Part shown: positions 1 through 64,000 of the stretch, in pieces
Numbering within the stretch: the first letter of the stretch is position 1
Layout: the number at the start of each line of letters is the position of its first letter
Assembly: GCA_947588355.1 (NCBI GenBank)
Contig: CANPYI010000002.1
Coordinates: 56,195-120,194 of the forward strand
Length of the DNA: 64,000 nucleotides
Source of the DNA: an uncultured Clostridia bacterium
GTDB taxonomy: Bacteria > Bacillota > Clostridia > Christensenellales > UBA1242
Direction: 5' to 3'
Program-made: the position numbers and the translations under genes
Notes under the pieces: generated by a model
Told to the model about the DNA's origin: nothing
Seen by the model: the letters and a program-made list of their open reading frames with translations, nothing else
The model's database searches: none

Positions 1-2
1 TT

Positions 3-530
3 GCTGAGGCTGTGGAGTCAACAGGCATTTTTAATCTTTTGCAAGAAATTGATTTGAAGCCTTCGGACACGCGAATAGTAAAAGAATTTATTCGCGCCAA
101 AGTTTTGCCAGTATTCACAAAATTTCAAATAGATGAAATTGCCAACAAATTGAATTGGGACGAAGTGGGCAATTTGGACGGAAAAACAAAAGTTGAAATT
201 TCGGACATATTAAGCAAATTGAGAGTGCAATTTACAAGTTTTGTGAATGATTTTGTTGTCAAGGATACCGGTTACAAACAACTCTCGACAGAAGAAATGA
301 AATCGCTATTTTCCAAAACTGAGGAATTTTTGTTGCAAACAGATGGTTATTTTAAATCAATTGAACAACTTGAAATAGAAAAACTTGCTCTCACTTACGA
401 CAACGACATGAACGAATATAAACAAACAAACAAATTGGCGGAAGTTTATTTGCAAAACATCAAAACTTTTGTTAATGAGATTTTGCCTAACTTCCTTAGT
501 GACATAAAGAGCGATATTTACGAAATTTAA
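3..530 (+). CDS. C-terminal part of an unknown protein, truncated by the window edge
   Basis: The reading frame is open from base 3 and has no stop upstream, so the first GTG in the track (base 12) is probably not the real start; GAGG lies only 2 nt before it. About 175 residues are visible. They are strongly acidic and Lys/Glu-rich, predicted mostly alpha-helical, with no transmembrane segment or recognisable catalytic motif. The stop is 18 nt before the gltX ATG on the same strand, so the two are probably co-transcribed. I do not recognise the family. The reading frame is credible because it is long, in the coding direction and has the codon use of its neighbours. Confidence 0.7.
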   Translation, partial: AEAVESTGIFNLLQEIDLKPSDTRIVKEFIRAKVLPVFTKFQIDEIANKLNWDEVGNLDGKTKVEISDILSKLRVQFTSFVNDFVVKDTGYKQLSTEEMKSLFSKTEEFLLQTDGYFKSIEQLEIEKLALTYDNDMNEYKQTNKLAEVYLQNIKTFVNEILPNFLSDIKSDIYEI

Positions 531-548
531 ATTTAAATCGGAGTGAAT

Positions 549-2180
549 ATGGATTACAAAAAATTGGCAGAATTGTTGTTTCCAAACAACAAACTCACAG
601 TTGAGGAAATCGAAAAAAAATATCCTAAAAGAAATCTTAAGCAAGGTGCACAAGTCACAAGATTTGCACCTAGTCCAACCGGATATATGCATCTGGGAGG
701 TTTTTTCCAAGCACTTATTGACTGGAATATTGCCAAACGCTCAAACGGAGTTTTTTATCTTAGGATAGAAGATACAGACAAAAAACGCGAGGTTTCGGGT
801 GCAAGCGCAATCGTTTTGGATGTTTTGGGAAGCTATGGACTTACACCTGATGAATATGAGATGAAAGGTGGGGTCACTGTTGGCGAGTATGGGCCTTATT
901 ATCAAAGCGAGCGTGCTGAAATTTATCGTGCCTATGCAAAAAAACTCGTGAGCGAAGGAAAGGCTTTCCCTTGCTTTTGTCGAAAAACTGAAGGACTGAA
1001 TGATGTCCAAGAAAAGCGCGAGAAAAATTTTGCGGCAGGAAAGATTGAGGAAAAAGACCCTTGCCGAAATTTGACAATAGAGCAGATTGAAGAAAACTTA
1101 AAATCGGGCAAAAAATTTGCAATTCGTTTGAAAAGTGCTGGTGATGGCACAAAAAAAATCAAATTTAAAGATGGGACAAAGGGTGAAATTGAAATTCAAC
1201 AAAACAGTGCTGACGCAATTTTGCTTAAGGACGATTTGACACCAACTTACAACTTTGCACATCCAATAGATGACACTCTTATGGGCACAACCGTTGTTGT
1301 GAGGGGTGAAGAATGGCTGCCCTCATATCCGCTTCATGCCGAAATTTTTGAGGCGTTGGGATTCAAGCAGCCAAAATATATCCACACACCTCTTATTTAC
1401 AAATTGAATGAAAAAGGCAACAAAAACAAGATTTCAAAACGAAAACATCCCGAAGCGGATATGCGTTTCTTTGACAAAGAAGGATATGACAAAGAAGCAG
1501 TGATAGAATATTTGATAAATCTGATAAATTCCAATTTTGAAATTTGGCGAAAACAAAATCCAACAAGCGATATTATGGAATTTCCGTTTGATGGCTTTAA
1601 GATCACTGCAAACACGCCAATTTTTGACTTTGTGAAGTTGAATGATATTTCAAAAGAGATTGTTTCTCATTATTCTGCTGAAAAATGCTACGAAAACTTG
1701 TTGTTTTGGGCAAAAAACTATTCACTCGAAAATGTTCAATATCTGAAAAACGAACGTGAGTATGTCACAAAAATACTCAATATAGACCGCGAAAAGCCAA
1801 AACCAAGAAAGGATATATACAAATGGAGCATGTTTTTTGATTTGTACGATTATATGTTTGGTGCACCAAAGAAATTTGAAATTGAAGATTCAGAGCGCAA
1901 CAATTTTGAAACTGTGTTGAAAGCCTACAAAAAATATTTGACTCTTTCTTCAAAAGATGCATGGTTTGAAAATGTGAAAAAGATGGCAGGTGAACTTGGA
2001 TATGCGACCGACAATTCTGAATACAAGAAAAATCCTGAAAAATATCTTGGAAATGTTGCCAAGGTTTGCGAATATATTCGCGTGGCAATCACAGGCAGAA
2101 AAAATTCGCCGGATTTGTTTGAAATAATGAATTTACTTGGAGAAAAGGAAGTTTTAAAAAGAATTTCTTTAATTGTTTAA
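549..2180 (+). CDS. gltX: Glutamate--tRNA ligase
   Basis: A class I aminoacyl-tRNA synthetase that charges tRNA(Glu), and possibly tRNA(Gln), in the cytoplasm. The signature APSPTGYMHLGG near residues 40-51 is the HIGH-box region with a variant HLGG. RIEDTDKKRE follows it, and KISKRK near residue 294 is the KMSKS loop. The length of 543 aa and the N-terminus beginning MDYKKLAELLFP match the longer clostridial GltX type. I prefer the ATG at 549: GGAG at 540-543 sits 5 nt before it, while the upstream GTG at 543 overlaps that site. No gatCAB genes are in the window, so discriminating versus non-discriminating activity cannot be decided. Confidence 0.93.
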   Translation: MDYKKLAELLFPNNKLTVEEIEKKYPKRNLKQGAQVTRFAPSPTGYMHLGGFFQALIDWNIAKRSNGVFYLRIEDTDKKREVSGASAIVLDVLGSYGLTPDEYEMKGGVTVGEYGPYYQSERAEIYRAYAKKLVSEGKAFPCFCRKTEGLNDVQEKREKNFAAGKIEEKDPCRNLTIEQIEENLKSGKKFAIRLKSAGDGTKKIKFKDGTKGEIEIQQNSADAILLKDDLTPTYNFAHPIDDTLMGTTVVVRGEEWLPSYPLHAEIFEALGFKQPKYIHTPLIYKLNEKGNKNKISKRKHPEADMRFFDKEGYDKEAVIEYLINLINSNFEIWRKQNPTSDIMEFPFDGFKITANTPIFDFVKLNDISKEIVSHYSAEKCYENLLFWAKNYSLENVQYLKNEREYVTKILNIDREKPKPRKDIYKWSMFFDLYDYMFGAPKKFEIEDSERNNFETVLKAYKKYLTLSSKDAWFENVKKMAGELGYATDNSEYKKNPEKYLGNVAKVCEYIRVAITGRKNSPDLFEIMNLLGEKEVLKRISLIV

Positions 2181-2219
2181 AAATAAAAAATAAATTAAAA
2201 TTATTTTTAAAAATATTTT

Positions 2220-2248
2220 TTGACATATTTTTAGAATAAAAATAAAAT
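2220..2248 (+). promoter_or_regulatory. Predicted promoter of trpS
   Basis: TTGACA (2220-2225), a 17-bp spacer and TAAAAT (2243-2248). The predicted start near 2255 leaves a leader of about 115 nt before trpS. Confidence 0.6.
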
Positions 2249-2294
2249 AAATTCAAAGAAAATCTACGCTCCGCTAAATTAAAGGCGAAAAAAC

Positions 2295-2345
2295 ACTTTA
2301 AAAAAATATAAAAAACATTTTTTTAATATTTTTTGAAGTTTTTTT
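2295..2345 (+). terminator. AT-only hairpin plus U-tract inside the trpS leader
   Basis: An arm at 2295-2315 pairs with 2319-2339 over about 20 base pairs with two single-base bulges and one G-U pair, around a 3-nt loop, followed by T6 at 2340-2345. It lies between the predicted trpS promoter and the ribosome binding site, so it could be a gltX terminator or a trpS attenuator. No T-box consensus is visible in the leader. Confidence 0.55.
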
Positions 2346-2370
2346 AAAATAAAAAATATTGGAGAAAATT

Positions 2371-3441
2371 ATGAAAAATTCTCAAAAAATTATTTTGACA
2401 GGAGACAGGCCAACGGGCAATTTGCATATTGGACATTATGTCGGCTCAATCGCAAACAGACTTGCGTTGCAACAAAAAGGAGATTTTGAAAAGTTTTACA
2501 TTTTGATTGCCGATACGCAAGCGCTTACTGACAATGCTGAAAATGTTGACAAAGTGAAAAACAATGTTATACAGGTTGCAATAGACTATCTTGCCGCTGG
2601 CATCGACCCTGACAAAGTGGATATTATTCTGCAATCACAAATTCCCGAACTTGCCGAAATGACGATGTATTTTATGAATCTTGTGACAGTTGCACGATTA
2701 AACAGAAACCCAACAGTGAAGGAAGAAATAAAGCAACGAGGGTTCAGTACTTCAATGCCAGCCGGATTTTTGTGCTATCCCGTAAGTCAAGCATCTGACA
2801 TTTTGGCTTTTGGAAGCACAGTTGTGCCGGTTGGGGAAGATCAACTTCCGATGTTGGAACAAACTCGAGAGATTGTCCGCAGTTTTCACAACACATACAA
2901 CTGCGATATTTTTCCGATGCCAACCGCACTTTTGCCGGAAAACAAAGCGTGTCACAGACTTGTTGGCATTGATGGAAATGCAAAAATGAGCAAAAGCCTT
3001 GGCAATTGCATCTATTTGAAGGACGAACCAGATATTGTCAAGCAAAAAATAATGAATGCGTACACAGATCCAACACACGTGAAAGTTTCTGACCCCGGTC
3101 ATGTGGAAGGCAATGTGGTTTTTGCCTATCTTGACGCATTTTGCAAAGATGAGCATTTCAAAAAGTTTTTGCCAGAATACACCAATTTGGACGAACTTAA
3201 GGCACATTACAGTCGCGGTGGACTTGGAGATGTGAAGATAAAGTTGTTTTTAAACAATATTTTGCAAGAACTTTTGACTCCAATCCGCGCAAAACGTGCA
3301 GAACTCGAAAAAGATGTTGACAAAATTTATGAAATGCTTTTAAACAATTCCAAAAAAGCAAGCAAAGTTGCAGGTGAAACTTTGAGGAAAATGAAGCATG
3401 CCATGGGCTTGGATTATGAAAAATTTCTAAAAAATAAATAA
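2371..3441 (+). CDS. trpS: Tryptophan--tRNA ligase
   Basis: A class I synthetase of 356 aa that charges tRNA(Trp). GDRPTGNLHIGHYVGS at residues 11-26 contains the HIGH motif and the TrpRS-specific PTG element. AKMSKSLGN near residue 204 is the KMSKS loop. The ORF track begins at a TTG at 2359, but GGAG at 2361-2364 is 6 nt before the ATG at 2371, so the ATG is the start. The gene has its own predicted promoter and a 115-nt leader containing a terminator-like hairpin, and a strong intrinsic terminator overlaps its stop codon. It is therefore probably a monocistronic unit separate from gltX. Confidence 0.95.
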   Translation: MKNSQKIILTGDRPTGNLHIGHYVGSIANRLALQQKGDFEKFYILIADTQALTDNAENVDKVKNNVIQVAIDYLAAGIDPDKVDIILQSQIPELAEMTMYFMNLVTVARLNRNPTVKEEIKQRGFSTSMPAGFLCYPVSQASDILAFGSTVVPVGEDQLPMLEQTREIVRSFHNTYNCDIFPMPTALLPENKACHRLVGIDGNAKMSKSLGNCIYLKDEPDIVKQKIMNAYTDPTHVKVSDPGHVEGNVVFAYLDAFCKDEHFKKFLPEYTNLDELKAHYSRGGLGDVKIKLFLNNILQELLTPIRAKRAELEKDVDKIYEMLLNNSKKASKVAGETLRKMKHAMGLDYEKFLKNK

Positions 3442-3470
3442 AAAACACGCAAAAAACGCGTGTTTTTTTT
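3441..3470 (+). terminator. Intrinsic terminator of trpS
   Basis: The arms AAAAACACGC and GCGTGTTTTT surround a 7-nt loop and run into a T-tract. It begins at the last base of the trpS stop codon. Confidence 0.85.
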
Positions 3471-3588
3471 ATTTTTATAAATTTTATTATGCATGGCACA
3501 TTTGGTGTCATTGAAACAAAACAGGTTTTGCAGGGCGATTGTCGGTTAAAAAAAGTTTTTATATATATAATATTTTTATATATTTCGT

Positions 3589-3618
3589 TTGCATTTTTTT
3601 GCGGAGAAATGTTAAAAT
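3589..3618 (+). promoter_or_regulatory. Predicted promoter of the giant surface-protein gene
   Basis: TTGCAT (3589-3594), an 18-bp spacer and TAAAAT (3613-3618) with an extended TGt element. The predicted start is near 3625, giving a leader of about 42 nt that holds a small CTGT/ACAG hairpin. The upstream 3476-3588 is AT-rich with only a weak 7-bp hairpin. Confidence 0.6.
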
Positions 3619-3666
3619 TTGTCTGTAAGTGACAGAAAATTGTCGAGCATACTGTGGAAAGGTAGT

Positions 3667-6600
3667 ATGAAAAACAAAATCGTATTCATCTTAATCGTTT
3701 TTGTGTTTGGACTTTGTGGGGTGTTTGGCGTTTGCGGACTCCCATCTTTTCAAGTGAATGCAAGCAGTGCACAGTCAGATATTTGGAATGGTGAATATGT
3801 TGGCTCTGATGATATCGGCGAATCGGACTGGTTTTTTGACCAAAGCACAAACAGTTTTCATATTCGCAGTGCAAAAGGGCTTTCTTTTTTTGCAAGTCAA
3901 TTAAATTCGATGGGCGGCAGTGCCGCATATGACGGGAAAACTGTCTTTCTTGACACAGATATAGATTTGGCAGGACATTCATGGACTCCGATCAGTGTTG
4001 ATGTTGGCAATGCGTTTAATGGAACTTTTGATGCGCAAGGCCATTTTGTATTCAATTTAAACATTTCGGCTGGCAGCAATTATGCTGGCTTTTTTGGTGT
4101 GTTGGGTGCAAATGCAGCAATCAAAAATTTAAATTTAAGAAATGTCAAAATTTCTTCTGATTCGGCAACTCGTGTTGGCGGGCTTGTGGGCTTTCAAAAT
4201 TCCGGTTCGCTTGTTATTGACAACTGCTCGGTCAAAGGAGTGTTTGGACAACTTAATGCTTCAGCAAATACCGGCGGCTTTGTTGGACAAGCAGACAGTG
4301 TCACAATTTCAAACAGCATGGCTGATATTTCTGTCAGTGACACCACGAATGGTGCTGTTGGTGGGCTTGTTGGTCTTGCAAAAGACGTCAAAATAAATTA
4401 TTCCTATTTTGCAGGAAAGATTGAAACAACTTCCGCGCATATCGGCGGACTTGTTGGTGAAATTTCAAATTCCACACAATCAAGCATAGAAAATTCATAC
4501 ACGATTGGCACTTTGACTGCAAATGGAGGTGCTCAACTTGGCGGACTTGCGGGACATGTTGCCGGAAGTTTGACAATTGACCATGTTTACAACGGCGGGA
4601 AAATCAAATACACACTCAAAGAGGGCAGTTACATCGGAGGGCTTGTCGGTCTTGCAGTTTTTGGACAAACAAAAATTTCAAACTCGCTTATGTTGGGGCA
4701 AATGATTGGCGAAGAAGCAGGTGCAGGAAAATATTCGCCTTTATATTGCAGCGAAACTCAAACAATTCAACTTGACAAAGTTTATTTTGAAAACACACTA
4801 AAACATCAGCAAGAAGAGTCAGAATATGCGCTTGAAGACTTGACTTTCTTGGCAAAAACAAAGGATTTTTATGTCAACAGTCAATATTTTGACTCAATCT
4901 GGGATTTTGACAAAGGTTGGAAGATTGTTTCGGGCGATTTTCCTGTTTTTGTCGCTGGACATCAGACATTTAATAACGACAGTGAACTTTCAAGCGGAAC
5001 AACGTTGCTGCTTGGACAAGGCACATCTGAATCTCCATATTTGATTGAAACAGCAGGTGATTTGGCACTTGTTTCAAAAATTTATGGAGTTGGAGTTGAT
5101 GGCATCTCTTCAGATGAACACTATTTTACTTTGCAGAACGATATCAACTTGATCGGAAAAACTTGGATTCCAATCGGCACAACATCATCTTTTGTTGGAG
5201 TGTTTGACGGCAATGGTCACACAATTTCTGGGCTGACATGTTCGTTGCACGACCAATTTGAATATCATGGTCTGTTTGCTCAGACGGGTGATGCAGTGAT
5301 CAAAAATCTGACGATTGACAATGTTGATTTTGTAAATGAAGGGGCAAAAGCAAAGTCATCGCTTATTGGCAACGTCGCTGGAAATACATATTTGATCAAT
5401 TGCGTTGACAAAACTGATCTTTCAACAATCGCAAATGTGGAAAATGGAAATTTGTATGTTGCTTATGGCAAAAACAATCTTTCTGAAAATGTTGTTGATG
5501 AAAATTCGCTCAATCTTAAAAATATTGAAATTACAAAACTTTACGATGTTACAATAGCGGGCAATGGTGGAAATTTTTATACAGAAAATGTTGCCGAAAA
5601 AACTAACGATGAAAATAATACAAAAAAGATAAAAACAAACGAGTCTAAAACAGGACTTAATGCAAATTATATCTACAATGGCGAATATCACGTTTTGCTT
5701 GACGAAGACGGCAACGCAGTGAGACAAGAAATTGACAGCACTTTTGGAAAAAATCTTCCAAAACTTTCAAAAGATGTTGGAGAGGCGGATATTCTTGTTC
5801 AACGCGGATTCAAATTGCAAGGCTATGCCTATGGCGATGATATAGAGCAAATTGCTTACTCTTCAGAGACTGAAGAATGGACAAATTTCCAGCCTTCAAA
5901 AGCGGTGAATGGTTTAAGCGCAAATTGGCAAGAGGCCACAACAACAATCAAAGTTGTTTACAACAAATATGAACAAGAAAACTTTGATGTTGAAAGCAAC
6001 ACTGAAAATTCTTATATTGGCAAAACTCTTGTGGACAAAGACGAACAAGAAATTTCAACTGTCACAAAAGATCAACAAAAAGTGGAAATTATGTCAGACG
6101 GCAGTGATCTTTATGCCGAATTTGTTGTGCCATATGATTCATTTTTGGAAAATTGGGAGTATATTTTTGAGACTCCAAAATACAAAACTGAGCAAAGTTC
6201 AGCAAAACTTCGTGGGGAAAACTTTGAAATTGAGGGGATTTTTGAAAATTTTGAAAACGGTGAATTTTCAAAACAATTGCTTGCCAAACCGACATCTTTT
6301 GCAAATCGTGATCTGACAGTTTACACAAAATGGAAAGGACAAGAAAAAAACAACACAATTACATTTGAATTTACTGCAGACGATCAAGATATTGATTTAA
6401 GACAAGTTTTTGCGGAACAAAACTTTTCTCTTTTTGGATATAACGAGCAAAATTTAAACAAACCTCAATCATACGCTTCCAGCATTGTGGAACAAACCAA
6501 TCGTTCTTACAAGATTTCTTTCAGATACGATTCACTTTTCAGTGATAGATTGGACAATTATTTGCAATTTGCACTTTCATTCAGTCAAGGTTACAGATTA

Positions 6601-9600
6601 AACTTGGGTGGGGCAACGGGCAATTCCGAACAAATTTTAAGAAATCTGATTACCGCAAACGACATCGATTCAAATTTTGGAAGATTGAAATTTGATGTTT
6701 ATTCCTTTTCAAACATCGAAGATTTTAATAGTGTCAAATTCTACAATTTGTACGGAGATGTGACATTCAAATTTAATGTTGCAAAAGAATCATATATTGA
6801 CAATCTTACAATTTCAAGCGGAGTTTATTTTGGAATTGGACCGAGAGAAATCTTTAAGGTGCAAAAAGATGAATCGGGCTCTATCACTTCCAATGTGCAA
6901 ATCAACAACAGGTCCGTTTGGAGTGATATTTTGACAATTATTCAAAGTGAACAACTTAAGGAAGATCTTGCTTCGCAGCAAGAACTGTATCTTGCAGTTG
7001 ACTTGGTCAACAAAAAACTGATGTTTTCGATGGCAAGCAATCAGGTTGTTGACGAAATTGACATTTCAGAACTTATTGACCAAAATAATTCATTTTCGCT
7101 TCAGTATCGTGCTGATTTTACAAGCAACATCACTTACACTATCACTTATACAGATGTGGATATCAAAACTTTGAAACTTGAAAGAGGTGACAAAACTCTT
7201 GTAAGCGTTTATTTTGACCAAATCGACCAAGAGTCTGCCACAATCGAATATCAAGCAACAAACGACTTTGTGTTTATCTTTTCAGCACAAGACAATTCTT
7301 CTTTTTCAACTTATGGCTATGACAATGTTGATGGTGTAAAATTTCCTAACGTCAAGGTTTTGGAATACTCTGCAGAAGAACTTGAAAGTCCACCGACAAA
7401 ATTTATGGTTGATTTTGATGATGTGGTAAGACAAGCAAAACAAAACGGCGAAGTTTTGAAAGGCGAGTTGCGTGCTGTCACAAGGTACACCAATGCAACA
7501 TTTAAGTTTGATTTCAGGCATGAGGCGGAACTTGAGCAAGTTTCACAAACTGCCTCGCAAATGGGCGCCAATGCACCAAAAATAATCAACATAAGTGGAG
7601 GCGGAAAATATTCCGTTGGCACAAATGGCACAGCAACAGTGTATATTGAAAATTCTGACTATTTCAGATTTTTTGCAGACAGAAATGGCAGCGAAACGGC
7701 AAGCCTTTACAGTGACGGCAATATGGGCGAGTATCCAAAGAATGAACATTTCAATGTCAGGGTGGTTGTTTCAAATGTCGGAACCGAATCTCAAGAATTT
7801 GTTACAAATTTCAACTCGGCAAATGACATGTTTTTGAATGCTTCAATCGAAAAGTTTTCCAAAGGCACACAAGTTGATGAATTGGGAACATTCTTGCATG
7901 ATGTTTACAAAATTTCGCTTTACTATTTGTCAACCGACCAACTGACCGGTTTAAGAGCAGGGCTTTACACCATCACTCTTGTTTGCACAGATGTGTTGTA
8001 TTCAATTGATTACTCAACACGTTTTGTTGAATACAACGATTTGTATGACGAAAATCTTGGCGGATTGAGTCAAGCAAAGTTGCTTGACGATGAACTACAA
8101 TTTTCGTCACAAGAAGATTCTTCAATTCAAACAAACGTTACAGTTTCAGATGCACAAAATCTTGAAAATTCAATCACAAACATAAAATTCTCTGATGAAG
8201 TAAACCTTTCAACGTCGTTGGGTGAAGACAACAAAGGATACACTTTCTTTAGGTGGCTTGCAAAGTCTGAGGGTGGAACAAAGGTTTTTGCAGCACAAAA
8301 TTACAGTTCGCAATTTGGAAATATCTTTCAAGCATCAAGCATTTTGACTGAAGGCATGACGGCAAACAAAATTACATTGTCGGCCATTTATGTCAAAAAA
8401 CAAATCACGCTTTCTCTTGCACAAAGCGTCAAAGTTGGCGAAGTAGTGTTCACCAATGCCAAACAAGGAATCACACTTTCTATGTCAAGTGAGCAGGAGT
8501 CTATTTCAAGTTACACCTACTCTTTCACAGCAGACGAGCCTCTTGAAAAGAAGATTGATATAACTCTTGGAGGAGCAAACGGAGCGGGATTTTACTTCAC
8601 GGGCTACAGAATTGTTGATGGCACCGGCAACGAAAGAAAAACATTCACGCAAGACCAAGTAGGAATTGATGTTGATGTCATATCCAAAAAAATGACAATA
8701 AATTTAGATTGGCTTCAAGATTGGATTAAAACCGAAAACCTGTCAACAAATTCCACTTATTATATCCAACCAATTTTACAAGAAAAGACTGCAGAAATTT
8801 ATTTCCATTCTGGCACCGGCAACGAAAACGACTTTGGTGATGGCAGAGATGGGCATGTTTTCCAAAGCAACAATCAAGAATCCACAAATCTTCAATTTCA
8901 AATTTCAAGTTTGGCAGATGCACAACTTAAATTCCGCAGTATAGTAAATTTAAATTCTGTAAGTTTTGTTTCACAAAATTCAACTCAACAAACTATTGCA
9001 AACATTTTCCATCATCGCATGGGCTATCAGCCGGATTCTCAATATTTGTGGGCTTGGACAACCAAACAGAATGCCAGCCTTGCAGATGATGAACGTATTT
9101 TTGGAAACGCATTCACTTTGACAAGTGCTTTCTTTGAGGGCGCATCACAAAAAGCAACGATTCATCTTTATCGAGTTTGGAATCCAATCTCTTACAACAT
9201 TACATTTTTGGCAAACAACGGCACTTTTGCTGACGGGCAAACCTCCTTGCAAGTGAGTGTTTTGTATGACAATGTTCTTGAAAAAGAAAATATTCCAACC
9301 GAAGATTCACAATTGAAAGTTTCTCGCTCTGGATATCATCTTTCAAGTTGGAATACAGTAGAGGGCAACATTGTGTTTACGGCAGGAGGCGATTTTAAGC
9401 CAGGAACATATTTCAACGAAAAGGGTGAATACATAGGCACAACCGATTTGACTTTGTATGCAAATTGGTCTGCAATCACTTACAACGTTGAAATCAACTT
9501 CAACGGCGCAACTCAATTTGTGGGAAAAGAAGGCGAATCAGCACAATTCCAACTTGCATATGGCAGTGCATTTAAGGATATAGTGTTTGCGGAAGGGGTG

Positions 9601-12600
9601 ACCGGCGTTGAAGCACTTTCTTCTTCAAATGTTTCGCGTCCTGGATTTTTGTTTAATGGACTTTATGCAATTTCTGACGGACAAAGCAGACGCATTTCAA
9701 ACTCCACTATATTCAATCAAGACCTGTTGTCTTTTGTCTTTCCAGAACTTTCTGGACAAGAGGACACAATTCAGCAAAATATCGCTATAGTTTTGTATGT
9801 TGGTTGGCAGACTGACCAATCTTATTTTGCACTTTCTTTAAATAACAACAATTTTGAAAATTTGGTTTACAACATGCAAGAACAACCTGTTTATCTTGCA
9901 CAAATTTTCTCAAATGAAAATGTTGTTGCAGGCAATTATGAAATTGTTGCCACTGACGATGAATTGCAGATTTCTCTTCCACAAAATGCAAATGTAGATT
10001 TGGATATCACATTGCAAAATCTTCAAAATGCCACTGTTACAGATAACAACTGGCAAAGTTTTGTTGTGCTTAATGCCGGATATTACTCCGTTGCCTTGAC
10101 AATCACCATAACAGACAAGGCTTTGATGCTGAATCTTGGAAGAATCTTGACATTGCAACTTGAGTTGCATATCACTGTCCTTAAGGCAAGCCTTGATTTA
10201 AGCGATGTCACAAATTTTGATGACATGTATTTGGTGAACAACTTGCAACGTTTGGTTGGACCATTTTTGAGTACAATTGCAAACAGCAGTCTTACAAACG
10301 CAGGCAACTTGGAAAACGCTGTTAATGTGATTAAAAATCTTGACAGCGCAGATGACCAAATTAAAAATGCAAACAATCAACAAGTTTATGAATTTGCAAT
10401 GACAAAATATTATTTGCTTGCCACGACCAACAATTCCACACAACACGCAATCTACAAAACATGGAAATATGCCGACTACCTTGCTTTCAAGCAAACTGCT
10501 TCCAAGGACTTGCTTTCTCAAATTTCTCGAAATACAATATTCTTCGGCTTTTTTGACTATCAAAGAGATGAGGACTTTCAAGATTTGACATCTTATGCCA
10601 CAAGCATAAAGATGACAGCGCAAAAAGATGAAGACACAAATTTCAATCCTGTAAATTTGAGTGTTGAAAACATAAAGATAGGAACAAGCTTTGGAATCAG
10701 GATTTCGGCAAACAATTTGGTTGAACTGCGAGTTTATGTAAAGCCAAATCCAGATGATTTTGATTACATTTTGGATAATTATGTGCTTGAAACTGACACA
10801 TACGGCAGTTATTTTGTCGGAGGCACAGCATATATAATGCCTCAAATTTTGACTTTAAAGAATTATGCGAAAAACAAATCGGCGTACTACTCACAAAGAT
10901 ACGAAGACAACCGCGATGCTCAGTTTGTTGGCGGACAGCAAACCGCTCTAATAAATGGCAGGGAATATTATCTTATTGGCAACTATAATGGTGCTCCGCT
11001 GTACTTTACGGCAAACTTAAAAACTTCAAACATTGGCTTTGAAGATGCTGAAACACCTTACACATATTCCGATTTGAAAAATTACTTGTATTTTACAGAT
11101 GTTTCATTTGTTGTTTCCAAAGGCGGAACTTACACTGACATGACTCCCTCTTTCAAGCCAATTTTGTCAGATGACGACATCTTCATAATTTTGACCACCG
11201 AAAAAGTGGCAACTTTGCAATTTAGTGCCAAATATTTGACCAAGGAAGAAAATTTTATTTATTTGCGAGATTTGATGGAAAATTTATATAAAAACATATT
11301 GCAAATAACAAAAATCACCCTTACTGACGGCACGATTATTTCGGACAACGAAAACCTTAAGACAGGCAACACATATTACAACAGCAATGAAATGGCAGTG
11401 TTTGAAATTGTTGAGAATGATTCAAACAATGTTGAAGTTTTTGTAAGCAAAGAAGTTAAAAGTGCAACCTTCTCCGTCAAAACAAAAACAATAAGTGACC
11501 GCATCGCTTTGTTTAAGTGGAGCGACCAACCTTTGTATGAGGTTGATGGTACTATGGAAGACTTGGACAGTTTTACGATTGAAATTGACAAACTTGACAC
11601 TCAATCTTCAAAAGAAGTTTCTGAATTTGAGTATTATGCGATTTTCACCGACCTTGTACGTTTGGAAATAGACAAAAACTTCCCTGAAAATTGGAATTCT
11701 GAATATGTATCCGCTCTCAAACTTGGCGAGACTGTCACCGAAAGTATTTTGCCATATGAGGAAGGCTTTGGCAGGGCAGTTTCGTTGAAACTTGTCAATG
11801 AAGACGGCTCGGAGGGAGAAGATTACACTTCAATCAATTCCGAAAATGGTGTATTTGAAGGCATAAGCAAAATTTTCAAATATGCCACTGTGAAAATGTC
11901 TGCAAGATGGGAAGTAAGGGAGGACATAGAGTGCAGTTCAAGATTTGGAGACACTTACAAACTTGCAGTGCAAAGTGTAAGCAGTTTCAATGTGAATGAT
12001 TTGTTCTTCTTGAGCAATTTAAATGACAATTTGTTTGAATATACATACAGTTGGAGTGTGACTTACAACGACATGCAACAAGGCGAATTCTTTGGCGAGA
12101 CAATCAATTTGAAAGATGGCGGAAGTGCACTTGCCAGCGGAACTTACACTTTGACCATAACGGGAACTTTGCGTAATGAATTTTTGCAGGCTGGCACTTT
12201 GGCAGATGAAACAAAAACCACAACAACATGCAGTTGTTCTGTCACTCTTGAATTTGTCAAAAACAAACTTGAAGTTTTGGATTTGCCACAAGACGAGCAA
12301 CGCACCGCAACATACAACGGCCAAGACCACAAGCGAGATTTTACGGTGCATATTGAGTACACAACTTGGGACAATGATTTGCAAAGTGAAAAACACATGT
12401 CGCTGAACATGTCTTACATCGCAAGCGGACTTATTTACTTTGAAATTGATGATGGTAAAAACACTGAGATGATTGATGCTGGCACATACAAAATTCGTTT
12501 GTGCTTGCTTGAAACATTGTTTGACCTTGGAAGTTTTTCAGAGGAACAATTTTCATTCAACTTCACTGTTTTGCCTTTCGAATTAGATTTAAATACTCAG

Positions 12601-15600
12601 CAATACAAATCACAATTTTCTTTCACAAAGTTGTTCAATCAACCAGACCCGCAAATGGAACGCCAACTTGTTTTGGCTGGTGAACAAGTTGTTTTGGTGT
12701 TGAGTCGCGACAAATCCGATGAATTTGAGGGCGAAGATATTGGCACATATGAGGTTTATCTTTCAGACATAAGATGCACAAATAAAAACAACTTTAAGTT
12801 TGTTTACTCTACAGACACCGAAAAATTGGTGTTGTTTGAAAATGACACTGTCACACAAACCAAACAAAGCATTGGCACATTCACCATTTCCAAAACCGGA
12901 GGATTGCAAGTCATTTTGAGCGGTGATGAAATGCAAAATGGCATATTGTCAGTGGAATATGACGGCAAATCTTATTCTATGTCGATCACAGAAAACAAAC
13001 TCAGCATTTTGCATGAGGGTGCAAATCGCACGCTTGACATTGCATTATATGACAACACATTAGGACAGGATATATCCGCAGCGGGCAATATCTGGGAAAT
13101 CTTGAAAGATAAAACAAATTCTGTTGTTGCAAGTTTTTTCACTTCGGTTCAACATGAAAGCGTGACCGATGCAGATACCTACTATTTCCAATTTGACATG
13201 TCAAACAGCGACCTTTCAAAATATTTCTCGTCAATTTCAATTTCAACAGATTATCGCTTTGTAATCACGCCAAAAATTATCGAAACAAGCAAATTTAACC
13301 TTAACAAAACATATGACAACAAATCGACGGCATACATAGATTTGCAAGGAAATGTTCTTGACGACATACAAGGTCAAGAAGTGTATATTCTTGCCACATA
13401 CAACTCTGTTCATTTCGGCGACACGGTTGTCACACTGGAACTAAATATACAATCTTACAACTTCACACTTGAAACCCCTTACGTCAATGCCACTATAAAC
13501 AAGTTGAAAGCCACATTAAAATTGCAAGCAATTGAAAGCGCATTTAAATATGGCGAGATCAGTATGGAAACTTTGGCAGAAAACCTTCCTATTTCAAATG
13601 CCACACTTGTTGACAAAGATGACAAAGTTTTGGATTTATCCTGGCTGACAGATTATATCGAATTTTATGATATATCTTACAGTTTGAAAAGTATAGATTT
13701 GGCAAACAGCAGAGGATTTTTGTACAAAGGCACTTATATTGTTGGCACGCAAGAAGAGTCAAACATAAACATCATTGCCACCTTCCAAGATTTTGATATG
13801 ACAATACAAGGTGTTACTTTCACCGTAGAGGCTTTGCCGATACAACATACTGTTCAAGCAGGCATAGTTCAGTTGACCACGATTGAAACTCCTTTGGAAG
13901 AGTACACACAACAATTGACAATCGCTCAAACTGAAGATGTTGTTGACTTGATTTTTACCATCAAAGATTTACAAACACCTCTTGTCGCCAAGTCTTATGA
14001 TTTTGTTTTGAAAAGTTATGACAATTTGAATGATAGTATAATCGTCACCATAAATGAAGACAACAATGCGGTGATTGTGACTGAAGTGGCAGACTCGGTT
14101 GTGCTTCAAATCCAACAATCAGATTTGTCAAAACTGACGACCACATATGATGGACAAGACTACATTTTGTCGGCAACAGATGAAGATTTGCAAAACAAAA
14201 CATTCACGGTTTCTCACGGAAGCGTTGGACAGACAATACATATTGAAATTGTTTCTGAAGTTTCAATCACTTCTTTCACAAGATTTGAAATTTACACTTC
14301 TGAAAACAAAGAGGCAAAATTCAACAAGGCGGGAAGATATGCTTTGACATTTGTGGTGGAAGCAAATGGCTATCAAAATCTCATTTTGAGAGGCTATGAA
14401 TTTGTCATTGCACCTAAAACAATACTTGTTGACAATTTGGATACGACCGTTTTCAACAAAACATATGACGGCAACTCCACAACAACACCGTGTGAAAATT
14501 TCACCGAAAAAGTTGAAGGTGATAATGCTTGGATTACGGCAATCTTCTTTGACTCAGATGCGGGAGTGGACAAAGATATATCTCTCTATCTTCAGGGTGG
14601 CGACAAAGATAATTACATACTTTCAAAAAACAGAGCAACTGCAACAATTTCGCCTGCAACTGCCACAATTTCTTTTGCAAAGGACAAAGTTGATGACGGC
14701 GTGCAATACACATATGGCGAAATCACTTTGCAAGACGGAGTTTTGAACGGAATTTCCTTTGTTGTCAAGTGTGGAGAAACTCAACTTTCGTCAATGCTTT
14801 ACACTTTGACCGCAACAATAAAATCACAAGAACTTGAACCTTCTTCACAAAACTATCTGCAAGTTTCAGATGATGGCTATGATATTTCTGTGCAAAGCAC
14901 GGTTTCTTCCAAAAACTACACCATTCAGCAGTTTGTAGGCAAAATTTATATCATTCCACGTGACGTCACGATTGAATTTAAGCGAAGAGGACAAATCAGT
15001 GTTGAATATGGCACACAAGAATGGAAAAATTTGTCAGCAGATTCGCCTTACAAATATACAATTCCTGCGATAGATAATCCACTTTTGGAAGAAATTTCTG
15101 TTGGACTTGCTATTGATCAGTTGAATGACAAAGATTTGGGAGTTTACAAAATTGCAAGTGCCATTTCTTACAACAAAAACTACAACGTGACAGTGAAAGA
15201 AGATGATGTGTATGCTTTTGAAATTATCCGACAACGTCAAAGAATTTACGTTATGTTTGAAAGCGAAAAAACAGAGATTGAAGTTGTTTACAATGGAGGT
15301 GCTTACAACAATATAAAAATTCAACGGTCCGGCGAAGATTGGCTGCTTGTCATTTCCAACACGCTTGCAGAAAATATTCAAGTTGCTTTGAAATTTTACT
15401 TGCTTGTTGACGGAGAATACACTCCATTTGAAGGTCAGTTGAACGATTTGGCATCAACACTCAATTTTTCGCAAGTGCTTGGCGAAGTGAGAGACGTTGG
15501 CACATACAACATTGTTGCCACAAACACGTCGTCATCTACAAGTGACGATGTCAAGATGGGCAAAAATAATTCGATGATTGCGTTCACACTTAAAATAACC

Positions 15601-18600
15601 GAAAAAGATGTTTACTTCAACACAGCGGAAATTGTGCAGACATTCAACAATGCTGATGCTGTTTACACTGTTGATGCCCAAGACTATGTTTCGGGTATTG
15701 CAGTCGCTGACAAACTTTCGTTGACCTTGACTTTTAAAGATGGTGAAAAGATTGCAAAATATGTCACAGATGATTATTATACTGTTGAAGCAGAACTTGT
15801 TGGCGACACTTATAAAAACTACAAGCTTAACATTCAAACTGTTGACAAAAACACTGTAAAAGGCAAAATAGACAGAAAAGATATTACCTTTGTTTATTCT
15901 TCACAAACTTTGACATATGGCGATGTGGCAGAAAATGAAACTTTGCCGATTTACTATAGTTTTGACTTCGATATTGTCGGTTTTGATTACGACAAATATC
16001 TGGCAGAAAAGAAAAAAGTTTATCCAGATTTTGATGAAAGCCAAAGTTTTGACTTTACAATAAAAATCAAAGATCCAAAATATTCCACTTCAAGACATTT
16101 GGAGTTCGGGGAATATTATTTGGAATTTGAGTCTTCTGTAAGCACAACAAGTGACTTCCGTGTAAGTTACTTTAATATCAACGGTGATAACACTGTGACG
16201 GGAGATAATTTCTCACAAAAAGCAAGTTTGACAATCAGAAAAAAAGACATTTCACTTGTGCCAGCAAGCGGAAAAACTTGGCAAGATATATTCACAAAGG
16301 AATATGACGGAAGTTATGAGGCGAAAATCGTTGATGAAGAAGGTACACGTCTTGTAAATGTTCGTCAAAGCGAACTTTTGTCAAATCTTTCTGGCAGAGA
16401 TGAAGTTTCTGTGTCAAGTGCAAGTTATCCTGCGTTGCAAGGTCAGGGACTTTTGATGAACTTTGCTTTAAGTGGATATGACAGCAAAAATTATCAGGTA
16501 TCTCAGCAAATTTACGGAACAATCACTCCTGTGGAAATTGAAATCGAATTTTTGATGAACGGAGCAACTTCTGATGTCGCTGGGCAAATGCTCAGGGCAC
16601 TTGCTTATCCATTTGTTGATGATTCCACCTATCTCACTTCAAATTCGTACGACAGCGCAACTTCAAGCACAGCAAGTTTTCCATCAACATTGAGTGGTGT
16701 TGTTGGCAAGGTGTTCACTCACTGGTCTTTGCAATTTGAAAATCTTGCTGAAAACAAAATACAAACTTTGCAAGCGCTTTGCGACTCTTTTGGCTTGCAG
16801 ACCGCAATCTTAAATGAAGAGGGTGTCCCGATATTTGCAATCACGGTGGGGAATAACGCTGCCACAGTTGCACTTTTGGCAGAACTTCTTAAAGACGACA
16901 CATATGGCATGGACTACAAGACTATTGACAAAATCACTTTCCACTCAAATTGGGAGGTTGAAAAGTACACCTTAAGCATTCAAGTTGCTGACGAAAACGG
17001 CAATCCTAAAGCGCTCGGCAGAGTGACAAGTGATGATTTTGAAGGCGAGGTGACAGACTTTGCGACATTTGAAGACGTATATGAATTTGGCACAAGCATC
17101 TCGATGGCAGCACAGCCAAACGAAAGAGTGACTTTCTATGGTTTTTATCTAGGCTCTGTGCATATCACAAATGAGGGCTTATATGATTGCGGCAAATTTA
17201 CAATAGACCAATCTGGCGAAAAAATAACTTTAAATATTGACCAAATTTCTGGCGATTTGAATATTGTGGTCAGATTTTCTGTGCAACAAGTGAATATTCA
17301 GTTGCAACTTTCTGAATATGATGCAGAACTTTCGGGTGGAAACTTGGATTTTGAACGAGATAGAGACGGAAATTATGTTTGCATGACAGATTATTTCAGT
17401 TTGCAGAATGTTCGCTTTTCAGCATTGCCGACGATAACAATTGTTGGACATATTCACACCGGATTTATTGTCAATGATCAAACAATCTTGTCAGCGGAGT
17501 ATGAGACAACATTGCTGACAACCTATTTGACAGACGACAAGGCAAGCAGTATAACACTCGTTATAACACCAAAATTTGAGCCAAAAACTATCAGCGTTGT
17601 GCTTGATTTCAATTACACTGGCGGCGAAAAGAGGACAATTTATGTAAAATACGGCAGTACGTATGAAACTGCACAGGGTTGGCAAGAAAATTTGGACGAT
17701 CAACTAAACGAAGGCTTCCATTTTGAAGGTTGGTTTGATGAAAATGAAACAGAAGTCAGTGGCTCGGATACTGTTTTGACAGACAAAGAAACAATCACGC
17801 TGACTGCTCATTGGAGTGAGTTGACCTACGAACTTAGGTTGACCATATCACATACAAGAATGACAATGTTCTCCGGCGTTGATTTTGAAAAAATCGGCGA
17901 CACTTATGTTGCAACCGGTATCAAATTTGGAACGAATATGGAATTTGTTTTGTATGCAGAAGATGGCTACAAATTTCCGGAAGATTGGCAAGACAATTTC
18001 AATGTTAATCTTGCTGATGATGGCAAAATTGCAAATGTAAGTTTCAAAATGCCTTCAAAAACACTCATAAAAGAAGTGGAGATGATTGCTCTGCCACACA
18101 CAATCACTTTTGGCGGTGAAAATTTGCAAAAAGTTGATGTGTTTGATATCACTGACGAAAAAACAAAAATAGAAGTTTTTGAACAAGAGCAAAAGTTTAC
18201 ACAAGAAGCCGGGCGTGCTGTAAGATTTGAAGTCACAGCATCAAAGGGATATATCATGTCCGAAAATGTTGTTTTAAGTTGGGCTGACGGTCAACCTTTG
18301 CAACAACATGAACTTGAAGATTTGCAGCATAGCATTCAGTTGGACGAAAATGGCATTTTGATTTTGCAAATTTTCGGACTTGTGAGAGATATTTCAATCA
18401 CATTCCAAACTGCAGCAAAAACAAACACGCTGACACTTGTTTTTGAAACTAAAGAAGCCATTGCGACAGTTGTTGTTGACGGTCAATCCTACACATTGGA
18501 AAGGCTTCCTATTTTGCAATGTCAGACAGCACAAACATTCAGTTTTGAAGTACAATTTGCACATGGATACAAGTTTGGACAGGTGGAGAGTGAAGAATTT

Positions 18601-21600
18601 GCCGTTTCCTATAATGAAATCTTGAATAATGAGCAGTTTACAGGGCGATACACTTTTGAAATTTCAGATATTTACGGTGATGGACAAATCATAATTTCTT
18701 CCGCTTTAAGACAATTCACAATATCAACTTCCGTGATATCTTACAACGAAGACCGCGAAAAAGAAGACAATCCACAAAACCAAGCATACATTCAAATTGG
18801 TGAACAAAATCTAAGTTCTGTTACGCAAGATTTTGGCACAGAAGTGACAATCGTGCTTCAAAATGCAGCAAGTTTCAAATTTGCAGGTTGGAGTAAAGAC
18901 GGGGAAACGGTTATTTCTGAAACAAACTTGGCTGAAGAAGGTTTGAGGCTTTTGCACGGAAACACTTGGAGTTACACTGTTGACAACGATACCACACTTT
19001 ATGCAATTTTTGCAGAAGGTCCGTACACGATATCTCTTGGCATGTTGGATTATGTTTTCTATATCACAAATGGCAAGAGCAATGTTGAAAATCAATTTGT
19101 TGCTCTTGAAAATGGACAATATTTTGAAAGTGACGGTCAAACAGAAATAACGGAAAGTTTCCAACTTGTTTATGGCGCGAACAAAGAAATTGTGGTCAAC
19201 ATTCCAACAGGCTATGTTTTCTACGGCTTAGGTTTCTTTGATATTGAAAACAAATTTGTTTTCCTTGGGCAGCCTTATTTGCGACCTGCACAAACACGAC
19301 AAGAAAGAGTTGTTGTCAACTCACTTGAATTCGGCACAACGTTTGTGGAAAGAATCTATATGGTTGTTGTTTCTCAACTGACAAGCATAAAAGTTTCAAG
19401 CAAAATTGATTTTGCCGGCAAATACGAAGATGACAAAGATGTCGGCTCAATTGAACTTGTCGGCTCTGATGGAACGTCAGTCAACAGTGCTGGCTGGATT
19501 GAAGGCACGCGACTACATTATCTTGCCGGTGACTTTTCAAATGGAAATGTGAAAGATGTACGCAATTTCAGTATTGTGGCTTACACGGGCGACACTGTTT
19601 ATCTTAAAGTCAACAATCCTCGTGCTGGATACAGAATAGGCTCGCTGCTTGTCAACAACGAAGAGTTTTTTGTTTTAAGTGGTCCAACACAAGGTGTTGA
19701 TAGTGTGATTTATCAAATTTCTGGGATTGTTGGCGGAATGAGTGGCCTTGAAATTACGGTGCTTTATGTACCAAATTTAAACACCATCAACCTCAAATTT
19801 GTTCAAGAAGGTCAAGACAGCAATGTTGCAGTTGGCGGAGGAATGTTCCAGAGCACCACTCAAGATGGAACAAAAATGTGGATAACGGGAAATGAAAGCA
19901 CACAATTGATTGTGACTGCTTACACTGATGTGTCATTCACTGTGCAAGCATACATTCGCGCAGGATTCTATGTCAACAAAGAAGATGTCGAAAACAATTT
20001 GGTTGTTTTGAGCCCTTCAAATATAGTAAGACTTTCCAGCGTTCAATACACTCCACTTTCTGTGGAACTTAGCGGCTTCACGGGAAGAATAAGTTTTGTT
20101 GTTGAAGGTTTTGCCGGAATAAATGACATAAACATCTTGCTTAAGTCTTCCAAATATACCGTCATGTTTATGGATAACGAAACCGTGCTTGCAACTGTAC
20201 GCAATGTGGCGTTCAACACCAGTCTGCAAGAAAGTTTGTCGCAACAAAACAGTCAAAACATAACTGCGGGCAATCTTGTGTATGTAAACGGCTATCTTGA
20301 CCTTGTCAGAACGCTTGAAAAACATCACTTCGAGGGCTACTTTACTTTCCAAAATGGTGCGGGCGTGAGATATGTTGATTCCACCGGCAAGGCAGTTTCG
20401 ACTTGGCAAGAAAGTGGATATGCATTCAATTCTTTGAAGAACAAGTTTGAATTGACATCAAACGCATTTGTTGACCAAGACGGAAATATGGTTGTGAAAC
20501 TTTATCTGTATATGTCCTTCCTTAAAACAAGACTGACATTCAACTTTCAACCAAGTGGCATAAATCTGACCGCACAAAACATGGTCACGGGCATCGATCC
20601 AACAAACTCTTGGTTTTACGAAGCGTCGCCAAATTATATCGAAGTTTCTTTCAACACGGATATATATATCACGGCGCCAGAAACCAATGGATACAAATTC
20701 TTTAAGTTTATCATCGCACAGAAAACATTTGACGGAACTTGGCTGACCGCGGTGACATCTTATCAGAGCCGTGTACCATGGTCCACAAACAACGTTGACC
20801 AAATCGTTGAAGTGAACATCGATGTTGTGTACTTTGCAAAAGTTGATGTTGATGTTGTTGGTGGCGATGGCACATACACCATTTCTCAGGACAACGACTC
20901 TGATTCTCAAGCCGATGCAATGATAAGTCAAGGTTATGTTTCAACGGAAAAACCATTCACAATCACAGCAAAACCAGAGGAAGGATATATCTTCAATCAA
21001 TGGCGCTATTTGGGGCAAGTTTCTTCAAATCCAACAATAAGTTTGACGATTTACTCGAATGTAACATTGACAATGAACCTTTCGGGTGTTGCGGCCACAT
21101 TAGATTTTTCAAAATATGATTTGGCAAAAGGACATATCGAGTCCATAACAATACACAGTAAATCCGGCAGAGAAAGAACAGAAACACTTGGAAGCGGAAA
21201 TGTTGGAAACTTCAACAGATATCCAAACAAATTGTTTGTGTCAGTGAATGTTGGTGACCAAATCACCTTTAAGGTGGCAACAAACACGAATGTTGGAGTA
21301 AGTTGGAATTTGGACAATGTGACATTTGCGAGATTTTCCGGAAATTATCAGTATTTTGTGTTTGAAGTGGGCAGTGCTTTGGCAAACAAGACCACAGCGG
21401 TGATTCCGGCATTCACAAACACACACAGAGCAATTTACATAAATAGTCAGTTTGACCAGGATTTGACCAGTGCCATAGATATGAATAATGTTGATTTTGC
21501 AGGACAAATTTTGTGTAATGGCAAACAAGTTGAATATCTTTTGGCAAAACGGGAAGATGCCGTTGAAATTGATTTACTCGCCAACGCGCGCTACGAAATA

Positions 21601-22236
21601 TCCCAAATCACACTTCACTCTCAGCAAGATCAATCTGTGGACGTTTCATCGCTTTTGATTGACGGCAAGTTGACACTGAGCGAAGAAGTGCTCAAGGACA
21701 TGAATTTGAATGATTTTGGAACTTTGTATTTGCAAGTTACATTCTCGCGATTGATGTGGCAGGATTTGCAATTCGAAGATGAAACATTTGAAGGACTTGG
21801 CACAAAAGACAACCCATACAAAATCAACAATGAAAATGACCTTTCGCTTTTGATGAAACTTGTAAACAGCGGTGCTGTAAATGAAAACGGAGAGCAGTAC
21901 ACAAATCTCTGCTATGTGCTGACCAAAAATCTCAACATCAATGAAAGATTCTGGACTCCAATCGGGACATATGAATTTGCTTTCAATGGCACTTTTGATT
22001 TCAACAATCATAATGTGAAGGACATTACCAATGCCATCAAATACGAAACTGTGTCCTACAATGGTTTGTTTGGAGTTTTGGGCTCAAGTGCAACCATTTT
22101 GTATGGAAGCGGAATAAATTGGTGGTGGTTCTTGATTATAGCGTTGGTTGTTGTGCTTTTGATACTGCTTGTCGTTCTTATACTTGCCAACAAAAAACGC
22201 AAAAAAGAGAATGAAAAATTGGCAAAAAGAGGCTAA
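3667..22236 (+). CDS. Giant membrane-anchored surface protein with GLUG-like, InlB-B-like and MBG/YDG-like repeats
   Basis: A single unbroken frame of about 6,189 residues. I place the start at ATG 3667 (GGAAAGG just upstream) rather than the TTG at 3619, because a signal peptide then begins immediately: a basic MKNK, then a hydrophobic stretch to about residue 33. Residues 60-350 carry six GGLVG-type repeats (GLUG-like beta-helix), and a similar block lies at about 450-590. Segments near 1840-1930 and 4640-4725 resemble Listeria-Bacteroides (InlB B) repeats, with GYHLSSWN, GFHFEGW and LTLYANWS. Segments near 2880, 3210-3290, 3490-3675 and 4210-4295 have the TYDG/TYNG pattern of MBG/YDG domains. 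The C-terminus has a module like the N-terminal one, then a hydrophobic helix and the basic tail NKKRKKENEK. No LPXTG motif is present. An adhesin or cell-surface scaffold role is inferred; no enzymatic domain was recognised. Confidence 0.9.
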   Translation: MKNKIVFILIVFVFGLCGVFGVCGLPSFQVNASSAQSDIWNGEYVGSDDIGESDWFFDQSTNSFHIRSAKGLSFFASQLNSMGGSAAYDGKTVFLDTDIDLAGHSWTPISVDVGNAFNGTFDAQGHFVFNLNISAGSNYAGFFGVLGANAAIKNLNLRNVKISSDSATRVGGLVGFQNSGSLVIDNCSVKGVFGQLNASANTGGFVGQADSVTISNSMADISVSDTTNGAVGGLVGLAKDVKINYSYFAGKIETTSAHIGGLVGEISNSTQSSIENSYTIGTLTANGGAQLGGLAGHVAGSLTIDHVYNGGKIKYTLKEGSYIGGLVGLAVFGQTKISNSLMLGQMIGEEAGAGKYSPLYCSETQTIQLDKVYFENTLKHQQEESEYALEDLTFLAKTKDFYVNSQYFDSIWDFDKGWKIVSGDFPVFVAGHQTFNNDSELSSGTTLLLGQGTSESPYLIETAGDLALVSKIYGVGVDGISSDEHYFTLQNDINLIGKTWIPIGTTSSFVGVFDGNGHTISGLTCSLHDQFEYHGLFAQTGDAVIKNLTIDNVDFVNEGAKAKSSLIGNVAGNTYLINCVDKTDLSTIANVENGNLYVAYGKNNLSENVVDENSLNLKNIEITKLYDVTIAGNGGNFYTENVAEKTNDENNTKKIKTNESKTGLNANYIYNGEYHVLLDEDGNAVRQEIDSTFGKNLPKLSKDVGEADILVQRGFKLQGYAYGDDIEQIAYSSETEEWTNFQPSKAVNGLSANWQEATTTIKVVYNKYEQENFDVESNTENSYIGKTLVDKDEQEISTVTKDQQKVEIMSDGSDLYAEFVVPYDSFLENWEYIFETPKYKTEQSSAKLRGENFEIEGIFENFENGEFSKQLLAKPTSFANRDLTVYTKWKGQEKNNTITFEFTADDQDIDLRQVFAEQNFSLFGYNEQNLNKPQSYASSIVEQTNRSYKISFRYDSLFSDRLDNYLQFALSFSQGYRLNLGGATGNSEQILRNLITANDIDSNFGRLKFDVYSFSNIEDFNSVKFYNLYGDVTFKFNVAKESYIDNLTISSGVYFGIGPREIFKVQKDESGSITSNVQINNRSVWSDILTIIQSEQLKEDLASQQELYLAVDLVNKKLMFSMASNQVVDEIDISELIDQNNSFSLQYRADFTSNITYTITYTDVDIKTLKLERGDKTLVSVYFDQIDQESATIEYQATNDFVFIFSAQDNSSFSTYGYDNVDGVKFPNVKVLEYSAEELESPPTKFMVDFDDVVRQAKQNGEVLKGELRAVTRYTNATFKFDFRHEAELEQVSQTASQMGANAPKIINISGGGKYSVGTNGTATVYIENSDYFRFFADRNGSETASLYSDGNMGEYPKNEHFNVRVVVSNVGTESQEFVTNFNSANDMFLNASIEKFSKGTQVDELGTFLHDVYKISLYYLSTDQLTGLRAGLYTITLVCTDVLYSIDYSTRFVEYNDLYDENLGGLSQAKLLDDELQFSSQEDSSIQTNVTVSDAQNLENSITNIKFSDEVNLSTSLGEDNKGYTFFRWLAKSEGGTKVFAAQNYSSQFGNIFQASSILTEGMTANKITLSAIYVKKQITLSLAQSVKVGEVVFTNAKQGITLSMSSEQESISSYTYSFTADEPLEKKIDITLGGANGAGFYFTGYRIVDGTGNERKTFTQDQVGIDVDVISKKMTINLDWLQDWIKTENLSTNSTYYIQPILQEKTAEIYFHSGTGNENDFGDGRDGHVFQSNNQESTNLQFQISSLADAQLKFRSIVNLNSVSFVSQNSTQQTIANIFHHRMGYQPDSQYLWAWTTKQNASLADDERIFGNAFTLTSAFFEGASQKATIHLYRVWNPISYNITFLANNGTFADGQTSLQVSVLYDNVLEKENIPTEDSQLKVSRSGYHLSSWNTVEGNIVFTAGGDFKPGTYFNEKGEYIGTTDLTLYANWSAITYNVEINFNGATQFVGKEGESAQFQLAYGSAFKDIVFAEGVTGVEALSSSNVSRPGFLFNGLYAISDGQSRRISNSTIFNQDLLSFVFPELSGQEDTIQQNIAIVLYVGWQTDQSYFALSLNNNNFENLVYNMQEQPVYLAQIFSNENVVAGNYEIVATDDELQISLPQNANVDLDITLQNLQNATVTDNNWQSFVVLNAGYYSVALTITITDKALMLNLGRILTLQLELHITVLKASLDLSDVTNFDDMYLVNNLQRLVGPFLSTIANSSLTNAGNLENAVNVIKNLDSADDQIKNANNQQVYEFAMTKYYLLATTNNSTQHAIYKTWKYADYLAFKQTASKDLLSQISRNTIFFGFFDYQRDEDFQDLTSYATSIKMTAQKDEDTNFNPVNLSVENIKIGTSFGIRISANNLVELRVYVKPNPDDFDYILDNYVLETDTYGSYFVGGTAYIMPQILTLKNYAKNKSAYYSQRYEDNRDAQFVGGQQTALINGREYYLIGNYNGAPLYFTANLKTSNIGFEDAETPYTYSDLKNYLYFTDVSFVVSKGGTYTDMTPSFKPILSDDDIFIILTTEKVATLQFSAKYLTKEENFIYLRDLMENLYKNILQITKITLTDGTIISDNENLKTGNTYYNSNEMAVFEIVENDSNNVEVFVSKEVKSATFSVKTKTISDRIALFKWSDQPLYEVDGTMEDLDSFTIEIDKLDTQSSKEVSEFEYYAIFTDLVRLEIDKNFPENWNSEYVSALKLGETVTESILPYEEGFGRAVSLKLVNEDGSEGEDYTSINSENGVFEGISKIFKYATVKMSARWEVREDIECSSRFGDTYKLAVQSVSSFNVNDLFFLSNLNDNLFEYTYSWSVTYNDMQQGEFFGETINLKDGGSALASGTYTLTITGTLRNEFLQAGTLADETKTTTTCSCSVTLEFVKNKLEVLDLPQDEQRTATYNGQDHKRDFTVHIEYTTWDNDLQSEKHMSLNMSYIASGLIYFEIDDGKNTEMIDAGTYKIRLCLLETLFDLGSFSEEQFSFNFTVLPFELDLNTQQYKSQFSFTKLFNQPDPQMERQLVLAGEQVVLVLSRDKSDEFEGEDIGTYEVYLSDIRCTNKNNFKFVYSTDTEKLVLFENDTVTQTKQSIGTFTISKTGGLQVILSGDEMQNGILSVEYDGKSYSMSITENKLSILHEGANRTLDIALYDNTLGQDISAAGNIWEILKDKTNSVVASFFTSVQHESVTDADTYYFQFDMSNSDLSKYFSSISISTDYRFVITPKIIETSKFNLNKTYDNKSTAYIDLQGNVLDDIQGQEVYILATYNSVHFGDTVVTLELNIQSYNFTLETPYVNATINKLKATLKLQAIESAFKYGEISMETLAENLPISNATLVDKDDKVLDLSWLTDYIEFYDISYSLKSIDLANSRGFLYKGTYIVGTQEESNINIIATFQDFDMTIQGVTFTVEALPIQHTVQAGIVQLTTIETPLEEYTQQLTIAQTEDVVDLIFTIKDLQTPLVAKSYDFVLKSYDNLNDSIIVTINEDNNAVIVTEVADSVVLQIQQSDLSKLTTTYDGQDYILSATDEDLQNKTFTVSHGSVGQTIHIEIVSEVSITSFTRFEIYTSENKEAKFNKAGRYALTFVVEANGYQNLILRGYEFVIAPKTILVDNLDTTVFNKTYDGNSTTTPCENFTEKVEGDNAWITAIFFDSDAGVDKDISLYLQGGDKDNYILSKNRATATISPATATISFAKDKVDDGVQYTYGEITLQDGVLNGISFVVKCGETQLSSMLYTLTATIKSQELEPSSQNYLQVSDDGYDISVQSTVSSKNYTIQQFVGKIYIIPRDVTIEFKRRGQISVEYGTQEWKNLSADSPYKYTIPAIDNPLLEEISVGLAIDQLNDKDLGVYKIASAISYNKNYNVTVKEDDVYAFEIIRQRQRIYVMFESEKTEIEVVYNGGAYNNIKIQRSGEDWLLVISNTLAENIQVALKFYLLVDGEYTPFEGQLNDLASTLNFSQVLGEVRDVGTYNIVATNTSSSTSDDVKMGKNNSMIAFTLKITEKDVYFNTAEIVQTFNNADAVYTVDAQDYVSGIAVADKLSLTLTFKDGEKIAKYVTDDYYTVEAELVGDTYKNYKLNIQTVDKNTVKGKIDRKDITFVYSSQTLTYGDVAENETLPIYYSFDFDIVGFDYDKYLAEKKKVYPDFDESQSFDFTIKIKDPKYSTSRHLEFGEYYLEFESSVSTTSDFRVSYFNINGDNTVTGDNFSQKASLTIRKKDISLVPASGKTWQDIFTKEYDGSYEAKIVDEEGTRLVNVRQSELLSNLSGRDEVSVSSASYPALQGQGLLMNFALSGYDSKNYQVSQQIYGTITPVEIEIEFLMNGATSDVAGQMLRALAYPFVDDSTYLTSNSYDSATSSTASFPSTLSGVVGKVFTHWSLQFENLAENKIQTLQALCDSFGLQTAILNEEGVPIFAITVGNNAATVALLAELLKDDTYGMDYKTIDKITFHSNWEVEKYTLSIQVADENGNPKALGRVTSDDFEGEVTDFATFEDVYEFGTSISMAAQPNERVTFYGFYLGSVHITNEGLYDCGKFTIDQSGEKITLNIDQISGDLNIVVRFSVQQVNIQLQLSEYDAELSGGNLDFERDRDGNYVCMTDYFSLQNVRFSALPTITIVGHIHTGFIVNDQTILSAEYETTLLTTYLTDDKASSITLVITPKFEPKTISVVLDFNYTGGEKRTIYVKYGSTYETAQGWQENLDDQLNEGFHFEGWFDENETEVSGSDTVLTDKETITLTAHWSELTYELRLTISHTRMTMFSGVDFEKIGDTYVATGIKFGTNMEFVLYAEDGYKFPEDWQDNFNVNLADDGKIANVSFKMPSKTLIKEVEMIALPHTITFGGENLQKVDVFDITDEKTKIEVFEQEQKFTQEAGRAVRFEVTASKGYIMSENVVLSWADGQPLQQHELEDLQHSIQLDENGILILQIFGLVRDISITFQTAAKTNTLTLVFETKEAIATVVVDGQSYTLERLPILQCQTAQTFSFEVQFAHGYKFGQVESEEFAVSYNEILNNEQFTGRYTFEISDIYGDGQIIISSALRQFTISTSVISYNEDREKEDNPQNQAYIQIGEQNLSSVTQDFGTEVTIVLQNAASFKFAGWSKDGETVISETNLAEEGLRLLHGNTWSYTVDNDTTLYAIFAEGPYTISLGMLDYVFYITNGKSNVENQFVALENGQYFESDGQTEITESFQLVYGANKEIVVNIPTGYVFYGLGFFDIENKFVFLGQPYLRPAQTRQERVVVNSLEFGTTFVERIYMVVVSQLTSIKVSSKIDFAGKYEDDKDVGSIELVGSDGTSVNSAGWIEGTRLHYLAGDFSNGNVKDVRNFSIVAYTGDTVYLKVNNPRAGYRIGSLLVNNEEFFVLSGPTQGVDSVIYQISGIVGGMSGLEITVLYVPNLNTINLKFVQEGQDSNVAVGGGMFQSTTQDGTKMWITGNESTQLIVTAYTDVSFTVQAYIRAGFYVNKEDVENNLVVLSPSNIVRLSSVQYTPLSVELSGFTGRISFVVEGFAGINDINILLKSSKYTVMFMDNETVLATVRNVAFNTSLQESLSQQNSQNITAGNLVYVNGYLDLVRTLEKHHFEGYFTFQNGAGVRYVDSTGKAVSTWQESGYAFNSLKNKFELTSNAFVDQDGNMVVKLYLYMSFLKTRLTFNFQPSGINLTAQNMVTGIDPTNSWFYEASPNYIEVSFNTDIYITAPETNGYKFFKFIIAQKTFDGTWLTAVTSYQSRVPWSTNNVDQIVEVNIDVVYFAKVDVDVVGGDGTYTISQDNDSDSQADAMISQGYVSTEKPFTITAKPEEGYIFNQWRYLGQVSSNPTISLTIYSNVTLTMNLSGVAATLDFSKYDLAKGHIESITIHSKSGRERTETLGSGNVGNFNRYPNKLFVSVNVGDQITFKVATNTNVGVSWNLDNVTFARFSGNYQYFVFEVGSALANKTTAVIPAFTNTHRAIYINSQFDQDLTSAIDMNNVDFAGQILCNGKQVEYLLAKREDAVEIDLLANARYEISQITLHSQQDQSVDVSSLLIDGKLTLSEEVLKDMNLNDFGTLYLQVTFSRLMWQDLQFEDETFEGLGTKDNPYKINNENDLSLLMKLVNSGAVNENGEQYTNLCYVLTKNLNINERFWTPIGTYEFAFNGTFDFNNHNVKDITNAIKYETVSYNGLFGVLGSSATILYGSGINWWWFLIIALVVVLLILLVVLILANKKRKKENEKLAKRG
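4165..4710 (+). repeat. Six GGLVG-type (GLUG-like) repeats in the giant protein
   Basis: The encoded repeats begin GGLVGFQNSG, GGFVGQADS, GGLVGLAKD, GGLVGEISN, GGLAGHVAG and GGLVGLAVF, spaced roughly 25-35 residues apart and each followed by a short strand with an SNS/ENS-type turn. This is the pattern of GLUG beta-helix repeats of surface proteins. The DNA copies are diverged, so they are not a recent tandem duplication. Confidence 0.75.
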
Positions 22237-22257
22237 AAACAAAAATATTTTTGCATC

Positions 22258-22317
22258 AAAAGAAATAAAATAAAGCAAGGAAATTTTTATGAACATTTTT
22301 CTTGCTTTATTTCTTTT
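22258..22317 (+). promoter_or_regulatory. Inverted repeat enclosing the uppP ribosome binding site and start codon
   Basis: The left arm 22258-22279 pairs with the right arm 22301-22317: 17 base pairs with one 5-nt bulge, including AAGCAAG with CTTGCTT. The left arm ends in the Shine-Dalgarno region and the right arm lies in codons 5-10 of uppP, so the ATG sits in the loop. It may restrict translation or help end the upstream transcript; no clear U-tract follows. Confidence 0.4.
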
Positions 22318-23062
22318 GGGGATCGTACAAGGGTTGACTGAATTTTTGCCTGTTTCCTCTTCCGGCCATCTTGTGCTTTTTTCCAAAATTTTTGGCATTG
22401 AAGAGAGCCTTTTTTTAAGCATTATTTTGCATGTTGCCACACTGCTTTCAATTATTGTTGTCCTTCGCAAAAAGATCTGGTTTATGATTTGTCACCCTTT
22501 CAGCCAACAAACTATGCAAATCGTTGTTGCCACGATTCCGACTTGTCTTATCGTGCTTGTGCTTATGCCAATAATAAAACAGTCTTTTGCCGGAGCGCTG
22601 CTTCCACTTTGTTTTGCCCTTTCCGCCACTCTGTTGCTTTTTGCGGAGATTTTGACAAGAAAAAATGTCAAAAACAACAAACAAAACAACATGACTTACA
22701 AAACAGCAATTTTGATGGGCGTGGCACAGGGCTTTGCTGTTTTTCCGGGCATCTCTCGTTCTGGCAGCACAATAAGTGCTGGTCTTATGCAGGGGGCAAA
22801 CAAAACTGAAGTTGCAGAATTTTCTTTTTTGATGTCTATTCCAATAATTCTGCTTTCTATGATTATGGAAATTTATGAGGTGGTCATCGCACAAACAGCA
22901 CTTCAGATTTCTGTGTGGCCGACTATGTTTTCGTTTTTCACTGCATTTGTTGTTGGCATTTTTGCAATCAAAATCATGATAAAAGTCACCTCGCACGCAA
23001 AACTGCAGTGGTTTTCGCTTTATTTGGCAATAATTGCAGTTGTTTCACTGTTTTTTGTGTAA
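22289..23062 (+). CDS. uppP: Undecaprenyl-diphosphatase (BacA/UppP family)
   Basis: A polytopic membrane enzyme of 257 aa that recycles undecaprenyl diphosphate to the monophosphate carrier used for peptidoglycan and wall-polymer precursors. Overproduction is known to give bacitracin resistance. The two family signatures are intact: QGLTEFLPVSSSGH at residues 14-27 and FPGISRSGST near 150. About eight hydrophobic segments are evident. AAGGAAA lies 8 nt before the ATG. The gene follows the giant surface-protein gene by 52 nt with no clear terminator between them, only the inverted repeat that also covers this start, so read-through is possible. Confidence 0.95.
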   Translation: MNIFLALFLLGIVQGLTEFLPVSSSGHLVLFSKIFGIEESLFLSIILHVATLLSIIVVLRKKIWFMICHPFSQQTMQIVVATIPTCLIVLVLMPIIKQSFAGALLPLCFALSATLLLFAEILTRKNVKNNKQNNMTYKTAILMGVAQGFAVFPGISRSGSTISAGLMQGANKTEVAEFSFLMSIPIILLSMIMEIYEVVIAQTALQISVWPTMFSFFTAFVVGIFAIKIMIKVTSHAKLQWFSLYLAIIAVVSLFFV

Positions 23063-23101
23063 ATCTGTCCTATTTTACGCGATTGTTCAATATTATATTG
23101 C

Positions 23102-25759
23102 ATGAGATTTTTAAAGAAAAAAGATTTAAACAATATTACACCAATACCAAGCAAAGAAAGCGTGGAATTTTACAAAAAAACATGCAATGAGTGTATTGAA
23201 TATTTTGATTCAAAGGCCGACGGTTTGACTTTTGGACAAGCACAACAACGTTTGCCAGAAGCCAAAAAAGTGCAAATTCAGGCAGAGAAAAAACAAGGTT
23301 TTTTGTCGAAATTTTTTGCACAAATCAAAGAACTTATGGTGCTTGTACTGTTGGTTTCGGGCATATTGTCAATCACGATAGGCATTTTGGAGCATTCATC
23401 AGGTGAAATTGTTGACGGCAGCATTATTTTGAGCATTGTTGTTATGAATGCTTTGTTTGGAGTTTATCAAGAAAGAAAAAGTGAAAAGGCAATAGAAAGT
23501 CTTAAAAATATCACTCAGCCTCAAACAAATGTTTTGCGCGATGGCAAAATTTGCAAAATCAACACCAGCCAACTTGTGCATGGAGATATTGTTTTTTTGG
23601 AGGCGGGCAGTATTGTGCCTGCTGATTTAAGACTTATCGAAACAAGCAATTTCAAAGTTTCGGAGGCATCACTCACCGGAGAAAGTGAGCCTGTCGAGAA
23701 ATTTGCCGATTATGTTTATGACAAACAAATTCAACTTGCTGACAGAAAAAATATGACATATGCTGGCAGCGTTGTGGAAAATGGACATGCTAAGGGCGTT
23801 GTTGTTGCAATAGGTCAAGAAAGTGAAATAGGAAAGATCGCCAAAAGTTTGTCGGACACAAAAAAAGATATGACACCACTTCAAAAGTCAATCCAAGGCG
23901 TCGGAAAAGTTTTGACAAACATCATTTTGCTTATGGCAACAATAACTTTTATTTTGGAAGTTGTTGCCAATCCGCAGCAAATTCTTCGTGCATTTTTGAC
24001 AGCAGTTGCGATTTCTGTGGCGGCAATTCCTGAGAGTATGCCGGCAGTGATTACAATTATTATGAGTCTTGGAATTGCAAAACTTTCACGCCAAAAAGCA
24101 ATAGTAAAACGCATGCACGCCGTTGAAACGCTCGGGGCATGCGATGTTATTTGCAGCGACAAAACCGGCACAATCACTCAAAATCGCATGAAAGCGGTGG
24201 ATTTTTTCACTTTTTTTGACAAAAAAAATAATAATTTTGAAATTTTTCTCAATAGCATGGTGTTATGCAATGACGCCAAACAAGGTCAAAACGGTTGGGT
24301 TGGCGGCAGCACAGAGGTGGCACTTGTGGAGTTTGCTGAAAAGTACAAAATATGCAAAACAGAGTCCGACAAAAAATATCCGCGTTTAGATGAACTTTCT
24401 TTCAATAGTCAACGCAAAATGATGACCACCTTAAATAGTGTTGACGGCAAAAAAGTTTGTTTTATGAAAGGCGCACTTGACAGAGTGCTTTCACATTGCA
24501 CAAAATGTTTGACAAGTGAAGGCGTTGTTGTTCTTGATGAAAAAATAAAAGATGAAATTTTGCAGAAAAACAAAAAGATGTGTGAAAACGCGTTGCGCGT
24601 GATCAGTTTTGCTTTCAAGCAAAGCGAAAATATCTGTGAAGAAGATTTTGTGTTTTTGGGGCTTTGCGGACTTCAAGATCCGCCTCGCCCGGAAATAGAA
24701 AATGCAGTGCAAGTTTGCCGAAAAGCAGGCATGAGGCCGGTTATGATTACGGGTGACTTTAAGGACACCGCTTTTGCTGTTGCAAAACAAGTTGGAATCG
24801 CAAAAGATATAAGTCAAGTGATTTCAGGTGAGGAAATTGACAAAATTTCTGATGAACAATTTTTGAAAATTGTCGAAGAAAAGTGCGTTTTTGCAAGAGT
24901 TTCGCCAAACCATAAAGTGCGCATTGTGGAGGCGTTAAAGGAAAACGGTCATATCACCGCCATGACGGGTGACGGTGTGAATGACGCCCCAAGTTTAAAA
25001 AAGGCGGACATCGGCATTGGCATGGGCAAAACAGGAACAGATGTCACAAAGGACGTGGCGGATATTCTTATCACTGACGACAATTTTGCAACAATCATTG
25101 TGGCAGTTGAGGAAGGCAGAAAGATTTATTCCAATATCCAAAAAACAATCAAATATCTTTTTTCTGCAAATATGGCAGAAATTTTGTCACTCTTTTTCTT
25201 GACAATAATGTTTCCAAAATTGACGTTTTTGCTTCCTGTCCAGATATTGTTTGTCAACCTTATCACTGACAGTTTGCCAGCAATTGCACTGGGCGTGGAG
25301 CCGGTTGAAAAGGAAATCATGTCTCATAAGCCGCGTAAAAAGAGTGAAGGACTTTTTGGTGGCGGCATGGGTGTTTCGCTTTTGATTTTGGGTTTTGCGC
25401 AAACGATTTTGACGATGTCGGCATATTTTTTAGGGCTCTTTCTTCACAACGAATCAGTGGCAATCACAATGGCATTTTACACACTTAACTTTATACAACT
25501 TTTTTATATGTTCACCGCACGCACAAATGAATATTGCTTCACTTCCAATCCATTCAAAAACAAATTTTTCACTTTGTCGCTTGTGCTTGGCTTTGGACTT
25601 TTGGCAATCATTGCTTGCACTGGACTTAGAGAAGTTTTGCAACTAGAAAAATTGGACGCTTTTTGTTGGATATTCGTTTTTGTTTTGTCAATTTCAATTA
25701 TTTTTATTGGCGAAATTTACAAATTTGTGGGAAAAATCGTTCAAAAGCGAAAAAAATAA
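23102..25759 (+). CDS. Ca2+-type cation-transporting P-ATPase (P2A)
   Basis: A P-type ATPase of 885 aa that pumps cations out of the cytoplasm, probably Ca2+. The actuator loop LTGES is near residue 198, the phosphorylation motif DKTGTIT near 353, and the hinge TGDGVNDAP near 622. Ion-site helices are readable: M4 has AAIPESMPAV, M5 has SANMAEIL, and M6 has VNLITDSLPA, matching the Asn, Glu and Asn-x-x-Thr-Asp pattern of Ca2+ pumps. M4 has PES where most family members have PEG. No Shine-Dalgarno sequence precedes the ATG. TATTAT ends 5 nt before it, but its -35 is poor, so leaderless initiation is possible but uncertain. Confidence 0.92.
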   Translation: MRFLKKKDLNNITPIPSKESVEFYKKTCNECIEYFDSKADGLTFGQAQQRLPEAKKVQIQAEKKQGFLSKFFAQIKELMVLVLLVSGILSITIGILEHSSGEIVDGSIILSIVVMNALFGVYQERKSEKAIESLKNITQPQTNVLRDGKICKINTSQLVHGDIVFLEAGSIVPADLRLIETSNFKVSEASLTGESEPVEKFADYVYDKQIQLADRKNMTYAGSVVENGHAKGVVVAIGQESEIGKIAKSLSDTKKDMTPLQKSIQGVGKVLTNIILLMATITFILEVVANPQQILRAFLTAVAISVAAIPESMPAVITIIMSLGIAKLSRQKAIVKRMHAVETLGACDVICSDKTGTITQNRMKAVDFFTFFDKKNNNFEIFLNSMVLCNDAKQGQNGWVGGSTEVALVEFAEKYKICKTESDKKYPRLDELSFNSQRKMMTTLNSVDGKKVCFMKGALDRVLSHCTKCLTSEGVVVLDEKIKDEILQKNKKMCENALRVISFAFKQSENICEEDFVFLGLCGLQDPPRPEIENAVQVCRKAGMRPVMITGDFKDTAFAVAKQVGIAKDISQVISGEEIDKISDEQFLKIVEEKCVFARVSPNHKVRIVEALKENGHITAMTGDGVNDAPSLKKADIGIGMGKTGTDVTKDVADILITDDNFATIIVAVEEGRKIYSNIQKTIKYLFSANMAEILSLFFLTIMFPKLTFLLPVQILFVNLITDSLPAIALGVEPVEKEIMSHKPRKKSEGLFGGGMGVSLLILGFAQTILTMSAYFLGLFLHNESVAITMAFYTLNFIQLFYMFTARTNEYCFTSNPFKNKFFTLSLVLGFGLLAIIACTGLREVLQLEKLDAFCWIFVFVLSISIIFIGEIYKFVGKIVQKRKK

Positions 25760-25786
25760 CAATATCTATTCAATCTTTTTGTATTC

Positions 25787-25815
25787 TTGCATTTTTAAAG
25801 AAAATATGCTAAAAT
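25787..25815 (+). promoter_or_regulatory. Promoter of holB placed for a leaderless mRNA
   Basis: TTGCAT (25787-25792), a 17-bp spacer, an extended TGc and TAAAAT (25810-25815). Only 6 nt separate the -10 hexamer from the holB ATG, so transcription should start at or next to the A of the ATG. No Shine-Dalgarno sequence is present. Confidence 0.65.
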
Positions 25816-25821
25816 CTTTGT

Positions 25822-26775
25822 ATGGACTTGACAGAAATCATCAAAAGCCAAAAATTCTTCAAAGATTTGGTGCAAAAAAAAGAAAAAGGCGTGCTGTCTT
25901 GCGCTACGCTTTTTTTCTGTGAAGACAGCATCACGGCGGACATAACACTCAATCTTTGCGCTCTTTTGATGGAGTATCCCACTTTTGATTTGATGAATGA
26001 AAACAGTGCCGAATATATTCGTGTGGCAAGTGGTACGGAACTTGATATAAAAAAGTATCCAAAAGAGGGGCGAATAGTAGTTTCAGATTCCAACGAAATT
26101 GTTGCAGAAAGTTTTGTCAGACCAGTGAATTTGCCAAACAAGATTTTTCTTATTGGAAATTTTGAAGATGCAACACCCGAGGCACAAAACAAACTTCTAA
26201 AAACATTGGAAGAGCCACCAAAAAATGTTTACTTTTTTTTGAGTGCAAAAAGTGAAGAAAAAGTGCTTCCAACAATCAAATCAAGGTGTGACAAAATAAA
26301 AATTGTTCCGCTTTCGCAGGAAGATATTTCACATTTTTGCGATAACCAACTTGCATGTATTTTGGGTGGAGGATTTGTTGGAAAAACACTCTTTCTTGAA
26401 AAGAAAGATGATTTGAAAGTTTTATCCGATTTTGCAATTTCTATTTTAACGGAAATGAAAAACAGCAAGCAAGTTTTAAAATTTTCAAACAAATTTTTGG
26501 ATTATCGCAGCGAAATTGATATTTTGTTTGATGTGCTTTTGCTGGCGATTGAAGATATCATAAAACTTAAGTGTGAAAGTGAGGGGATTTGTCGCCTGAA
26601 GCCATATTTGGGGCAACTTAAAGACGTTGAGCCAGAATTTTCGGTGCGCTCTTTGTGTGAAATTTCCAAGTTGGTCACACAGTTTCGTGAGAAGATTGAA
26701 TTCAATGCAAATATGACGGTTGCTGTGGACAATTTTTTATTAAAGATTTTGGAGGTAAAATATTTATGCAAATAG
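25822..26775 (+). CDS. holB: DNA polymerase III delta' subunit-like clamp-loader protein
   Basis: The 317-aa product resembles delta', the non-ATPase stator of the clamp loader. The central EAQNKLLKTLEEPP near residue 120 and the following FFLSAKSEEKVLPTIKSRC correspond to the sensor-1/SRC region shared with DnaX. No Walker A motif is present, as expected for delta'. It overlaps ricT by 10 nt, and holB-ricT-trmN6 is the same order as holB-yaaT-(yabA)-yabB in Bacillus; yabA is absent here. The start is the ATG 6 nt after a -10 element, so the mRNA is predicted to be leaderless. Confidence 0.88.
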   Translation: MDLTEIIKSQKFFKDLVQKKEKGVLSCATLFFCEDSITADITLNLCALLMEYPTFDLMNENSAEYIRVASGTELDIKKYPKEGRIVVSDSNEIVAESFVRPVNLPNKIFLIGNFEDATPEAQNKLLKTLEEPPKNVYFFLSAKSEEKVLPTIKSRCDKIKIVPLSQEDISHFCDNQLACILGGGFVGKTLFLEKKDDLKVLSDFAISILTEMKNSKQVLKFSNKFLDYRSEIDILFDVLLLAIEDIIKLKCESEGICRLKPYLGQLKDVEPEFSVRSLCEISKLVTQFREKIEFNANMTVAVDNFLLKILEVKYLCK

Positions 26776-27584
26776 ATGTTGTTGGTGTAAAATTCAAAAA
26801 TTCCAATCATATATATTCTTTTTCGCCAAACGGCCTAAATTTAAAGCAAGGCGATTATGTGATTGTTGAGACCGACAAAGGTCAAGATTTGGGCGTTGTG
26901 ATAAAAGAACAGGAAATGATTGAGGCAGAAGAACTTAATTCCTCTTTAAAAAACGTCATAAAAAAAGCCGATGAAAAAACGGTCAAAAATGCCGAAAAGT
27001 TTGATGAAGATGCACGCAAACTTTATCCGACAGTAAAAAAGATTGTCAAAGACTTTGGCTTGGATATGAAAGTTGTTCAGGTGGAAGCAAGTTTTGACAA
27101 CAGTCGATATATTGTCAATTTCACCTCCGAAAATCGCGTTGATTTTCGTGAACTTGTGAAAAAACTTGCCGAAACACTGAAAAAACGCGTCGAATTGAGG
27201 CAAATAGGCAATCGCGATGAAGTTCGCATGCTGGGCGGCTTTGGTCCATGCGGAAAAATCTGCTGCTGCGTGCAAAATATGGGCGAGTTTGACCATGTTT
27301 CCATGAAAATGGCAAAAAATCAAAACTTGTCACTCAATCCAAACAGCATATCGGGGCTTTGTGGAAAACTTATGTGCTGCATTGCCTACGAAAATGGCGT
27401 GTATGCCGAAGCACTTCGCATAATGCCAAAGGTTGGCACAATTGTTCAAACAAAAGATGGGCAAGGCACGGTGGTTTTTAATGATTTGTTGCAAAAAAAT
27501 GTTGATGTGAAATTTGTTCGTGGTGATGACACTGAAATCAAGACCTATCCTCTTAACGAAATAAAAACCAAAAGAGAAAACTGA
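26766..27584 (+). CDS. ricT: PSP1-domain regulatory iron-sulfur protein RicT/YaaT
   Basis: A PSP1 (YaaT) family protein of 272 aa. In Bacillus subtilis it forms the Y-complex with RicA/RicF, which carries Fe-S clusters and directs RNase Y cleavages. The N-terminal half has the QGDYVIVETDKGQDLG motif. The Cys-rich core GPCGKICCC near residue 160 and GLCGKLMCC near 197 supplies the candidate Fe-S ligands. GGAGG precedes the ATG at good spacing, inside the 3' end of holB, indicating coupled translation. Its stop overlaps the trmN6 ATG (TGATG). No ricA or ricF homologue is in this window. Confidence 0.93.
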   Translation: MQIDVVGVKFKNSNHIYSFSPNGLNLKQGDYVIVETDKGQDLGVVIKEQEMIEAEELNSSLKNVIKKADEKTVKNAEKFDEDARKLYPTVKKIVKDFGLDMKVVQVEASFDNSRYIVNFTSENRVDFRELVKKLAETLKKRVELRQIGNRDEVRMLGGFGPCGKICCCVQNMGEFDHVSMKMAKNQNLSLNPNSISGLCGKLMCCIAYENGVYAEALRIMPKVGTIVQTKDGQGTVVFNDLLQKNVDVKFVRGDDTEIKTYPLNEIKTKREN

Positions 27585-28309
27585 TGAAACTTGACAAAGA
27601 TGAACGAATAGAAGATTTGCAATGCGCCGGTCTGAAAATTATTCAAAACAAAAATTTGTACACTTTCACCTCCGACAGCGTGATTTTGGCAAATTTCATA
27701 AAAACCGGCAGCCAAAACTTTGTTGTGGAAATAGGTGCTGGAAGCGGAGTTATTTCTGTATTGTTGCAAGCAAAATGCAAAATAAAAAAGATTATGGCAT
27801 TTGAAATTCAAAAACCTCTTGCCATGCTTTGCGAGAAAAATATCAAACTCAATGCTTTGCAAGAAAAGATTGAAGTTGTTTGTGCGGATGCACGCGAATT
27901 TGAAAAATTTATTCAAAAAAGTTCTGTCGATACAGTTGTCTGCAATCCTCCATACTTTAAGGCAACCAACTTTAAACAAACCGAAACCAAACGCATAGCA
28001 AAAGAAGAAATTTTTCTTTCTTGTGAGCAGTTGTGCCAAACAGCCAGCAAAATGCTTAAAAGCGGGGGAGCGTTTTACGTTTGTTATCCTGCGGACAGGT
28101 CGGCAGAACTTGTTTACACTTTACAAAAGCACAACCTGTCAACCAAACAACTTTTTTTCACAGAAAATGGTCGTGGACAAGTGCAAACCGTTTTTATCAA
28201 GGCTGTAAAAAACGCACATTTTGGAACAAAAGTTATGCCAAATCTTGTCACCAACGACAAAGACGGAAATTATCTTGAAGTTTTGCACACTAAGTATTTT
28301 TCAAAATAA
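27584..28309 (+). CDS. trmN6: tRNA1(Val) adenine-N6 methyltransferase-like protein (TrmN6/YabB)
   Basis: A 241-aa SAM-dependent methyltransferase. VEIGAGSGVISVLL near residue 48 is motif I, and VVCNPPYFKA near 120 contains the NPPY catalytic motif of N6-adenine methyltransferases. The N-terminal DERIEDLQCAGLKIIQN segment matches the YabB/TrmN6 family, which modifies A37 of tRNA(Val) in Escherichia coli. The ATG overlaps the ricT stop. A YabB gene in this position after ricT is conserved in Bacillota. An intrinsic terminator follows directly. The precise tRNA target is inferred from the family. Confidence 0.87.
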   Translation: MKLDKDERIEDLQCAGLKIIQNKNLYTFTSDSVILANFIKTGSQNFVVEIGAGSGVISVLLQAKCKIKKIMAFEIQKPLAMLCEKNIKLNALQEKIEVVCADAREFEKFIQKSSVDTVVCNPPYFKATNFKQTETKRIAKEEIFLSCEQLCQTASKMLKSGGAFYVCYPADRSAELVYTLQKHNLSTKQLFFTENGRGQVQTVFIKAVKNAHFGTKVMPNLVTNDKDGNYLEVLHTKYFSK

Positions 28310-28310
28310 A

Positions 28311-28338
28311 AAACACTGAATTTTCAGTGTTTTTTTTT
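28311..28338 (+). terminator. Intrinsic terminator of the holB-ricT-trmN6 operon
   Basis: The arms AAACACTGA and TCAGTGTTT have a short loop and are followed by T-rich sequence. The A-rich left flank could also let it end the minus-strand ankyrin gene, which stops at 28348. Confidence 0.8.
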
Positions 28339-28347
28339 ACAATCTTT

Positions 28348-28671
28348 TTATTTTAATCCTGCTTTTTGTTCCACTGTTTGAATGTAATATTGGTTTATGG
28401 CAATTTTTCGACATTCAGAGTTTTGCTTGCAAAAACTTATGGCGTTTCTGCCTTTTGTGTTCATATACAAAAAATCCGCATTGTTGTTTGCAAGAATTTC
28501 CATAACATCAGGTTGATTAAACATACCTGCAACCATAGGTGCAGACAGTCTTGCTTTTGAATAGACCACGTTGATATCACCGCCCTGATTCACATATGCC
28601 TTTACCACTTTCAAATTTCCCGTCATGCAAGCAGACATGAACTGTGGAACACTTATTGTTTGTTCGCTCAT
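28348..28671 (-). CDS. Small ankyrin-repeat protein
   Basis: The product is 107 aa with about three ankyrin-like units: a 1st with FMSACMTGNLKVVKAYVNQGGDIN, here matching the A..G....V..L...GAD pattern; a 2nd with APMVAGMFNQPDVMEILANNNADF; and a 3rd degenerate one with KGRNAISFCKQ. There is no signal peptide, so it is probably a cytoplasmic protein-protein interaction module. GAGG lies 6 nt before the ATG, and a TTGACA-17-TAGAAT promoter lies just upstream on the minus strand, leaving a leader of only about 10 nt. It is unrelated in function to its neighbours as far as can be seen. The partner is unknown. Confidence 0.82.
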   Translation of the reverse strand: MSEQTISVPQFMSACMTGNLKVVKAYVNQGGDINVVYSKARLSAPMVAGMFNQPDVMEILANNNADFLYMNTKGRNAISFCKQNSECRKIAINQYYIQTVEQKAGLK

Positions 28672-28687
28672 AATTACCTCACGCTAT

Positions 28688-28716
28688 ATTCTACTATAAA
28701 GAAAGTCATTTGTCAA
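28688..28716 (-). promoter_or_regulatory. Promoter of the ankyrin gene
   Basis: On the minus strand: TTGACA (28711-28716), a 17-bp spacer and TAGAAT (28688-28693). The predicted mRNA has a short leader carrying GAGGT. Confidence 0.7.
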
Positions 28717-28725
28717 TAGATAAAA

Positions 28726-29232
28726 TCACATGACTTTGCAGATTAAACATGCAAGTATTGTTCCGACAAGGCTGCAAAGCAGTGCAACGGGTATTGCATA
28801 AAGCAATTTTTTTACTTTTGTTTGCGAAATATAGACTGTTGCCACATAAAATATCGTTTCACTGCAGCCCATTATCACACACGCGCACCTTGAAATATAA
28901 CTGTCTGCACCATAGGTGGTGAAAATGTTTTCCAAAATTCCATAACTTCCGCTTCCGGTGAAAGGACGCAGAAGGACAAGTTCCACAAGTTCTGGCGGAA
29001 TGCCAAGTGCTCTGAATATCGGTGCAAGCAAACTTGCCAAAAAATCTGTGATACCGCTTACGCGAAGCAATGCCACAGCAATCAAGATGCAAGCAATAAA
29101 AGGAAAAATATCAACGACCAACTTTATTGCACCTTTTGCACCTTTGACAAAAGTGTCGTAGGTGTTGATGCGTTTTATTACACAGTAAATAAAAAGTGCG
29201 ATAAAAATAACGGGAAGAATGTAAACGTCCAT
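28726..29232 (-). CDS. spmB: Spore maturation protein B
   Basis: A membrane protein of 168 aa with a nucleoside-recognition (Gate) domain. About four to five hydrophobic segments are present, and the conserved LLRPFTGSGSYG near residue 88 and GCSETIFYVATVY near 122 are SpmB signatures. In Bacillus and Clostridium, SpmA and SpmB are needed for normal spore-core dehydration. Its ATG follows the spmA stop after one base, with AGAGGG at the end of spmA, so the two are translationally coupled. The pair lies on the opposite strand between trmN6 and tatD, interrupting an otherwise plus-strand block. It hints at a sporulating ancestry but does not prove sporulation. Confidence 0.93.
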   Translation of the reverse strand: MDVYILPVIFIALFIYCVIKRINTYDTFVKGAKGAIKLVVDIFPFIACILIAVALLRVSGITDFLASLLAPIFRALGIPPELVELVLLRPFTGSGSYGILENIFTTYGADSYISRCACVIMGCSETIFYVATVYISQTKVKKLLYAIPVALLCSLVGTILACLICKVM

Positions 29233-29233
29233 T

Positions 29234-29806
29234 TTATGCCCTCTTTTTGTGTTTGAAGAGTTTGTTTATGGTATGCACAAGAAGAATTCCCATCACGGTG
29301 GTGATGAATGTGACGATTATTGTTGGAAGAATGATATCAGACGGATTTGTGGAGCCAGCCGCTGCTCGCAGTCCTATCACGGTTGTCGGCAAAAGTTGTA
29401 TTGATGTGGCGTTGACGACAATCAGCATTATCATGGCAAAATTTGCCTTTCCGCTTCCGTCATCAAGCGCTTGCATTGACCTTATGCCCATCGGTGTTGC
29501 AGCATTGCCAAGTCCAAGCATGTTTGCCGAAACATTCAGCGCAATAAGTTTTTGTGTCTGTTCGTCTTCCACTTTGAAAATTTTTTTGATAAGCGGACGC
29601 AAAAGTTTTGCCAATTTTTCTCCCAAACCGCTTGCATCAACAAGTTCCATTATTCCAAGCCACACTGCATACACTGCACAAAGTTCGATGCACAGGCTTA
29701 GGGCGTCTGTGGACGCGGAAATCATTTCAGACAAAACCGCTCCAGGATTTACAATAAGCAAGACGAGCATGCTTGCAAGCATCATAACAAGCCAAAAAGT
29801 GTTCAT
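29234..29806 (-). CDS. spmA: Spore maturation protein A
   Basis: A membrane protein of 190 aa, the partner of SpmB. The hydrophobic N-terminus starts MNTFWLVMMLASMLVLL, and ANMLGLGNAATPMGIRSM near residue 97 and VNATSIQLLPTTVIGLR near 130 are family signatures of the Gate domain. It is the first gene of the minus-strand spmA-spmB pair. No Shine-Dalgarno sequence is visible. A weak promoter (TTGTGC-18-CATAAA) ends about 7 nt before the ATG, so this mRNA too may be leaderless. The 110-bp gap upstream is shared with the divergent tatD promoter. Confidence 0.93.
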   Translation of the reverse strand: MNTFWLVMMLASMLVLLIVNPGAVLSEMISASTDALSLCIELCAVYAVWLGIMELVDASGLGEKLAKLLRPLIKKIFKVEDEQTQKLIALNVSANMLGLGNAATPMGIRSMQALDDGSGKANFAMIMLIVVNATSIQLLPTTVIGLRAAAGSTNPSDIILPTIIVTFITTVMGILLVHTINKLFKHKKRA

Positions 29807-29879
29807 ACAAATATTTATGCGAAAACTGACGAAAAAAGCACAAACGTGGTTTTGAGGCTTGGATTTGGAAAAAATACAC

Positions 29880-29909
29880 TTGACAATTTGTTTTTATTTT
29901 TGTTAAAAT
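29880..29909 (+). promoter_or_regulatory. Promoter of tatD placed for a leaderless mRNA
   Basis: TTGACA (29880-29885), an 18-bp spacer with extended TGt, and TAAAAT (29904-29909). Seven bases (29910-29916) separate the hexamer from the ATG at 29917, so the start point should coincide with the ATG. No Shine-Dalgarno sequence is present. Confidence 0.7.
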
Positions 29910-29916
29910 TTCATCG

Positions 29917-30780
29917 ATGAAACTTGTTGATGTACATGCACATTTGACAGATGAAAAATATGTAGATTTGTTGGAAGTTATAGGCCGAGCCGAGGAGGCT
30001 GGGATTGAAAAAATCATTTCTGCCGGCTGTGATTTTTTGTCGTCTCAAAAAGCAATTCAACTTGCACAAACACAGCAAAATATTTTTGCCACTGTTGGCA
30101 TTCATCCAGAAAATATCGCTGATTTTGAAAGTTTTGGCGTACAAGCACTAAAAAATGCTAAAAATGATTTTGAAAACGAGTTTGCAAAAATTTGTGACTT
30201 GGCAAAACAAAAAAAAGTTGTTGCCATAGGTGAAATAGGCTTGGACTATCACTATATTGATTATCTTGCCGATCAACAACACAAATTTGGTGACAAAATT
30301 ACAGAAAAACAAATTGAAGAGATAAAATCTTTGCAAAAAATGGCCTTTGAAGAGCAAATTCAACTTGCAAACGAACTTGAAAAACCTATCGTTGTCCACA
30401 GCAGAGATGCGATGGGCGACACTATTGAAATTTTGAAAAAAAACAGCCTGAAAAAAGAAAGTTTGCTTCATTGTTTCAGCGGAAGTTTTGAAAGTGCAAA
30501 AATTTTGATGAAACTTGGCTTTTCTTTTTCATTTGGCGGAGTTGTCACTTTCAAAAACGCCAAAAATGTTCAAGAAGTTGTCAAAAATGTTTCAATCGAA
30601 AATATACTCCTTGAAACTGATTGTCCTTACATGAGTCCAGAGCCTTTCCGCGGACAACGAAACGAGCCAAAAAATGTTGTGTATGTTGCGGACATGATTG
30701 CTCGATTGAAGGGCATTTCGATAGAGCAAGTTGCAAAAGTCACAACCGAAAATGCCATGCGGCTGTTTGATTTGAGGTGA
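29917..30780 (+). CDS. tatD: TatD-family metal-dependent hydrolase (DNase)
   Basis: A 287-aa TIM-barrel metallohydrolase of the TatD/YabD family, with DNase activity in characterised members. Metal ligands are readable: VDVHAHL at residues 4-10, GEIGLDY near 106, VVHSRDA near 160, HCFSGS near 184, and ETDCPYMSPEPFRG near 230. The segment after GLDYHY is about 14 residues longer than usual and Lys/Gln-rich. It is followed after 3 nt by rsmA, matching the conserved yabD...ksgA neighbourhood of Bacillus, but metS, yabE and rnmV are missing. The ATG follows the -10 element so closely that a leaderless mRNA is predicted. Confidence 0.93.
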   Translation: MKLVDVHAHLTDEKYVDLLEVIGRAEEAGIEKIISAGCDFLSSQKAIQLAQTQQNIFATVGIHPENIADFESFGVQALKNAKNDFENEFAKICDLAKQKKVVAIGEIGLDYHYIDYLADQQHKFGDKITEKQIEEIKSLQKMAFEEQIQLANELEKPIVVHSRDAMGDTIEILKKNSLKKESLLHCFSGSFESAKILMKLGFSFSFGGVVTFKNAKNVQEVVKNVSIENILLETDCPYMSPEPFRGQRNEPKNVVYVADMIARLKGISIEQVAKVTTENAMRLFDLR

Positions 30781-30783
30781 CAT

Positions 30784-31575
30784 ATGAGCGAATTTGTTTT
30801 TAAAAAAAAATACGGTCAAAATTTTATTTCGGATAAAAATTTGTTGACTGCAATAGTGAGTGATGCAAAAATCGACAGCACAGACAATGTTTTGGAGATA
30901 GGTGCGGGTGCGGGCAGCCTTACGCAAGTGTTGTCGTCAAAGGCAAAAAAAATTGTATCTTTTGAAATTGACAAAGACTTGAAACAAATATTGTTGGCGC
31001 TGAATTTGGAAAATGTGCAATTTGTGTTTGACGATTTTATGAAAGTTGAAATGTCTGACATTGACAAAATGTTTGATGGAAATTTTAAAGTTGTTGCCAA
31101 TTTGCCATATTACATCACCACACCAATCATTTTCAAACTTTTGGAAGAGTCCGAAAAAATTGAAAGTTTGACCATTATGGTGCAAAAAGAAGTTGCCGAG
31201 CGTGTGTGTGCCAAAGTTGGCAGCAAGGATTATGGCATTTTGTCTGTGATGGTGGCATTTCACGGAAGTGCAAGCATAACACGTGTAATTGGCCGTCAAA
31301 ACTTTTTTCCTATGCCAAATGTTGACAGCGCAATTTTGAGGATAGATATACAAAACAAATATATTGATGTTGAAAAACCAAGTTTTTTAAAATTTGTCAA
31401 AACTTGTTTTTCCATGAGGCGCAAAACACTGCTCAACAACCTTTCTTCTTTGATGTCAAAACAGCAGTTGAAAGATTGCCTGGGTGACGAGATTTTGAAA
31501 AAACGCGCCGAGCAACTTTCCTTGCAACAATTTTTGGAAATTTACGCAAAAGTGACAAAAATAATCAAAAAGTAA
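30784..31575 (+). CDS. rsmA: 16S rRNA (adenine1518-N6/adenine1519-N6)-dimethyltransferase
   Basis: KsgA/RsmA family, 263 aa. It dimethylates two adjacent adenines in helix 45 of 16S rRNA late in 30S assembly. KYGQNFISDKN at residues 9-19 is the N-terminal signature, LEIGAGAGSLTQ near 38 is SAM motif I, and NLPYYIT near 107 is the catalytic NLPY motif. The C-terminal FSMRRKTLLNNL helix region is also typical. GAGGTGA, formed by the end of tatD, lies 4 nt before the ATG, indicating coupling with tatD. Confidence 0.95.
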   Translation: MSEFVFKKKYGQNFISDKNLLTAIVSDAKIDSTDNVLEIGAGAGSLTQVLSSKAKKIVSFEIDKDLKQILLALNLENVQFVFDDFMKVEMSDIDKMFDGNFKVVANLPYYITTPIIFKLLEESEKIESLTIMVQKEVAERVCAKVGSKDYGILSVMVAFHGSASITRVIGRQNFFPMPNVDSAILRIDIQNKYIDVEKPSFLKFVKTCFSMRRKTLLNNLSSLMSKQQLKDCLGDEILKKRAEQLSLQQFLEIYAKVTKIIKK

Positions 31576-31586
31576 TATAAAAAAGT

Positions 31587-31754
31587 ATGGCTTACAGCGA
31601 TGAGGAGTTGGTGCTTTTGGCAACCTCAATTGCCATGGAACTTGCTCGTGATTTGGACATGAAACAATTGGAAGAATTGCGAAACTTGATAAATCAGATT
31701 TCGTGTTCTCTTTCAACGCTGATAAATTGCCGCTTCAAGCACTTGCCAAAATAA
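31587..31754 (+). CDS. Small 55-aa protein of unknown function
   Basis: This ORF is too short for the supplied track. It encodes 55 residues starting MAYSDEELVLLATSIAMELA and containing LEELRNLINQISCSLSTLI. An amphipathic alpha-helical pair is likely, and short proteins of this look are common in Clostridia. It sits 11 nt after rsmA and just before a terminator, so it fits the end of the tatD-rsmA unit. No Shine-Dalgarno sequence is visible; a weak GTGACA-18-TATAAA element ends 5 nt before the ATG. The helical pattern supports a real gene, but function is unknown. Confidence 0.6.
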   Translation: MAYSDEELVLLATSIAMELARDLDMKQLEELRNLINQISCSLSTLINCRFKHLPK

Positions 31755-31775
31755 ATCAAAACCTCCAAAAATAAC

Positions 31776-31806
31776 AAAAAACCGCTATTTTTTGCGGTTT
31801 TTTTAT
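31776..31806. terminator. Bidirectional terminator between rsmA unit and rplI
   Basis: The arms AAAAAACCGC and GCGGTTTTTT surround an 8-nt loop, with a T-run on the plus strand and a matching A-run that gives a U-tract on the minus strand. It serves the plus-strand 55-aa ORF and the minus-strand rplI, whose stop codon it overlaps. Confidence 0.85.
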
Positions 31807-32246
31807 AAAGAAACAACTTCAACTTTAAATTTTGCTGACACTTCTGGATAAATTCGTGCGGTGATTTCATATATTCCTGTTGCCTTGATAGGCTCTTTTA
31901 AGTCCACCTTTTTTTTGTCAAGATTTATGCCAAGTTTTTCAAACGCCTCCGAAATTTCTTTTGAAGTGACAGAGCCAAAAGTTTTGCCATTTTCTCCACA
32001 TTTTATTTTCAATGTCACAAGTTTGCCTTCAACTTGTTTTGCAATTTCTTTTGCTGCCAAAAATTCTTGATGTTTGTGATATGCTTGTGCGTCTTTTTGA
32101 ATTTTATTTTCGCTCATTGCACTTGCATCTGCAACTTTTGCTGAGCCGTTTTTCAACAAAAAGTTTTTTGCATATCCATCAGCCACTTCTTTTATCTCAC
32201 CTTTTTTGCCTGTGCCTTTGACATCTTTAAGCAATACAACCTTCAT
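31803..32246 (-). CDS. rplI: 50S ribosomal protein L9
   Basis: 147 aa, the usual L9 length. The N-terminal domain [21 protein letters not shown] and [11 protein letters not shown] is the rRNA-binding signature. A long Lys/Glu/Ala helix and the C-terminal domain with [12 protein letters not shown] follow. L9 binds 23S rRNA near the L1 stalk. GAGGTGA precedes the ATG. It is monocistronic here, on the opposite strand, without the rpsF-ssb-rpsR or dnaB partners usual elsewhere. Its promoter has a perfect 16-bp palindrome inside the spacer, suggesting specific regulation. Confidence 0.95.
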
Positions 32247-32265
32247 TTTTCACCTCGTTGCAGTT

Positions 32266-32295
32266 ATATTACAACAAACTAGTTTGTTTTGTCAA
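32266..32295 (-). promoter_or_regulatory. rplI promoter with a 16-bp palindrome in its spacer
   Basis: On the minus strand: TTGACA (32290-32295), an 18-bp spacer and TAATAT (32266-32271). The perfect palindrome AACAAACTAGTTTGTT (32273-32288) nearly fills the spacer. A second inverted repeat, TTTTGTC/GACAAAA (32287-32293 and 32302-32308), overlaps the -35 side. An operator is inferred. Confidence 0.65.
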
Positions 32296-32328
32296 CTTTT
32301 GGACAAAATCAATTTATTGGAGGATATA

Positions 32329-32640
32329 ATGGATATTCGTTGCAGAAAAACAAGTTGTCAGTTTAATGACAAGTACACTTGCAAGGCAAAGGAAATTTTG
32401 ATAAAGAAAAATGGCGAATGTGACACCTATAGACATGGTGACAAACCCGCAGTTGACAAAACAAAGTGGCTGTTTTCTGACACGCCGCCGGAATATGCTC
32501 CACAACGCGACAGCAAAACGATTGGAATAGGCTGCAATGCACACTGCCTTTTCAATCAAGATGGCAAGTGTGTTGCCAATGGCATAACCCTGAATGACTT
32601 GCAAGAAAAACCGCTTTGCGTCACTTTTTTGAGAAAATAA
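32329..32640 (+). CDS. Small Cys-rich protein with two DUF1540-like motifs
   Basis: I place the start at ATG 32329, 5 nt after GGAGG, because the track's 32206 start lies inside rplI. The 103-aa product begins MDIRCRKTSCQFNDKYTCKA and has a second motif CNAHCLFNQDGKCVANGITL. Each has the C-x3-4-C-x-F/Y-N...C-x-A spacing of DUF1540, likely a small metal-binding knuckle. The linker is hydrophilic and there is no signal peptide. It is divergent from rplI, so the palindromes between them may affect both genes. Function is unknown. Confidence 0.75.
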   Translation: MDIRCRKTSCQFNDKYTCKAKEILIKKNGECDTYRHGDKPAVDKTKWLFSDTPPEYAPQRDSKTIGIGCNAHCLFNQDGKCVANGITLNDLQEKPLCVTFLRK

Positions 32641-32658
32641 AAAATATTGAATTTAATG

Positions 32659-32687
32659 TTGCAAAACTTAAAATTGTATTGTATAAT
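32659..32687 (+). promoter_or_regulatory. Promoter of the 461-aa unknown gene, placed for a leaderless mRNA
   Basis: TTGCAA (32659-32664), a 17-bp spacer and a consensus TATAAT (32682-32687). Exactly 6 nt follow before the ATG at 32694. AAAGG overlaps those 6 nt, but it would be at the extreme 5' end of the mRNA. Confidence 0.7.
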
Positions 32688-32693
32688 AAAGGC

Positions 32694-34079
32694 ATGGGAA
32701 GAAAGAAAAGAAAAGCGGAGCAAAAAGCACTTGAACAGGCACGTATCACAGAAGTAAACACTGAACTTTCTGCAGACAAGAAGGAGGACTTGCCTGCAAA
32801 ACCTCAAACGGAAGATGTGCAACTGCAAGTGGTGACAAAAGATGCCTCGCAAGATATTTTGGAAGTGCTCAGATATGAGCGAAAGCAAAGAAACAATTTG
32901 CTTGGAAAGTTTGTTGGCGACGAGTATGTAATTCCAGACGATATACGAAAAGAACTTTTGCTTGTCGGAAAAAAGTTTGACGAGTTTGACGAAAATGTGA
33001 TCAGAGTGACAACAATACTTGGAGATTTTGTTTTAAATTTTCGAATAGATCTTGAAATTGACCCTGATATATGCAAAGCAAAATTGTACTTTATAGAAGT
33101 TGAACAGGGGATTGAAGAGGATATAAAACATCTTTCCTTGCTTGACGAAATGGAAGAGCCAAATGACATGGAATTTCGAAGCAAAGTTTTTGAAAGGTGG
33201 CACATTTATTACGAGGGCGAAGATTTTGCAAAAGGTGACTTTTTGCATCAATATATCCACATGCAAAACGAAGAATATTTGTTCCAGAAAGAACTTGTGG
33301 CAATTCTGTCGCAACTCTTTGTGGTCAGAATGTTGGCATATTTGGACAAGATGGGGGAAATTGGTGACAAAATCCGTGTAGATTTTAAACTTGCCATGGA
33401 AAAACTTTTGGAACAAGATGAAAGTTTTGCTCAAAACTTCACTATGCAAAAGTACTTGCTTGTTGACTTTATTGTCAAGCACAATGCCTTTGCTGAAATC
33501 ATGAAAACTGACGAGGGTACAAAGATACTTAATGGTTATTCTGCACCAATCATAAAACTGCGTGACAAAACTTATGAAAACTCCATTGAGGCAACAACCA
33601 CTGCAAAAAAGCCGACAAAAAAGAAAACAGACACTGCAAAACCTACAATAAAAGCCAAAAGCGTAAAACCTGCAAAGAGTTCTGCAAAGCCATTTGTATT
33701 GGATTTTTCAAAACTTCCAAAAACAAACGTAGGAGGCGGGTCCTTTGGCATCAAGCCTGCAACTGCTCAACCTCAACGCGCACCTGTTGCACGTCAAACA
33801 CCACCACGTCAAGTGCCAAACCCACGTCCTGTGCAACAACCTGCACCGCAAAAAGTTGCACAAGGGCCAAAGCCAGCAGAAGAAATGCGATCCAAAGAAG
33901 CACAACAAGAAATGGCGGCAGGTTTAGATAATATTACATTGCCAGGTGATTATACAAATAATGCACAAGCCGTTGGAAGTATATCTGTGAATGTAGTACC
34001 TCAGACAAGAGTAAATCAAGGGAAAAGAACTGAAGATTTTACGAATAAAAAACCTAATACTCCAACTATAAGTAAATAG
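32694..34079 (+). CDS. Unknown protein with basic N-terminus and Pro/Ala/Lys-rich C-terminal tail
   Basis: The track starts at 32616, but the promoter at 32659-32687 lies downstream of that, so ATG 32694 is the start (461 aa, MGRKKRKAEQK). Residues 1-12 are very basic. Residues 50-285 are acidic and helical with no transmembrane segment. From about 300 the protein becomes Lys/Thr/Ala-rich (KKPTKKKTDTAKPT) and then Pro/Gln/Arg-rich, a disordered tail. The last 50 codons are richer in A/T-ending codons than the rest. I do not recognise a family. A cytoplasmic or nucleoid-associated, nucleic-acid-contacting scaffold is a guess from charge only. Confidence 0.75.
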   Translation: MGRKKRKAEQKALEQARITEVNTELSADKKEDLPAKPQTEDVQLQVVTKDASQDILEVLRYERKQRNNLLGKFVGDEYVIPDDIRKELLLVGKKFDEFDENVIRVTTILGDFVLNFRIDLEIDPDICKAKLYFIEVEQGIEEDIKHLSLLDEMEEPNDMEFRSKVFERWHIYYEGEDFAKGDFLHQYIHMQNEEYLFQKELVAILSQLFVVRMLAYLDKMGEIGDKIRVDFKLAMEKLLEQDESFAQNFTMQKYLLVDFIVKHNAFAEIMKTDEGTKILNGYSAPIIKLRDKTYENSIEATTTAKKPTKKKTDTAKPTIKAKSVKPAKSSAKPFVLDFSKLPKTNVGGGSFGIKPATAQPQRAPVARQTPPRQVPNPRPVQQPAPQKVAQGPKPAEEMRSKEAQQEMAAGLDNITLPGDYTNNAQAVGSISVNVVPQTRVNQGKRTEDFTNKKPNTPTISK

Positions 34080-34090
34080 TTTCAAAACAA

Positions 34091-34120
34091 AAAAAATAAG
34101 AGGTTTTCCTCTTATTTTTT
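34091..34120. terminator. Bidirectional terminator
   Basis: Perfect arms AAAAAATAAGAGG and CCTCTTATTTTTT with a TTTT loop (13-bp stem). It ends the plus-strand unknown gene and, on the minus strand, the 155-aa gene that stops at 34119. Confidence 0.88.
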
Positions 34121-34586
34121 ACTTTATTTTACCTTTGTTTGGAGTTGGAATTCCTTTACTTTTTGCAGTTTCATAGTTTCTGTCCACACAGCGTTGGATT
34201 GTTCCATTAAAGACTCTGAAAAGTGAACGACATTTTTCCAATTGACTTGAACTGTTAGGGGGCAATGCTTTGATTTGCGCTAATTGTTTCAGAAAGAATT
34301 CTTTGTCAGGAATGTGAACTGCTCCACCCATGTTTTTGATATTTATAAAAAGGTTTAAGTGTTGATCCGCGTATTCACGACATAACTTACCTAAACTATT
34401 TACATCATCAACGCTTGTAGAACCTTTTGATGCAAAAGTGTAAAATTCAGAGTTTGCATCAATCAATTTTAAAGCATCATTACAAATATTGACAAAGTCG
34501 CCATATGGAAATGGAGTTCTTTCGTCTTGAATTAATGTTATACCAGGGTGTACTGTATTTGATTTTTCATATTTATAATCAGCCAT
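34119..34586 (-). CDS. Unknown 155-aa cytoplasmic protein
   Basis: The track extends to 34841, but that overlaps the divergent flippase gene and this gene's own promoter. ATG 34586, preceded by AGGAGA at 8 nt, is the start (MADYKYEKSNTV). The protein is soluble and mixed alpha/beta, without recognisable motifs; it contains one short Pro/Asn/Ser segment (ALPPNSSSQLEKC) and ends in a basic PTPNKGKIK tail. It has its own promoter (TTTACA-17-TATACT) and shares a bidirectional terminator with the convergent neighbour. The promoter region is almost identical to that of the 75-aa gene at 44763. Function is unknown. Confidence 0.78.
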   Translation of the reverse strand: MADYKYEKSNTVHPGITLIQDERTPFPYGDFVNICNDALKLIDANSEFYTFASKGSTSVDDVNSLGKLCREYADQHLNLFINIKNMGGAVHIPDKEFFLKQLAQIKALPPNSSSQLEKCRSLFRVFNGTIQRCVDRNYETAKSKGIPTPNKGKIK

Positions 34587-34617
34587 TTTCTTTCTCCTAA
34601 AATCAGTTTTCGTCCAT

Positions 34618-34646
34618 AGTATAGCACAAATTTTTTGATTTGTAAA
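34618..34646 (-). promoter_or_regulatory. Promoter of the 155-aa gene
   Basis: On the minus strand: TTTACA (34641-34646), a 17-bp spacer with extended TGc, and TATACT (34618-34623). It strongly resembles the promoter at 44693-44721. Confidence 0.68.
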
Positions 34647-34712
34647 TACCCTTTTGAAAAATTTTTTGAATATTTTTCCAAAAACTTTGCAAAAATTCCT
34701 ATCAAAAGGGTA
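34647..34712. repeat. 11-bp inverted repeat between divergent genes
   Basis: TACCCTTTTGA (34647-34657) and TCAAAAGGGTA (34702-34712) are perfect inverted copies 44 bp apart. The left arm touches the -35 box of the minus-strand gene, and the right arm contains the AAAGGG ribosome binding site of the flippase gene. It could be a paired operator or an RNA hairpin masking that site. Confidence 0.55.
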
Positions 34713-34716
34713 GGTA

Positions 34717-36324
34717 GTGACAAAGTTTAGTTCCAAAATTGGCGTAAGCGCCTTTATTTTGCTTGTCAGTGGCGTGGTGTGCAAGGCACTGGGCGCACTC
34801 TTTCGCTTGCCACTTACAAACCTTTTGGGTATCGAGGGCATTGGCGTTTTTCAACTAGTTATGTCGCTTTATTCTTTTGCTTTGGTGCTGACTTGCGGTG
34901 GAGTGACAAACGCACTTTCAAAACTTATTTCGTCCGCTCGTGCCAAGGGTGAAAGCAAAAAGATTTCTGTCTTTATGGTGCGTGCCGTCCTATCTGGCCT
35001 TGCGATCGGCCTTGCAATTGGTCTGATTTTTTTGGCATTTTCAAAACTTATCGCGTCGTTTCAAAGTATTACTGCATGGTCAAGTTATATGCTCTTTCTT
35101 TTGCTTTTGCCACTTGGAGCAGGTCTGGCGGCTTTTCGAGGTTTTTTTCAGGGACATGAAAACATGTTGCCAACTGCAGTAAGTCAAGTGTTGGAGCAAA
35201 TCTTCAAGTTTGCTTTTGGATTGCTGTTTGCATATTACTTTGGCAAGTTTGGCGTAAGTTTGGGTGTTTTTGGTGCATTTTTGGGAATGGTGATTAGCGA
35301 AGTTGTTGCACTTGGCTATTTGCTTGTTTTGTATATCGTAAGAAACAGAAAAAGAGCAAAACTTTTTTCTAAAGGCTATGCGTCTGCCGTGGAGGTTTCG
35401 GGAGAATTTTTCACGCAGCAAAATTTGAGCAAAAATATCTGCTCAGATGCCCGAAAACAGTTTGACAGAGCAAATTATCCACTTATGCTTTCCGCTTCTG
35501 TTTTGCCACTTGTCAATGCTTTTGATGGTTTGGTGATTGTTGCACGACTTAAACTTGCAGGATTTTCTGGCGCAGACGCTGCTCAACTTTTTGGTTTGCA
35601 AGCCGGAGTTGTGGGGGCAATATTAAATTTTCCGCTGATAATTTCTATCGCCGTAACCACAACTCTTTTGCCAAATATATCTTATCTGATTTCGCGTGGC
35701 ACTTTTGGAAAATATGTCATTGAGCGTGGACTTAAAATTTTGCTGTTTCTGATTTTGCCGACCACTTTTGGGATGGTGGCAATTTCAAAAGTGGCATTGC
35801 CATTGTTGTATGCGGATATGACTGAAAACCTTTTGTTTGTCGCTTTTTGGCTGATGTTTTATGGTGCGTTTTCGATTGTTTTGACTGCTTTGATGCAGTA
35901 TTTTGTGATGTTGTTGCAGGCAAACGGGCAGTTTAATTTTATTTTGATTGCCACCGCGATAGGCGGATTTGTGAAAGCCGTCCTCTCGTTTTTTCTTGCA
36001 AGTGTGCCATCTGTCAACATCTTTGCATTGGTGATAGGCAATATAGCCATGGCAGGAATAATTTGTGTTGCTGCCATCGTCAAATTGAAAAAGGAAATTG
36101 CTTTTTCAGTTGGCTTTGCAGACATTTTGCTTTTGCTTTTTGCTACGCTTGTCATGTTTGTTGCGGTGTTCTGTTTTTTGAATTTCAACTATTTTCATCC
36201 TATTGTCAATCTTGTCTTGGCAATCATGATTGGAGTGCTTACTTACACCGTTTTGACAGCCCCTTTTATAATCAAAATTTTGCCTAAGTTGAAAAACAAA
36301 ACTCCTTTCAAAAAAGCAAAATAA
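34717..36324 (+). CDS. MOP-superfamily flippase (SpoVB/MurJ/Wzx-like)
   Basis: A polytopic membrane protein of 535 aa with about 14 hydrophobic helices and the polysaccharide-biosynthesis (MATE-like, MviN/SpoVB) fold. The N-terminal GVVCKALGALFRLPLTNLLG and the GLAAFRGFFQGHENMLPTA segment near residue 140 are typical of the SpoVB/YtgP group. That group moves lipid-linked sugars, often lipid II, across the membrane. The start is GTG 34717, with AAGGG 6 nt upstream inside an inverted repeat. Which substrate it flips cannot be read from sequence; MurJ function, SpoVB-type cortex synthesis or wall-polymer export are all possible. Confidence 0.88.
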   Translation: MTKFSSKIGVSAFILLVSGVVCKALGALFRLPLTNLLGIEGIGVFQLVMSLYSFALVLTCGGVTNALSKLISSARAKGESKKISVFMVRAVLSGLAIGLAIGLIFLAFSKLIASFQSITAWSSYMLFLLLLPLGAGLAAFRGFFQGHENMLPTAVSQVLEQIFKFAFGLLFAYYFGKFGVSLGVFGAFLGMVISEVVALGYLLVLYIVRNRKRAKLFSKGYASAVEVSGEFFTQQNLSKNICSDARKQFDRANYPLMLSASVLPLVNAFDGLVIVARLKLAGFSGADAAQLFGLQAGVVGAILNFPLIISIAVTTTLLPNISYLISRGTFGKYVIERGLKILLFLILPTTFGMVAISKVALPLLYADMTENLLFVAFWLMFYGAFSIVLTALMQYFVMLLQANGQFNFILIATAIGGFVKAVLSFFLASVPSVNIFALVIGNIAMAGIICVAAIVKLKKEIAFSVGFADILLLLFATLVMFVAVFCFLNFNYFHPIVNLVLAIMIGVLTYTVLTAPFIIKILPKLKNKTPFKKAK

Positions 36325-36374
36325 TTTCGTTTAAATTTTGTGTGCTTGGAAAAAATCTTTTTTGGAGGTTGAAT

Positions 36375-36647
36375 ATGAATAAACAGGAACTTGTGGCAGT
36401 TTTATCAAAAAAAACAAACTTGCCAAAAACAAAATGTGATTTGTTTTTAAACACTTTCAAGGACACCATTTTGGAAGTATGCAACAAAGGAGGGGAGATT
36501 GTGCTGCGTGATTTTGGAAAATTTACTTTAAAAGAACGAAATCCGCGCAAATATCTCAATCCTCAAACAAAAAGATATTACATGGCGTCCAGCAAACGGT
36601 TTGTGTCTTTCAAAAGTTTTGCAAGTCTTGCCAAAGGTTTGAATTAA
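36375..36647 (+). CDS. hup: HU-family DNA-binding protein
   Basis: 90 aa, the standard length. MNKQELVAVLSKKTNLPK begins the helical dimerisation body, and GGEIVLRDFGKFTLKERNPRKYLNPQT contains the conserved G-F-G-x-F turn and the beta-arm that inserts into the minor groove. In place of the usual ARxGRNPxTG arm tip this protein has ERNPRKYLNPQTK, a mild variant. The start is ATG 36375 after GGAGGT, not the upstream start in the track. It is a nucleoid protein and acts as a dimer. A strong terminator follows at once. Confidence 0.93.
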   Translation: MNKQELVAVLSKKTNLPKTKCDLFLNTFKDTILEVCNKGGEIVLRDFGKFTLKERNPRKYLNPQTKRYYMASSKRFVSFKSFASLAKGLN

Positions 36648-36669
36648 AAGAGCAAACTGCTCTTTTTTT
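36646..36669 (+). terminator. Intrinsic terminator of the HU gene
   Basis: AAAAGAGC and GCTCTTTT arms with a 5-nt loop and a T-tract, overlapping the HU stop codon. Confidence 0.85.
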
Positions 36670-36682
36670 GTTTTGATAAATG

Positions 36683-36712
36683 TTGATTTAAGGTGTTTTT
36701 TTATGTTATGAT
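36683..36712 (+). promoter_or_regulatory. Promoter of the dus gene placed for a leaderless mRNA
   Basis: TTGATT (36683-36688), an 18-bp spacer with extended TGt, and TATGAT (36707-36712). Six nt follow before ATG 36719, and there is no Shine-Dalgarno sequence. Confidence 0.65.
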
Positions 36713-36718
36713 ACAAAT

Positions 36719-37651
36719 ATGAAACTTGGCGAAAAAGAATATGATTTTCCTTTGATACTTGCACCTATGGCGGGCGTGACTGATGTCGGCTTTAGGGCTG
36801 TGGCGAGTGATTTTGGCGCTGACGCAACTGTCAGCGAAATGCTTTCTGCAAGAGCGATGCAGCACAATCCAAAAAAGACCGGCTTTATGACGCTTACAAC
36901 TTCTTCCGAAAGATATAAAATAGCCCAAATTTTTGGACATGAGCCGGATTTTATGGAAAAAGCAATTCAAAGTCCACTTTTGGAAAAGTTTGACAGTTTT
37001 GACATAAATATGGGTTGTCCGGCGCCAAAAATAATAAAAAATGGTGAGGGAGCCGCACTTATGGATAATCTTGCACTTGCAAGCAAGATTATTTCTCAAT
37101 GCAAAAATGCAACAAGCAAGATGGTTTCCGTCAAATTTCGAAAAGGTCACAAGACAGAAAATTTTTTGGAGTTTGCGAAGATGTGCGAGGAAAGTGGGGC
37201 TGATTTTGTCACATTTCATGCCCGAAGCGTACAACAAGGATACAGCGGGCATGCAGACCTTGACGCCATTGCAACTGTCAAGGCAAAATTGCATATTCCC
37301 GTGATTGGAAATGGCGATGTTGTGGACCAACAAAGCCTGTCAAACATGCGTCAAACGGGTGTTGATGGAGTGATGATTGGGCGTGGAAGTTTAGGAAAGC
37401 CTTGGATTTTTTCCGAACTTAAAGGCACACTCAAAAACTTAGACAAAGCGGCCGCCCTTGAAAAACATATTGCAATTCTACGAGAAAATTTTGAAGAAAA
37501 ATGGCTTGAAACATATATCCGCAAACATTTGTTGTGGTATGCCACTGGCCTTTACATGAATGCCAATTTGCGTACTCAACTTGCCACTTGCGACAATATC
37601 GACAAGTGCGTTGAAATACTAAAAAATGCCTGGAAAAAACAATCGTGTTGA
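36719..37651 (+). CDS. dusB: tRNA-dihydrouridine synthase (DusB/Nifr3-like)
   Basis: A 310-aa flavin-dependent TIM-barrel enzyme that reduces uridine to dihydrouridine in the tRNA D-loop. LAPMAGVTDVGFR at residues 14-26 binds FMN, NMGCPAPKI near 100 holds the catalytic Cys, and VIGNGDVVD and GVMIGRGSLGKPW form the phosphate-binding C-terminal part. The VKFRKGH segment replaces the usual VKxRxGW, a conservative change. In Bacillus, dus genes lie near lysS and ftsH; here it stands alone between the HU gene and pgk. The predicted transcript starts at the ATG. Confidence 0.92.
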   Translation: MKLGEKEYDFPLILAPMAGVTDVGFRAVASDFGADATVSEMLSARAMQHNPKKTGFMTLTTSSERYKIAQIFGHEPDFMEKAIQSPLLEKFDSFDINMGCPAPKIIKNGEGAALMDNLALASKIISQCKNATSKMVSVKFRKGHKTENFLEFAKMCEESGADFVTFHARSVQQGYSGHADLDAIATVKAKLHIPVIGNGDVVDQQSLSNMRQTGVDGVMIGRGSLGKPWIFSELKGTLKNLDKAAALEKHIAILRENFEEKWLETYIRKHLLWYATGLYMNANLRTQLATCDNIDKCVEILKNAWKKQSC

Positions 37652-37674
37652 TTTTTGTAAACAGCGAAAATTGT

Positions 37675-37704
37675 TTGGCTTTTTTTAAGGCTATGATGTA
37701 CAAT
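37675..37704 (+). promoter_or_regulatory. Predicted promoter of pgk-tpiA-dnaX
   Basis: TTGGCT (37675-37680), an 18-bp spacer and TACAAT (37699-37704). This leaves a short leader with AGGTGA before ATG 37726. Confidence 0.5.
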
Positions 37705-37725
37705 ACTTTTAAGTAGGTGAGGGGA

Positions 37726-38895
37726 ATGAAAAGAACAATTCGTGATTTGAAAGATATAAAAGGCAAAAAAGTGCTTTTGCGTTGTGATTTCAATGTTCCG
37801 CTTGACAATTGGGGCGACATTTTGAATGACAATCGCATCAAAGAGGCTTTGCCAACAATATCTTATCTTGCCGAAAAAGGTGCAAGGCTTATTGTTTGCT
37901 CGCACCTTGGCAGACCGAAAGGCTATGACAAATTTTTGTCTTTGTTTCCTGTTGCGGTTTATCTTATGAAACATTTCCCAAACAAAGTAAAATTTTCTTC
38001 AAAGGTTGTTGGGACAGAAGTTGACGAAGCGGTTGAAAAACTCAAGCCTGGAGAAATTTTGGTTTTGGAAAATCTCAGATTTCAGCAAGGTGAATCCGAA
38101 AACAGTCCTGCTTTTGTCAATCAACTTTCTTCGTTGTGCGACATATATGTTGACGATGCTTTTGGTGTTGCTCACAGAAAGCAAGCATCAAACTACGGCA
38201 TTGCTCTGAAAAAGCCAAACGCAATGGGCTTTTTGATTGAAAAAGAACTTAAAGCATTTGATGCGGCTTTTAAGCAACCTGCTCATCCTTTTGTGGCAAT
38301 TTTTGGCGGAGCAAAAGTTGACGACAAATTGAATTTGATTAACAATTTCTTAAACATGGCTGACACCATTTTAATTGGCGGGGGAATGGCTTACACTTTC
38401 TTGCAGGCGAAGGGAGTCTCTGTCGGAAACAGTATCGTGTCGCATGATCTTATTGCTGAGGCGAAGGAGATTTTGTCCAATGCAAAGCAAAAGGGTGTGG
38501 AAATTTTGTTGCCTGTTGATCATCTTGTTTTGGACGGCGAAAAACTTAAAAAAGTGCGAGTGCCAGAAATTGAAGGAAATGCTGTCGGTTTGGATATCGG
38601 ACCAAAAACAATAAAACTTTTCTGCTCACGCATAAAAGATGCAAAACAAATCATCTGGAATGGTCCTCTGGGAAAATATGAAGACTCTCGTTTTAAAACC
38701 GGAACAATAAAAATCGCTAAGGCAGTGGCAAAAAGTGGAGCATTCTCTATTGTTGGAGGCGGTGACAGTGTCAGCGCGATTGAGGTGGCAGGCGTGGCAG
38801 ACAAGATTGACCATCTTTCCACGGGTGGCGGAGCAAGTTTGAAACTTATGGAAGGAAAAATGTTGCCTGCAGTGGAGGTTATTGATACTATCTAA
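37726..38895 (+). CDS. pgk: Phosphoglycerate kinase
   Basis: 389 aa. It transfers phosphate from 1,3-bisphosphoglycerate to ADP in lower glycolysis. LLRCDFNVPL at residues 18-27 is the N-domain signature, CSHLGRPKG near 57 binds substrate, and IFGGAKVDDK near 190 and GGGDSVSA near 345 are nucleotide-binding loops. The start is ATG 37726, with AGGTGA 6 nt before; the GTG at 37717 overlaps that site. tpiA follows after 53 nt, so the two consecutive glycolytic enzymes are co-transcribed, with dnaX behind them. Confidence 0.96.
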   Translation: MKRTIRDLKDIKGKKVLLRCDFNVPLDNWGDILNDNRIKEALPTISYLAEKGARLIVCSHLGRPKGYDKFLSLFPVAVYLMKHFPNKVKFSSKVVGTEVDEAVEKLKPGEILVLENLRFQQGESENSPAFVNQLSSLCDIYVDDAFGVAHRKQASNYGIALKKPNAMGFLIEKELKAFDAAFKQPAHPFVAIFGGAKVDDKLNLINNFLNMADTILIGGGMAYTFLQAKGVSVGNSIVSHDLIAEAKEILSNAKQKGVEILLPVDHLVLDGEKLKKVRVPEIEGNAVGLDIGPKTIKLFCSRIKDAKQIIWNGPLGKYEDSRFKTGTIKIAKAVAKSGAFSIVGGGDSVSAIEVAGVADKIDHLSTGGGASLKLMEGKMLPAVEVIDTI

Positions 38896-38948
38896 AGTGT
38901 GTTATTTTAGGATTGGGGAATAATAAATAAAGATAAGGAGATTGTGTT

Positions 38949-39698
38949 GTGAAAAAACTTATTATTGGAAATTTCAAAATGAATACCACTCCAAGTGAGT
39001 TCAAATCGTATGCAATGACTTTGGCCACAAAAGTTAAGGGAGCAAAAAACACCGTTGTTGTTTGTCCACCTTTCACGCATCTTTCTGTGGCACGAGAAAT
39101 TCTTGGCGGAAGCAAAGTTTTTTATGGAGCACAAAACATCTCTGCAGAAGAAAATGGCGCTTTCACAGGTGAAATCAGTGCAAAAATGATAAAAGACTTG
39201 GGCGCAACTTATGTAATCCTTGGACACAGTGAAAGACGTGGCCAGTTTAAAGAAAACGACAAACTTGTAAACAAAAAAATAAAAACAGCGCTTGCAAACG
39301 GTTTGAAAGTGATTTTGTGTGTTGGCGAAAGCTTGCAAACTCGCGAAAGCAAGCAAGCACAAAATTTTGTCAGAAAACAACTTGACGACGATTTGAAAGG
39401 AATTTACGAAAACGAACTTGAAAGCGTTGTGATCGCTTACGAGCCGATTTGGGCTATTGGCACTGGAAAAACTGCCACAAATTCGGACATCACCAAAATG
39501 GCGGAAATTATCCGAAAAGAAATTGAACTTCAATTCTCACCAAAAGCGGCACAAAACATAACAATTGTTTATGGCGGAAGCATCGGATTGAAGAACTACA
39601 AAAAAATACTTTCAAATGCTGCAATAAATGGTGCGCTTATCGGCGGAACGAGTTTGGACGTTGATGCTTTCACTTTGATTGCACGAGAAAATTATTAA
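38949..39698 (+). CDS. tpiA: Triose-phosphate isomerase
   Basis: 249 aa, the usual length. It interconverts dihydroxyacetone phosphate and glyceraldehyde 3-phosphate. GNFKMN at residues 7-12 carries the catalytic Lys (Phe replaces the common Trp). GHSERR near 95 has the electrophilic His, YEPIWAIGTG near 166 has the catalytic Glu and loop 6, and YGGSI near 208 binds phosphate. Translation starts at a GTG, 8 nt after AAGGAG. It lies between pgk and dnaX on one strand with short gaps. Confidence 0.96.
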   Translation: MKKLIIGNFKMNTTPSEFKSYAMTLATKVKGAKNTVVVCPPFTHLSVAREILGGSKVFYGAQNISAEENGAFTGEISAKMIKDLGATYVILGHSERRGQFKENDKLVNKKIKTALANGLKVILCVGESLQTRESKQAQNFVRKQLDDDLKGIYENELESVVIAYEPIWAIGTGKTATNSDITKMAEIIRKEIELQFSPKAAQNITIVYGGSIGLKNYKKILSNAAINGALIGGTSLDVDAFTLIARENY

Positions 39699-39710
39699 AA
39701 AGGAAAAAGA

Positions 39711-40814
39711 ATGAATCACGTTGCACTTTACAGAAAATACAGACCAAAAACTTTTGACGAAGTGATTGGACAAGACCACATTGTCAAAACTTTGCAAAAT
39801 CAGATTATGAATGACCAGATCGGCCATGCTTACCTTTTTACCGGAACTCGTGGAACAGGCAAAACAAGTGTTGCAAAAATTTTTGCAAAATCGGTCAATT
39901 GTCTTAATCCTGTCAGAGGCTCTGCGTGTGGTGAATGTGAAAATTGCAAACAACTTGAACAAGAAAACGACATAAACATAATTGAAATTGACGCTGCATC
40001 CAACAACAAAGTTGATGACATAAGGCAAATTCGAGAAAAAGTGAAGTTTATGCCTGTTGGCGCAAAATACAAGGTGTATATCATTGACGAAGTGCATATG
40101 CTTTCTGACAGTGCTTTTAATGCCCTCTTAAAAACTTTGGAAGAGCCACCTCCGTTTGTGATTTTTATACTTGCCACAACCGAGGTGCACAAATTGCCAC
40201 AAACAATTCTTTCCAGATGTGTAAGGTTTGATTTTAGACTCGTAAGTGTGAGTGAACTTTCCAAACATCTTGCAAAGATTTTTGACAAAGAAAATATCAC
40301 ATACGATGCGGACAGTCTGAAAATTATTGCAAGCGCAGGCGAGGGCAGTGTCAGAGACACACTTTCAATCGCGGACAGTATTTCAGCGTTTTGCCAAAAC
40401 GACATAACAAAAGAAAAAACTTTGCAAGTTTTGGGAACAACCGACCACGACCTTACGCTTGATTTTTTTGAAAAAATAAACGAAAAAGACGTCGGAGCAG
40501 TGCTTTCGTATATCGACAAAATAGAGAAAGAAGGCAAAAATTTGGCAGTTTTTGCAAAAGATTTGTCAAGGCATGCAAGAAATTTGCTTGTTTGCAAAAG
40601 TTGCAAAGATGCTGGAGAAATCTTAAATTTGACCGACGACGTTATGGAAAAATTTAAGGCGCAGGCAGAAAAATTTGCCGAAAAGGACCTTATCAGATAC
40701 ATGCAAGTTTTTTCGGGTGCGGAAAGCGAACTTAGGTACACACTTTCGGTCAGACTGCTTTTGGAGACCACATGCTTGAATGCAATGCTTGGTTTTGACG
40801 CAAAAAAAAACTGA
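39711..40814 (+). CDS. dnaX: DNA polymerase III gamma subunit (zero-frame product of dnaX)
   Basis: The clamp-loader ATPase, 367 aa in the zero frame. Walker A is GTRGTGKT at residues 45-52. The zinc Cys cluster is CLNPVRGSACGECENC, DEVH is the Walker B region, and LKTLEEPP and LSRC are the sensor-1/SRC motifs. Domain III follows, to about residue 360. The zero frame stops just after an A9 run, giving a short gamma-like protein ending DAKKN. The tau-like C-terminal domain continues immediately in the -1 frame, so the gene probably makes two products. It lies 12 nt after tpiA, with ebfC-recR further downstream as in most Bacillota. Confidence 0.94.
   Translation: MNHVALYRKYRPKTFDEVIGQDHIVKTLQNQIMNDQIGHAYLFTGTRGTGKTSVAKIFAKSVNCLNPVRGSACGECENCKQLEQENDINIIEIDAASNNKVDDIRQIREKVKFMPVGAKYKVYIIDEVHMLSDSAFNALLKTLEEPPPFVIFILATTEVHKLPQTILSRCVRFDFRLVSVSELSKHLAKIFDKENITYDADSLKIIASAGEGSVRDTLSIADSISAFCQNDITKEKTLQVLGTTDHDLTLDFFEKINEKDVGAVLSYIDKIEKEGKNLAVFAKDLSRHARNLLVCKSCKDAGEILNLTDDVMEKFKAQAEKFAEKDLIRYMQVFSGAESELRYTLSVRLLLETTCLNAMLGFDAKKN
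40802..40810 (+). other. A9 slippery site for dnaX frameshifting
   Basis: Nine consecutive A residues (40802-40810) are read GCA AAA AAA AAC TGA in the zero frame. A -1 shift, or one extra A in the mRNA, continues AAA CTG AAA ATT GAG into the downstream open frame. An A9 run in dnaX is the arrangement known to cause transcriptional slippage in Thermus thermophilus, and Escherichia coli dnaX uses an A-rich ribosomal slip site. A sequencing indel remains an alternative. Confidence 0.7.
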
Positions 40815-41146
40815 AAATTGAGGTGGATGCAAGCAAACTTTCTGCCAACAATGTTTGGGGAAAGGTGGTGTTGTATCTTAAGGAACATCACAAAGTTGCC
40901 TTGCATGTGGCGTGCGGAGACATCACAAACGCACAAATCGAAAATGGCGAACTTGTCATTCGGACATCAGACGCTTTTTTGGTGGATGTTTTGGAAAATG
41001 GCAGAAAAGACATAGAAACTGCACTGCGCTGGCAAGGACTTGATATAGGGTTTAAGATCGTCAAGTTTGAAAGCGGTGCACAAAAAATAGAAAAAGACAT
41101 AAAAAAATTGAAAAACCTGTTTGGCACAATTGAGGTGGAAGAATAA
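40808..41146 (+). CDS. dnaX: tau-specific C-terminal extension of DnaX (-1 frame)
   Basis: 112 residues in the -1 frame relative to the gamma frame, open from the A9 run. They read K-L-K-I-E-V-D-A-S-K-L and then NNVWGKVVLYLKEHHKVAL, ending KNLFGTIEVEE. The W-x-x-V-x-x-x-L-K pattern followed by alternating beta strands is typical of the C-terminal domain of Bacillota DnaX. The frame has no ATG near its start. GAGGTGG at 40820-40826 overlaps the only nearby in-frame GTG (40823), so independent initiation is unlikely. Joined by frameshift, the full product would be about 478 aa. Confidence 0.75.
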   Translation, partial: KLKIEVDASKLSANNVWGKVVLYLKEHHKVALHVACGDITNAQIENGELVIRTSDAFLVDVLENGRKDIETALRWQGLDIGFKIVKFESGAQKIEKDIKKLKNLFGTIEVEE

Positions 41147-41161
41147 AGGGAAGGATGAAAA

Positions 41162-41590
41162 ATGATAAAGGATTACAGAAAACAACATATTTGGGCTGTG
41201 GCAGAACTTTTGGAACAATATGGAAAAGAGAAAAATTTTTCCGATGAAAAGTGCCATCAACTTTATATTTTGGGCTTGTTGCATGATGTTGGCTATCAAT
41301 TTTTGGAAGAAAAAGATTATGCAAAGCACAATGTAGTCGGGGGGGGGATTTTGAGAAATCAAGGATACGAATTTTGGAAAGAGGTTTATTATCATGGAGT
41401 AGTCAACTCGCCTTATCAAAGTGAATATTTAGATTTGCTAAATTTGGCGGACATGCACATTGACAGTGAAGGAAAATATGTTACATTGGACGGAAGACTG
41501 GAAGAGTTGTCAAAAAGATACAATGTTCCAATTAAAGAACTTGACAGTTATCCAATTGTGCAAGAACTTAAACAAAAAGGTTACAACTGA
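41162..41590 (+). CDS. Small HD-domain protein
   Basis: 142 aa. HIWAVAELLEQYG begins with the first metal His, and LGLLHDVGYQF near residue 37 is the HD dyad. KHNVVGGGILR near 59 and the later LADMHIDSEG supply the remaining candidate metal ligands. It belongs to the HD phosphohydrolase superfamily; the substrate is not predictable. AAGGGAAGGA precedes the ATG. A G9 homopolymer (codons for GGG) interrupts otherwise AT-rich coding DNA near residue 61; slippage there would shift the frame. It sits between dnaX and ebfC, where no HD gene is usual. Confidence 0.82.
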   Translation: MIKDYRKQHIWAVAELLEQYGKEKNFSDEKCHQLYILGLLHDVGYQFLEEKDYAKHNVVGGGILRNQGYEFWKEVYYHGVVNSPYQSEYLDLLNLADMHIDSEGKYVTLDGRLEELSKRYNVPIKELDSYPIVQELKQKGYN

Positions 41591-41662
41591 AAATTTGAGA
41601 ATTCAAAAATTTGTTTGAAACATTAGACAACTGAAACAAGAAATGTTAATTGGAGGGAGATT

Positions 41663-41740
41663 GGGACGGGGAACCGAACTTTTAGCGGTTAGGCACAAAC
41701 TTGTGGCGTGTCTGCGTAAAAAGTTTGGTGACTCCCCAGG
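41663..41740 (+). ncRNA. Candidate structured RNA upstream of ebfC-recR
   Basis: A GC-rich island in AT-rich DNA. The nested pairing is GGGGA (41668-41672) with TCCCC (41733-41737), CCGAACTTTT (41674-41683) with AAAAGTTTGG (41719-41728), and AGGCAC (41691-41696) with GTGTCT (41708-41713). It does not contain the GGAAGNAGC core of SRP RNA, nor a tRNA T-loop, and it matches no riboswitch consensus I know. A 35-aa ORF (41643-41750, MLIGGRLGRGTELL...) covers the same bases but has no ribosome binding site. It may be a small RNA or the 5' leader of ebfC-recR. Confidence 0.5.
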
Positions 41741-41762
41741 AAAAAAATAAAAGGAGATAGTT

Positions 41763-42077
41763 ATGGGATATGGATTTGGTGGTTTTGGCGGGGGCAATAT
41801 GCAGTCACTTATGCGCCAAGCACAAAAAATGCAAGAGGATATGAAGCGAATTCGTGAGGAGATTGACAATACTGAATATCGCTCCACAGTTGGTGGCGGC
41901 ATGGTGGAAATTGTTTGCCTTGGCAACAGGACTGTGAAAAGCGTGCACATAAAACAAGAGGTTGTTGACCCCGACGATGTTGAAATGTTGGAAGATTTGA
42001 TTGTCAGTGCTTTCAACGATTGCATGTCAAAAATCTCTGCCGACGAAAAAGCAAAACTTCCAAACTTGGGTATGTGA
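41763..42077 (+). CDS. ebfC: YbaB/EbfC-family nucleoid-associated protein
   Basis: 104 aa. A Gly-rich N-terminus (GYGFGGFGGGNMQSLMRQAQKMQ) leads into the long helix typical of YbaB. EYRSTVGGGMVEIVCLGNRTV and the C-terminal helix with DLIVSAFNDCMSKI complete the domain. It is a small DNA-binding protein, dimeric in characterised members, nearly always encoded between dnaX and recR, as here. AAAGGAG precedes the ATG at good spacing. It overlaps nothing, but recR starts 2 nt after its stop, so the two are coupled. Confidence 0.94.
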   Translation: MGYGFGGFGGGNMQSLMRQAQKMQEDMKRIREEIDNTEYRSTVGGGMVEIVCLGNRTVKSVHIKQEVVDPDDVEMLEDLIVSAFNDCMSKISADEKAKLPNLGM

Positions 42078-42078
42078 G

Positions 42079-42672
42079 ATGAGCGATTTTGAAGAACCGA
42101 TTCAGAGATTGATAGAATATTTTCGTGCCTTGCCTGGCGTTGGTCAAAAAACAGCACAACGCTATGCGTTTTATATTATTGAAAACAGCAAAGATAAGGC
42201 GGAAAATTTTGCCAAAGCAATTGTAGATGCAAAACAAAAGGTCAGACTTTGCCGTGAATGCGGAAACTATAGTGCAGGTGACCTTTGTAAAATTTGTGAA
42301 AGACGAAATCCAAAGATTGTTTGCGTGGTCCAAGAGCCAAAAGACATTGTTGCAATGGAAAAAGTGAAAACTTTTGAAGGCGTTTATCATGTGCTTTTTG
42401 GTTGCATAAACCCTCTTGAAAACAAAGGGCCAAATGACATTCGAATAAAAGAACTTTTGTCGCGGGTGCAAAAAAATGGTGTGCAAGAAGTGATTATGGC
42501 CACCAATCCAGATGTGGAGGGCGAGGCGACAGCGATGTATATTGCCAAACTGTTGAAGCCTATGGGAGTGAAAGTGACACGACTTGCACAAGGAATCTCA
42601 ATCGGAAGTGATATAGAATTTGCCGACGAGGTGACACTCGAAAAGGCCTTAAAAAGCCGACAGGAAATTTGA
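42079..42672 (+). CDS. recR: Recombination mediator RecR
   Basis: 197 aa. The N-terminal helix-hairpin-helix region includes LPGVGQKTAQRYAF. CRECGNYSAGDLCKIC near residue 57 is the C4 zinc finger, and the Toprim domain with VVQEPKDIVAMEK and ATNPDVEGEATAMYI follows. The C-terminal TRLAQGISIGSDIEFAD completes the family pattern. RecR works with RecO and RecF to load RecA on gapped DNA. The track start (42001) runs back through ebfC; ATG 42079 follows the ebfC stop by one base. A GAAA-tetraloop terminator comes directly after. Confidence 0.95.
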   Translation: MSDFEEPIQRLIEYFRALPGVGQKTAQRYAFYIIENSKDKAENFAKAIVDAKQKVRLCRECGNYSAGDLCKICERRNPKIVCVVQEPKDIVAMEKVKTFEGVYHVLFGCINPLENKGPNDIRIKELLSRVQKNGVQEVIMATNPDVEGEATAMYIAKLLKPMGVKVTRLAQGISIGSDIEFADEVTLEKALKSRQEI

Positions 42673-42676
42673 AATT

Positions 42677-42701
42677 AAAGATGGAAACATCTTTTTTTTA
42701 T
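42677..42701 (+). terminator. Intrinsic terminator of ebfC-recR
   Basis: AAAGATG and CATCTTT arms closed by a GAAA tetraloop, followed by a T-run, 5 nt after the recR stop. Confidence 0.85.
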
Positions 42702-42707
42702 TATTTG

Positions 42708-42736
42708 TTGCAGTTTTGTTTTAAATATGTTAATAT
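42708..42736 (+). promoter_or_regulatory. Promoter of argS
   Basis: TTGCAG (42708-42713), a 17-bp spacer with extended TGt, and TAATAT (42731-42736). The leader would be about 13 nt with AGAAGGA. Confidence 0.65.
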
Positions 42737-42755
42737 TTTGCAGAAGGAAAAATGT

Positions 42756-44567
42756 ATGAGCATAAAAGAACAGATTACAGATATTTTAGTGGATGCGATT
42801 GAAAAGTTGGGATTTGAGAAGGAAGGACTTTCGGTAACTTTTTCAAACCGTCCGGAACTTTGCGATTATCAGTCCAATTTTGCCATGATTCTTGCAAAAA
42901 AAGTTGGACAAAAACCGATTGAACTTGCCGAAAAAATTGTCGAACAAACAAAAAACGACCAAAATTTTGAGTTTTTTGCGGTTTTGCCGGGTTTTATAAA
43001 TATAAAAATCAAAGATAGCACACTTTCACAATTTTGCAAAGATACTTTTTTGGACAAAAACTTGGGTGTAAAACAGGTTGAAAAACCTAGACTTGTCTTT
43101 TTTGACTATGGCGGTGCAAATGTTGCAAAGGAGTTGCATGTTGGACATTTGCGTTCTCCAATAGTTGGCGAAGCGCTGAAAAGATTACATCTTGTGCTTG
43201 GCGACAAAACTTTGGCAGATGTACATTTGGGTGACTACGGTCTACAAATGGGACTGACACTTTTGCAACTCAAAGAAGATGGATTTTTGGATAAATTCTT
43301 CGAAAAAACCGAAAAAAACGCTGATTTTTCAAATATTTCGCTTGAAAATGTGACACTGGACGTTTTGAATGACGAATATCCAAAAGCCTCCAAACGAAAA
43401 GAAGAGGACACAGAATTCAAGCAGCAAGCCGATTTGTTTACACTTTACATTCAACAAAAAAAGGAGCCGTATTTTACTATTTACAAAAAAATACGACAAC
43501 TTTCTGTCAGTGAAATACAAAAAAATTATGCTCTTTTGAATTGTGGTTTTGATTTTTATCTTGGCGAAAGCGATGCGGAAAGTTATATAGACCAAACGGT
43601 CAAAATTTTTGTTGACAAGCATCTTGCACGCGAAAGCGAGGGTGCGCTTGTCGTTGATGTGGCACGCGAAGGTGAGCATGTGCCTATTCCAAAGAAAAGT
43701 GAGGACGAGCCACAGCGATACAAAAATCCTATGCCGCCTGCAATAATCAAAAAATACAACGGCGGGGATTTGTATGCCACCACAGACATCGCCACAATTT
43801 TGATGAGAAACAAAGATTACATGCCGGACGAAATTGTTTATGTGACCGACAATCGTCAAGGGCAACATTTTGAGCAAGTTTTCCGTTGCTGCAAAATGGC
43901 GGGTTTGTCGCCGGAAAATCAAAAACTGACTCATATTGCCTTTGGCACAATGAATGGTCAGGACGGCAAACCTTTCAAAACAAGGTCCGGCGGCGTTGTG
44001 CGTTTGAAAGAAGTGGTTGGACTTTTGATTGACAAAGCAAGCGAAAAACTTTCGGCAAACGGCATTGTGGGAGATAGCGAACTTGCAAGAAAAATTGGTG
44101 TTGCAGCAATGAAATTTGGCGACCTTTCCAACACTGTCGAAAAAGATTATGTCTTTGATATCGACAAATTTTTGTCTTTTGATGGAAAAACAGGACCTTA
44201 TATTCAGTACACAATTGCTCGAATAAATTCTATTCTGACAAAAGCAAATTTTGAAAAAAATGTGCAAAAATGCGGCAAAAATTGCAGTTTTTTAATTCAA
44301 ACAAAGGAAGAGCGAAATATTGCTTTGGCCATTTTGAAACTCATTTCGGCCTATCAAGTTTGCTATGATGCTTATTCACTCAACGCTTTGTGCACCGCTG
44401 TCTTTGACCTTGCAAGTGCGTTTTCAACCTTCTACAACAATCAAAAAATTCTGTCCGAGCCAAACGAGGAAAAACGTCACCAACTTTTGTGTTTGTGTCT
44501 GCTTGTGAAAGCCTGCCTTGAAAAAGCGCTTTGGACACTTGGCATTGACAGTGTTGAAAAAATGTAG
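42756..44567 (+). CDS. argS: Arginine--tRNA ligase
   Basis: 603 aa, class I. The N-terminal Add1 domain precedes the HIGH-type motif KELHVGHLRSPIVG near residue 125. The KMSKS position is occupied by the degenerate KPFKTRSGGVVRL, normal for many ArgRS enzymes. The C-terminal DALR-type anticodon-binding domain has YIQYTIARINSIL and FYNNQKILSE. I chose ATG 42756 because AGAAGGA lies 7 nt before it and the promoter is just upstream; the track start at 42669 lies within recR. It is monocistronic by position, between two terminators. Confidence 0.95.
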   Translation: MSIKEQITDILVDAIEKLGFEKEGLSVTFSNRPELCDYQSNFAMILAKKVGQKPIELAEKIVEQTKNDQNFEFFAVLPGFINIKIKDSTLSQFCKDTFLDKNLGVKQVEKPRLVFFDYGGANVAKELHVGHLRSPIVGEALKRLHLVLGDKTLADVHLGDYGLQMGLTLLQLKEDGFLDKFFEKTEKNADFSNISLENVTLDVLNDEYPKASKRKEEDTEFKQQADLFTLYIQQKKEPYFTIYKKIRQLSVSEIQKNYALLNCGFDFYLGESDAESYIDQTVKIFVDKHLARESEGALVVDVAREGEHVPIPKKSEDEPQRYKNPMPPAIIKKYNGGDLYATTDIATILMRNKDYMPDEIVYVTDNRQGQHFEQVFRCCKMAGLSPENQKLTHIAFGTMNGQDGKPFKTRSGGVVRLKEVVGLLIDKASEKLSANGIVGDSELARKIGVAAMKFGDLSNTVEKDYVFDIDKFLSFDGKTGPYIQYTIARINSILTKANFEKNVQKCGKNCSFLIQTKEERNIALAILKLISAYQVCYDAYSLNALCTAVFDLASAFSTFYNNQKILSEPNEEKRHQLLCLCLLVKACLEKALWTLGIDSVEKM

Positions 44568-44585
44568 TGGAAAGATTATGAATTT

Positions 44586-44637
44586 TGTAATATGAAATTA
44601 AACTTGTTTCTCTATAGTTATTTTATATTACATTTTT
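44586..44637 (+). terminator. Probable AT-rich terminator of argS
   Basis: TGTAATATGAAAT (44586-44598) pairs with ATTTTATATTACA (44620-44632) over 13 bp with one G-U, a 21-nt loop and then T5. The stem is almost all A-T, so it is weaker than the other terminators here. Confidence 0.5.
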
Positions 44638-44692
44638 GGCGGCGAACAAAAAACTCTTTCTAAAAATTTTTCAAGAATTTTTCAAAAACCTA

Positions 44693-44721
44693 TTTACAAA
44701 ACAAAAAAAATGTGCTATGAT
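44693..44721 (+). promoter_or_regulatory. Promoter of the 75-aa gene
   Basis: TTTACA (44693-44698), a 17-bp spacer with extended TGc, and TATGAT (44716-44721). The surrounding sequence closely matches the promoter at 34618-34646 read on the other strand. Confidence 0.68.
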
Positions 44722-44762
44722 ATGGGCAGTTGAAAAGAAATCACACACGGAGGTGAATAGAT

Positions 44763-44990
44763 ATGACAAAGATAGATTGGAAAGCAATCCAAAAGGAAGC
44801 AGAAGCCGGCTCAAAGGTCACAGCAAAAATGAATGGATTTGAAACTGTTGTCACAATTTGTGCTGATGGAAATGTTCGTCGCGTTATCGAACCAACAACA
44901 GTTGAAAAAGCTTACGAAAGATATTTCAAAGGACAAAAAGAAATTTTTGGAAGAGAGCCTTGGGACCTTACACCTGGAAGAAATTTGTAA
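44763..44990 (+). CDS. Small 75-aa protein of unknown function
   Basis: A hydrophilic 75-aa protein beginning MTKIDWKAIQKEAEAGSKV, with a beta-type centre (ETVVTICADGNVRRVIEP) and an aromatic C-terminus (FGREPWDLTPGR). It starts at an ATG after GGAGGTGA, has a good promoter about 40 nt upstream and its own terminator, so it is a well-expressed single-gene unit. It has no transmembrane segment. It lies next to a HicB-like gene but lacks the HicA fold pattern. I do not recognise the family. Confidence 0.8.
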   Translation: MTKIDWKAIQKEAEAGSKVTAKMNGFETVVTICADGNVRRVIEPTTVEKAYERYFKGQKEIFGREPWDLTPGRNL

Positions 44991-45010
44991 GAAAAAACGT
45001 ACAAAATTAA

Positions 45011-45040
45011 AAAATATCGCAAAAAAGCGGTATTTTTTTG
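45011..45040 (+). terminator. Terminator of the 75-aa gene
   Basis: AAAATATCGC and GCGGTATTTT arms (one U-G pair) around an A6 loop, followed by T-rich sequence. Confidence 0.8.
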
Positions 45041-45049
45041 TTTTTTTGT

Positions 45050-45078
45050 TTGGCATAATTATTTCTTTGTGGTAAACT
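45050..45078 (+). promoter_or_regulatory. Promoter of the HicB-like gene
   Basis: TTGGCA (45050-45055), a 17-bp spacer with extended TGg, and TAAACT (45073-45078). The leader is about 16 nt with GGAG. Confidence 0.55.
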
Positions 45079-45100
45079 AATATAGTAGTGCGGAGATAAT

Positions 45101-45379
45101 ATGAAGAAAAAGTTACAATTTTTGTACCCTGCAATTTTTGTGAAAGATGAAGACGGAAGTTATCAGGTGATTTTTCCAGACCTTAATATTTACACAACTG
45201 GAAAAAACATGTCCGAAGCATATGTTTATGCCAAAGACCTTTTGTCTGTTTTCTTTGCTTATGCCACAAAGTATGAAACAGACTGCAACATGCCAACAAA
45301 ACTTGAAACTTTGCTTCCAAAGTGCAAAGAAAATGAAACAGTTATGTACATCGACGCTGTTGTTGAACTTGACAAATAG
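45101..45379 (+). CDS. Solitary HicB-like (UPF0150) protein
   Basis: 92 aa. LYPAIFVKDEDGSYQVIFPDL at the N-terminus, followed by TTGKNMSEAYVYAKDLL, matches the HicB antitoxin fold pattern (YPAxF..ed.G.y.v.FPDlpg..t.G....EA...A.e.L). The C-terminal half lacks an obvious HTH or ribbon-helix-helix domain. No HicA toxin gene is adjacent, so it may be an orphan regulator rather than a toxin-antitoxin pair. GGAG precedes the ATG at about 6 nt. It has its own promoter and lies just before the rpmG-secE-nusG operon. Confidence 0.75.
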   Translation: MKKKLQFLYPAIFVKDEDGSYQVIFPDLNIYTTGKNMSEAYVYAKDLLSVFFAYATKYETDCNMPTKLETLLPKCKENETVMYIDAVVELDK

Positions 45380-45410
45380 ACAAATTTCTTGATTTGTTCT
45401 TCAAAAACAC

Positions 45411-45439
45411 TTGACATAAAGATTTTATTGTGATATATT
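45411..45439 (+). promoter_or_regulatory. Promoter of the rpmG-secE-nusG operon
   Basis: TTGACA (45411-45416), a 17-bp spacer with extended TGa, and TATATT (45434-45439). The predicted start near 45446 coincides with the beginning of a leader hairpin. Confidence 0.75.
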
Positions 45440-45444
45440 TAAGG

Positions 45445-45477
45445 CTGACACTACCGCTTGCGGGTGTTAGTTTTTTT
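45445..45477 (+). promoter_or_regulatory. Leader hairpin plus U7 at the 5' end of the rpmG mRNA
   Basis: CTGACAC (45445-45451) pairs with GTGTTAG (45464-45470), with an inner CCG/CGG stem, followed by T7 (45471-45477). It has the form of an intrinsic terminator located at the predicted transcription start and 4 nt before the AGGAG site. It may be an attenuator or a 5'-protecting hairpin. Confidence 0.6.
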
Positions 45478-45492
45478 GTTAGGAGAAAGATA

Positions 45493-45654
45493 ATGGCAGC
45501 ACCAAAACGCAAAATAATCACTCTGGAATGTACAGAATGTCATGAAAGAAACTATTCTACAGAGAAAAACACTTCTGCAAATGCAGAAAGAATTGAAATC
45601 AACAAATTTTGTCCAAGATGCAACAAACGCACAAAACACAAAGAGACAAAATAA
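45493..45654 (+). CDS. rpmG: 50S ribosomal protein L33
   Basis: 53 aa ([20 protein letters not shown]). Two CxxC pairs, CTEC and CPRC, show the zinc-binding C+ form of L33, so this version does not point to a zinc-independent paralogue. The start is ATG 45493, 7 nt after AGGAG, not the upstream in-frame start in the track. It begins the rpmG-secE-nusG unit, a common order in Bacteria. The mRNA leader carries a terminator-like hairpin. Confidence 0.95.
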
Positions 45655-45710
45655 GCAAAAACCAAAGATGACCAAAGGGTCAGATGTTTCCCAAAAAGGA
45701 GATTTTATTT

Positions 45711-46076
45711 ATGTCTAAGAAGCAGAAAAAACTTGATGCAAAACTTGACGAAAAACAGTCTTTAAAGCAAGACCAAATTTCTGAAGGTGTTGTTGTGCAA
45801 AATGGCAAAAAAGCCAACAAGCAGGACAAAAATGCAAAAGACAAGAAGAAAGACAAAAAGAAAAAGGACAAAGAAAACCGCACTGGGCTTGTGAAAAAGA
45901 CCAAGGAAACTGTTTCCGAACTTAAAAAGGTGACATGGCCAACTTTTGGAGAGGTTGTCAAAAAGACAAGTGTTGTTATTGCCTTTGTTGTGATTTTTGG
46001 CGTCTTTCTGTTTGCTGTAAACTGGCTTTTGGGAGGGCTTGTCAATCTTTTGATTGGCAACGGATTCTTTGGCTGA
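45711..46076 (+). CDS. secE: Preprotein translocase subunit SecE
   Basis: 121 aa. A long Lys/Asp/Glu-rich N-terminal extension (about 60 residues, KKDKKKKDKENRTG) precedes the SecE core: TVSELKKVTWPTFGEVVKKT and one transmembrane helix, VVIAFVVIFGVFLFAVNWLL. SecE clamps the SecY channel in the membrane. The usual short Bacillota SecE is about 60 aa, so the highly charged extension is unusual. The start is ATG 45711, preceded by AAAGGAG; the track start at 45684 is upstream of that site. nusG follows after 27 nt. Confidence 0.94.
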   Translation: MSKKQKKLDAKLDEKQSLKQDQISEGVVVQNGKKANKQDKNAKDKKKDKKKKDKENRTGLVKKTKETVSELKKVTWPTFGEVVKKTSVVIAFVVIFGVFLFAVNWLLGGLVNLLIGNGFFG

Positions 46077-46103
46077 TAATTTTGTTTAGATTTAGGAGTT
46101 TTT

Positions 46104-46640
46104 ATGGAGTACATCTATTCAAGCGAACCAAAATGGTATGTTTTGCACACTTTTTCAGGATATGAAAATGTGGCAAAAGAAAATTTGGAAACTGTTGTAA
46201 AAAAGTTTAATCTTGAAAACCGTATCTTTGACATCATCATTCCAGAAGAAGATGTGATTGAAGAAAAAAACGGCAAGAAAAAACTTGTCACACGCAAAAG
46301 TATGCCATGCTATCTTTTGGTGAAAATGATTTATGGAGATGATTTGTGGCACAACATAACAAACACACGTGGCATCACTGGTTTTGTTGGACCAAAAGGT
46401 CGTCCGCTTGCACTTACTGACGAAGAAGTTATGAAAATGCGTCTTGAAAAGATTAAGGTTGAAACAGACCTTGCCGTTGGCGACAAAGTTGAAATCATTG
46501 ACGGGCCTTTGGACAAACAAATTGGCAGTGTTGTCGCTGTGAATCCTGAGGCAGGAATTGTGACAGTGACTGTTGAAATGTTTGGCAGAGAAAACAATGT
46601 TGAACTCACTTTTGAGCAAGTTCACAAAGTGCAACAATAA
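46104..46640 (+). CDS. nusG: Transcription termination/antitermination factor NusG
   Basis: 178 aa. The NGN domain starts PKWYVLHTFSGYENVAKENL and includes KSMPCYLLVKM and GITGFVGPKGRPLALTDEEV. The C-terminal KOW domain contains GDKVEIIDGPLDKQIGSV. NusG binds RNA polymerase and links it to Rho or the ribosome. The ATG follows TTAGGAG. It is cotranscribed with rpmG and secE. Unusually, a 67-aa ORF lies between it and rplK. Confidence 0.95.
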   Translation: MEYIYSSEPKWYVLHTFSGYENVAKENLETVVKKFNLENRIFDIIIPEEDVIEEKNGKKKLVTRKSMPCYLLVKMIYGDDLWHNITNTRGITGFVGPKGRPLALTDEEVMKMRLEKIKVETDLAVGDKVEIIDGPLDKQIGSVVAVNPEAGIVTVTVEMFGRENNVELTFEQVHKVQQ

Positions 46641-46660
46641 GAATTTGAGGAGCGAAAGAA

Positions 46661-46864
46661 ATGGTAGAAAAAGGCGACTTGGTTGACGTTGTTTTGACAC
46701 ATGAGGGAAAGGTTGTTGAAAAAGCAATAAAAGAATATGTGAATAGACGAGACGATGAGCCATCCGAAATTGTTCCATTTTCTGAAAAACCTTTTTGGGA
46801 CACAGTTCACGAGGGCACAAAAAAGTTGGTCGAAGAAAGACCAGAATTATTGAAGCATATTTAA
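46661..46864 (+). CDS. Unknown 67-aa protein inserted between nusG and rplK
   Basis: 67 acidic residues: MVEKGDLVDVVLTHEGKVVEKAIKEYV, then FSEKPFWDTVHEG and KKLVEERPEL. GAGGAG precedes the ATG by 9 nt, and the ORF is 20 nt after nusG in the same direction, so it is very likely translated. The start is reminiscent of a short beta-barrel (GDLVDVVL), but no family is recognised. In most bacteria rplK follows nusG directly, so this is an insertion in a highly conserved operon. It may act on ribosome or RNA polymerase function, but that is inference from position only. Confidence 0.75.
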   Translation: MVEKGDLVDVVLTHEGKVVEKAIKEYVNRRDDEPSEIVPFSEKPFWDTVHEGTKKLVEERPELLKHI

Positions 46865-46934
46865 TTGATATTTCCTGAAAATTCAACCCGATTTTCACGA
46901 AAATATTGTCCGTTATGACATAAAACTGACAATC

Positions 46935-46972
46935 TGTGGGAGAGCCAGTGCCAAGGCTCAACATTCACCACA
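46935..46972 (+). promoter_or_regulatory. rplK leader with a predicted L1-binding element
   Basis: TGTGG (46935-46939) pairs with CCACA (46968-46972) around an inner hairpin GAGCC (46942-46946)/GGCTC (46955-46959), with an asymmetric internal loop. AGGAGGT follows. A GTGG...CCAC element just before rplK is the known position of L1 translational autoregulation in bacteria. Confidence 0.55.
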
Positions 46973-46985
46973 TAGGAGGTATAAA

Positions 46986-47411
46986 ATGGCAAAAAAAGTT
47001 AAAGCAGTTGTAAAATTGCAACTTGAAGCGGGCAAAGCCACTCCGGGACCACCAGTAGGTTCTTCTCTTGGACCTCACGGTATCAACATTGGGGCTTTCG
47101 TTAAGGAGTTTAACGACAAAACCGCTGCACAAGCAGGATTTATTATTCCTGTTGTGATCACTATCTTGGAAGATAGGTCGTTCACATTTGAACTCAAAAC
47201 TCCACCAGCAGCAGTGCTTATCAAAAAGGCAATCGGACTTGACAAGGGCTCTGCAAAACCAAACAAACAAAAGGTCGGAAAAATCACGAAAGAGCAAATC
47301 AGAAAAATTGCCGAAACAAAACTTCCTGATCTGAATGCAGAAAGTATTGAAAGTGCAATGTCAATGATTGCAGGCGCCGCAAGAAGCATGGGCGTTGAAG
47401 TGGTTGACTGA
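46986..47411 (+). CDS. rplK: 50S ribosomal protein L11
   Basis: 141 aa. [27 protein letters not shown] is the N-terminal L11 signature, including the flexible PGPPVG loop, and [12 protein letters not shown] ends the C-terminal domain. L11 forms the base of the GTPase-associated stalk with 23S rRNA. AGGAGGT lies 5 nt before the ATG, and the mRNA leader may bind L1. rplA follows after 14 nt with GGAGG. Confidence 0.96.
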
Positions 47412-47425
47412 ACGGAGGACGCAAG

Positions 47426-48109
47426 ATGAAAAGAGGAAAAAGATACACAAAAAGTCTTGAAAGTTTTCAAAAACTTGCATCTTATGATGTTTCAACCGCT
47501 ATGGACAACGTTTTGAAAACTTCAACGGCAAAATTTGATGAAACGATAGAACTTCACGTTCGCTTGGGTGTTGATGGCCGTCAGGCTGACCAACAAGTGC
47601 GTGGAGTGGTTGTTCTTCCAAACGGAACAGGCCGTTCTGTACGCGTGCTTGTTATTGCACGTGGCGACAAAGCAGACGAAGCAACAAAAGCAGGTGCTGA
47701 CTTTGTTGGCGCAGAAGAAATTGTTGCAAAAATCAACGGCGGATGGCTTGATTTTGATGTCTGCATCACCACACCTGACATGATGGGCGTTGTTGGAAGA
47801 ATTGCCAAAATCCTTGGACCTAAGGGCTTGATGCCAAACCCAAAGAGTGGCACTGTCACAACTGACGTCACAAAAGCAATCCACGATGTCAAAGCTGGCA
47901 AGGTGGAATATCGTTTGGACAAAACAAACAATGTTCACGTTATTATCGGCAAAAAGAGTTTTGGACAAGACAAGTTGATTGAAAACTTCAACACAGTTAT
48001 GGACGCAATCGTTCGTGCAAAACCTGCTGCCGCAAAAGGACAGTACATTAAAAGCGTTACACTCGCTTCCACAATGGGACCGGGCGTTAAAGTGACTTAC
48101 AATATCTAA
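47426..48109 (+). CDS. rplA: 50S ribosomal protein L1
   Basis: 227 aa. [15 protein letters not shown], then [51 protein letters not shown] and the C-terminal [15 protein letters not shown] are all L1 signatures. L1 forms the mobile stalk near the E site and represses its own operon by binding the leader. It is the last gene of the operon. A terminator follows, and rplJ-rplL, which usually come next, are absent here. Confidence 0.96.
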
Positions 48110-48117
48110 TTTTCAAG

Positions 48118-48145
48118 GCAGACTTTCAACATTGGTCTGCTTTTT
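48118..48145 (+). terminator. Intrinsic terminator after rplA
   Basis: GCAGAC (48118-48123) and GTCTGC (48135-48140) with an 11-nt loop, followed by T5. Confidence 0.8.
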
Positions 48146-48256
48146 GTCTTTGGAAAGCGCAACATCTTTCGACAAGAAAAGTGCTTTTCCACTTACATAT
48201 AAATTTTTTGCTTCCGCAAAATATTTGTAAATTTCGGCGGCAAGTGAACAAATTGT

Positions 48257-48286
48257 TTGACTTACACGTCGGATTTAGGTTATGAT
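48257..48286 (+). promoter_or_regulatory. Promoter of the 1,464-aa surface-protein gene
   Basis: TTGACT (48257-48262), an 18-bp spacer and TATGAT (48281-48286). This gives a leader of about 33 nt with AGGAG 7 nt before the ATG, the leadered type in contrast to several neighbours. Confidence 0.7.
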
Positions 48287-48325
48287 ACTTGTGTTATCAT
48301 ATTTCATACAATTAGGAGATTTGCT

Positions 48326-51300
48326 ATGAATCAAAATAAAAAACACTCTGTATTTTTTAGGGGGATTGTGATTGCAGTCGCTTTTCTTTTGGCTGTTTTG
48401 TGCTTTCCAATCAACGGGATTGTTGCACTTGCTTCAGACGGCGACGTTGATTATCATTTCATCACCATAGGAAACAGTAAAGAAAGCGTTCAAACAGAAG
48501 TTTTGAAGGGCGATACTTACACCATTCCAGTCGCATATATCGGAGGAAATACTGGTTGGAAAGTTGGCGATTCCGACCAAAATAATCAAAAACTTGCAAC
48601 TGAAGGAGAACAACAAGTAACACTTGTTTCTTCAAACATTTCTGTTTCTATTTTGGGCGAAGATGTAAGACTTAACGAAGATAACAAAAGTTTTAATTTT
48701 AAGGTCGAAAAAGAGGGCACTTATCAAATTACTTACTCTTACAACTATAAAATTGGTGAAAAAGGTGAGGAGCAAACAAACTCTTACAAACTTAATGTTG
48801 TCAGCAAATTGCCAAAAGCATCTGTAAATTTTGTTGACACTTCTATTCCATTGCCAAGTTCTATTGATCTTTCTCTTGCTCACAGCAAAGAAGACAAAAA
48901 CACATACATCGACATGAATATTCCACTTCCAGAGATTCATGACGATAAAGATGAAAAAATTGAAGGGGTTGCTTTCTACACAACAAAAACTCTTGCTGAG
49001 GCTGAAGCAAAAGTTGGACAAGAGGGTGGCGTTGCTGACAAATACGTTTTGATCACAGCAAACGGCGGACACAATGCCAAAGATGTTGAAGTGAGTGAGG
49101 AGAATGGAAGATTTTTCATCTCTGGCTCGGTTTTCTCAGATAAAGACTATCTTGCTGGGCTTTACACTATCCGTTACTCTTATTATGTAAGAAACGCAAG
49201 TGCTGACAATGGTAAAGGTGTTGCTCACTTTGTGACATCTGCATCAAAAACAACAACCGTTTTCACTGACGACGGAAAACACAATCATTACAAAAATTAT
49301 GATATTAAACTTGACCTTGACTCTGATTGGATTGACAACGGACAAACAGGTGTTGAAAGCAAACTGCCAAAAGCAATCGGCTTGACATCTGCTGACACAA
49401 CTCCTGCCAACGAACAAGTTGATGTTGCATACAACGTGAAAGTTTTCTTCAAAACAACTCGCGAAGGACAATACAACACAGAGATCAAAGATATCAAAGT
49501 GAATCCAGATGATAAAGACAGTGCTTTACTTTATGCCGATCAACTTAACGCAGACGGCACTTTGAAAGATCCTACAAAATTCACTCCGCTTCAAGATGGA
49601 TATTATTCATTCATATACACCATTCGTGACTATTATGGAAACGAACGTTCCAACTTGAATGACAACAAATATGCATATGAATTCAAAGGCGGAGACGGAA
49701 ACAACGGTGTAAAGGATCAAAAAGCACCAACTGCAATTGTTTATGACGCTTCTTCTTATGACGAAAATGATGAATATGTTGACGAGGCTTACAAAAGCAA
49801 GTCATATTCTGTGGCAAACGGTGTTGTTGTTTACGCAATTGGCATGACAGACAATGTTTCGAAATACAACACACCGGGCGTTGACATGTATCGTGAAATT
49901 ATGCTTGACGAAGAAGAAACAGTTTTGACGATAAAAGATTACGACAAATACAACCTCGTGTTCAACTATCGTGAAACTGGCGCAAACAGTGCATATGACA
50001 ATCTTATTACAAATGATTATAATATCAGAAAACAAATAAATGCTGAAGGCAAGCAAATCAAGAGCGACAAAGATATGCTTGATTGGCTGAAAGAAAAGAG
50101 ATATCTTATTGTTGTTGACAACAAAAATAGTGACGAAATTTACAAAACATTCAAAAGTGCATCGGTTTTTGGCGAATCTATTACAGATGGAAACACTCTT
50201 GTAAGTTGGCTGAAAACACAAACTCCTGAAGAAATTGCCAAACTTGGTTTTGCATATATCGACTCGGACAAAACATTCGGAAGCAACCAAAATGGTGATT
50301 TAGGAAATGACGACTATGTTATTCACTATGTTGTGAAAGATGCTGCAGGAAACACTTCCACTCACAGAACAGTTTCCATGACAATCGTTTCAACTTTGGT
50401 TGACAACGATGCTCCACAAGTTGTTTTCTCAACAGGTCTTAAAGATTCTTATCTTCCAAACACAACTTTGACTTTCAACGCTCCATCTTGGCAAAAAGAA
50501 TCATATGACAACAGAATGCAAATGCACACACTTTATCGTTACTTGTATGATGAAAGTGTAAGCACAGGAAAGTTTACTGGCGACAAAAAACTTGACGAAG
50601 TTTGGAAAGCAATTGACAAAATTAAAGACGACAACGGCGTGCTTTTGACTGAAAAATACAAGACTTATAATACTGATTCCACTGACGGCTACACCGAACT
50701 TACTGACACTGATGCTTCTTCTTACACTATTGATCTAAGTGAAGCCGGTGAAAAAGTTACGGGACTTCAAATTTTTGTTTATGTGTTTGATGATGCCGGA
50801 AATGTCGGAATTTACGCAAAAACCGTTACAATTTCAAGCGTGATAGACAGTTTCTCTCCATCTTTGCATGATGTTATTGACAATGAAACTGCTGCAACTT
50901 ACGAACAAGGCACAGAAATCGCTCTTCCAACTCTTGAATTTTACGATGACGCCGTTGGCTTTATGACCTATGACATTGCTATCGAATGCGAACGTGAAAC
51001 AGGATCATTGCCAATTCACTCAACAGGCTCACATCACGAAAGAAAAGTTGCAAACGGCACAATAGGAACTTACAAGGTTTATGGCGGAAGATTTGTTGCT
51101 TCTTATGAAGGAACTTATCATGTTACGATCAGTGTTTCGGACGGCAACAACAATACTATTGCATATTTCAAAACTTACAAAGTTGAACCACGTGTTATTA
51201 TTCAACCACCAGTTATCAATCCAAGTTTTGCAAAAAATCAAACTGTTGAACTTGACACTTTGACTGACGGAATTGAAATCCCAGTTCCTGTTGTAAATTA

Positions 51301-52720
51301 CGAAATTCCAAGAAGTGTGACATATGATGTTTACACTGCAGAAGATACAAAAACAAACTACACAGCAGGACATGATGGCTACAACAACACAGATTATGTT
51401 GTTCTTGGCGTAAACGAGAATAATCTTGCAACAAATTGGTCAGCAACATATGGCACTGAAAATGTCTTCCGTCCAACAAAAACCGGAACATACGATTTTG
51501 TGTTTACAGTTGATTTGATTGTTTACAATTACAAAACAATGAAATACCAAGAAATGACAGTGGAAGCAGATGAATCGACCGGAATGCCTACGTACAAGGA
51601 AGGCGGATATATAGAATACACAAACAAGGACAAAACTGCAAAAATTTACGCAGCAGATGACAATAGTGCATTCAAAGTTGTTTCGTCTGAAAAAACTTAC
51701 TTTGTCGTTAATGATGAAAATGGCTTTAAGATTTTTAAAGAAGGCGAAAGTGGATTAGAGGAATTTAACTCTAAATCAGTGGAAGATGGATGGAACGACT
51801 CAATCTTTGCTGCTGAGGGTGCAGAAGATGCTTTCAAAGAATTGAAGCACTACAAACTTGAAAGTGACGTTTATCGTGTTGTTGTTCAAGATTCAACTGC
51901 TCCGGAACTTATCGACTATGACTATCCAACAGCACTCACCAAAGATGCTGAAGGAAAAGTTGGGGCTTTGACAATTTATGGTATTCAAGTAAAGCCAAAC
52001 GCAACAGGAATCGATGATATTGACCGTGACAGATCTCAAATTGTTTTGTCTTGGACACTTGCTTCGGCAGGTTCAACAGGCTCTGTAACCGGACGTCATG
52101 TTTACTCTTTGAGCAACGGAAAGGACAACAATCCATTTGAAGACCACACATTTGATTCTTTCCCAGACAACAGCGATGGTATTTACAAAGTGACTTACAA
52201 CGTGTATGACACAAATGGAAATGCCGCAGATCCTGTTGTTTACGAAATCGCTGTCGGTGACAATATTGGCCCAGAAATGAGTTTTGAAGAGTTTGAAATT
52301 AAAGACTCTTACAAACTTAGCGACCTTTTGAAATCACCTTTGAAAGTTGATTTGAGTGCTATTGACGTTATTGACTTAGGTTCTGACGAGGCATTTGAAT
52401 TCCCTAGAAAAGCAACCTTGACAAACAAATCTACCGGCGAAGAAATCAAGCCTGATGAAGAGCTTTCAAAAGACGATCAACTTTTCTTCAACATAGACGA
52501 AGTTGGCACTTACTCTTTGGTTGTTGAAGTTACCGATGCCGTTGGCAACAAATCATCTCAAACATTCTCATTTGAGGTTACTGCGGAAACTCGTGATGGC
52601 ACAACAACATATCAAGTGATTGGCACAGTTTTGATTGTGATTTCCGTGCTTATCCTTGCAGGTGTGATCATCTACTTCATTGTGTCAAAAGTAAAACTTG
52701 ACAAAGAATTGAAGAAATAA
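48326..52720 (+). CDS. Large membrane-anchored surface protein with Ig-like D-x-A-G-N repeats
   Basis: 1,464 aa from ATG 48326; the track start at 48257 coincides with the promoter -35 and is rejected. A signal peptide occupies residues 1-36 (basic MNQNKKH, a hydrophobic core, then ALAS). The body is a series of Ig-like beta domains recognised by closing strands such as IHYVVKDAAGNTSTHR, YVFDDAGNVGIY, YNVYDTNGNAAD and VEVTDAVGNKSS, at least six copies. The C-terminus is a hydrophobic helix (VIGTVLIVISVLILAGVII) followed by KVKLDKELKK. No LPXTG motif is present. It is probably an extracellular adhesin or wall-spanning scaffold. It is convergent with the similar 2,800-aa gene. Confidence 0.9.
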   Translation: MNQNKKHSVFFRGIVIAVAFLLAVLCFPINGIVALASDGDVDYHFITIGNSKESVQTEVLKGDTYTIPVAYIGGNTGWKVGDSDQNNQKLATEGEQQVTLVSSNISVSILGEDVRLNEDNKSFNFKVEKEGTYQITYSYNYKIGEKGEEQTNSYKLNVVSKLPKASVNFVDTSIPLPSSIDLSLAHSKEDKNTYIDMNIPLPEIHDDKDEKIEGVAFYTTKTLAEAEAKVGQEGGVADKYVLITANGGHNAKDVEVSEENGRFFISGSVFSDKDYLAGLYTIRYSYYVRNASADNGKGVAHFVTSASKTTTVFTDDGKHNHYKNYDIKLDLDSDWIDNGQTGVESKLPKAIGLTSADTTPANEQVDVAYNVKVFFKTTREGQYNTEIKDIKVNPDDKDSALLYADQLNADGTLKDPTKFTPLQDGYYSFIYTIRDYYGNERSNLNDNKYAYEFKGGDGNNGVKDQKAPTAIVYDASSYDENDEYVDEAYKSKSYSVANGVVVYAIGMTDNVSKYNTPGVDMYREIMLDEEETVLTIKDYDKYNLVFNYRETGANSAYDNLITNDYNIRKQINAEGKQIKSDKDMLDWLKEKRYLIVVDNKNSDEIYKTFKSASVFGESITDGNTLVSWLKTQTPEEIAKLGFAYIDSDKTFGSNQNGDLGNDDYVIHYVVKDAAGNTSTHRTVSMTIVSTLVDNDAPQVVFSTGLKDSYLPNTTLTFNAPSWQKESYDNRMQMHTLYRYLYDESVSTGKFTGDKKLDEVWKAIDKIKDDNGVLLTEKYKTYNTDSTDGYTELTDTDASSYTIDLSEAGEKVTGLQIFVYVFDDAGNVGIYAKTVTISSVIDSFSPSLHDVIDNETAATYEQGTEIALPTLEFYDDAVGFMTYDIAIECERETGSLPIHSTGSHHERKVANGTIGTYKVYGGRFVASYEGTYHVTISVSDGNNNTIAYFKTYKVEPRVIIQPPVINPSFAKNQTVELDTLTDGIEIPVPVVNYEIPRSVTYDVYTAEDTKTNYTAGHDGYNNTDYVVLGVNENNLATNWSATYGTENVFRPTKTGTYDFVFTVDLIVYNYKTMKYQEMTVEADESTGMPTYKEGGYIEYTNKDKTAKIYAADDNSAFKVVSSEKTYFVVNDENGFKIFKEGESGLEEFNSKSVEDGWNDSIFAAEGAEDAFKELKHYKLESDVYRVVVQDSTAPELIDYDYPTALTKDAEGKVGALTIYGIQVKPNATGIDDIDRDRSQIVLSWTLASAGSTGSVTGRHVYSLSNGKDNNPFEDHTFDSFPDNSDGIYKVTYNVYDTNGNAADPVVYEIAVGDNIGPEMSFEEFEIKDSYKLSDLLKSPLKVDLSAIDVIDLGSDEAFEFPRKATLTNKSTGEEIKPDEELSKDDQLFFNIDEVGTYSLVVEVTDAVGNKSSQTFSFEVTAETRDGTTTYQVIGTVLIVISVLILAGVIIYFIVSKVKLDKELKK

Positions 52721-52745
52721 AAAAAGAGCATTTGCTCTTTTTTTA
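52721..52745 (+). terminator. Terminator of the 1,464-aa surface-protein gene
   Basis: AAAAAGAGC and GCTCTTTTT arms with an ATTT loop and a T-run, starting at the stop codon. Confidence 0.85.
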
Positions 52746-52802
52746 TTTTACAAATGTTGTTGGTAATCATAATTTTATATTGTTAAAATTGCAAAACATT
52801 AA

Positions 52803-52836
52803 AAAAAATCCACTACAAATCAGTAGCGGATTTTTT
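52803..52836 (-). terminator. Terminator of the 2,800-aa surface-protein gene
   Basis: On the minus strand, AAAAAATCCGCTAC pairs with GTAGTGGATTTTTT (14 bp with one mismatch-tolerant G-U) around a 6-nt loop and runs into a U-tract. It is 3 nt beyond the stop codon and could work in both directions. Confidence 0.82.
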
Positions 52837-52839
52837 GTT

Positions 52840-55800
52840 TTATTTTACAGAGATTCGTTTTCTCAGTTTTATGATTATGAATATGATTGCAACAAGCACA
52901 ACTGCGGAAATAACAATTGCGATTATCGAGGCTGCATTCATAGGTTCATTTCGCGTAACTTTGTAACTGAACAGCAAGTTGCCGCTTGGCGAAATAATCT
53001 GGATAAAGTACGTTCCCGTTGAACTTATTGACAAGGTCTGTCCGATTTCGGCACTTTGACTGTTGATATTTATTGTTGTGCCAATTCCGATATTGCCTTC
53101 ATCAAGCAATTTTGCAATTCTTAAAGTTGATTCTCCCATCTCCAAAAAGATGTTTCGTGGGTTGTATAGAATGGTGATTGTGCCGGTTGTGGAATCTCCT
53201 TGCTTTAGGGATATTTGCAGAGGAGCCGTTCCAGAATAAATCTTCACAACAAACGTAAAGGTTGAAATGTAGTCTCTTAGAAGACGATTGTTGCTGTTGA
53301 TGGTGATTGTGTATTCACCTTCGCCAGTGTTTTGATCCAGATAGGATATAGGCAGTTCTGTCATATAAAGTTGACCATTTATCAAAACTTTGCCCACATC
53401 AAGTGATTGTATAAGTTGCTCAGTTATGTCATTGCCATTTTTCAAAACATTTTCAACATAGTAGTTTGAATATTTGTTGTACACATATGAAATTTTGTAT
53501 TCATCGGAATTTATTATTGTAAATTGATAAGTTTCGCTGCGAAGTTCTTGATTGTTGTTTTGAGCCGAGAATTTTATTTCATAATATCCAGAATCCTGGA
53601 AGGTGAAACTTGTGCCACTCGTCGAAATTTCTTGAACAATTCCATTTCTTTTCACTTCTGCAAGTGCAGGATAGATCGAGTAGTATGCCGAAGTGTAAGT
53701 GTTTCGATCTATATTAAGTGTGACGGCGCCGTTGTAAACCGCTTGTTTTATTGGCAAACTTGTTTCTTGTTGTTGTGTAAGCGGATTGGTGTAGGTGATT
53801 GTGAAAGGCACATCTTTCAAAAATACAAATGTAAATTGCTCGTATTCATCATTTCCAACCTTAAACTTGTTTACATTTCCCGCAACATCGACAAATCTTA
53901 TGGTGTACATTCCGGAATTTGTCAAGTAGATGTAATTGAATGCACTTGTTGTGCCGTTGGTCAAAGTTCTTGAGCCGGAGTAAACTGTTGGATTAAGAAC
54001 GATTTGTCCGCCTTCCAAACCTGTGCTGTGAAGTGTGACTTCAATAGAAATCTCGTTTTCCGGCAAAGCATTATATTTTGACCATTGCAACTGAACTCTG
54101 TCAAGATTGTTGCCGTCTGGTATAATCAAATTTGCAGAATTTCTGTTTGCCAAGTTGTTGTTTGTGTCAATCACACCGTCGGTATTGTAAGTGTAGAATG
54201 TTGTTACAAAATTTGAAACATTTGGCACGTAGGTGACTATGAGATATGTTTCATAATTCGTTTGGCTGTCTTCTTTGCTGTAAACGCGATACTTTTCACT
54301 CTTGACATTGTTCTTTTCATATTCATGAACTTTTTCGTATGCAAGGTTTTGTTCGCTGTTTAGCATGATTTCAACACGATCGCCTTCGTTTACTATATAA
54401 TGGTTGGAGTACTGTGTGTTGTCTTCTTCTGCACGATATATTGTTCCGCTTTTTTGGACAACACTTCTTGTGCCGTTCGTAACTTTTTCAACCCAGTAAT
54501 ATGATGTAAGTGATGTCAAATTGAAGGAATAGATTTGAGAATTTGGCACGTCTTCAAAAACGTATTGTGCGTTGCCGTATTGATTTTGCAACTGTGTGTC
54601 ATACCAAATCTTCAATTGCCATGTTTCAGTTTCGCCCGAAACATTTTGAAGCCTTGATCCTGATGTCAATTCTTGCCAAACGTCTTCAGTGACTTGTTTT
54701 GCCCAAACTTTGACAGGCAAAAATGTTTCCGACCTGTTGAATTGAACTCTCAGTTGTGAGAAGTATCCCAATTCACCATTCAAAGAATTTGTAATTTGGT
54801 CGTTGACGATCTCGCCACGCGCGTTTAAAATTTTGTATTGACCTGCTGTGTTGACTTGAGGGTCAGAGTTTGGACGAAGGAGTTCGTCATACAACTTGAA
54901 TTGAATAGATTTGATAAACTTTTGTGTTGTTGCATCTGAAATATTGAGAACAAAATTCAAATTGTAACCCTGTGACTTGTCATTGACTTTGTAGGTGTTG
55001 ATTTGTGTTCCGTTGCTCCCATATGAGTGACCTTCGGAGGCATTTGTAAGATTGATTGTTTGTTTTGTTGTTGTGCCATCTACGTTTTGGACTATCACTT
55101 CTTTGGCCTCTACACTGTATTTGTTTGTGTTGAATGTGTATTGGAATCCGTCACGGACAATATAAATCAAATCTCCGTTTTCGTCGTAATAGGCGTACAC
55201 TTTGTCTTCCTCTTTTTCGGAGCCGATTTCACGTGAGATGATTGACTCGTGATACAAGTGAACTTCGCTGTATGTTTGGCCGTAGTTGTCTGTAAATTCA
55301 TACAAAATTCGGTCGTTTGAGGATATTGTTGCAAGGTTTGGATTTATTTCAAAAACAAGTTGGTCGCCGGAAATCATAACGCGTATTGTTTCGCTTTCAT
55401 TCCAAGAAGAAGTTGTGCTTGTAAAGTTTTTCCAATCCTGTGCGTAGCCAAGTTTGTTTTGAACAGGCTCACCATTTTCGTCAGCATAGATAGCGTTGCC
55501 GTTTACACTGATTTTCATGCTTACAACAAACGGGGTGTTGCTTGCCGTTGTTGTGTTTTGAAGTTGTGCGTCAGAAACATTTGAAAAACTGATAAACTCT
55601 CGATTTGCTGTGTTTGACATTGTGTGATTGAGTCCGATGTTTCGGATGTTTACATAAAAGTTTGTGTCAGTTTGATTAAGCCTGTTTGTGATGGTGATGC
55701 AATGCTTGTCGCTTAAACTTTGAGTTCCATCTATCAAATCTTTTATGGCAATGGTCTGTGGAGTACTTTGTCCAACAAACACATATGCGTAGCCCTTTTG

Positions 55801-58800
55801 CCAAGGTGACAGCATAAGTGTGCGCGTTGTTGAAACAGGCTGGCCATTTTGACGGGAGTATGTTCTGACCGTAAATGGTGACCAAACATCTCCAAAGAAG
55901 TCTATGTTTTGCAATTTGAAGCCCATGCGCGCATAGATGTTGTTTATCGCACCGCTATGACTTTGCACTGCAAACATATCATCCGAAGTGTAGTTGACAA
56001 CGTTTTGTTCATCTTGGTCGGTGGTGTAGGTGATAAGATTGCGTCCGCTTTGTCTTTGGTCGGTGACAAATATTGTGTAGATTGCCATATTTCTTGCGCG
56101 GTCTATTTCCACAATCTCATAATAAGCACCAACTTCCAACTCGCCAATATCGTTTATGTTGTTGTAATTTGACTCGTAGAAACCACTTGGAGAAGTTTCT
56201 TGTTGAGCGGAAGAAGAATATTTCACACCTTCAGCAAAACGATTTATATATGTTGAAACATCGCCAGTGTTTTGTCTTAAGGTGTTTATGAAATCTTTTG
56301 TGACCACATATGAATAGTATGCAAAAATGTTTCCACTGTCAGAGCCTTGACTAAGGTTGTAACTTCGGTTTGATTTGTCTGTGCTTGGTGTGTAATTTGC
56401 CTTTTGATAAGAACGCAAGACCGACCTGTTGAACAAATTGCTGTCAATTTTTGAGTTTTGCAAAGATTTGTCCACAAGATCTTCCACGTTTTTGTCAGGG
56501 GCAGTCAAGTCAACAATGATTCGTTTTGTTACAAAATGATACAAGTTGTTTCCGTTTGAGTCCACAACCAAATCGTGATTTTCGTAGTACATTGTGATGT
56601 CCACAAAACCACCATCTTGGTAAACTCCATCAAGTTTTTGCAAATCGATTGTGCCAAGATAGTTGCCGTTGGATTGCAATTGCGGAATGTTGTTCCAAAT
56701 ATTTCGATGCTCATCAGACGGGTCATTTAAGTTGAAATCAAAACCTTTTGTGTTTGATGCTGTGCTGAAATGAATCTTTGTCACATCTATGTTTGCCATA
56801 AATTGATTGTCGCTGTGTTGCCAAATAACATCAAGCAAAGATTGATTTGTATAGTATGTTTCTTTGATTTGTGAGTCTGGACTTAAGGTGGATTGCAAAG
56901 GTCTTTTGCCTATTGTGCTTGAAACAGAAGTTTCAACTGTAAAATCAGGCTCTGTTTGAATGATGTCAAATTGGAAGGTTATTGATTGCTGATAATTGTT
57001 TTCGGCTAAGCCTTCACCAAACATACCTTGATAAACCGTCACAAAATAACTTCCTGCCTCTGTCAACTGACCAAACTCTGTTTCACCGTTTTCATAACTA
57101 TAAAATTTTAAAAATCCGTTTTCATCTGCTTGAACATTTTCAAGGGTTGGATTCTTGCTGTTTGAAGTCACTGCGATAGGCGATGAATCCACACTTCCTC
57201 GGCGCAATTCTGCATAAAGTGCATATTCCTTGATCAAATTGTCTTTTTTGAAAAAGTTCATACTGTCGGAGTTGTCTTCTGCAAAATTGTATTTTACATC
57301 AAACTCATAGCCGTTGCCTGTTTCCGTCTTTTCTACGTAAGTTGTGTATTTGTATTGAGGAATGTAGATATTTACTGGAAGTTTGTTTGTTGTAAGTCTA
57401 GCCTGAACATCTCCGTTGTTGTAGAACGAACCGTTGTTGGTGTTGCCCGCTTCACTGTTTGGAAATGTCACAACAAGGTCTGTGGTTTTTCCGGTGTCGT
57501 ACATAGCAACAAAAATATCTCCACCGACCAAACTTTCCGAATGCTCACCAATCGGGGTTTGACTTGAAATCACTTCGTTGCGGTCTACAATCAAAACATA
57601 TTGGCGTTTATAATAGTCTTTTTCATTGTATGTGTTGTCGTTTTCAAGGTTGTATGTACGCGTGATAACATATTTGCCGGGTGTTGTAATATTGTTTTCA
57701 AGTTTGATATCAATTGGAATTTTTGGATCTTGTGTTAAGTCATCTGCGTTATATTTGTACAATTCGATATTTGATTCTGTAGGATTGTCTGCAAGTTTTC
57801 TGTAATAATATGTTACGCCGTTCACATCTTTGCTGCCCTGTTCGTATGCGTAAAAATCCATTGTAATTGATTCAACTTGTATTTTGTTTGTTTTTAAAGT
57901 TGGAACAAATGTTACTTGAAGGGCTTTGCTCATGCGAGTAGGACTTAAGTAGGTTGTCAGTTGTTCAGTTTTTTGATGTTTTTCGTCTTGAACGTCAGAA
58001 AGTTGTTCAACTTCGGTGTTGTTTGATGCAAGATATCTGATTTCATCACCTTCGCTGTACTGAATGAAGAATTGCGAATCATCAAAACTTACAATTATTG
58101 TCTGTCTTGCACTGAAGTAATTTGTATATTGAATGAGTGCATCTTCGTTGTAAAGGACGTCCATCTTGCTGTTGGAGGCATCGCGTATCATAACTGTGTA
58201 GGTGATTTCCTTGTCGCAATTCAATTCTTGAGAGTTGACATTTTGTCTTTCAACATATCCTTTGTCAGGGTCGTTGACATCTGTCATGTGAGTCACATTG
58301 TTGATAGGCACTGCCAAATAAAGTCCGCTGTAATTTGAGATTAAACGGCTCACTCCATCTCTATCTTCTATTTCATCATCTCTTACTGTTATTTCTTTGA
58401 TAAACTCAGGTTGATACAATTTCTGATAAACAGTCTTAAAGATTTCTTTTGATTTTGTGCCATTTTTGTCGGTGAAAACTGTGCTTATCACACCGGAAAA
58501 GTCTATATCAGAATCTTCTCCCAAAGTGTAATCTTTAAAGATGTTTTCAAGACCGTTGATGTAAATTACTTTGTATTTTCCCCAGTAAAGTGTGGATTTT
58601 TCGTGAATAAATTGTGAAGTGCTTGGAAGGGTGTATTTTGTGTCATAAAGAGCAAATATTGGATTGGAATCATCAATTACAAACAAATCATATGAGTGGT
58701 TGCCCGCTTCGTCATAAACATCAAGCACATAAAGTCCAGGGTCAGTGAAAAGCGATTGCTCTGACAAAGTGTCTTTTCCGGTGGTGTTTTCAAGATATGG

Positions 58801-61242
58801 AAGCCAATCATGAGTGTTGTCAGCAAGATTTAAAACTCTGTTTACAGGAATGTAGGAATTGTCATCAGTTCCGGACTTAATCATTTGCTCAAGAATGGAG
58901 TTGATACTCTCATCTGAAGTTGGATAATATTGCCCGTCAGCACCGCTCAAAAGTGGAAAATAGTGATAATAAGCATAGGTTTTTGCTTTGCTATCTTTTT
59001 CTTTCCAAGAAAGTGCCACATATTGATTTGTCGAAAAGTTTGTCAAAACTGAATGATTTTTGTAGGAGGAGGCGGTTGCTTTTTCAAAATTTCGCTTTGT
59101 GATATCAAAATTTGTGTCCTTGTCTATCGTAAACACAGTCTCTCGGCGATATTTTTTGCCTGTTTTGATATTCAAGATTGAACGGTCTTTTTTGATTTCG
59201 TTTGTGTAATACAAACGTATGGTATAGCAAGCCGATTCAGTCAAAGTTGCTGTGTTGCTTTGACTTTTGTCAAGTTCTGCCAACGAAATTCCGTTTTCGC
59301 CACCAAAGTCGGCTCTGTAAACAAAATCTTTCTTGTCCTCAAAACCTTTGTTTGGTGCAAAATCATAAGCATAGATTTGCACGGTGACATCTTTGTTGTA
59401 TTTGTCCAACTTTGTGGTGTCGTTTATCACAACGTTTTGATTGACAAAATCGTTGCTGTTTATCTTTTTGTTGGAAGCGGTGATTGTGATATCTTTCAGT
59501 TCTTTCAAAATCTCAAAGTAGAAAACTTGATAGAAAACGTTGTTCAATGTGCCCTGTGTGTTTTCGTTTTCGCGATAAGCATTGTAGTTGTAGGCGATAA
59601 TATAGATGTATTTTCCAGGAGTGTTTTCAGTTTGACCAGTGAATGATGAAGAATACAGATTTTCGCCATTCAGACTGCTGCCGGTAGTTTCAAAATCGTT
59701 GATTTGTGCCGTTGTGTAAATCCAACTTGCCACATTTGCCAAAGTTGCATTGGCAGTAAACTGAATTGGAGGTTGATTGGTCTGTACAGGGGTTTTGCCG
59801 TTCAAGAATTGCAAAATTTTTGTCGGAGTGAATGTTGTATTGTTGTTTTGAGAGTAATCAGAATTCGAATTCAAAAATTGGCTAGTTATGTCGGCGCCAT
59901 CAATAAATGTCCCGTCAACAAATTCGCCACTTTGGTCAGTCACATTGCCTTTGTCATCGCTCAATTTGTAATCTTTCAGTTCTTTAAGTGGCAAAGAAGA
60001 TGTGGAGGTTTGCTCTGCATCAAAGTAGGTGTAGTTTGCTTGATAGCCAAACATATGTACTTCGATTCTTTTTGTCACTGCACTCAAACCATTCAAATCG
60101 TACTTTTGAACAGTTTGCTCAGCGCCAAAATCCACAACTTTGATTGCTTTCAAAGTCAGTGTGTAAGCGCCAACATCTGTGAAATACAATCTTGCCATAC
60201 TTTTTTCTGTTGAATAGACAAGTTTTACGATGTCAGATGATGACTCTGTCAAAACAATCGGTGCTTCACCATTTTGCTCGTCAGTGTTGTATTTGATTTG
60301 AGCCGTTTTTGGACTTTCGCCTGTCAAATCTTTGATTATGTCAATCTCGTATCTTGTGTAGTCAAAATCGATATGAGGAATTTTGTCGGTATTTCCTTTT
60401 GAAGAAAAATTGCTGTAAAGGGCATAAGAAAGTGTGGCACGTGTGTCATTAAATTCTACATTTTGGTCAAAAGCGTCATAAGTTATGGTTGGCTTGCTGT
60501 TTTCTTGCTGATACTTGTCCTTGTCGACAACATAAAAACTGTATGTAAGAAGGGGACTTCCATCTTCTTGCCCATTGAAGTTTTGGCTTGTAAACTGAAA
60601 ATTGTTTTCCTCTTGTTCTTCTCCATTTGTGCATGTGTGACGTGTGAACTGCAAAGTCAAAGTGTAAAGCCCTTCCACAACTTGACCGTTTTCCACAACA
60701 GACAACTTGTCCTCTGCCGCCGATTCTTCGGCGCACAATGTCATGCTGAATTCCTCAACGGGTTGTGACTCATTTCCAAAACGATTTTCGGTTGGTCGGG
60801 CATATTTGTTGCTTGTCAGACTTTTGTTTACTCCGTTGATGGTCAGTCTTGGTTGAATATTGCTGAAAAAGTAGAAAATTGATTTGTTGTCAAGGTCGGG
60901 ATAATATACATAATTGTATTTGTTATCTTCAACACCCTCGCTGCCTCCATTGAAATCAAAGGAAAGTTTTAAGATGTTTTCGGAATCGCTTGAAAGCATA
61001 AAAATGTCAGATGCAATAAGAGAGTTGTAGTCAGGTGTTTCGGATTCTGAGTTTTCATATTCTTCTCGTGCAAAGTATGGATGATTTGAAACTGAATTGT
61101 TGTCAACTGTTTGCGACTGAACATTCAGTGCGTTTGCGACTTTGTTTGTCCGCGTTGGAAAAATAAGAAATCCTGCGCCAAGAAAAACTAGCGCAAAAAA
61201 TATGCAAAAAATATTTTTAAACAAGAAATTTTTTCTTTCCAT
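52840..61242 (-). CDS. Giant (2,800-aa) membrane-anchored surface protein with Ig-like repeats
   Basis: The track starts at 61377, but AGAGAGG lies 7-8 nt before the ATG at 61242 and a promoter lies upstream, giving about 2,800 aa. The signal peptide is MERKNFLFKNIFCIFFALVF and a hydrophobic run to about residue 30. The body consists of repeated beta domains closing in patterns such as VLDVYDEAGNHSYDLFV, TVMIRDASNSKMD, VEIDRARNMAIY and IRFVDVAGNVNKF. This is the same D-x-A-x-N type as in the 1,464-aa protein. The C-terminus is a transmembrane helix (AASIIAIVISAVVLVAIIFI) and KLRKRISVK. No LPXTG and no catalytic domain were recognised. The gene has its own promoter (16-bp spacer). Confidence 0.9.
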   Translation of the reverse strand: MERKNFLFKNIFCIFFALVFLGAGFLIFPTRTNKVANALNVQSQTVDNNSVSNHPYFAREEYENSESETPDYNSLIASDIFMLSSDSENILKLSFDFNGGSEGVEDNKYNYVYYPDLDNKSIFYFFSNIQPRLTINGVNKSLTSNKYARPTENRFGNESQPVEEFSMTLCAEESAAEDKLSVVENGQVVEGLYTLTLQFTRHTCTNGEEQEENNFQFTSQNFNGQEDGSPLLTYSFYVVDKDKYQQENSKPTITYDAFDQNVEFNDTRATLSYALYSNFSSKGNTDKIPHIDFDYTRYEIDIIKDLTGESPKTAQIKYNTDEQNGEAPIVLTESSSDIVKLVYSTEKSMARLYFTDVGAYTLTLKAIKVVDFGAEQTVQKYDLNGLSAVTKRIEVHMFGYQANYTYFDAEQTSTSSLPLKELKDYKLSDDKGNVTDQSGEFVDGTFIDGADITSQFLNSNSDYSQNNNTTFTPTKILQFLNGKTPVQTNQPPIQFTANATLANVASWIYTTAQINDFETTGSSLNGENLYSSSFTGQTENTPGKYIYIIAYNYNAYRENENTQGTLNNVFYQVFYFEILKELKDITITASNKKINSNDFVNQNVVINDTTKLDKYNKDVTVQIYAYDFAPNKGFEDKKDFVYRADFGGENGISLAELDKSQSNTATLTESACYTIRLYYTNEIKKDRSILNIKTGKKYRRETVFTIDKDTNFDITKRNFEKATASSYKNHSVLTNFSTNQYVALSWKEKDSKAKTYAYYHYFPLLSGADGQYYPTSDESINSILEQMIKSGTDDNSYIPVNRVLNLADNTHDWLPYLENTTGKDTLSEQSLFTDPGLYVLDVYDEAGNHSYDLFVIDDSNPIFALYDTKYTLPSTSQFIHEKSTLYWGKYKVIYINGLENIFKDYTLGEDSDIDFSGVISTVFTDKNGTKSKEIFKTVYQKLYQPEFIKEITVRDDEIEDRDGVSRLISNYSGLYLAVPINNVTHMTDVNDPDKGYVERQNVNSQELNCDKEITYTVMIRDASNSKMDVLYNEDALIQYTNYFSARQTIIVSFDDSQFFIQYSEGDEIRYLASNNTEVEQLSDVQDEKHQKTEQLTTYLSPTRMSKALQVTFVPTLKTNKIQVESITMDFYAYEQGSKDVNGVTYYYRKLADNPTESNIELYKYNADDLTQDPKIPIDIKLENNITTPGKYVITRTYNLENDNTYNEKDYYKRQYVLIVDRNEVISSQTPIGEHSESLVGGDIFVAMYDTGKTTDLVVTFPNSEAGNTNNGSFYNNGDVQARLTTNKLPVNIYIPQYKYTTYVEKTETGNGYEFDVKYNFAEDNSDSMNFFKKDNLIKEYALYAELRRGSVDSSPIAVTSNSKNPTLENVQADENGFLKFYSYENGETEFGQLTEAGSYFVTVYQGMFGEGLAENNYQQSITFQFDIIQTEPDFTVETSVSSTIGKRPLQSTLSPDSQIKETYYTNQSLLDVIWQHSDNQFMANIDVTKIHFSTASNTKGFDFNLNDPSDEHRNIWNNIPQLQSNGNYLGTIDLQKLDGVYQDGGFVDITMYYENHDLVVDSNGNNLYHFVTKRIIVDLTAPDKNVEDLVDKSLQNSKIDSNLFNRSVLRSYQKANYTPSTDKSNRSYNLSQGSDSGNIFAYYSYVVTKDFINTLRQNTGDVSTYINRFAEGVKYSSSAQQETSPSGFYESNYNNINDIGELEVGAYYEIVEIDRARNMAIYTIFVTDQRQSGRNLITYTTDQDEQNVVNYTSDDMFAVQSHSGAINNIYARMGFKLQNIDFFGDVWSPFTVRTYSRQNGQPVSTTRTLMLSPWQKGYAYVFVGQSTPQTIAIKDLIDGTQSLSDKHCITITNRLNQTDTNFYVNIRNIGLNHTMSNTANREFISFSNVSDAQLQNTTTASNTPFVVSMKISVNGNAIYADENGEPVQNKLGYAQDWKNFTSTTSSWNESETIRVMISGDQLVFEINPNLATISSNDRILYEFTDNYGQTYSEVHLYHESIISREIGSEKEEDKVYAYYDENGDLIYIVRDGFQYTFNTNKYSVEAKEVIVQNVDGTTTKQTINLTNASEGHSYGSNGTQINTYKVNDKSQGYNLNFVLNISDATTQKFIKSIQFKLYDELLRPNSDPQVNTAGQYKILNARGEIVNDQITNSLNGELGYFSQLRVQFNRSETFLPVKVWAKQVTEDVWQELTSGSRLQNVSGETETWQLKIWYDTQLQNQYGNAQYVFEDVPNSQIYSFNLTSLTSYYWVEKVTNGTRSVVQKSGTIYRAEEDNTQYSNHYIVNEGDRVEIMLNSEQNLAYEKVHEYEKNNVKSEKYRVYSKEDSQTNYETYLIVTYVPNVSNFVTTFYTYNTDGVIDTNNNLANRNSANLIIPDGNNLDRVQLQWSKYNALPENEISIEVTLHSTGLEGGQIVLNPTVYSGSRTLTNGTTSAFNYIYLTNSGMYTIRFVDVAGNVNKFKVGNDEYEQFTFVFLKDVPFTITYTNPLTQQQETSLPIKQAVYNGAVTLNIDRNTYTSAYYSIYPALAEVKRNGIVQEISTSGTSFTFQDSGYYEIKFSAQNNNQELRSETYQFTIINSDEYKISYVYNKYSNYYVENVLKNGNDITEQLIQSLDVGKVLINGQLYMTELPISYLDQNTGEGEYTITINSNNRLLRDYISTFTFVVKIYSGTAPLQISLKQGDSTTGTITILYNPRNIFLEMGESTLRIAKLLDEGNIGIGTTININSQSAEIGQTLSISSTGTYFIQIISPSGNLLFSYKVTRNEPMNAASIIAIVISAVVLVAIIFIIIKLRKRISVK

Positions 61243-61270
61243 AAAAATACCTCTCTTAAAACTCGAAATC

Positions 61271-61298
61271 ATTTTAGCACAAAGAAAAATTATTTCAA
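61271..61298 (-). promoter_or_regulatory. Promoter of the 2,800-aa surface-protein gene
   Basis: On the minus strand: TTGAAA (61293-61298), a 16-bp spacer with extended TGc, and TAAAAT (61271-61276). The leader is about 22 nt. Confidence 0.6.
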
Positions 61299-61324
61299 AG
61301 TAAAATAAGATTATTTTTATTAAA

Positions 61325-61353
61325 TTTATTATATATAAAATATACAATATAAT
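61325..61353 (+). promoter_or_regulatory. Weak promoter upstream of the KwaA-like gene
   Basis: TTTATT (61325-61330), a 17-bp spacer and consensus TATAAT (61348-61353). The start would be near 61360, about 150 nt before the next ATG, with a terminator-like hairpin in between. Confidence 0.4.
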
Positions 61354-61431
61354 ACGCGGGTCAGATTTAAAGCACACTTAAAAAACAATTTAAAAATAAA
61401 ATAAAATTAAATTAAAAAATAAAAAATATTA

Positions 61432-61460
61432 AAAAAACGCGTTTTTTACGTGTTTTTTTA
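61432..61460 (+). terminator. Terminator-like hairpin in the leader of the KwaA-like gene
   Basis: AAAAAACGCG (61432-61441) pairs with CGTGTTTTTT (61449-61458) with one G-U and a 7-nt loop; T-rich sequence follows. No plus-strand gene ends here, so it either ends a short transcript from the 61348 promoter or acts as an attenuator. Confidence 0.5.
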
Positions 61461-61512
61461 TATTTTTTTGAATTTTTTATTTATTTTTTAATTTTTTACG
61501 AAAAATAATTTT

Positions 61513-62082
61513 ATGGAATTTTTCAAAAATTTACTTTTGTATATAAGTGCCTTTGTGCCAATGTATGTTTTGGTGTTTGTCAAACTTGTGGTTGAGATGC
61601 TTAATCACAATTTGACTTTTGATGTGCTAAACACCATAAATTTTGTCACTTTGCTTTTGCTGATAATGGCGGGTGTGGGCGGCCTTTTTTGGAACATCAA
61701 GTACTCTGGCGACAAATCGGTGAAAATTGAAATCGTGTCCAAGCAAAACATAACCGACAAGCACTTCTTAGGTTATTTTTCTCTTTTCGTCTTTTTTGCC
61801 ATACCGCTTGACCTTTCGCTCGTCAGTGCCTATTGCGTGTACGTGCTTGTGCTTATAATGATTGGAATTGTGTACATCAACAACGCACTTTATTACATCA
61901 ATCCACTTCTCAATCTTTTGGGATACAATTTTTATGACATAGAATACAAAGTTGAAGGCTCTGACGAGGTGAAACAAGCAAAGATTTTCTTTAAAGGTAA
62001 CTTGACAATACAAAATCAGCATTATTGGGCAAACATAAAAAATCAAAACTTTTGCTTTATAGATGAAAAACATAAAAAATAG
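61513..62082 (+). CDS. Four-helix membrane protein, tentatively KwaA-like (Kiwa defence family)
   Basis: 189 aa. Hydrophobic segments lie at residues 5-25, 40-62, 88-108 and 110-130, then a soluble C-terminal third. The segment ALYYINPLLNLLGYNFYDIEYKV and the overall layout resemble KwaA, the membrane component of the two-gene Kiwa anti-phage system. I make this match from memory of the family, without a search. The partner gene kwaB (DUF4868) is not adjacent. No Shine-Dalgarno sequence precedes the ATG, and the upstream 130 bp is extremely AT-rich. The gene converges with a SLOG-domain gene, and two HTH regulators lie beyond. Confidence 0.5.
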   Translation: MEFFKNLLLYISAFVPMYVLVFVKLVVEMLNHNLTFDVLNTINFVTLLLLIMAGVGGLFWNIKYSGDKSVKIEIVSKQNITDKHFLGYFSLFVFFAIPLDLSLVSAYCVYVLVLIMIGIVYINNALYYINPLLNLLGYNFYDIEYKVEGSDEVKQAKIFFKGNLTIQNQHYWANIKNQNFCFIDEKHKK

Positions 62083-62102
62083 TTGTATCTTTATATATAT
62101 AC

Positions 62103-62648
62103 TTATATATTGTCCAATTTTTCTTTGCCAAACATGTTTATGATGTGCTTTTTCTTTTGTTTGGCATATTTGTAGGCAATTGCCGTTCCACTTTTGGGTT
62201 GATACATCGACCACCACTTTGAGTCATGAAACTTTCTTTCAGGCGGCAAATAGTTTTCATCAAAGTAGAAAACACAAAAGTGGCTCATGTCAACGAGTGC
62301 TTGATTACGTTCCACATAACTTGCCTTTCCGGCAGTAAAAACATTTTTGTGTGTGATTTCTTCGTCAAAAGTACGATAAACCTTTTTCCACTCTTCCTTT
62401 TCGCTATTCAAGATGCAGCACTCACTTTTGCAGGTGAGACAAACCTTTTTTATGATTGGATACTGTTTTTGAATGTCGCAAACAATATCATAGCACATAT
62501 TGTCAAACTTACTTCGACTGCCAAACGCAAAAGCTCTGACGTTTTCCTCCTCCACAAGCAGCAGAACAACACGCCTTGTCGCCAAAACAAGTTCATCGGT
62601 CTTTTCAACATTTCTGTGACCAATAAAACAACAAACTTTGCTTTCCAT
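62103..62648 (-). CDS. SLOG-domain protein (YpsA/DUF1273-like)
   Basis: 181 aa. The N-terminus CCFIGHRNVEKTDEL is the nucleotide-binding start of the SLOG (SMF/DprA-LOG) Rossmann-like fold, and KSGTAIAYKYAKQKKKHIINM near the C-terminus matches the conserved S-G-T-A-x-A-x-x-Y-A-x-x-x-x-K pattern. SLOG proteins bind or process nucleotides and are often found in stress or defence loci. Cys residues are unusually frequent (CLTCKSECCILN). AGGAGA lies 6 nt before the ATG. A consensus promoter and a perfect 10-bp inverted repeat at the start point suggest tight repression, probably by one of the divergent HTH proteins. Confidence 0.8.
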   Translation of the reverse strand: MESKVCCFIGHRNVEKTDELVLATRRVVLLLVEEENVRAFAFGSRSKFDNMCYDIVCDIQKQYPIIKKVCLTCKSECCILNSEKEEWKKVYRTFDEEITHKNVFTAGKASYVERNQALVDMSHFCVFYFDENYLPPERKFHDSKWWSMYQPKSGTAIAYKYAKQKKKHIINMFGKEKLDNI

Positions 62649-62660
62649 AATTTTCTCCTA

Positions 62661-62686
62661 TATAAGTGCAGAGCATTGCACTTATA
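62661..62686 (-). promoter_or_regulatory. Operator-like perfect inverted repeat at the SLOG gene start point
   Basis: TATAAGTGCA (62661-62670) and TGCACTTATA (62677-62686) are perfect inverted 10-mers with a 6-nt centre. On the minus strand they run from the end of the -10 box, over the predicted start, to just before the ribosome binding site. A related half-site TATAAGGGCA lies at 62716-62725. Confidence 0.65.
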
Positions 62687-62714
62687 TTTTAATAATTTAA
62701 TTTTACAATGTCAA
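62686..62714 (-). promoter_or_regulatory. Promoter of the SLOG gene
   Basis: On the minus strand: TTGACA (62709-62714), a 17-bp spacer and TAAAAT (62686-62691). The inverted repeat begins inside the -10 box. Confidence 0.7.
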
Positions 62715-62771
62715 ATATAAGGGCAATATATTTACCGTAATTTTAATGCACAACATAAAATGGAGGAAAGT

Positions 62772-63014
62772 ATGGATTTAAATAAAGCGTTCGCTATGAG
62801 ATTGAGCAAGTTGTTACATGAAAAGCACATTTCAAAATACAGATTGGAAAAAGAAACGGGGATAACACACTCTGCTTTGCGATATATTTTCAATGAAGTC
62901 AATAAAGATGTTTATTTTTCAACGATAGTGAAAGTTTGTATCGCTCTCGACATTTCTTTGGAAGAATTTTTCAACGACGATATATTCAAATTGGAAAATC
63001 TGAAAGTAAAATAA
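62772..63014 (+). CDS. XRE-family HTH regulator, first of a tandem pair
   Basis: 80 aa from ATG 62772 (GGAGG ends 5 nt before it; the ATG at 62760 in the track overlaps that site). FAMRLSKLLHEKHISKYRLEKETGITHSALRYIFNEV is a Cro/C1-type helix-turn-helix, followed by the usual TIVKVCIALDISLEEFF C-terminal helix. There is no extra domain. It is divergent from the SLOG gene, with operator-like repeats in the shared region, so it may repress that gene or itself. The next gene encodes a protein of identical length and about 30 per cent similar sequence. Confidence 0.88.
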   Translation: MDLNKAFAMRLSKLLHEKHISKYRLEKETGITHSALRYIFNEVNKDVYFSTIVKVCIALDISLEEFFNDDIFKLENLKVK

Positions 63015-63023
63015 AGGTAATTT

Positions 63024-63266
63024 ATGGTTTTAGACGAAGCAATTAGAAAAAGAATCGGCGAAATCTTGGACGAAAATAACACAACGCTTACAGCACTTTG
63101 CTTAAATTCAAATTTGACACCTTCCACAGTTTTTGATTTTATGTACGGGAAAAGTAAAAGTCCAAAAATTATCACCATAAAAAAGATTTGTTTGGGTGCA
63201 AATATCACTCTTTCCGAATTTTTTGCTCGTGACTATTTTAATGATTCGGAAGAAGTTTATAAATAG
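63024..63266 (+). CDS. XRE-family HTH regulator, second of a tandem pair
   Basis: 80 aa, starting 9 nt after the first HTH gene with AAAGGTAA upstream. RKRIGEILDENNTTLTALCLNSNLTPSTVFDFMYGKS is the helix-turn-helix, and TIKKICLGANITLSEFF matches the C-terminal helix of its neighbour. Equal length and parallel layout suggest an old duplication that has diverged. The recognition helices (THSALRYIF versus TPSTVFDFM) differ, so the two probably bind different sites or form a heterodimer. A hairpin terminator follows, and then the 23S rRNA promoter. Confidence 0.86.
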   Translation: MVLDEAIRKRIGEILDENNTTLTALCLNSNLTPSTVFDFMYGKSKSPKIITIKKICLGANITLSEFFARDYFNDSEEVYK

Positions 63267-63276
63267 TTGGCACTTC

Positions 63277-63320
63277 TTGGCAAAATCTTTCATTTTTGAC
63301 AACAAATTTTGCCAAAAATT
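63277..63320 (+). terminator. Terminator of the HTH pair
   Basis: TTGGCAAAAT (63277-63286) and ATTTTGCCAA (63306-63315) are perfect inverted arms with a 19-nt loop, followed by an A-T-rich run. The rest of 63321-63478 is AT-rich with no feature I can support. Confidence 0.6.
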
Positions 63321-63478
63321 TTTCTTTTTCGGAAACTTTTTCAAAAAATTTTCATATTTTTTTAAGTCAAAATGGGTCAAAAAACGGCTTATTTTGCGAA
63401 CACACGGCACGACGTCTGGGGGTTTGGGAAAAAGTTGAAAAAATTTTTAAAAATTTTAATTTTTTTTTGAAAAAACTG

Positions 63479-63508
63479 TTGACAAATGTTTTTGCACTGT
63501 GTTAGAAT
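63479..63508 (+). promoter_or_regulatory. Promoter of the 23S rRNA transcript
   Basis: TTGACA (63479-63484), an 18-bp spacer with extended TGt, and TAGAAT (63503-63508). A long A/T tract directly upstream (63430-63478) could serve as an UP element. The predicted start is near 63515. Confidence 0.8.
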
Positions 63509-63514
63509 AGCACC

Positions 63515-63760
63515 GTTGACACACCCAAAGGGCGACCTTGAGGAAAAGTTGAAGGATTCAACTGTCAACAAAAGTTCTTTGACAACTACATATTTTGAAG
63601 ATAAGTCAAATATATACGAGTTATAACTTTTGCAAGATTTAATTCTTGCCAAAAATAAACGTAATACGAAATATATTTGCATACTTTAAAAGTCGAGAAA
63701 CAGAGTGCCTTTCTTATATATATAGGAAGGGCAATCGTGAAAATGCTAAGAAAATCCAAT
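63515..63760 (+). ncRNA. 23S rRNA leader with boxA-like antiterminator
   Basis: The leader holds a GTTGAA/TTCAAC hairpin (63548-63562) and GTTCTTTGACAACT (63574-63587), which resembles the boxA-type TGTTCTTTGAAAACT element of Bacillota rRNA leaders and spacers. Near its end, TGCCTTTCTT and AGGAAGGGCA form a 10-bp hairpin with an AT loop, close to where 23S processing normally occurs. No tRNA and no 16S 3' end are present. Confidence 0.6.
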
Positions 63761-64000
63761 GATAAAGCTACAAAGAGCATATAGGGGATGCCTTGGCACT
63801 TGGCGCCGAAGAAGGACGTGATAAGCTGCGATAAGCCACGGTGAGGTGCACATAACCTGTGACCCGTGGATTTCCGAATGTGGAAACACGCACTGTTAAT
63901 ACGGTGGCATCATTGCATGAATACATAGTGCAATGAGGGGAACCCGCTGAACTGAAACATCTAAGTAAGCGGAGGAAAAGAAAGTAAACAAACGATTGTG
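63761..64000 (+). rRNA. rrl: 5' end of 23S ribosomal RNA
   Basis: Conserved 23S segments are readable: GGATGCCTTGGCAC (63786 on), GAAGGACGTGATAAGCTGCGATAAG, GATTTCCGAATG, and GAACTGAAACATCTAAGTA near the window end. By alignment to the Escherichia coli 5' end, the mature start is about 63761 (+/-10). The gene runs past the end of the window. It is preceded by its own promoter and an HTH gene rather than by 16S rRNA and a spacer tRNA. Confidence 0.95.

What the first reader, a model, noticed from the sequence alone, without database searches (positions are those of the whole stretch)
3667..22236. An intact 6,189-residue surface protein in an AT-rich genome
One uninterrupted frame covers 29 per cent of the window and mixes several repeat families (GLUG-like, InlB-B-like, MBG/YDG-like) between a signal peptide and a C-terminal membrane anchor. 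Such size suggests strong selection for a surface function, such as host or polymer binding.
Basis: partly seen in the sequence, partly recalled or inferred. Interest (0 to 1): 0.6.

Follow-up and report, generated by a model that had tools for sequence, protein, structure and literature searches.

The report
Conserved giant membrane-anchored surface fibre
Nearly every species of an uncultured genus of small-genome gut bacteria carries one giant surface protein, probably a long membrane-anchored fibre with a sugar- or protein-binding tip, and in one branch of the genus its length changes in whole steps of about 1,900 residues.

Summary
Window 3667-22236 is one intact 6,189-codon frame with a signal peptide, a GLUG beta-solenoid head, a long beta-domain stalk (InlB-B and YDG/MBG types) and a C-terminal membrane helix with a basic tail. 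It is not an assembly product: the DNA has no direct repeats and independently assembled relatives carry the same gene.

It is a core gene. 96 of 112 species genomes of this uncultured Clostridia genus (probably Christensenellales) have one orthologue, usually beside trpS. It is under purifying selection along its whole length although most orthologues are only about 17-40% identical. Sortase is missing from 59 of 61 genomes, so anchoring by the membrane helix is expected.

The unexpected part is how length changes. In the window's clade (31 species) length is 5,960-6,462. In the sister clade it alternates between about 4,500 and 6,450, because one diverged tandem super-unit of about 1,900 residues was lost in register, at least four times independently, at different junctions.

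Best explanation: a fibrillar-adhesin-like surface fibre. Binding itself is untested. A strict "ruler" was not supported: small indels do not compensate, and two neighbouring surface proteins are equally length-stable.

The parts
3440..3468 (+). terminator-like hairpin after trpS, separating the giant gene's transcription unit
   Evidence: consensus match, 3 found against 0.2 expected; inference for function
3656..3662 (+). Shine-Dalgarno-like GGAAAGG
   Evidence: read directly from the sequence
3667..22236 (+). giant surface protein gene, 6,189 codons plus stop
   Evidence: orthologues
3667..3762 (+). signal peptide (aa 1 to about 32)
   Evidence: basic N-terminus plus hydrophobic segment aa 1-30; same in orthologues
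3784..5466 (+). GLUG beta-solenoid head with two N-cap units (about aa 40-600)
   Evidence: Pfam Glug and Peptidase_M26_N; PDB 6xja E 2.7e-20, 3n6z E 1.2e-20; AlphaFold2 pLDDT 86, pTM 0.81; Foldseek 3n6z
9004..9846 (+). InlB-B/List_Bact_rpt-like domains (about aa 1780-2060), alike to aa 4560-4730
   Evidence: profile self-comparison
12184..16566 (+). YDG/MBG-type domain array (about aa 2840-4300) with a diverged higher-order repeat of about 390 residues; the zone where much of the family's length difference falls
   Evidence: Pfam YDG in 15 and MBG_2 in 8 of 27 orthologue segments; self-comparison; collinearity with the short form; AlphaFold2 of aa 3600-4560, pLDDT 85, pTM 0.42
17344..20166 (+). 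second InlB-B/Flg_new-type stretch (about aa 4560-5500)
   Evidence: TIGR02543 at aa 4683-4718, Flg_new_2 at aa 5054-5085, self-similarity
20314..21786 (+). best-conserved stem next to the membrane (about aa 5550-6040), includes a Flg_new_2 match
   Evidence: Flg_new_2 in 15 of 18 orthologues; 49% mean identity in bin 5551-5700
21787..22101 (+). C-terminal GLUG N-cap (aa 6041-6145), homologous to the two caps of the head
   Evidence: profile comparison E 3.5e-19 and 9e-13; the same end pairing in clade A and B forms
22096..22233 (+). membrane helix (aa 6144-6179) and basic tail KKRKKENEKLAKRG
   Evidence: hydrophobicity, alignment A1

Best explanation
The gene encodes a single-chain, membrane-anchored surface fibre of the fibrillar-adhesin-like kind. 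Inferred: it is exported by Sec, held in the cell membrane by its C-terminal helix because the genus almost entirely lacks sortase, and crosses the wall as a string of several dozen small beta-domains that carries an N-terminal GLUG beta-solenoid tip roughly 200-300 nm outward, where the tip binds a host or community glycan or glycoprotein. Shown by sequence: it is one copy per genome, near-universal in the genus, ancient, and under purifying selection that is strongest next to the membrane and weakest at the tip. Also shown: in the sister clade its length evolves by in-register loss of a diverged super-unit of about 1,900 residues, and the window's clade carries an expanded YDG/MBG zone with a roughly 390-residue repeat.
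For: Signal peptide and one C-terminal helix as the only hydrophobic segments. Beta-solenoid head with homology to a solved GLUG domain. Beta-domain stalk. Sortase absent in 59 of 61 genomes. One strong orthologue in 96 of 112 genomes, beside trpS in nearly all loci read, with gltX and bacA in the window's clade. dN/dS 0.14 over the whole gene for G034/G035, by windows 0.20-0.29 at the N-terminus and mostly 0.07-0.13 in the C-terminal third, against 0.04-0.09 for five neighbours. A and B forms align collinearly.
Against: No binding site, ligand, expression or localisation evidence. Core-gene status and weak tip diversification are not typical of accessory adhesins and would also fit a structural envelope fibre. 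Only two segments were modelled; the mid model has low pTM (0.42), so rod shape and length are estimates.
Confidence: 0.6

Rival explanations
1. It is a structural envelope fibre (a coat or spacer that keeps neighbouring cells or phages at a distance, or strengthens the envelope), not primarily an adhesin; the head and the C-terminal GLUG cap make protein-protein contacts.
For: Core and single copy; purifying selection over the full length with the membrane-proximal part best kept; a homologous GLUG cap at both ends in clades A and B; two further membrane-anchored surface proteins of the window are equally core.
Against: The head is a solenoid whose closest solved relatives by sequence are domains of IgA1 proteases, with weaker fold likeness to an adhesin; tip faster-evolving than base.
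Confidence: 0.25
2. Its length is a molecular ruler under direct selection: species keep either about 4,500 or about 6,300 residues because the tip must reach a set distance.
For: Narrow size classes: clade A 6,221 +/- 128, B-short 4,526 +/- 163, B-long 6,475 +/- 171; repeated loss of whole units; clades A and B reach about 6,300 by different routes.
Against: Small indels do not compensate (net squared over summed squares averages 2.7, with 1 expected for a random walk). The other large surface proteins, about 2,733-3,011 and 1,312-1,572, are as length-stable. Unit-step change alone gives discrete sizes without selection. Sizes off the classes exist (5,612, 6,828, 7,672).
Confidence: 0.1
3. 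Assembly artefact or decaying pseudogene.
For: MAG-derived genomes; one orthologue with an in-frame TAA (G124); G110 has super-unit copies that are 100% identical over at least 1,000 residues next to a contig end.
Against: No DNA repeats in this gene; intact frames in dozens of independent assemblies; dN/dS far below 1.
Confidence: 0.02

Closest known systems
Fibrillar adhesin-like proteins (Monzon et al. 2021, PMC8286594)
   Same: Extracellular, terminal candidate adhesive region, long stalk of beta-domains, C-terminal surface anchor.
   Different: The GLUG, MBG and Flg_new names do not occur in that paper's text; the anchor is a membrane helix in a sortase-less genus; core gene of a genus.
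Apilactobacillus kunkeei Giant1-5 (PMC12863079)
   Same: 3,000-8,000 residues in a small genome, N-terminal beta-solenoid (Giant1-4), purifying selection (dS 4-8 times dN there), proposed sugar or glycoprotein binding.
   Different: Those are five genes side by side, mostly with alpha-helical stalks, SH3b-like ends and no membrane helix; this one is a single core gene with a beta stalk and a membrane anchor.
Periscope Proteins (PMC8201768, PMC9704523)
   Same: Rod-like stalk whose unit number sets how far an N-terminal domain projects; length changes by whole units, probably through recombination.
   Different: Periscope units are near-identical domains varying between close strains; here the unit is about 1,900 residues (many domains), the copies are 24-31% identical, and change is seen between species.
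Staphylococcal Ebh/Embp giant surface proteins (PMC7587433 abstract; Ebh anchoring from own knowledge)
   Same: Giant single chain at the cell surface; Ebh is membrane-anchored (own knowledge).
   Different: Alpha-helical bundle repeats, against beta-domains and a beta-solenoid head here.
M26 IgA1 protease N-terminal region (PDB 6xja, 3n6z)
   Same: GLUG beta-solenoid head by sequence and fold.
   Different: No HExxH motif and no M26 catalytic domain match; not a protease by these tests.

Membership tests
Fibrillar adhesin-like protein | extracellular | tested here: met
   signal peptide by hydrophobicity and its conservation; prediction only
Fibrillar adhesin-like protein | adhesive region at a terminus | tested here: inconclusive
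   beta-solenoid head at the N-terminus; binding not shown
Fibrillar adhesin-like protein | stalk-like region forming a rod | tested here: inconclusive
   beta-domain array by Pfam and AlphaFold2; rigidity and shape not testable, pTM 0.42
Fibrillar adhesin-like protein | surface anchor | tested here: met
   C-terminal membrane helix and basic tail in the complete clade A and B orthologues
Fibrillar adhesin-like protein | each chain spans the whole fibril | not testable with these tools
   needs microscopy
Periscope Protein | highly identical tandem repeats | tested here: not met
   no DNA repeats in the window gene; clade B copies 24-31% identical; G110 is a possible exception
Periscope Protein | unit number varies between close strains | not tested
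   only one genome per species was available
A. kunkeei Giant proteins | alpha-helical repeat rod (Giant1-3) and SH3b-like C-terminus without membrane helix | tested here: not met
   beta stalk and membrane helix
M26 IgA1 protease | zinc-protease HExxH and M26 catalytic domain | tested here: not met
   no HExxH; no Pfam M26 catalytic match
Sortase-anchored surface protein | LPXTG motif and a sortase in the genome | tested here: not met
   no LPXTG in the C-terminus as read; PF04203 absent from this genome and from 59 of 61

The most novel reading that the evidence does not exclude
A giant, near-universal surface fibre of a whole bacterial genus whose reach switches in discrete quanta: an ancient super-unit of about 1,900 residues, too diverged for simple repeat slippage today, has repeatedly been removed in register, so that species carry a one-step-shorter or one-step-longer fibre with the same ends.
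Probability: 0.4. Interest if true: 0.65.

Novelty: new variant of a known kind. Interest (0 to 1): 0.5.

Why it matters
Large surface proteins are usually seen as accessory and fast-changing. Here a 6,200-residue one is a core gene of a genus with genomes near 1 Mb and takes 2% of this one; with the two other large membrane-anchored proteins the window holds about 31 kb of such genes. The quantised length offers a natural experiment: sister species differ by one super-unit in an otherwise collinear protein, so the effect of reach on colonisation, adhesion or phage access could be tested. It also shows that whole blocks of many diverged domains can be lost in register several times.

Tried and rejected
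Ruler under selection: not supported by the indel test and the controls. Assembly collapse or join: rejected. Protease: no HExxH or M26 catalytic domain. Recent repeat expansion in the window gene: no DNA repeats, only diverged repeats of about 390 residues. A 1,900-residue duplication in the window's own clade: not found. Independent gains of the super-unit in each long clade B species: rejected, because the second copies of different species group together. Insertion of unrelated DNA as the source of the extra block: rejected, it is homologous to its flanks. Absence in near-complete genomes: G097 does carry the gene start at a contig edge; G031 has a dUTPase-like gene beside trpS instead; others unresolved. 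Naming the genus: contig titles say only uncultured Clostridia, Eubacteriales or Christensenella MAGs, several apparently from rabbit and roe deer gut. A first collection scan with the N-terminus found nothing, and alignment A1 was too diverged to scan with. Foldseek of the mid segment gave only generic beta-domain arrays with low scores. A self-BLAST with default settings returned nothing and was redone with windows. No Rfam match in the leader.

Full report
OBSERVATION. Window 3667-22236 (+) is a single open frame of 6,189 residues, preceded by a ribosome-binding-site-like GGAAAGG at 3656-3662. A terminator-like hairpin at 3440-3468 separates it from the upstream tRNA synthetase gene, which is class I W/Y type by Pfam and taken here as trpS. 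Downstream comes bacA/uppP. The window is part of a 928 kb, 15-contig genome, about 95% complete. The frame is far beyond chance (about 10^-197). It contains no direct DNA repeat of 40 bases or more and no tandem repeat, which removes the usual cause of assembly errors in such genes.

ANATOMY. Two hydrophobic segments only: aa 1-30 (signal peptide) and aa 6144-6179 (membrane helix), followed by a basic tail. The head (about aa 40-600) matches Pfam Glug above cut-off and Peptidase_M26_N and, as a profile, the solved GLUG domains of IgA1 proteases (3n6z 1.2e-20, 6xja 2.7e-20). AlphaFold2 gives a confident beta-rich solenoid (pLDDT 86, pTM 0.81); Foldseek finds 3n6z first and, more weakly, the L. 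reuteri SRRP solenoid. No HExxH and no M26 catalytic domain were found. The stalk contains InlB-B-type stretches around aa 1780-2060 and 4560-5100 and a YDG/MBG array at about aa 2840-4300 with a diverged repeat of about 390 residues. A 961-residue segment of it is modelled as consecutive small beta-domains (pLDDT 85, pTM 0.42). A half GLUG unit (aa 6041-6145) sits directly before the membrane helix and is homologous to the two caps of the head. This end pairing is seen in clade A and clade B forms; its meaning is unknown.

FAMILY. A search of 112 species genomes of the genus with the C-terminal profile gave a strong match (249 to 912 bits) in 96 genomes, one gene per genome. Next came a 133-bit fragment, and everything else was about 91 bits or less, GLUG caps of other proteins. 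G018 and G120 show split or fragmentary matches on several contigs. One of the apparent absences is a contig break (G097); one looks real at that locus (G031). In 297 genomes of the order, the only strong matches outside the genus were two partial ones in sister genera of the family, and more partial homologues appear across the family. The locus is conserved: trpS is adjacent in nearly all loci read, and gltX, bacA, the P-type ATPase and holB flank it in clade A. Sequence is not: clade A orthologues are 22-38% identical over the full length apart from one close pair, while neighbours are mostly about 55-80% identical to the window's. Selection is nevertheless purifying along the whole gene: dN/dS 0.137 for G034/G035 against 0.036-0.091 for five neighbours, highest in the first 1,200 residues and lowest near the membrane. 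Other pairs range from 0.14 to 0.41 where dS is not saturated; many dS values are above 1, so these are rough.

LENGTH IN STEPS. Fetched orthologues fall into classes: clade A (31 species, including the window) 5,960-6,462; clade B short 4,297-4,913; clade B long 6,240-6,873. In clade B, long and short forms alternate on the tree. Sisters differ by one stretch (1,914 residues between G104 and G098, about 1,905 between G084 and G073, about 1,876 between G128 and G002). That stretch is a diverged tandem copy of its surroundings: offset 1,900-2,000, 24-31% identity, best E 8e-48, found in long forms and not as a block in short ones. Trees of the two parts are clear. Before the junction, the single copies of the short forms group with copy 1 of their long relatives; after it they group with copy 2; and copy 2 sequences of different long species group together. 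Short forms are therefore hybrids produced by in-register loss of one period from a two-copy ancestor. The junctions differ: G098 coordinate 2763 in G104, 2708-2711 in G081/G084 (2664 in G090), 2474-2480 in G009/G127, 2336 in G134, about 2477 in G128. Hence at least four independent losses. G027, G074 and G083 are ambiguous. Trees were read without support values, so the count is a lower-confidence figure than the existence of the losses. Clade A has no 1,900-residue repeat; it aligns collinearly with the short form and owes its extra length to a larger head and an expanded YDG/MBG zone. G110 (7,672) has three copies with a 1,663 period, partly 100% identical, next to a contig end; this may be recent or an assembly effect.

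IS LENGTH ITSELF SELECTED? Two tests give no evidence for it. Small indels between related orthologues do not cancel (mean ratio 2.7 against 1 for a random walk). Two other membrane-anchored surface proteins of the window are as core and as length-stable (104 and 106 of 112 genomes). Step-like loss explains discrete sizes without a ruler. Whether the steps are adaptive is open.

MECHANISM. Most likely a fibrillar-adhesin-like fibre. Shown by sequence: export signal, membrane helix, solenoid head, beta-domain stalk, single-copy conservation, selection. Inferred: Sec export; anchoring by the helix, consistent with the absence of sortase in 59 of 61 genomes; extended shape of roughly 200-300 nm from several dozen domains; glycan or glycoprotein binding by the tip. 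The main rival is a structural envelope or spacer fibre.

COMPARISON. It works like fibrillar adhesins (PMC8286594) and resembles the A. kunkeei giants (PMC12863079) in having a solenoid head, great size in a small genome and purifying selection, but it differs in stalk, anchor and gene number. It resembles Periscope Proteins (PMC8201768, PMC9704523) in step-wise length, but fails their defining feature of near-identical repeats. It is therefore filed as a new variant of a known kind.

Noticed in passing
window 48257-52720 (+) and 52840-61377 (-): Two further large secreted, membrane-anchored proteins (about 1,466 and 2,800 residues from the likely starts), convergent neighbours, found in 106 and 104 of 112 genus genomes with stable lengths. 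The listed N-termini are too long; likely starts are internal ATGs.
   Followed up: partly
L156-L160 (G200:C5:1-99999): A sister genus carries one uninterrupted frame of 18,042 residues (54 kb of a 1.1 Mb genome) with a signal peptide, a C-terminal membrane helix and about 15 GLUG head-like stretches in its first 8,000 residues.
   Followed up: partly
L057 (G034:C2:68000-81466): A second giant frame of another kind (at least 4,488 residues, 6,674 reported) that starts with a lipoprotein-type signal (LTAC) and contains GLUG-like sequence.
   Followed up: no
window 22257-22318: Inverted repeat (13 nt perfect, 26 nt at 81%) that spans the start codon of bacA at 22289; it could end the giant's transcript or control bacA.
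   Followed up: no
genus genomes: Sortase (PF04203) was found in only 2 of 61 genomes of this genus, G003 and G036.
   Followed up: partly
L151-L152 (G110:C3): Three super-unit copies, two of them 100% identical over at least 1,000 residues, at a contig end: a very recent duplication or an assembly duplication.
   Followed up: partly
family of G371: Many sister genera carry frames of 5,000-10,000 residues with GLUG units (for example 9,946 in G299 and 9,840 in G402), so giant surface proteins look typical of this small-genome family.
   Followed up: no

What the first reader, a model, noticed from the sequence alone, without database searches (positions are those of the whole stretch)
61513..63266. 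Accessory islet: KwaA-like protein, SLOG protein and two HTH regulators beside 23S rRNA
Four genes without housekeeping roles lie between a giant surface protein and the rRNA. A Kiwa-type membrane sensor without KwaB, a nucleotide-binding SLOG protein and dual HTH repressors resemble a compact defence or stress module in an unfamiliar combination. The site next to an rRNA gene is a common insertion point.
Basis: inference. Interest (0 to 1): 0.62.

Follow-up and report, generated by a model that had tools for sequence, protein, structure and literature searches.

The report
Solo KwaA core gene; SLOG–repressor cassette
The supposed four-gene defence islet is two unrelated things side by side: a membrane protein built like the sensor of the Kiwa phage-defence system but kept, without its partner, as an inherited core gene across most of a gut-bacterial genus, and a separate small gene cassette in which repressor-like proteins sit head-to-head with a nucleotide-binding (SLOG) protein.

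Summary
61513-62082 is a full-length KwaA homologue: PADLOC 1.6e-16, and the predicted fold matches KwaA in the KwaA-KwaB complex at TM 0.79. 62103-62648 has the YpsA/SLOG fold. The two small ORFs are HTH_26 proteins. The "compact defence module" reading fails. The KwaA-like gene is single-copy in 67 of 72 genomes of the genus, lies mostly among core genes or beside a giant surface protein, and forms one clade. KwaB is absent from all 71 genus genomes searched, whereas the same search finds KwaB touching KwaA in 5 of 6 other Clostridia that have KwaA. It is a fixed, KwaB-less KwaA, not an accessory Kiwa part. The SLOG gene with its divergent HTH gene(s) is a separate recurrent cassette. An HTH gene faces SLOG in 27 of 28 assessable genus loci, against 2 of 500 background genes; only 3 of 57 kwaA loci have SLOG nearby, in three arrangements. 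In four genomes (three sites) the SLOG promoter is followed at once by a conserved inverted repeat, unique in this genome, suggesting that the HTH proteins repress SLOG. What KwaA senses and what SLOG does remain inference. Interest 0.45.

The parts
61513..62082 (+). solo KwaA-family membrane protein (189 aa, four predicted membrane helices, small C-terminal beta domain); genus core gene
   Evidence: KwaA matches; fold, TM 0.79 to 9mrx_A; 67/72 genus genomes; 21 invariant columns in 57 orthologues
62103..62648 (-). SLOG/YpsA-fold protein (181 aa), effector candidate of the cassette
   Evidence: YpsA 2nx2, TM 0.68
62660..62687 (.). perfect 11-bp inverted repeat ATATAAGTGCA-N6-TGCACTTATAT, candidate operator just downstream of the SLOG -10
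   Evidence: one site in the whole genome; conserved in four genomes at three sites
62686..62714 (-). SLOG promoter TTGACA-17-TAAAAT (11/12); TTGACA-17-TATAAT (12/12) in three related loci
62713..62727 (+). third, lone half-site AAATATAAGGGCAAT
62760..63014 (+). HTH_26 Cro/C1-type protein, likely autorepressor (69-81% identical to HTHs beside matching operators)
63024..63266 (+). second, tandem HTH_26 protein (29% identical to the first)

Best explanation
The interval holds two independent units. (1) A solo KwaA. Shown: it has the KwaA fold, is inherited as a near-universal single-copy gene of the genus, and has no KwaB. Inferred: it forms a membrane tetramer like Kiwa KwaA, sits in the inner membrane with its C-terminal beta domain in the cytoplasm, and has been kept as a constitutive membrane-state sensor or scaffold acting through another cytoplasmic partner, not as a Kiwa defence system. 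(2) A SLOG-HTH cassette. Shown: SLOG and one or more HTH_26-type genes are divergently paired across the genus, and the SLOG promoter carries a conserved inverted repeat just after its -10. Inferred: HTH dimers bind this repeat and keep SLOG off; a signal, possibly a nucleotide or ADP-ribose derivative, relieves repression; SLOG then binds or processes a nucleotide and slows growth or division, as overproduced YpsA does in Bacillus subtilis. It would work like a tightly repressed stress, conflict or toxin-like switch.
For: KwaA identity. Fixation: 57/61 genus genomes; 18 of 42 genera of the family against 6 of 284 genomes outside the genus in the class sample. Monophyly 95/90 against Kiwa KwaA of other Clostridia. 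Distances correlate with gyrase (Mantel p 0.001, rho about 0.3). KwaB: 0/71 with 5/6 positive controls. Neighbours are core genes. SLOG-HTH pairing: 27/28 genus loci, background 2/500. Promoter and operator conserved at three separate sites, single in the genome. YpsA overproduction blocks division in B. subtilis (PMC6459960). KwaA forms membrane tetramers that carry KwaB (PMC12904381).
Against: No experiment. KwaA's partner is unknown and may be a diverged, unlinked KwaB. A few near-complete genus genomes lack it (G035 95%, G101 99% complete), so it is not strictly essential. The correlation with gyrase distances is modest. SLOG here lacks the glycine of the YpsA GxD/E motif (K47), so its activity is uncertain. 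Outside the genus only about 11 of 26 assessable SLOG loci have a divergent HTH. The operator is shown only for one HTH subgroup.
Confidence: 0.6

Rival explanations
1. The four genes are one defence or stress module: membrane KwaA senses phage, SLOG processes a nucleotide signal, the HTHs repress the set.
For: All four adjoin here. SLOG is near kwaA in 3 of 57 kwaA loci, more than random placement would give (rough estimate about 0.1-0.3 expected).
Against: In 54 of 57 loci kwaA has no SLOG nearby, and nearly all SLOG-HTH loci have no kwaA. The three adjacent cases differ in orientation and SLOG subtype. The operator lies between SLOG and HTH, not at kwaA.
Confidence: 0.05
2. The solo KwaA is still an anti-phage protein, working with an unrecognised unlinked or non-homologous effector: a solo or split Kiwa.
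For: Full KwaA fold and motifs kept. Kiwa KwaA is the infection sensor (PMC12904381).
Against: Core, single-copy, slowly evolving, among housekeeping genes, absent from the phage and viral collections, with only weak hits to E. coli Kiwa plasmids. In Kiwa it is KwaB that has anti-phage activity without its partner (PMC11514479).
Confidence: 0.2
3. The SLOG-HTH cassette is simply a mobile or selfish addiction-like pair (toxin-antitoxin) with no signalling role.
For: Multi-copy, patchy, unrelated loci, divergent repressor, decayed copies such as L047 with in-frame stops.
Against: SLOG is not a known TA toxin family. The HTH proteins are ordinary Cro/C1 domains with no evident toxin-binding part. 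No transposase or integrase was noted beside it.
Confidence: 0.25
4. KwaA is an ancient general membrane family from which Kiwa recruited its sensor; the genus keeps the original function.
For: The genus group has short branches while Kiwa KwaAs are very long.
Against: Absent from other sampled families of the order; only 6 of 284 other class genomes have KwaA, and 5 of those with KwaB.
Confidence: 0.15

Closest known systems
Kiwa (KwaA-KwaB) anti-phage system
   Same: KwaA fold over the full length (TM 0.79 to 9mrx_A); shared YxNPxL-x-L-x-G-xxxY motif seen in the alignment
   Different: no KwaB in the genus, core single-copy inheritance, not in a defence neighbourhood, under the NCBIfam KwaA cut-off
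YpsA (B. subtilis SLOG protein; DUF1273)
   Same: best fold match 2nx2 (TM 0.68), similar size
   Different: Pfam YpsA score under cut-off, GxD glycine replaced by K47, GGT replaced by SGT, paired with HTH repressors instead of GpsB
Thoeris ThsA SLOG sensor
   Same: related SLOG fold (7uxs_A, TM 0.42)
   Different: no SIR2 domain, no ThsB; stand-alone SLOG under a repressor
Nucleotide-centric conflict systems with SLOG (Burroughs et al. 2015; phage SLOG-HTH fusions in PMC9503650)
   Same: SLOG linked to HTH transcription control
   Different: here two divergent genes with a conserved operator, not a fusion

Membership tests
Kiwa system | KwaA homologue with the KwaA fold | tested here: met
Kiwa system | adjacent or at least encoded KwaB | tested here: not met
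   PF16162 0/71 genus genomes, NF041623 0/21 (no control rang); PF16162 positive controls 5/6
Kiwa system | KwaA above the curated NCBIfam equivalog cut-off (100 bits) | tested here: not met
   61.7 bits; KwaB-paired KwaA of the class sample also fall under it, so the cut-off is strict
Kiwa system | sporadic, accessory distribution in defence contexts | tested here: not met
   67/72 genus genomes, core neighbours
Kiwa system | protects against phage | not testable with these tools
   needs phage challenge
YpsA/SLOG superfamily | SLOG Rossmannoid fold | tested here: met
   2nx2 E 1e-8, TM 0.68
YpsA/SLOG superfamily | YpsA-clade GxD/E motif | tested here: inconclusive
   D49 kept, glycine replaced by K47; canonical GFD in L056, L059, L060
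Toxin-antitoxin system | toxic effector neutralised by its partner | not testable with these tools
   only gene pairing and operator logic seen
Autoregulated divergent HTH operon | regulator divergent from target with a shared conserved operator | tested here: met
   binding itself not tested

The most novel reading that the evidence does not exclude
A phage-defence sensor (KwaA) has been domesticated into a KwaB-less core membrane protein in a large part of a family of reduced-genome gut Clostridia, and, independently, SLOG plus HTH genes form an undescribed repressor-controlled nucleotide-signalling or toxin-like cassette with a dedicated operator.
Probability: 0.4. Interest if true: 0.6.

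Novelty: new variant of a known kind. Interest (0 to 1): 0.45.

Why it matters
How KwaA senses infection is unknown (PMC12904381). A lineage that keeps KwaA without KwaB offers a natural experiment: residues conserved here (N-I/T-T-D-x-H-F-L-G-Y-F and YINPLLNxLGYNFY) would mark functions of KwaA not tied to KwaB. It also warns that a KwaA hit alone is not evidence of Kiwa. The SLOG-HTH cassette gives a small, testable circuit for the poorly understood YpsA-like SLOG proteins: a strong promoter, a defined operator and a predicted repressor.

Tried and rejected
One four-gene module: rejected on co-occurrence. KwaA as phage- or plasmid-borne cargo: no match in IMG/VR or phages, only weak (27% identity) hits to E. 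coli plasmids, most with an annotated KwaA, although two PHROG families of unknown function resemble it. SLOG on phages or plasmids: none found. PADLOC match for SLOG or the HTHs: none. A defence hotspot between kwaA and 23S: the cargo there is variable but mostly housekeeping or lipoprotein-like. A conserved kwaA partner among neighbours: the DUF898 gene follows kwaA in only 7 genomes and the GtrA-like gene lies near it in 24. Literature search for a solo KwaA in the held library found nothing relevant.

Full report
What is there. The four ORFs exist as described between a 2845-aa surface protein gene on the minus strand and the start of a 23S rRNA gene at 63761. The genome is a 0.93-Mb assembly in 15 contigs, and its contig ends inside the 23S gene. 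Named relatives are gut metagenome genomes labelled uncultured Clostridia, Christensenella sp. and Candidatus Caccopulliclostridium.

The membrane protein is a KwaA. Twelve PADLOC KwaA models match it, best 1.6e-16 over residues 3-178. NCBIfam KwaA gives 7.8e-17 but 61.7 bits against a cut-off of 100. The only PDB sequence matches are Kiwa KwaA chains. A model built on 57 orthologues (pLDDT 79) matches KwaA from the KwaA-KwaB complex, 9mrx, at TM 0.79; the seven hits below E 0.001 are all KwaA, and everything after them is noise.

It is not an accessory Kiwa component. It occurs in 57 of 61 genomes of the genus and, with later samples, in 67 of 72, nearly always once. Within the family 18 of 42 sampled genera have it. 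In the class sample only 6 of 284 genomes outside the genus have KwaA, close to the published 1.8% for Kiwa (quoted in PMC11514479). KwaB (PF16162) is found in 0 of 71 genus genomes. The same search finds KwaB next to KwaA in 5 of the 6 other-class genomes, where the neighbours include what look like a type I restriction system or an integrase (read by eye). The genus copies form one group (95/90) apart from the Kiwa copies, with far shorter branches (the Kiwa branches are so long that their exact placement is unsure). KwaA distances follow gyrase distances only modestly (rho about 0.3, Mantel p 0.001). Neighbours are of three kinds: divergent from the giant surface protein, often 1.6-3.2 kb before 23S; between a membrane protein gene and a GtrA-like gene before gyrB-gyrA; or after rplK-rplA. 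Twenty-one alignment columns are invariant in 57 orthologues.

What it may do. In Kiwa, KwaA forms inner-membrane tetramers that hold KwaB at phage injection sites, and how KwaA senses infection is unknown (PMC12904381); KwaB has anti-phage activity of its own (PMC11514479). A KwaA kept for so long without KwaB most likely has a cellular role at the membrane, with another partner or alone. This is inference; a split defence role is not excluded.

SLOG and HTH are a second, separate unit. The SLOG protein has the YpsA fold (2nx2, TM 0.68) though Pfam YpsA scores only 16.3 bits. Relatives are patchy in the genus (38 of 71 genomes, often more than one copy) and common in the class (65 of 196 genomes). 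In 27 of 28 assessable genus loci an HTH gene faces SLOG from the opposite strand, usually within about 230 bp, sometimes as a tandem of two or more; among 500 other genes near kwaA only 2 have such a neighbour. Outside the genus the pairing is seen in about 11 of 26 assessable loci (my count). This genome has a second SLOG-HTH pair at G000:C1. SLOG lies near kwaA in only 3 of 57 loci (G000, G048, G010), with different orientation and SLOG subtype each time. That is somewhat more than random placement would give, perhaps because kwaA borders a variable interval; it stays unexplained.

Control of the cassette. Between SLOG and HTH lies a perfect 11-bp inverted repeat at 62660-62687. It is the only such site in the genome at up to 2 mismatches. 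Related loci in G022, G034 and G035 keep it at the same place (one arm mismatch in G022 and two in G034), with a related third half-site, inside intergenic DNA of 79% mean column identity. G034 and G035 share flanking genes, so these are three separate genomic sites in all. In all four the SLOG promoter reads TTGACA-17-TATAAT or one letter off, and the repeat begins directly after the -10. The HTH proteins of these loci are 69-81% identical to the window's first HTH, the SLOG proteins only 39-56%. The simplest reading is that HTH dimers repress SLOG, and perhaps themselves, through this site.

What SLOG may do. YpsA overproduction in B. subtilis blocks cell division and depends on a GxD/E motif (PMC6459960). 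YpsA-like SLOG domains are proposed to sense or process ADP-ribose derivatives in conflict systems (PMC9503650). Here the D is kept (D49) and the glycine is not (K47). A repressed, growth-modulating nucleotide-binding protein is the best guess.

Verdict. Observation confirmed; interpretation partly supported. The module claim falls. What remains is a KwaA without KwaB fixed in a lineage, and a SLOG-HTH cassette with a dedicated operator. Both are variants of known kinds.

Noticed in passing
3619-22236 (+), 48257-52720 (+), 52840-61377 (-): Three surface-type giant proteins of 6205, 1487 and 2845 aa with N-terminal hydrophobic segments and C-terminal membrane anchors, in a 0.93-Mb genome; the 6205-aa gene alone is about 2% of it.
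   Followed up: no
63761-64000 and loci such as L066, L067, L070, L103: No 16S rRNA or tRNA gene in the window; no 16S directly before 23S here, so 23S looks unlinked from 16S, perhaps genus-wide.
   Followed up: no
G000:C1:87-923 (L121): Second SLOG-HTH divergent pair in the same genome, of another SLOG subtype and without the window's operator.
   Followed up: partly
L139 (G255) 5944-6471: A KwaA homologue with no PF16162 KwaB in its genome, near genes that look like ABC transporters: another possible solo KwaA outside the genus.
   Followed up: partly
plasmid hits H1-H7 (NZ_CP023342.1 and others): Mobilizable E. coli plasmids, most about 5.5 kb and including some from strain Nissle 1917, carry a kwaA (annotated in five of seven) 27% identical to this protein.
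   Followed up: no
L115, L116, gene right after kwaA: A 209-aa protein with a weak, sub-threshold DUF4041 match (22 bits), the domain used by the SNIPE defence nuclease.
   Followed up: no
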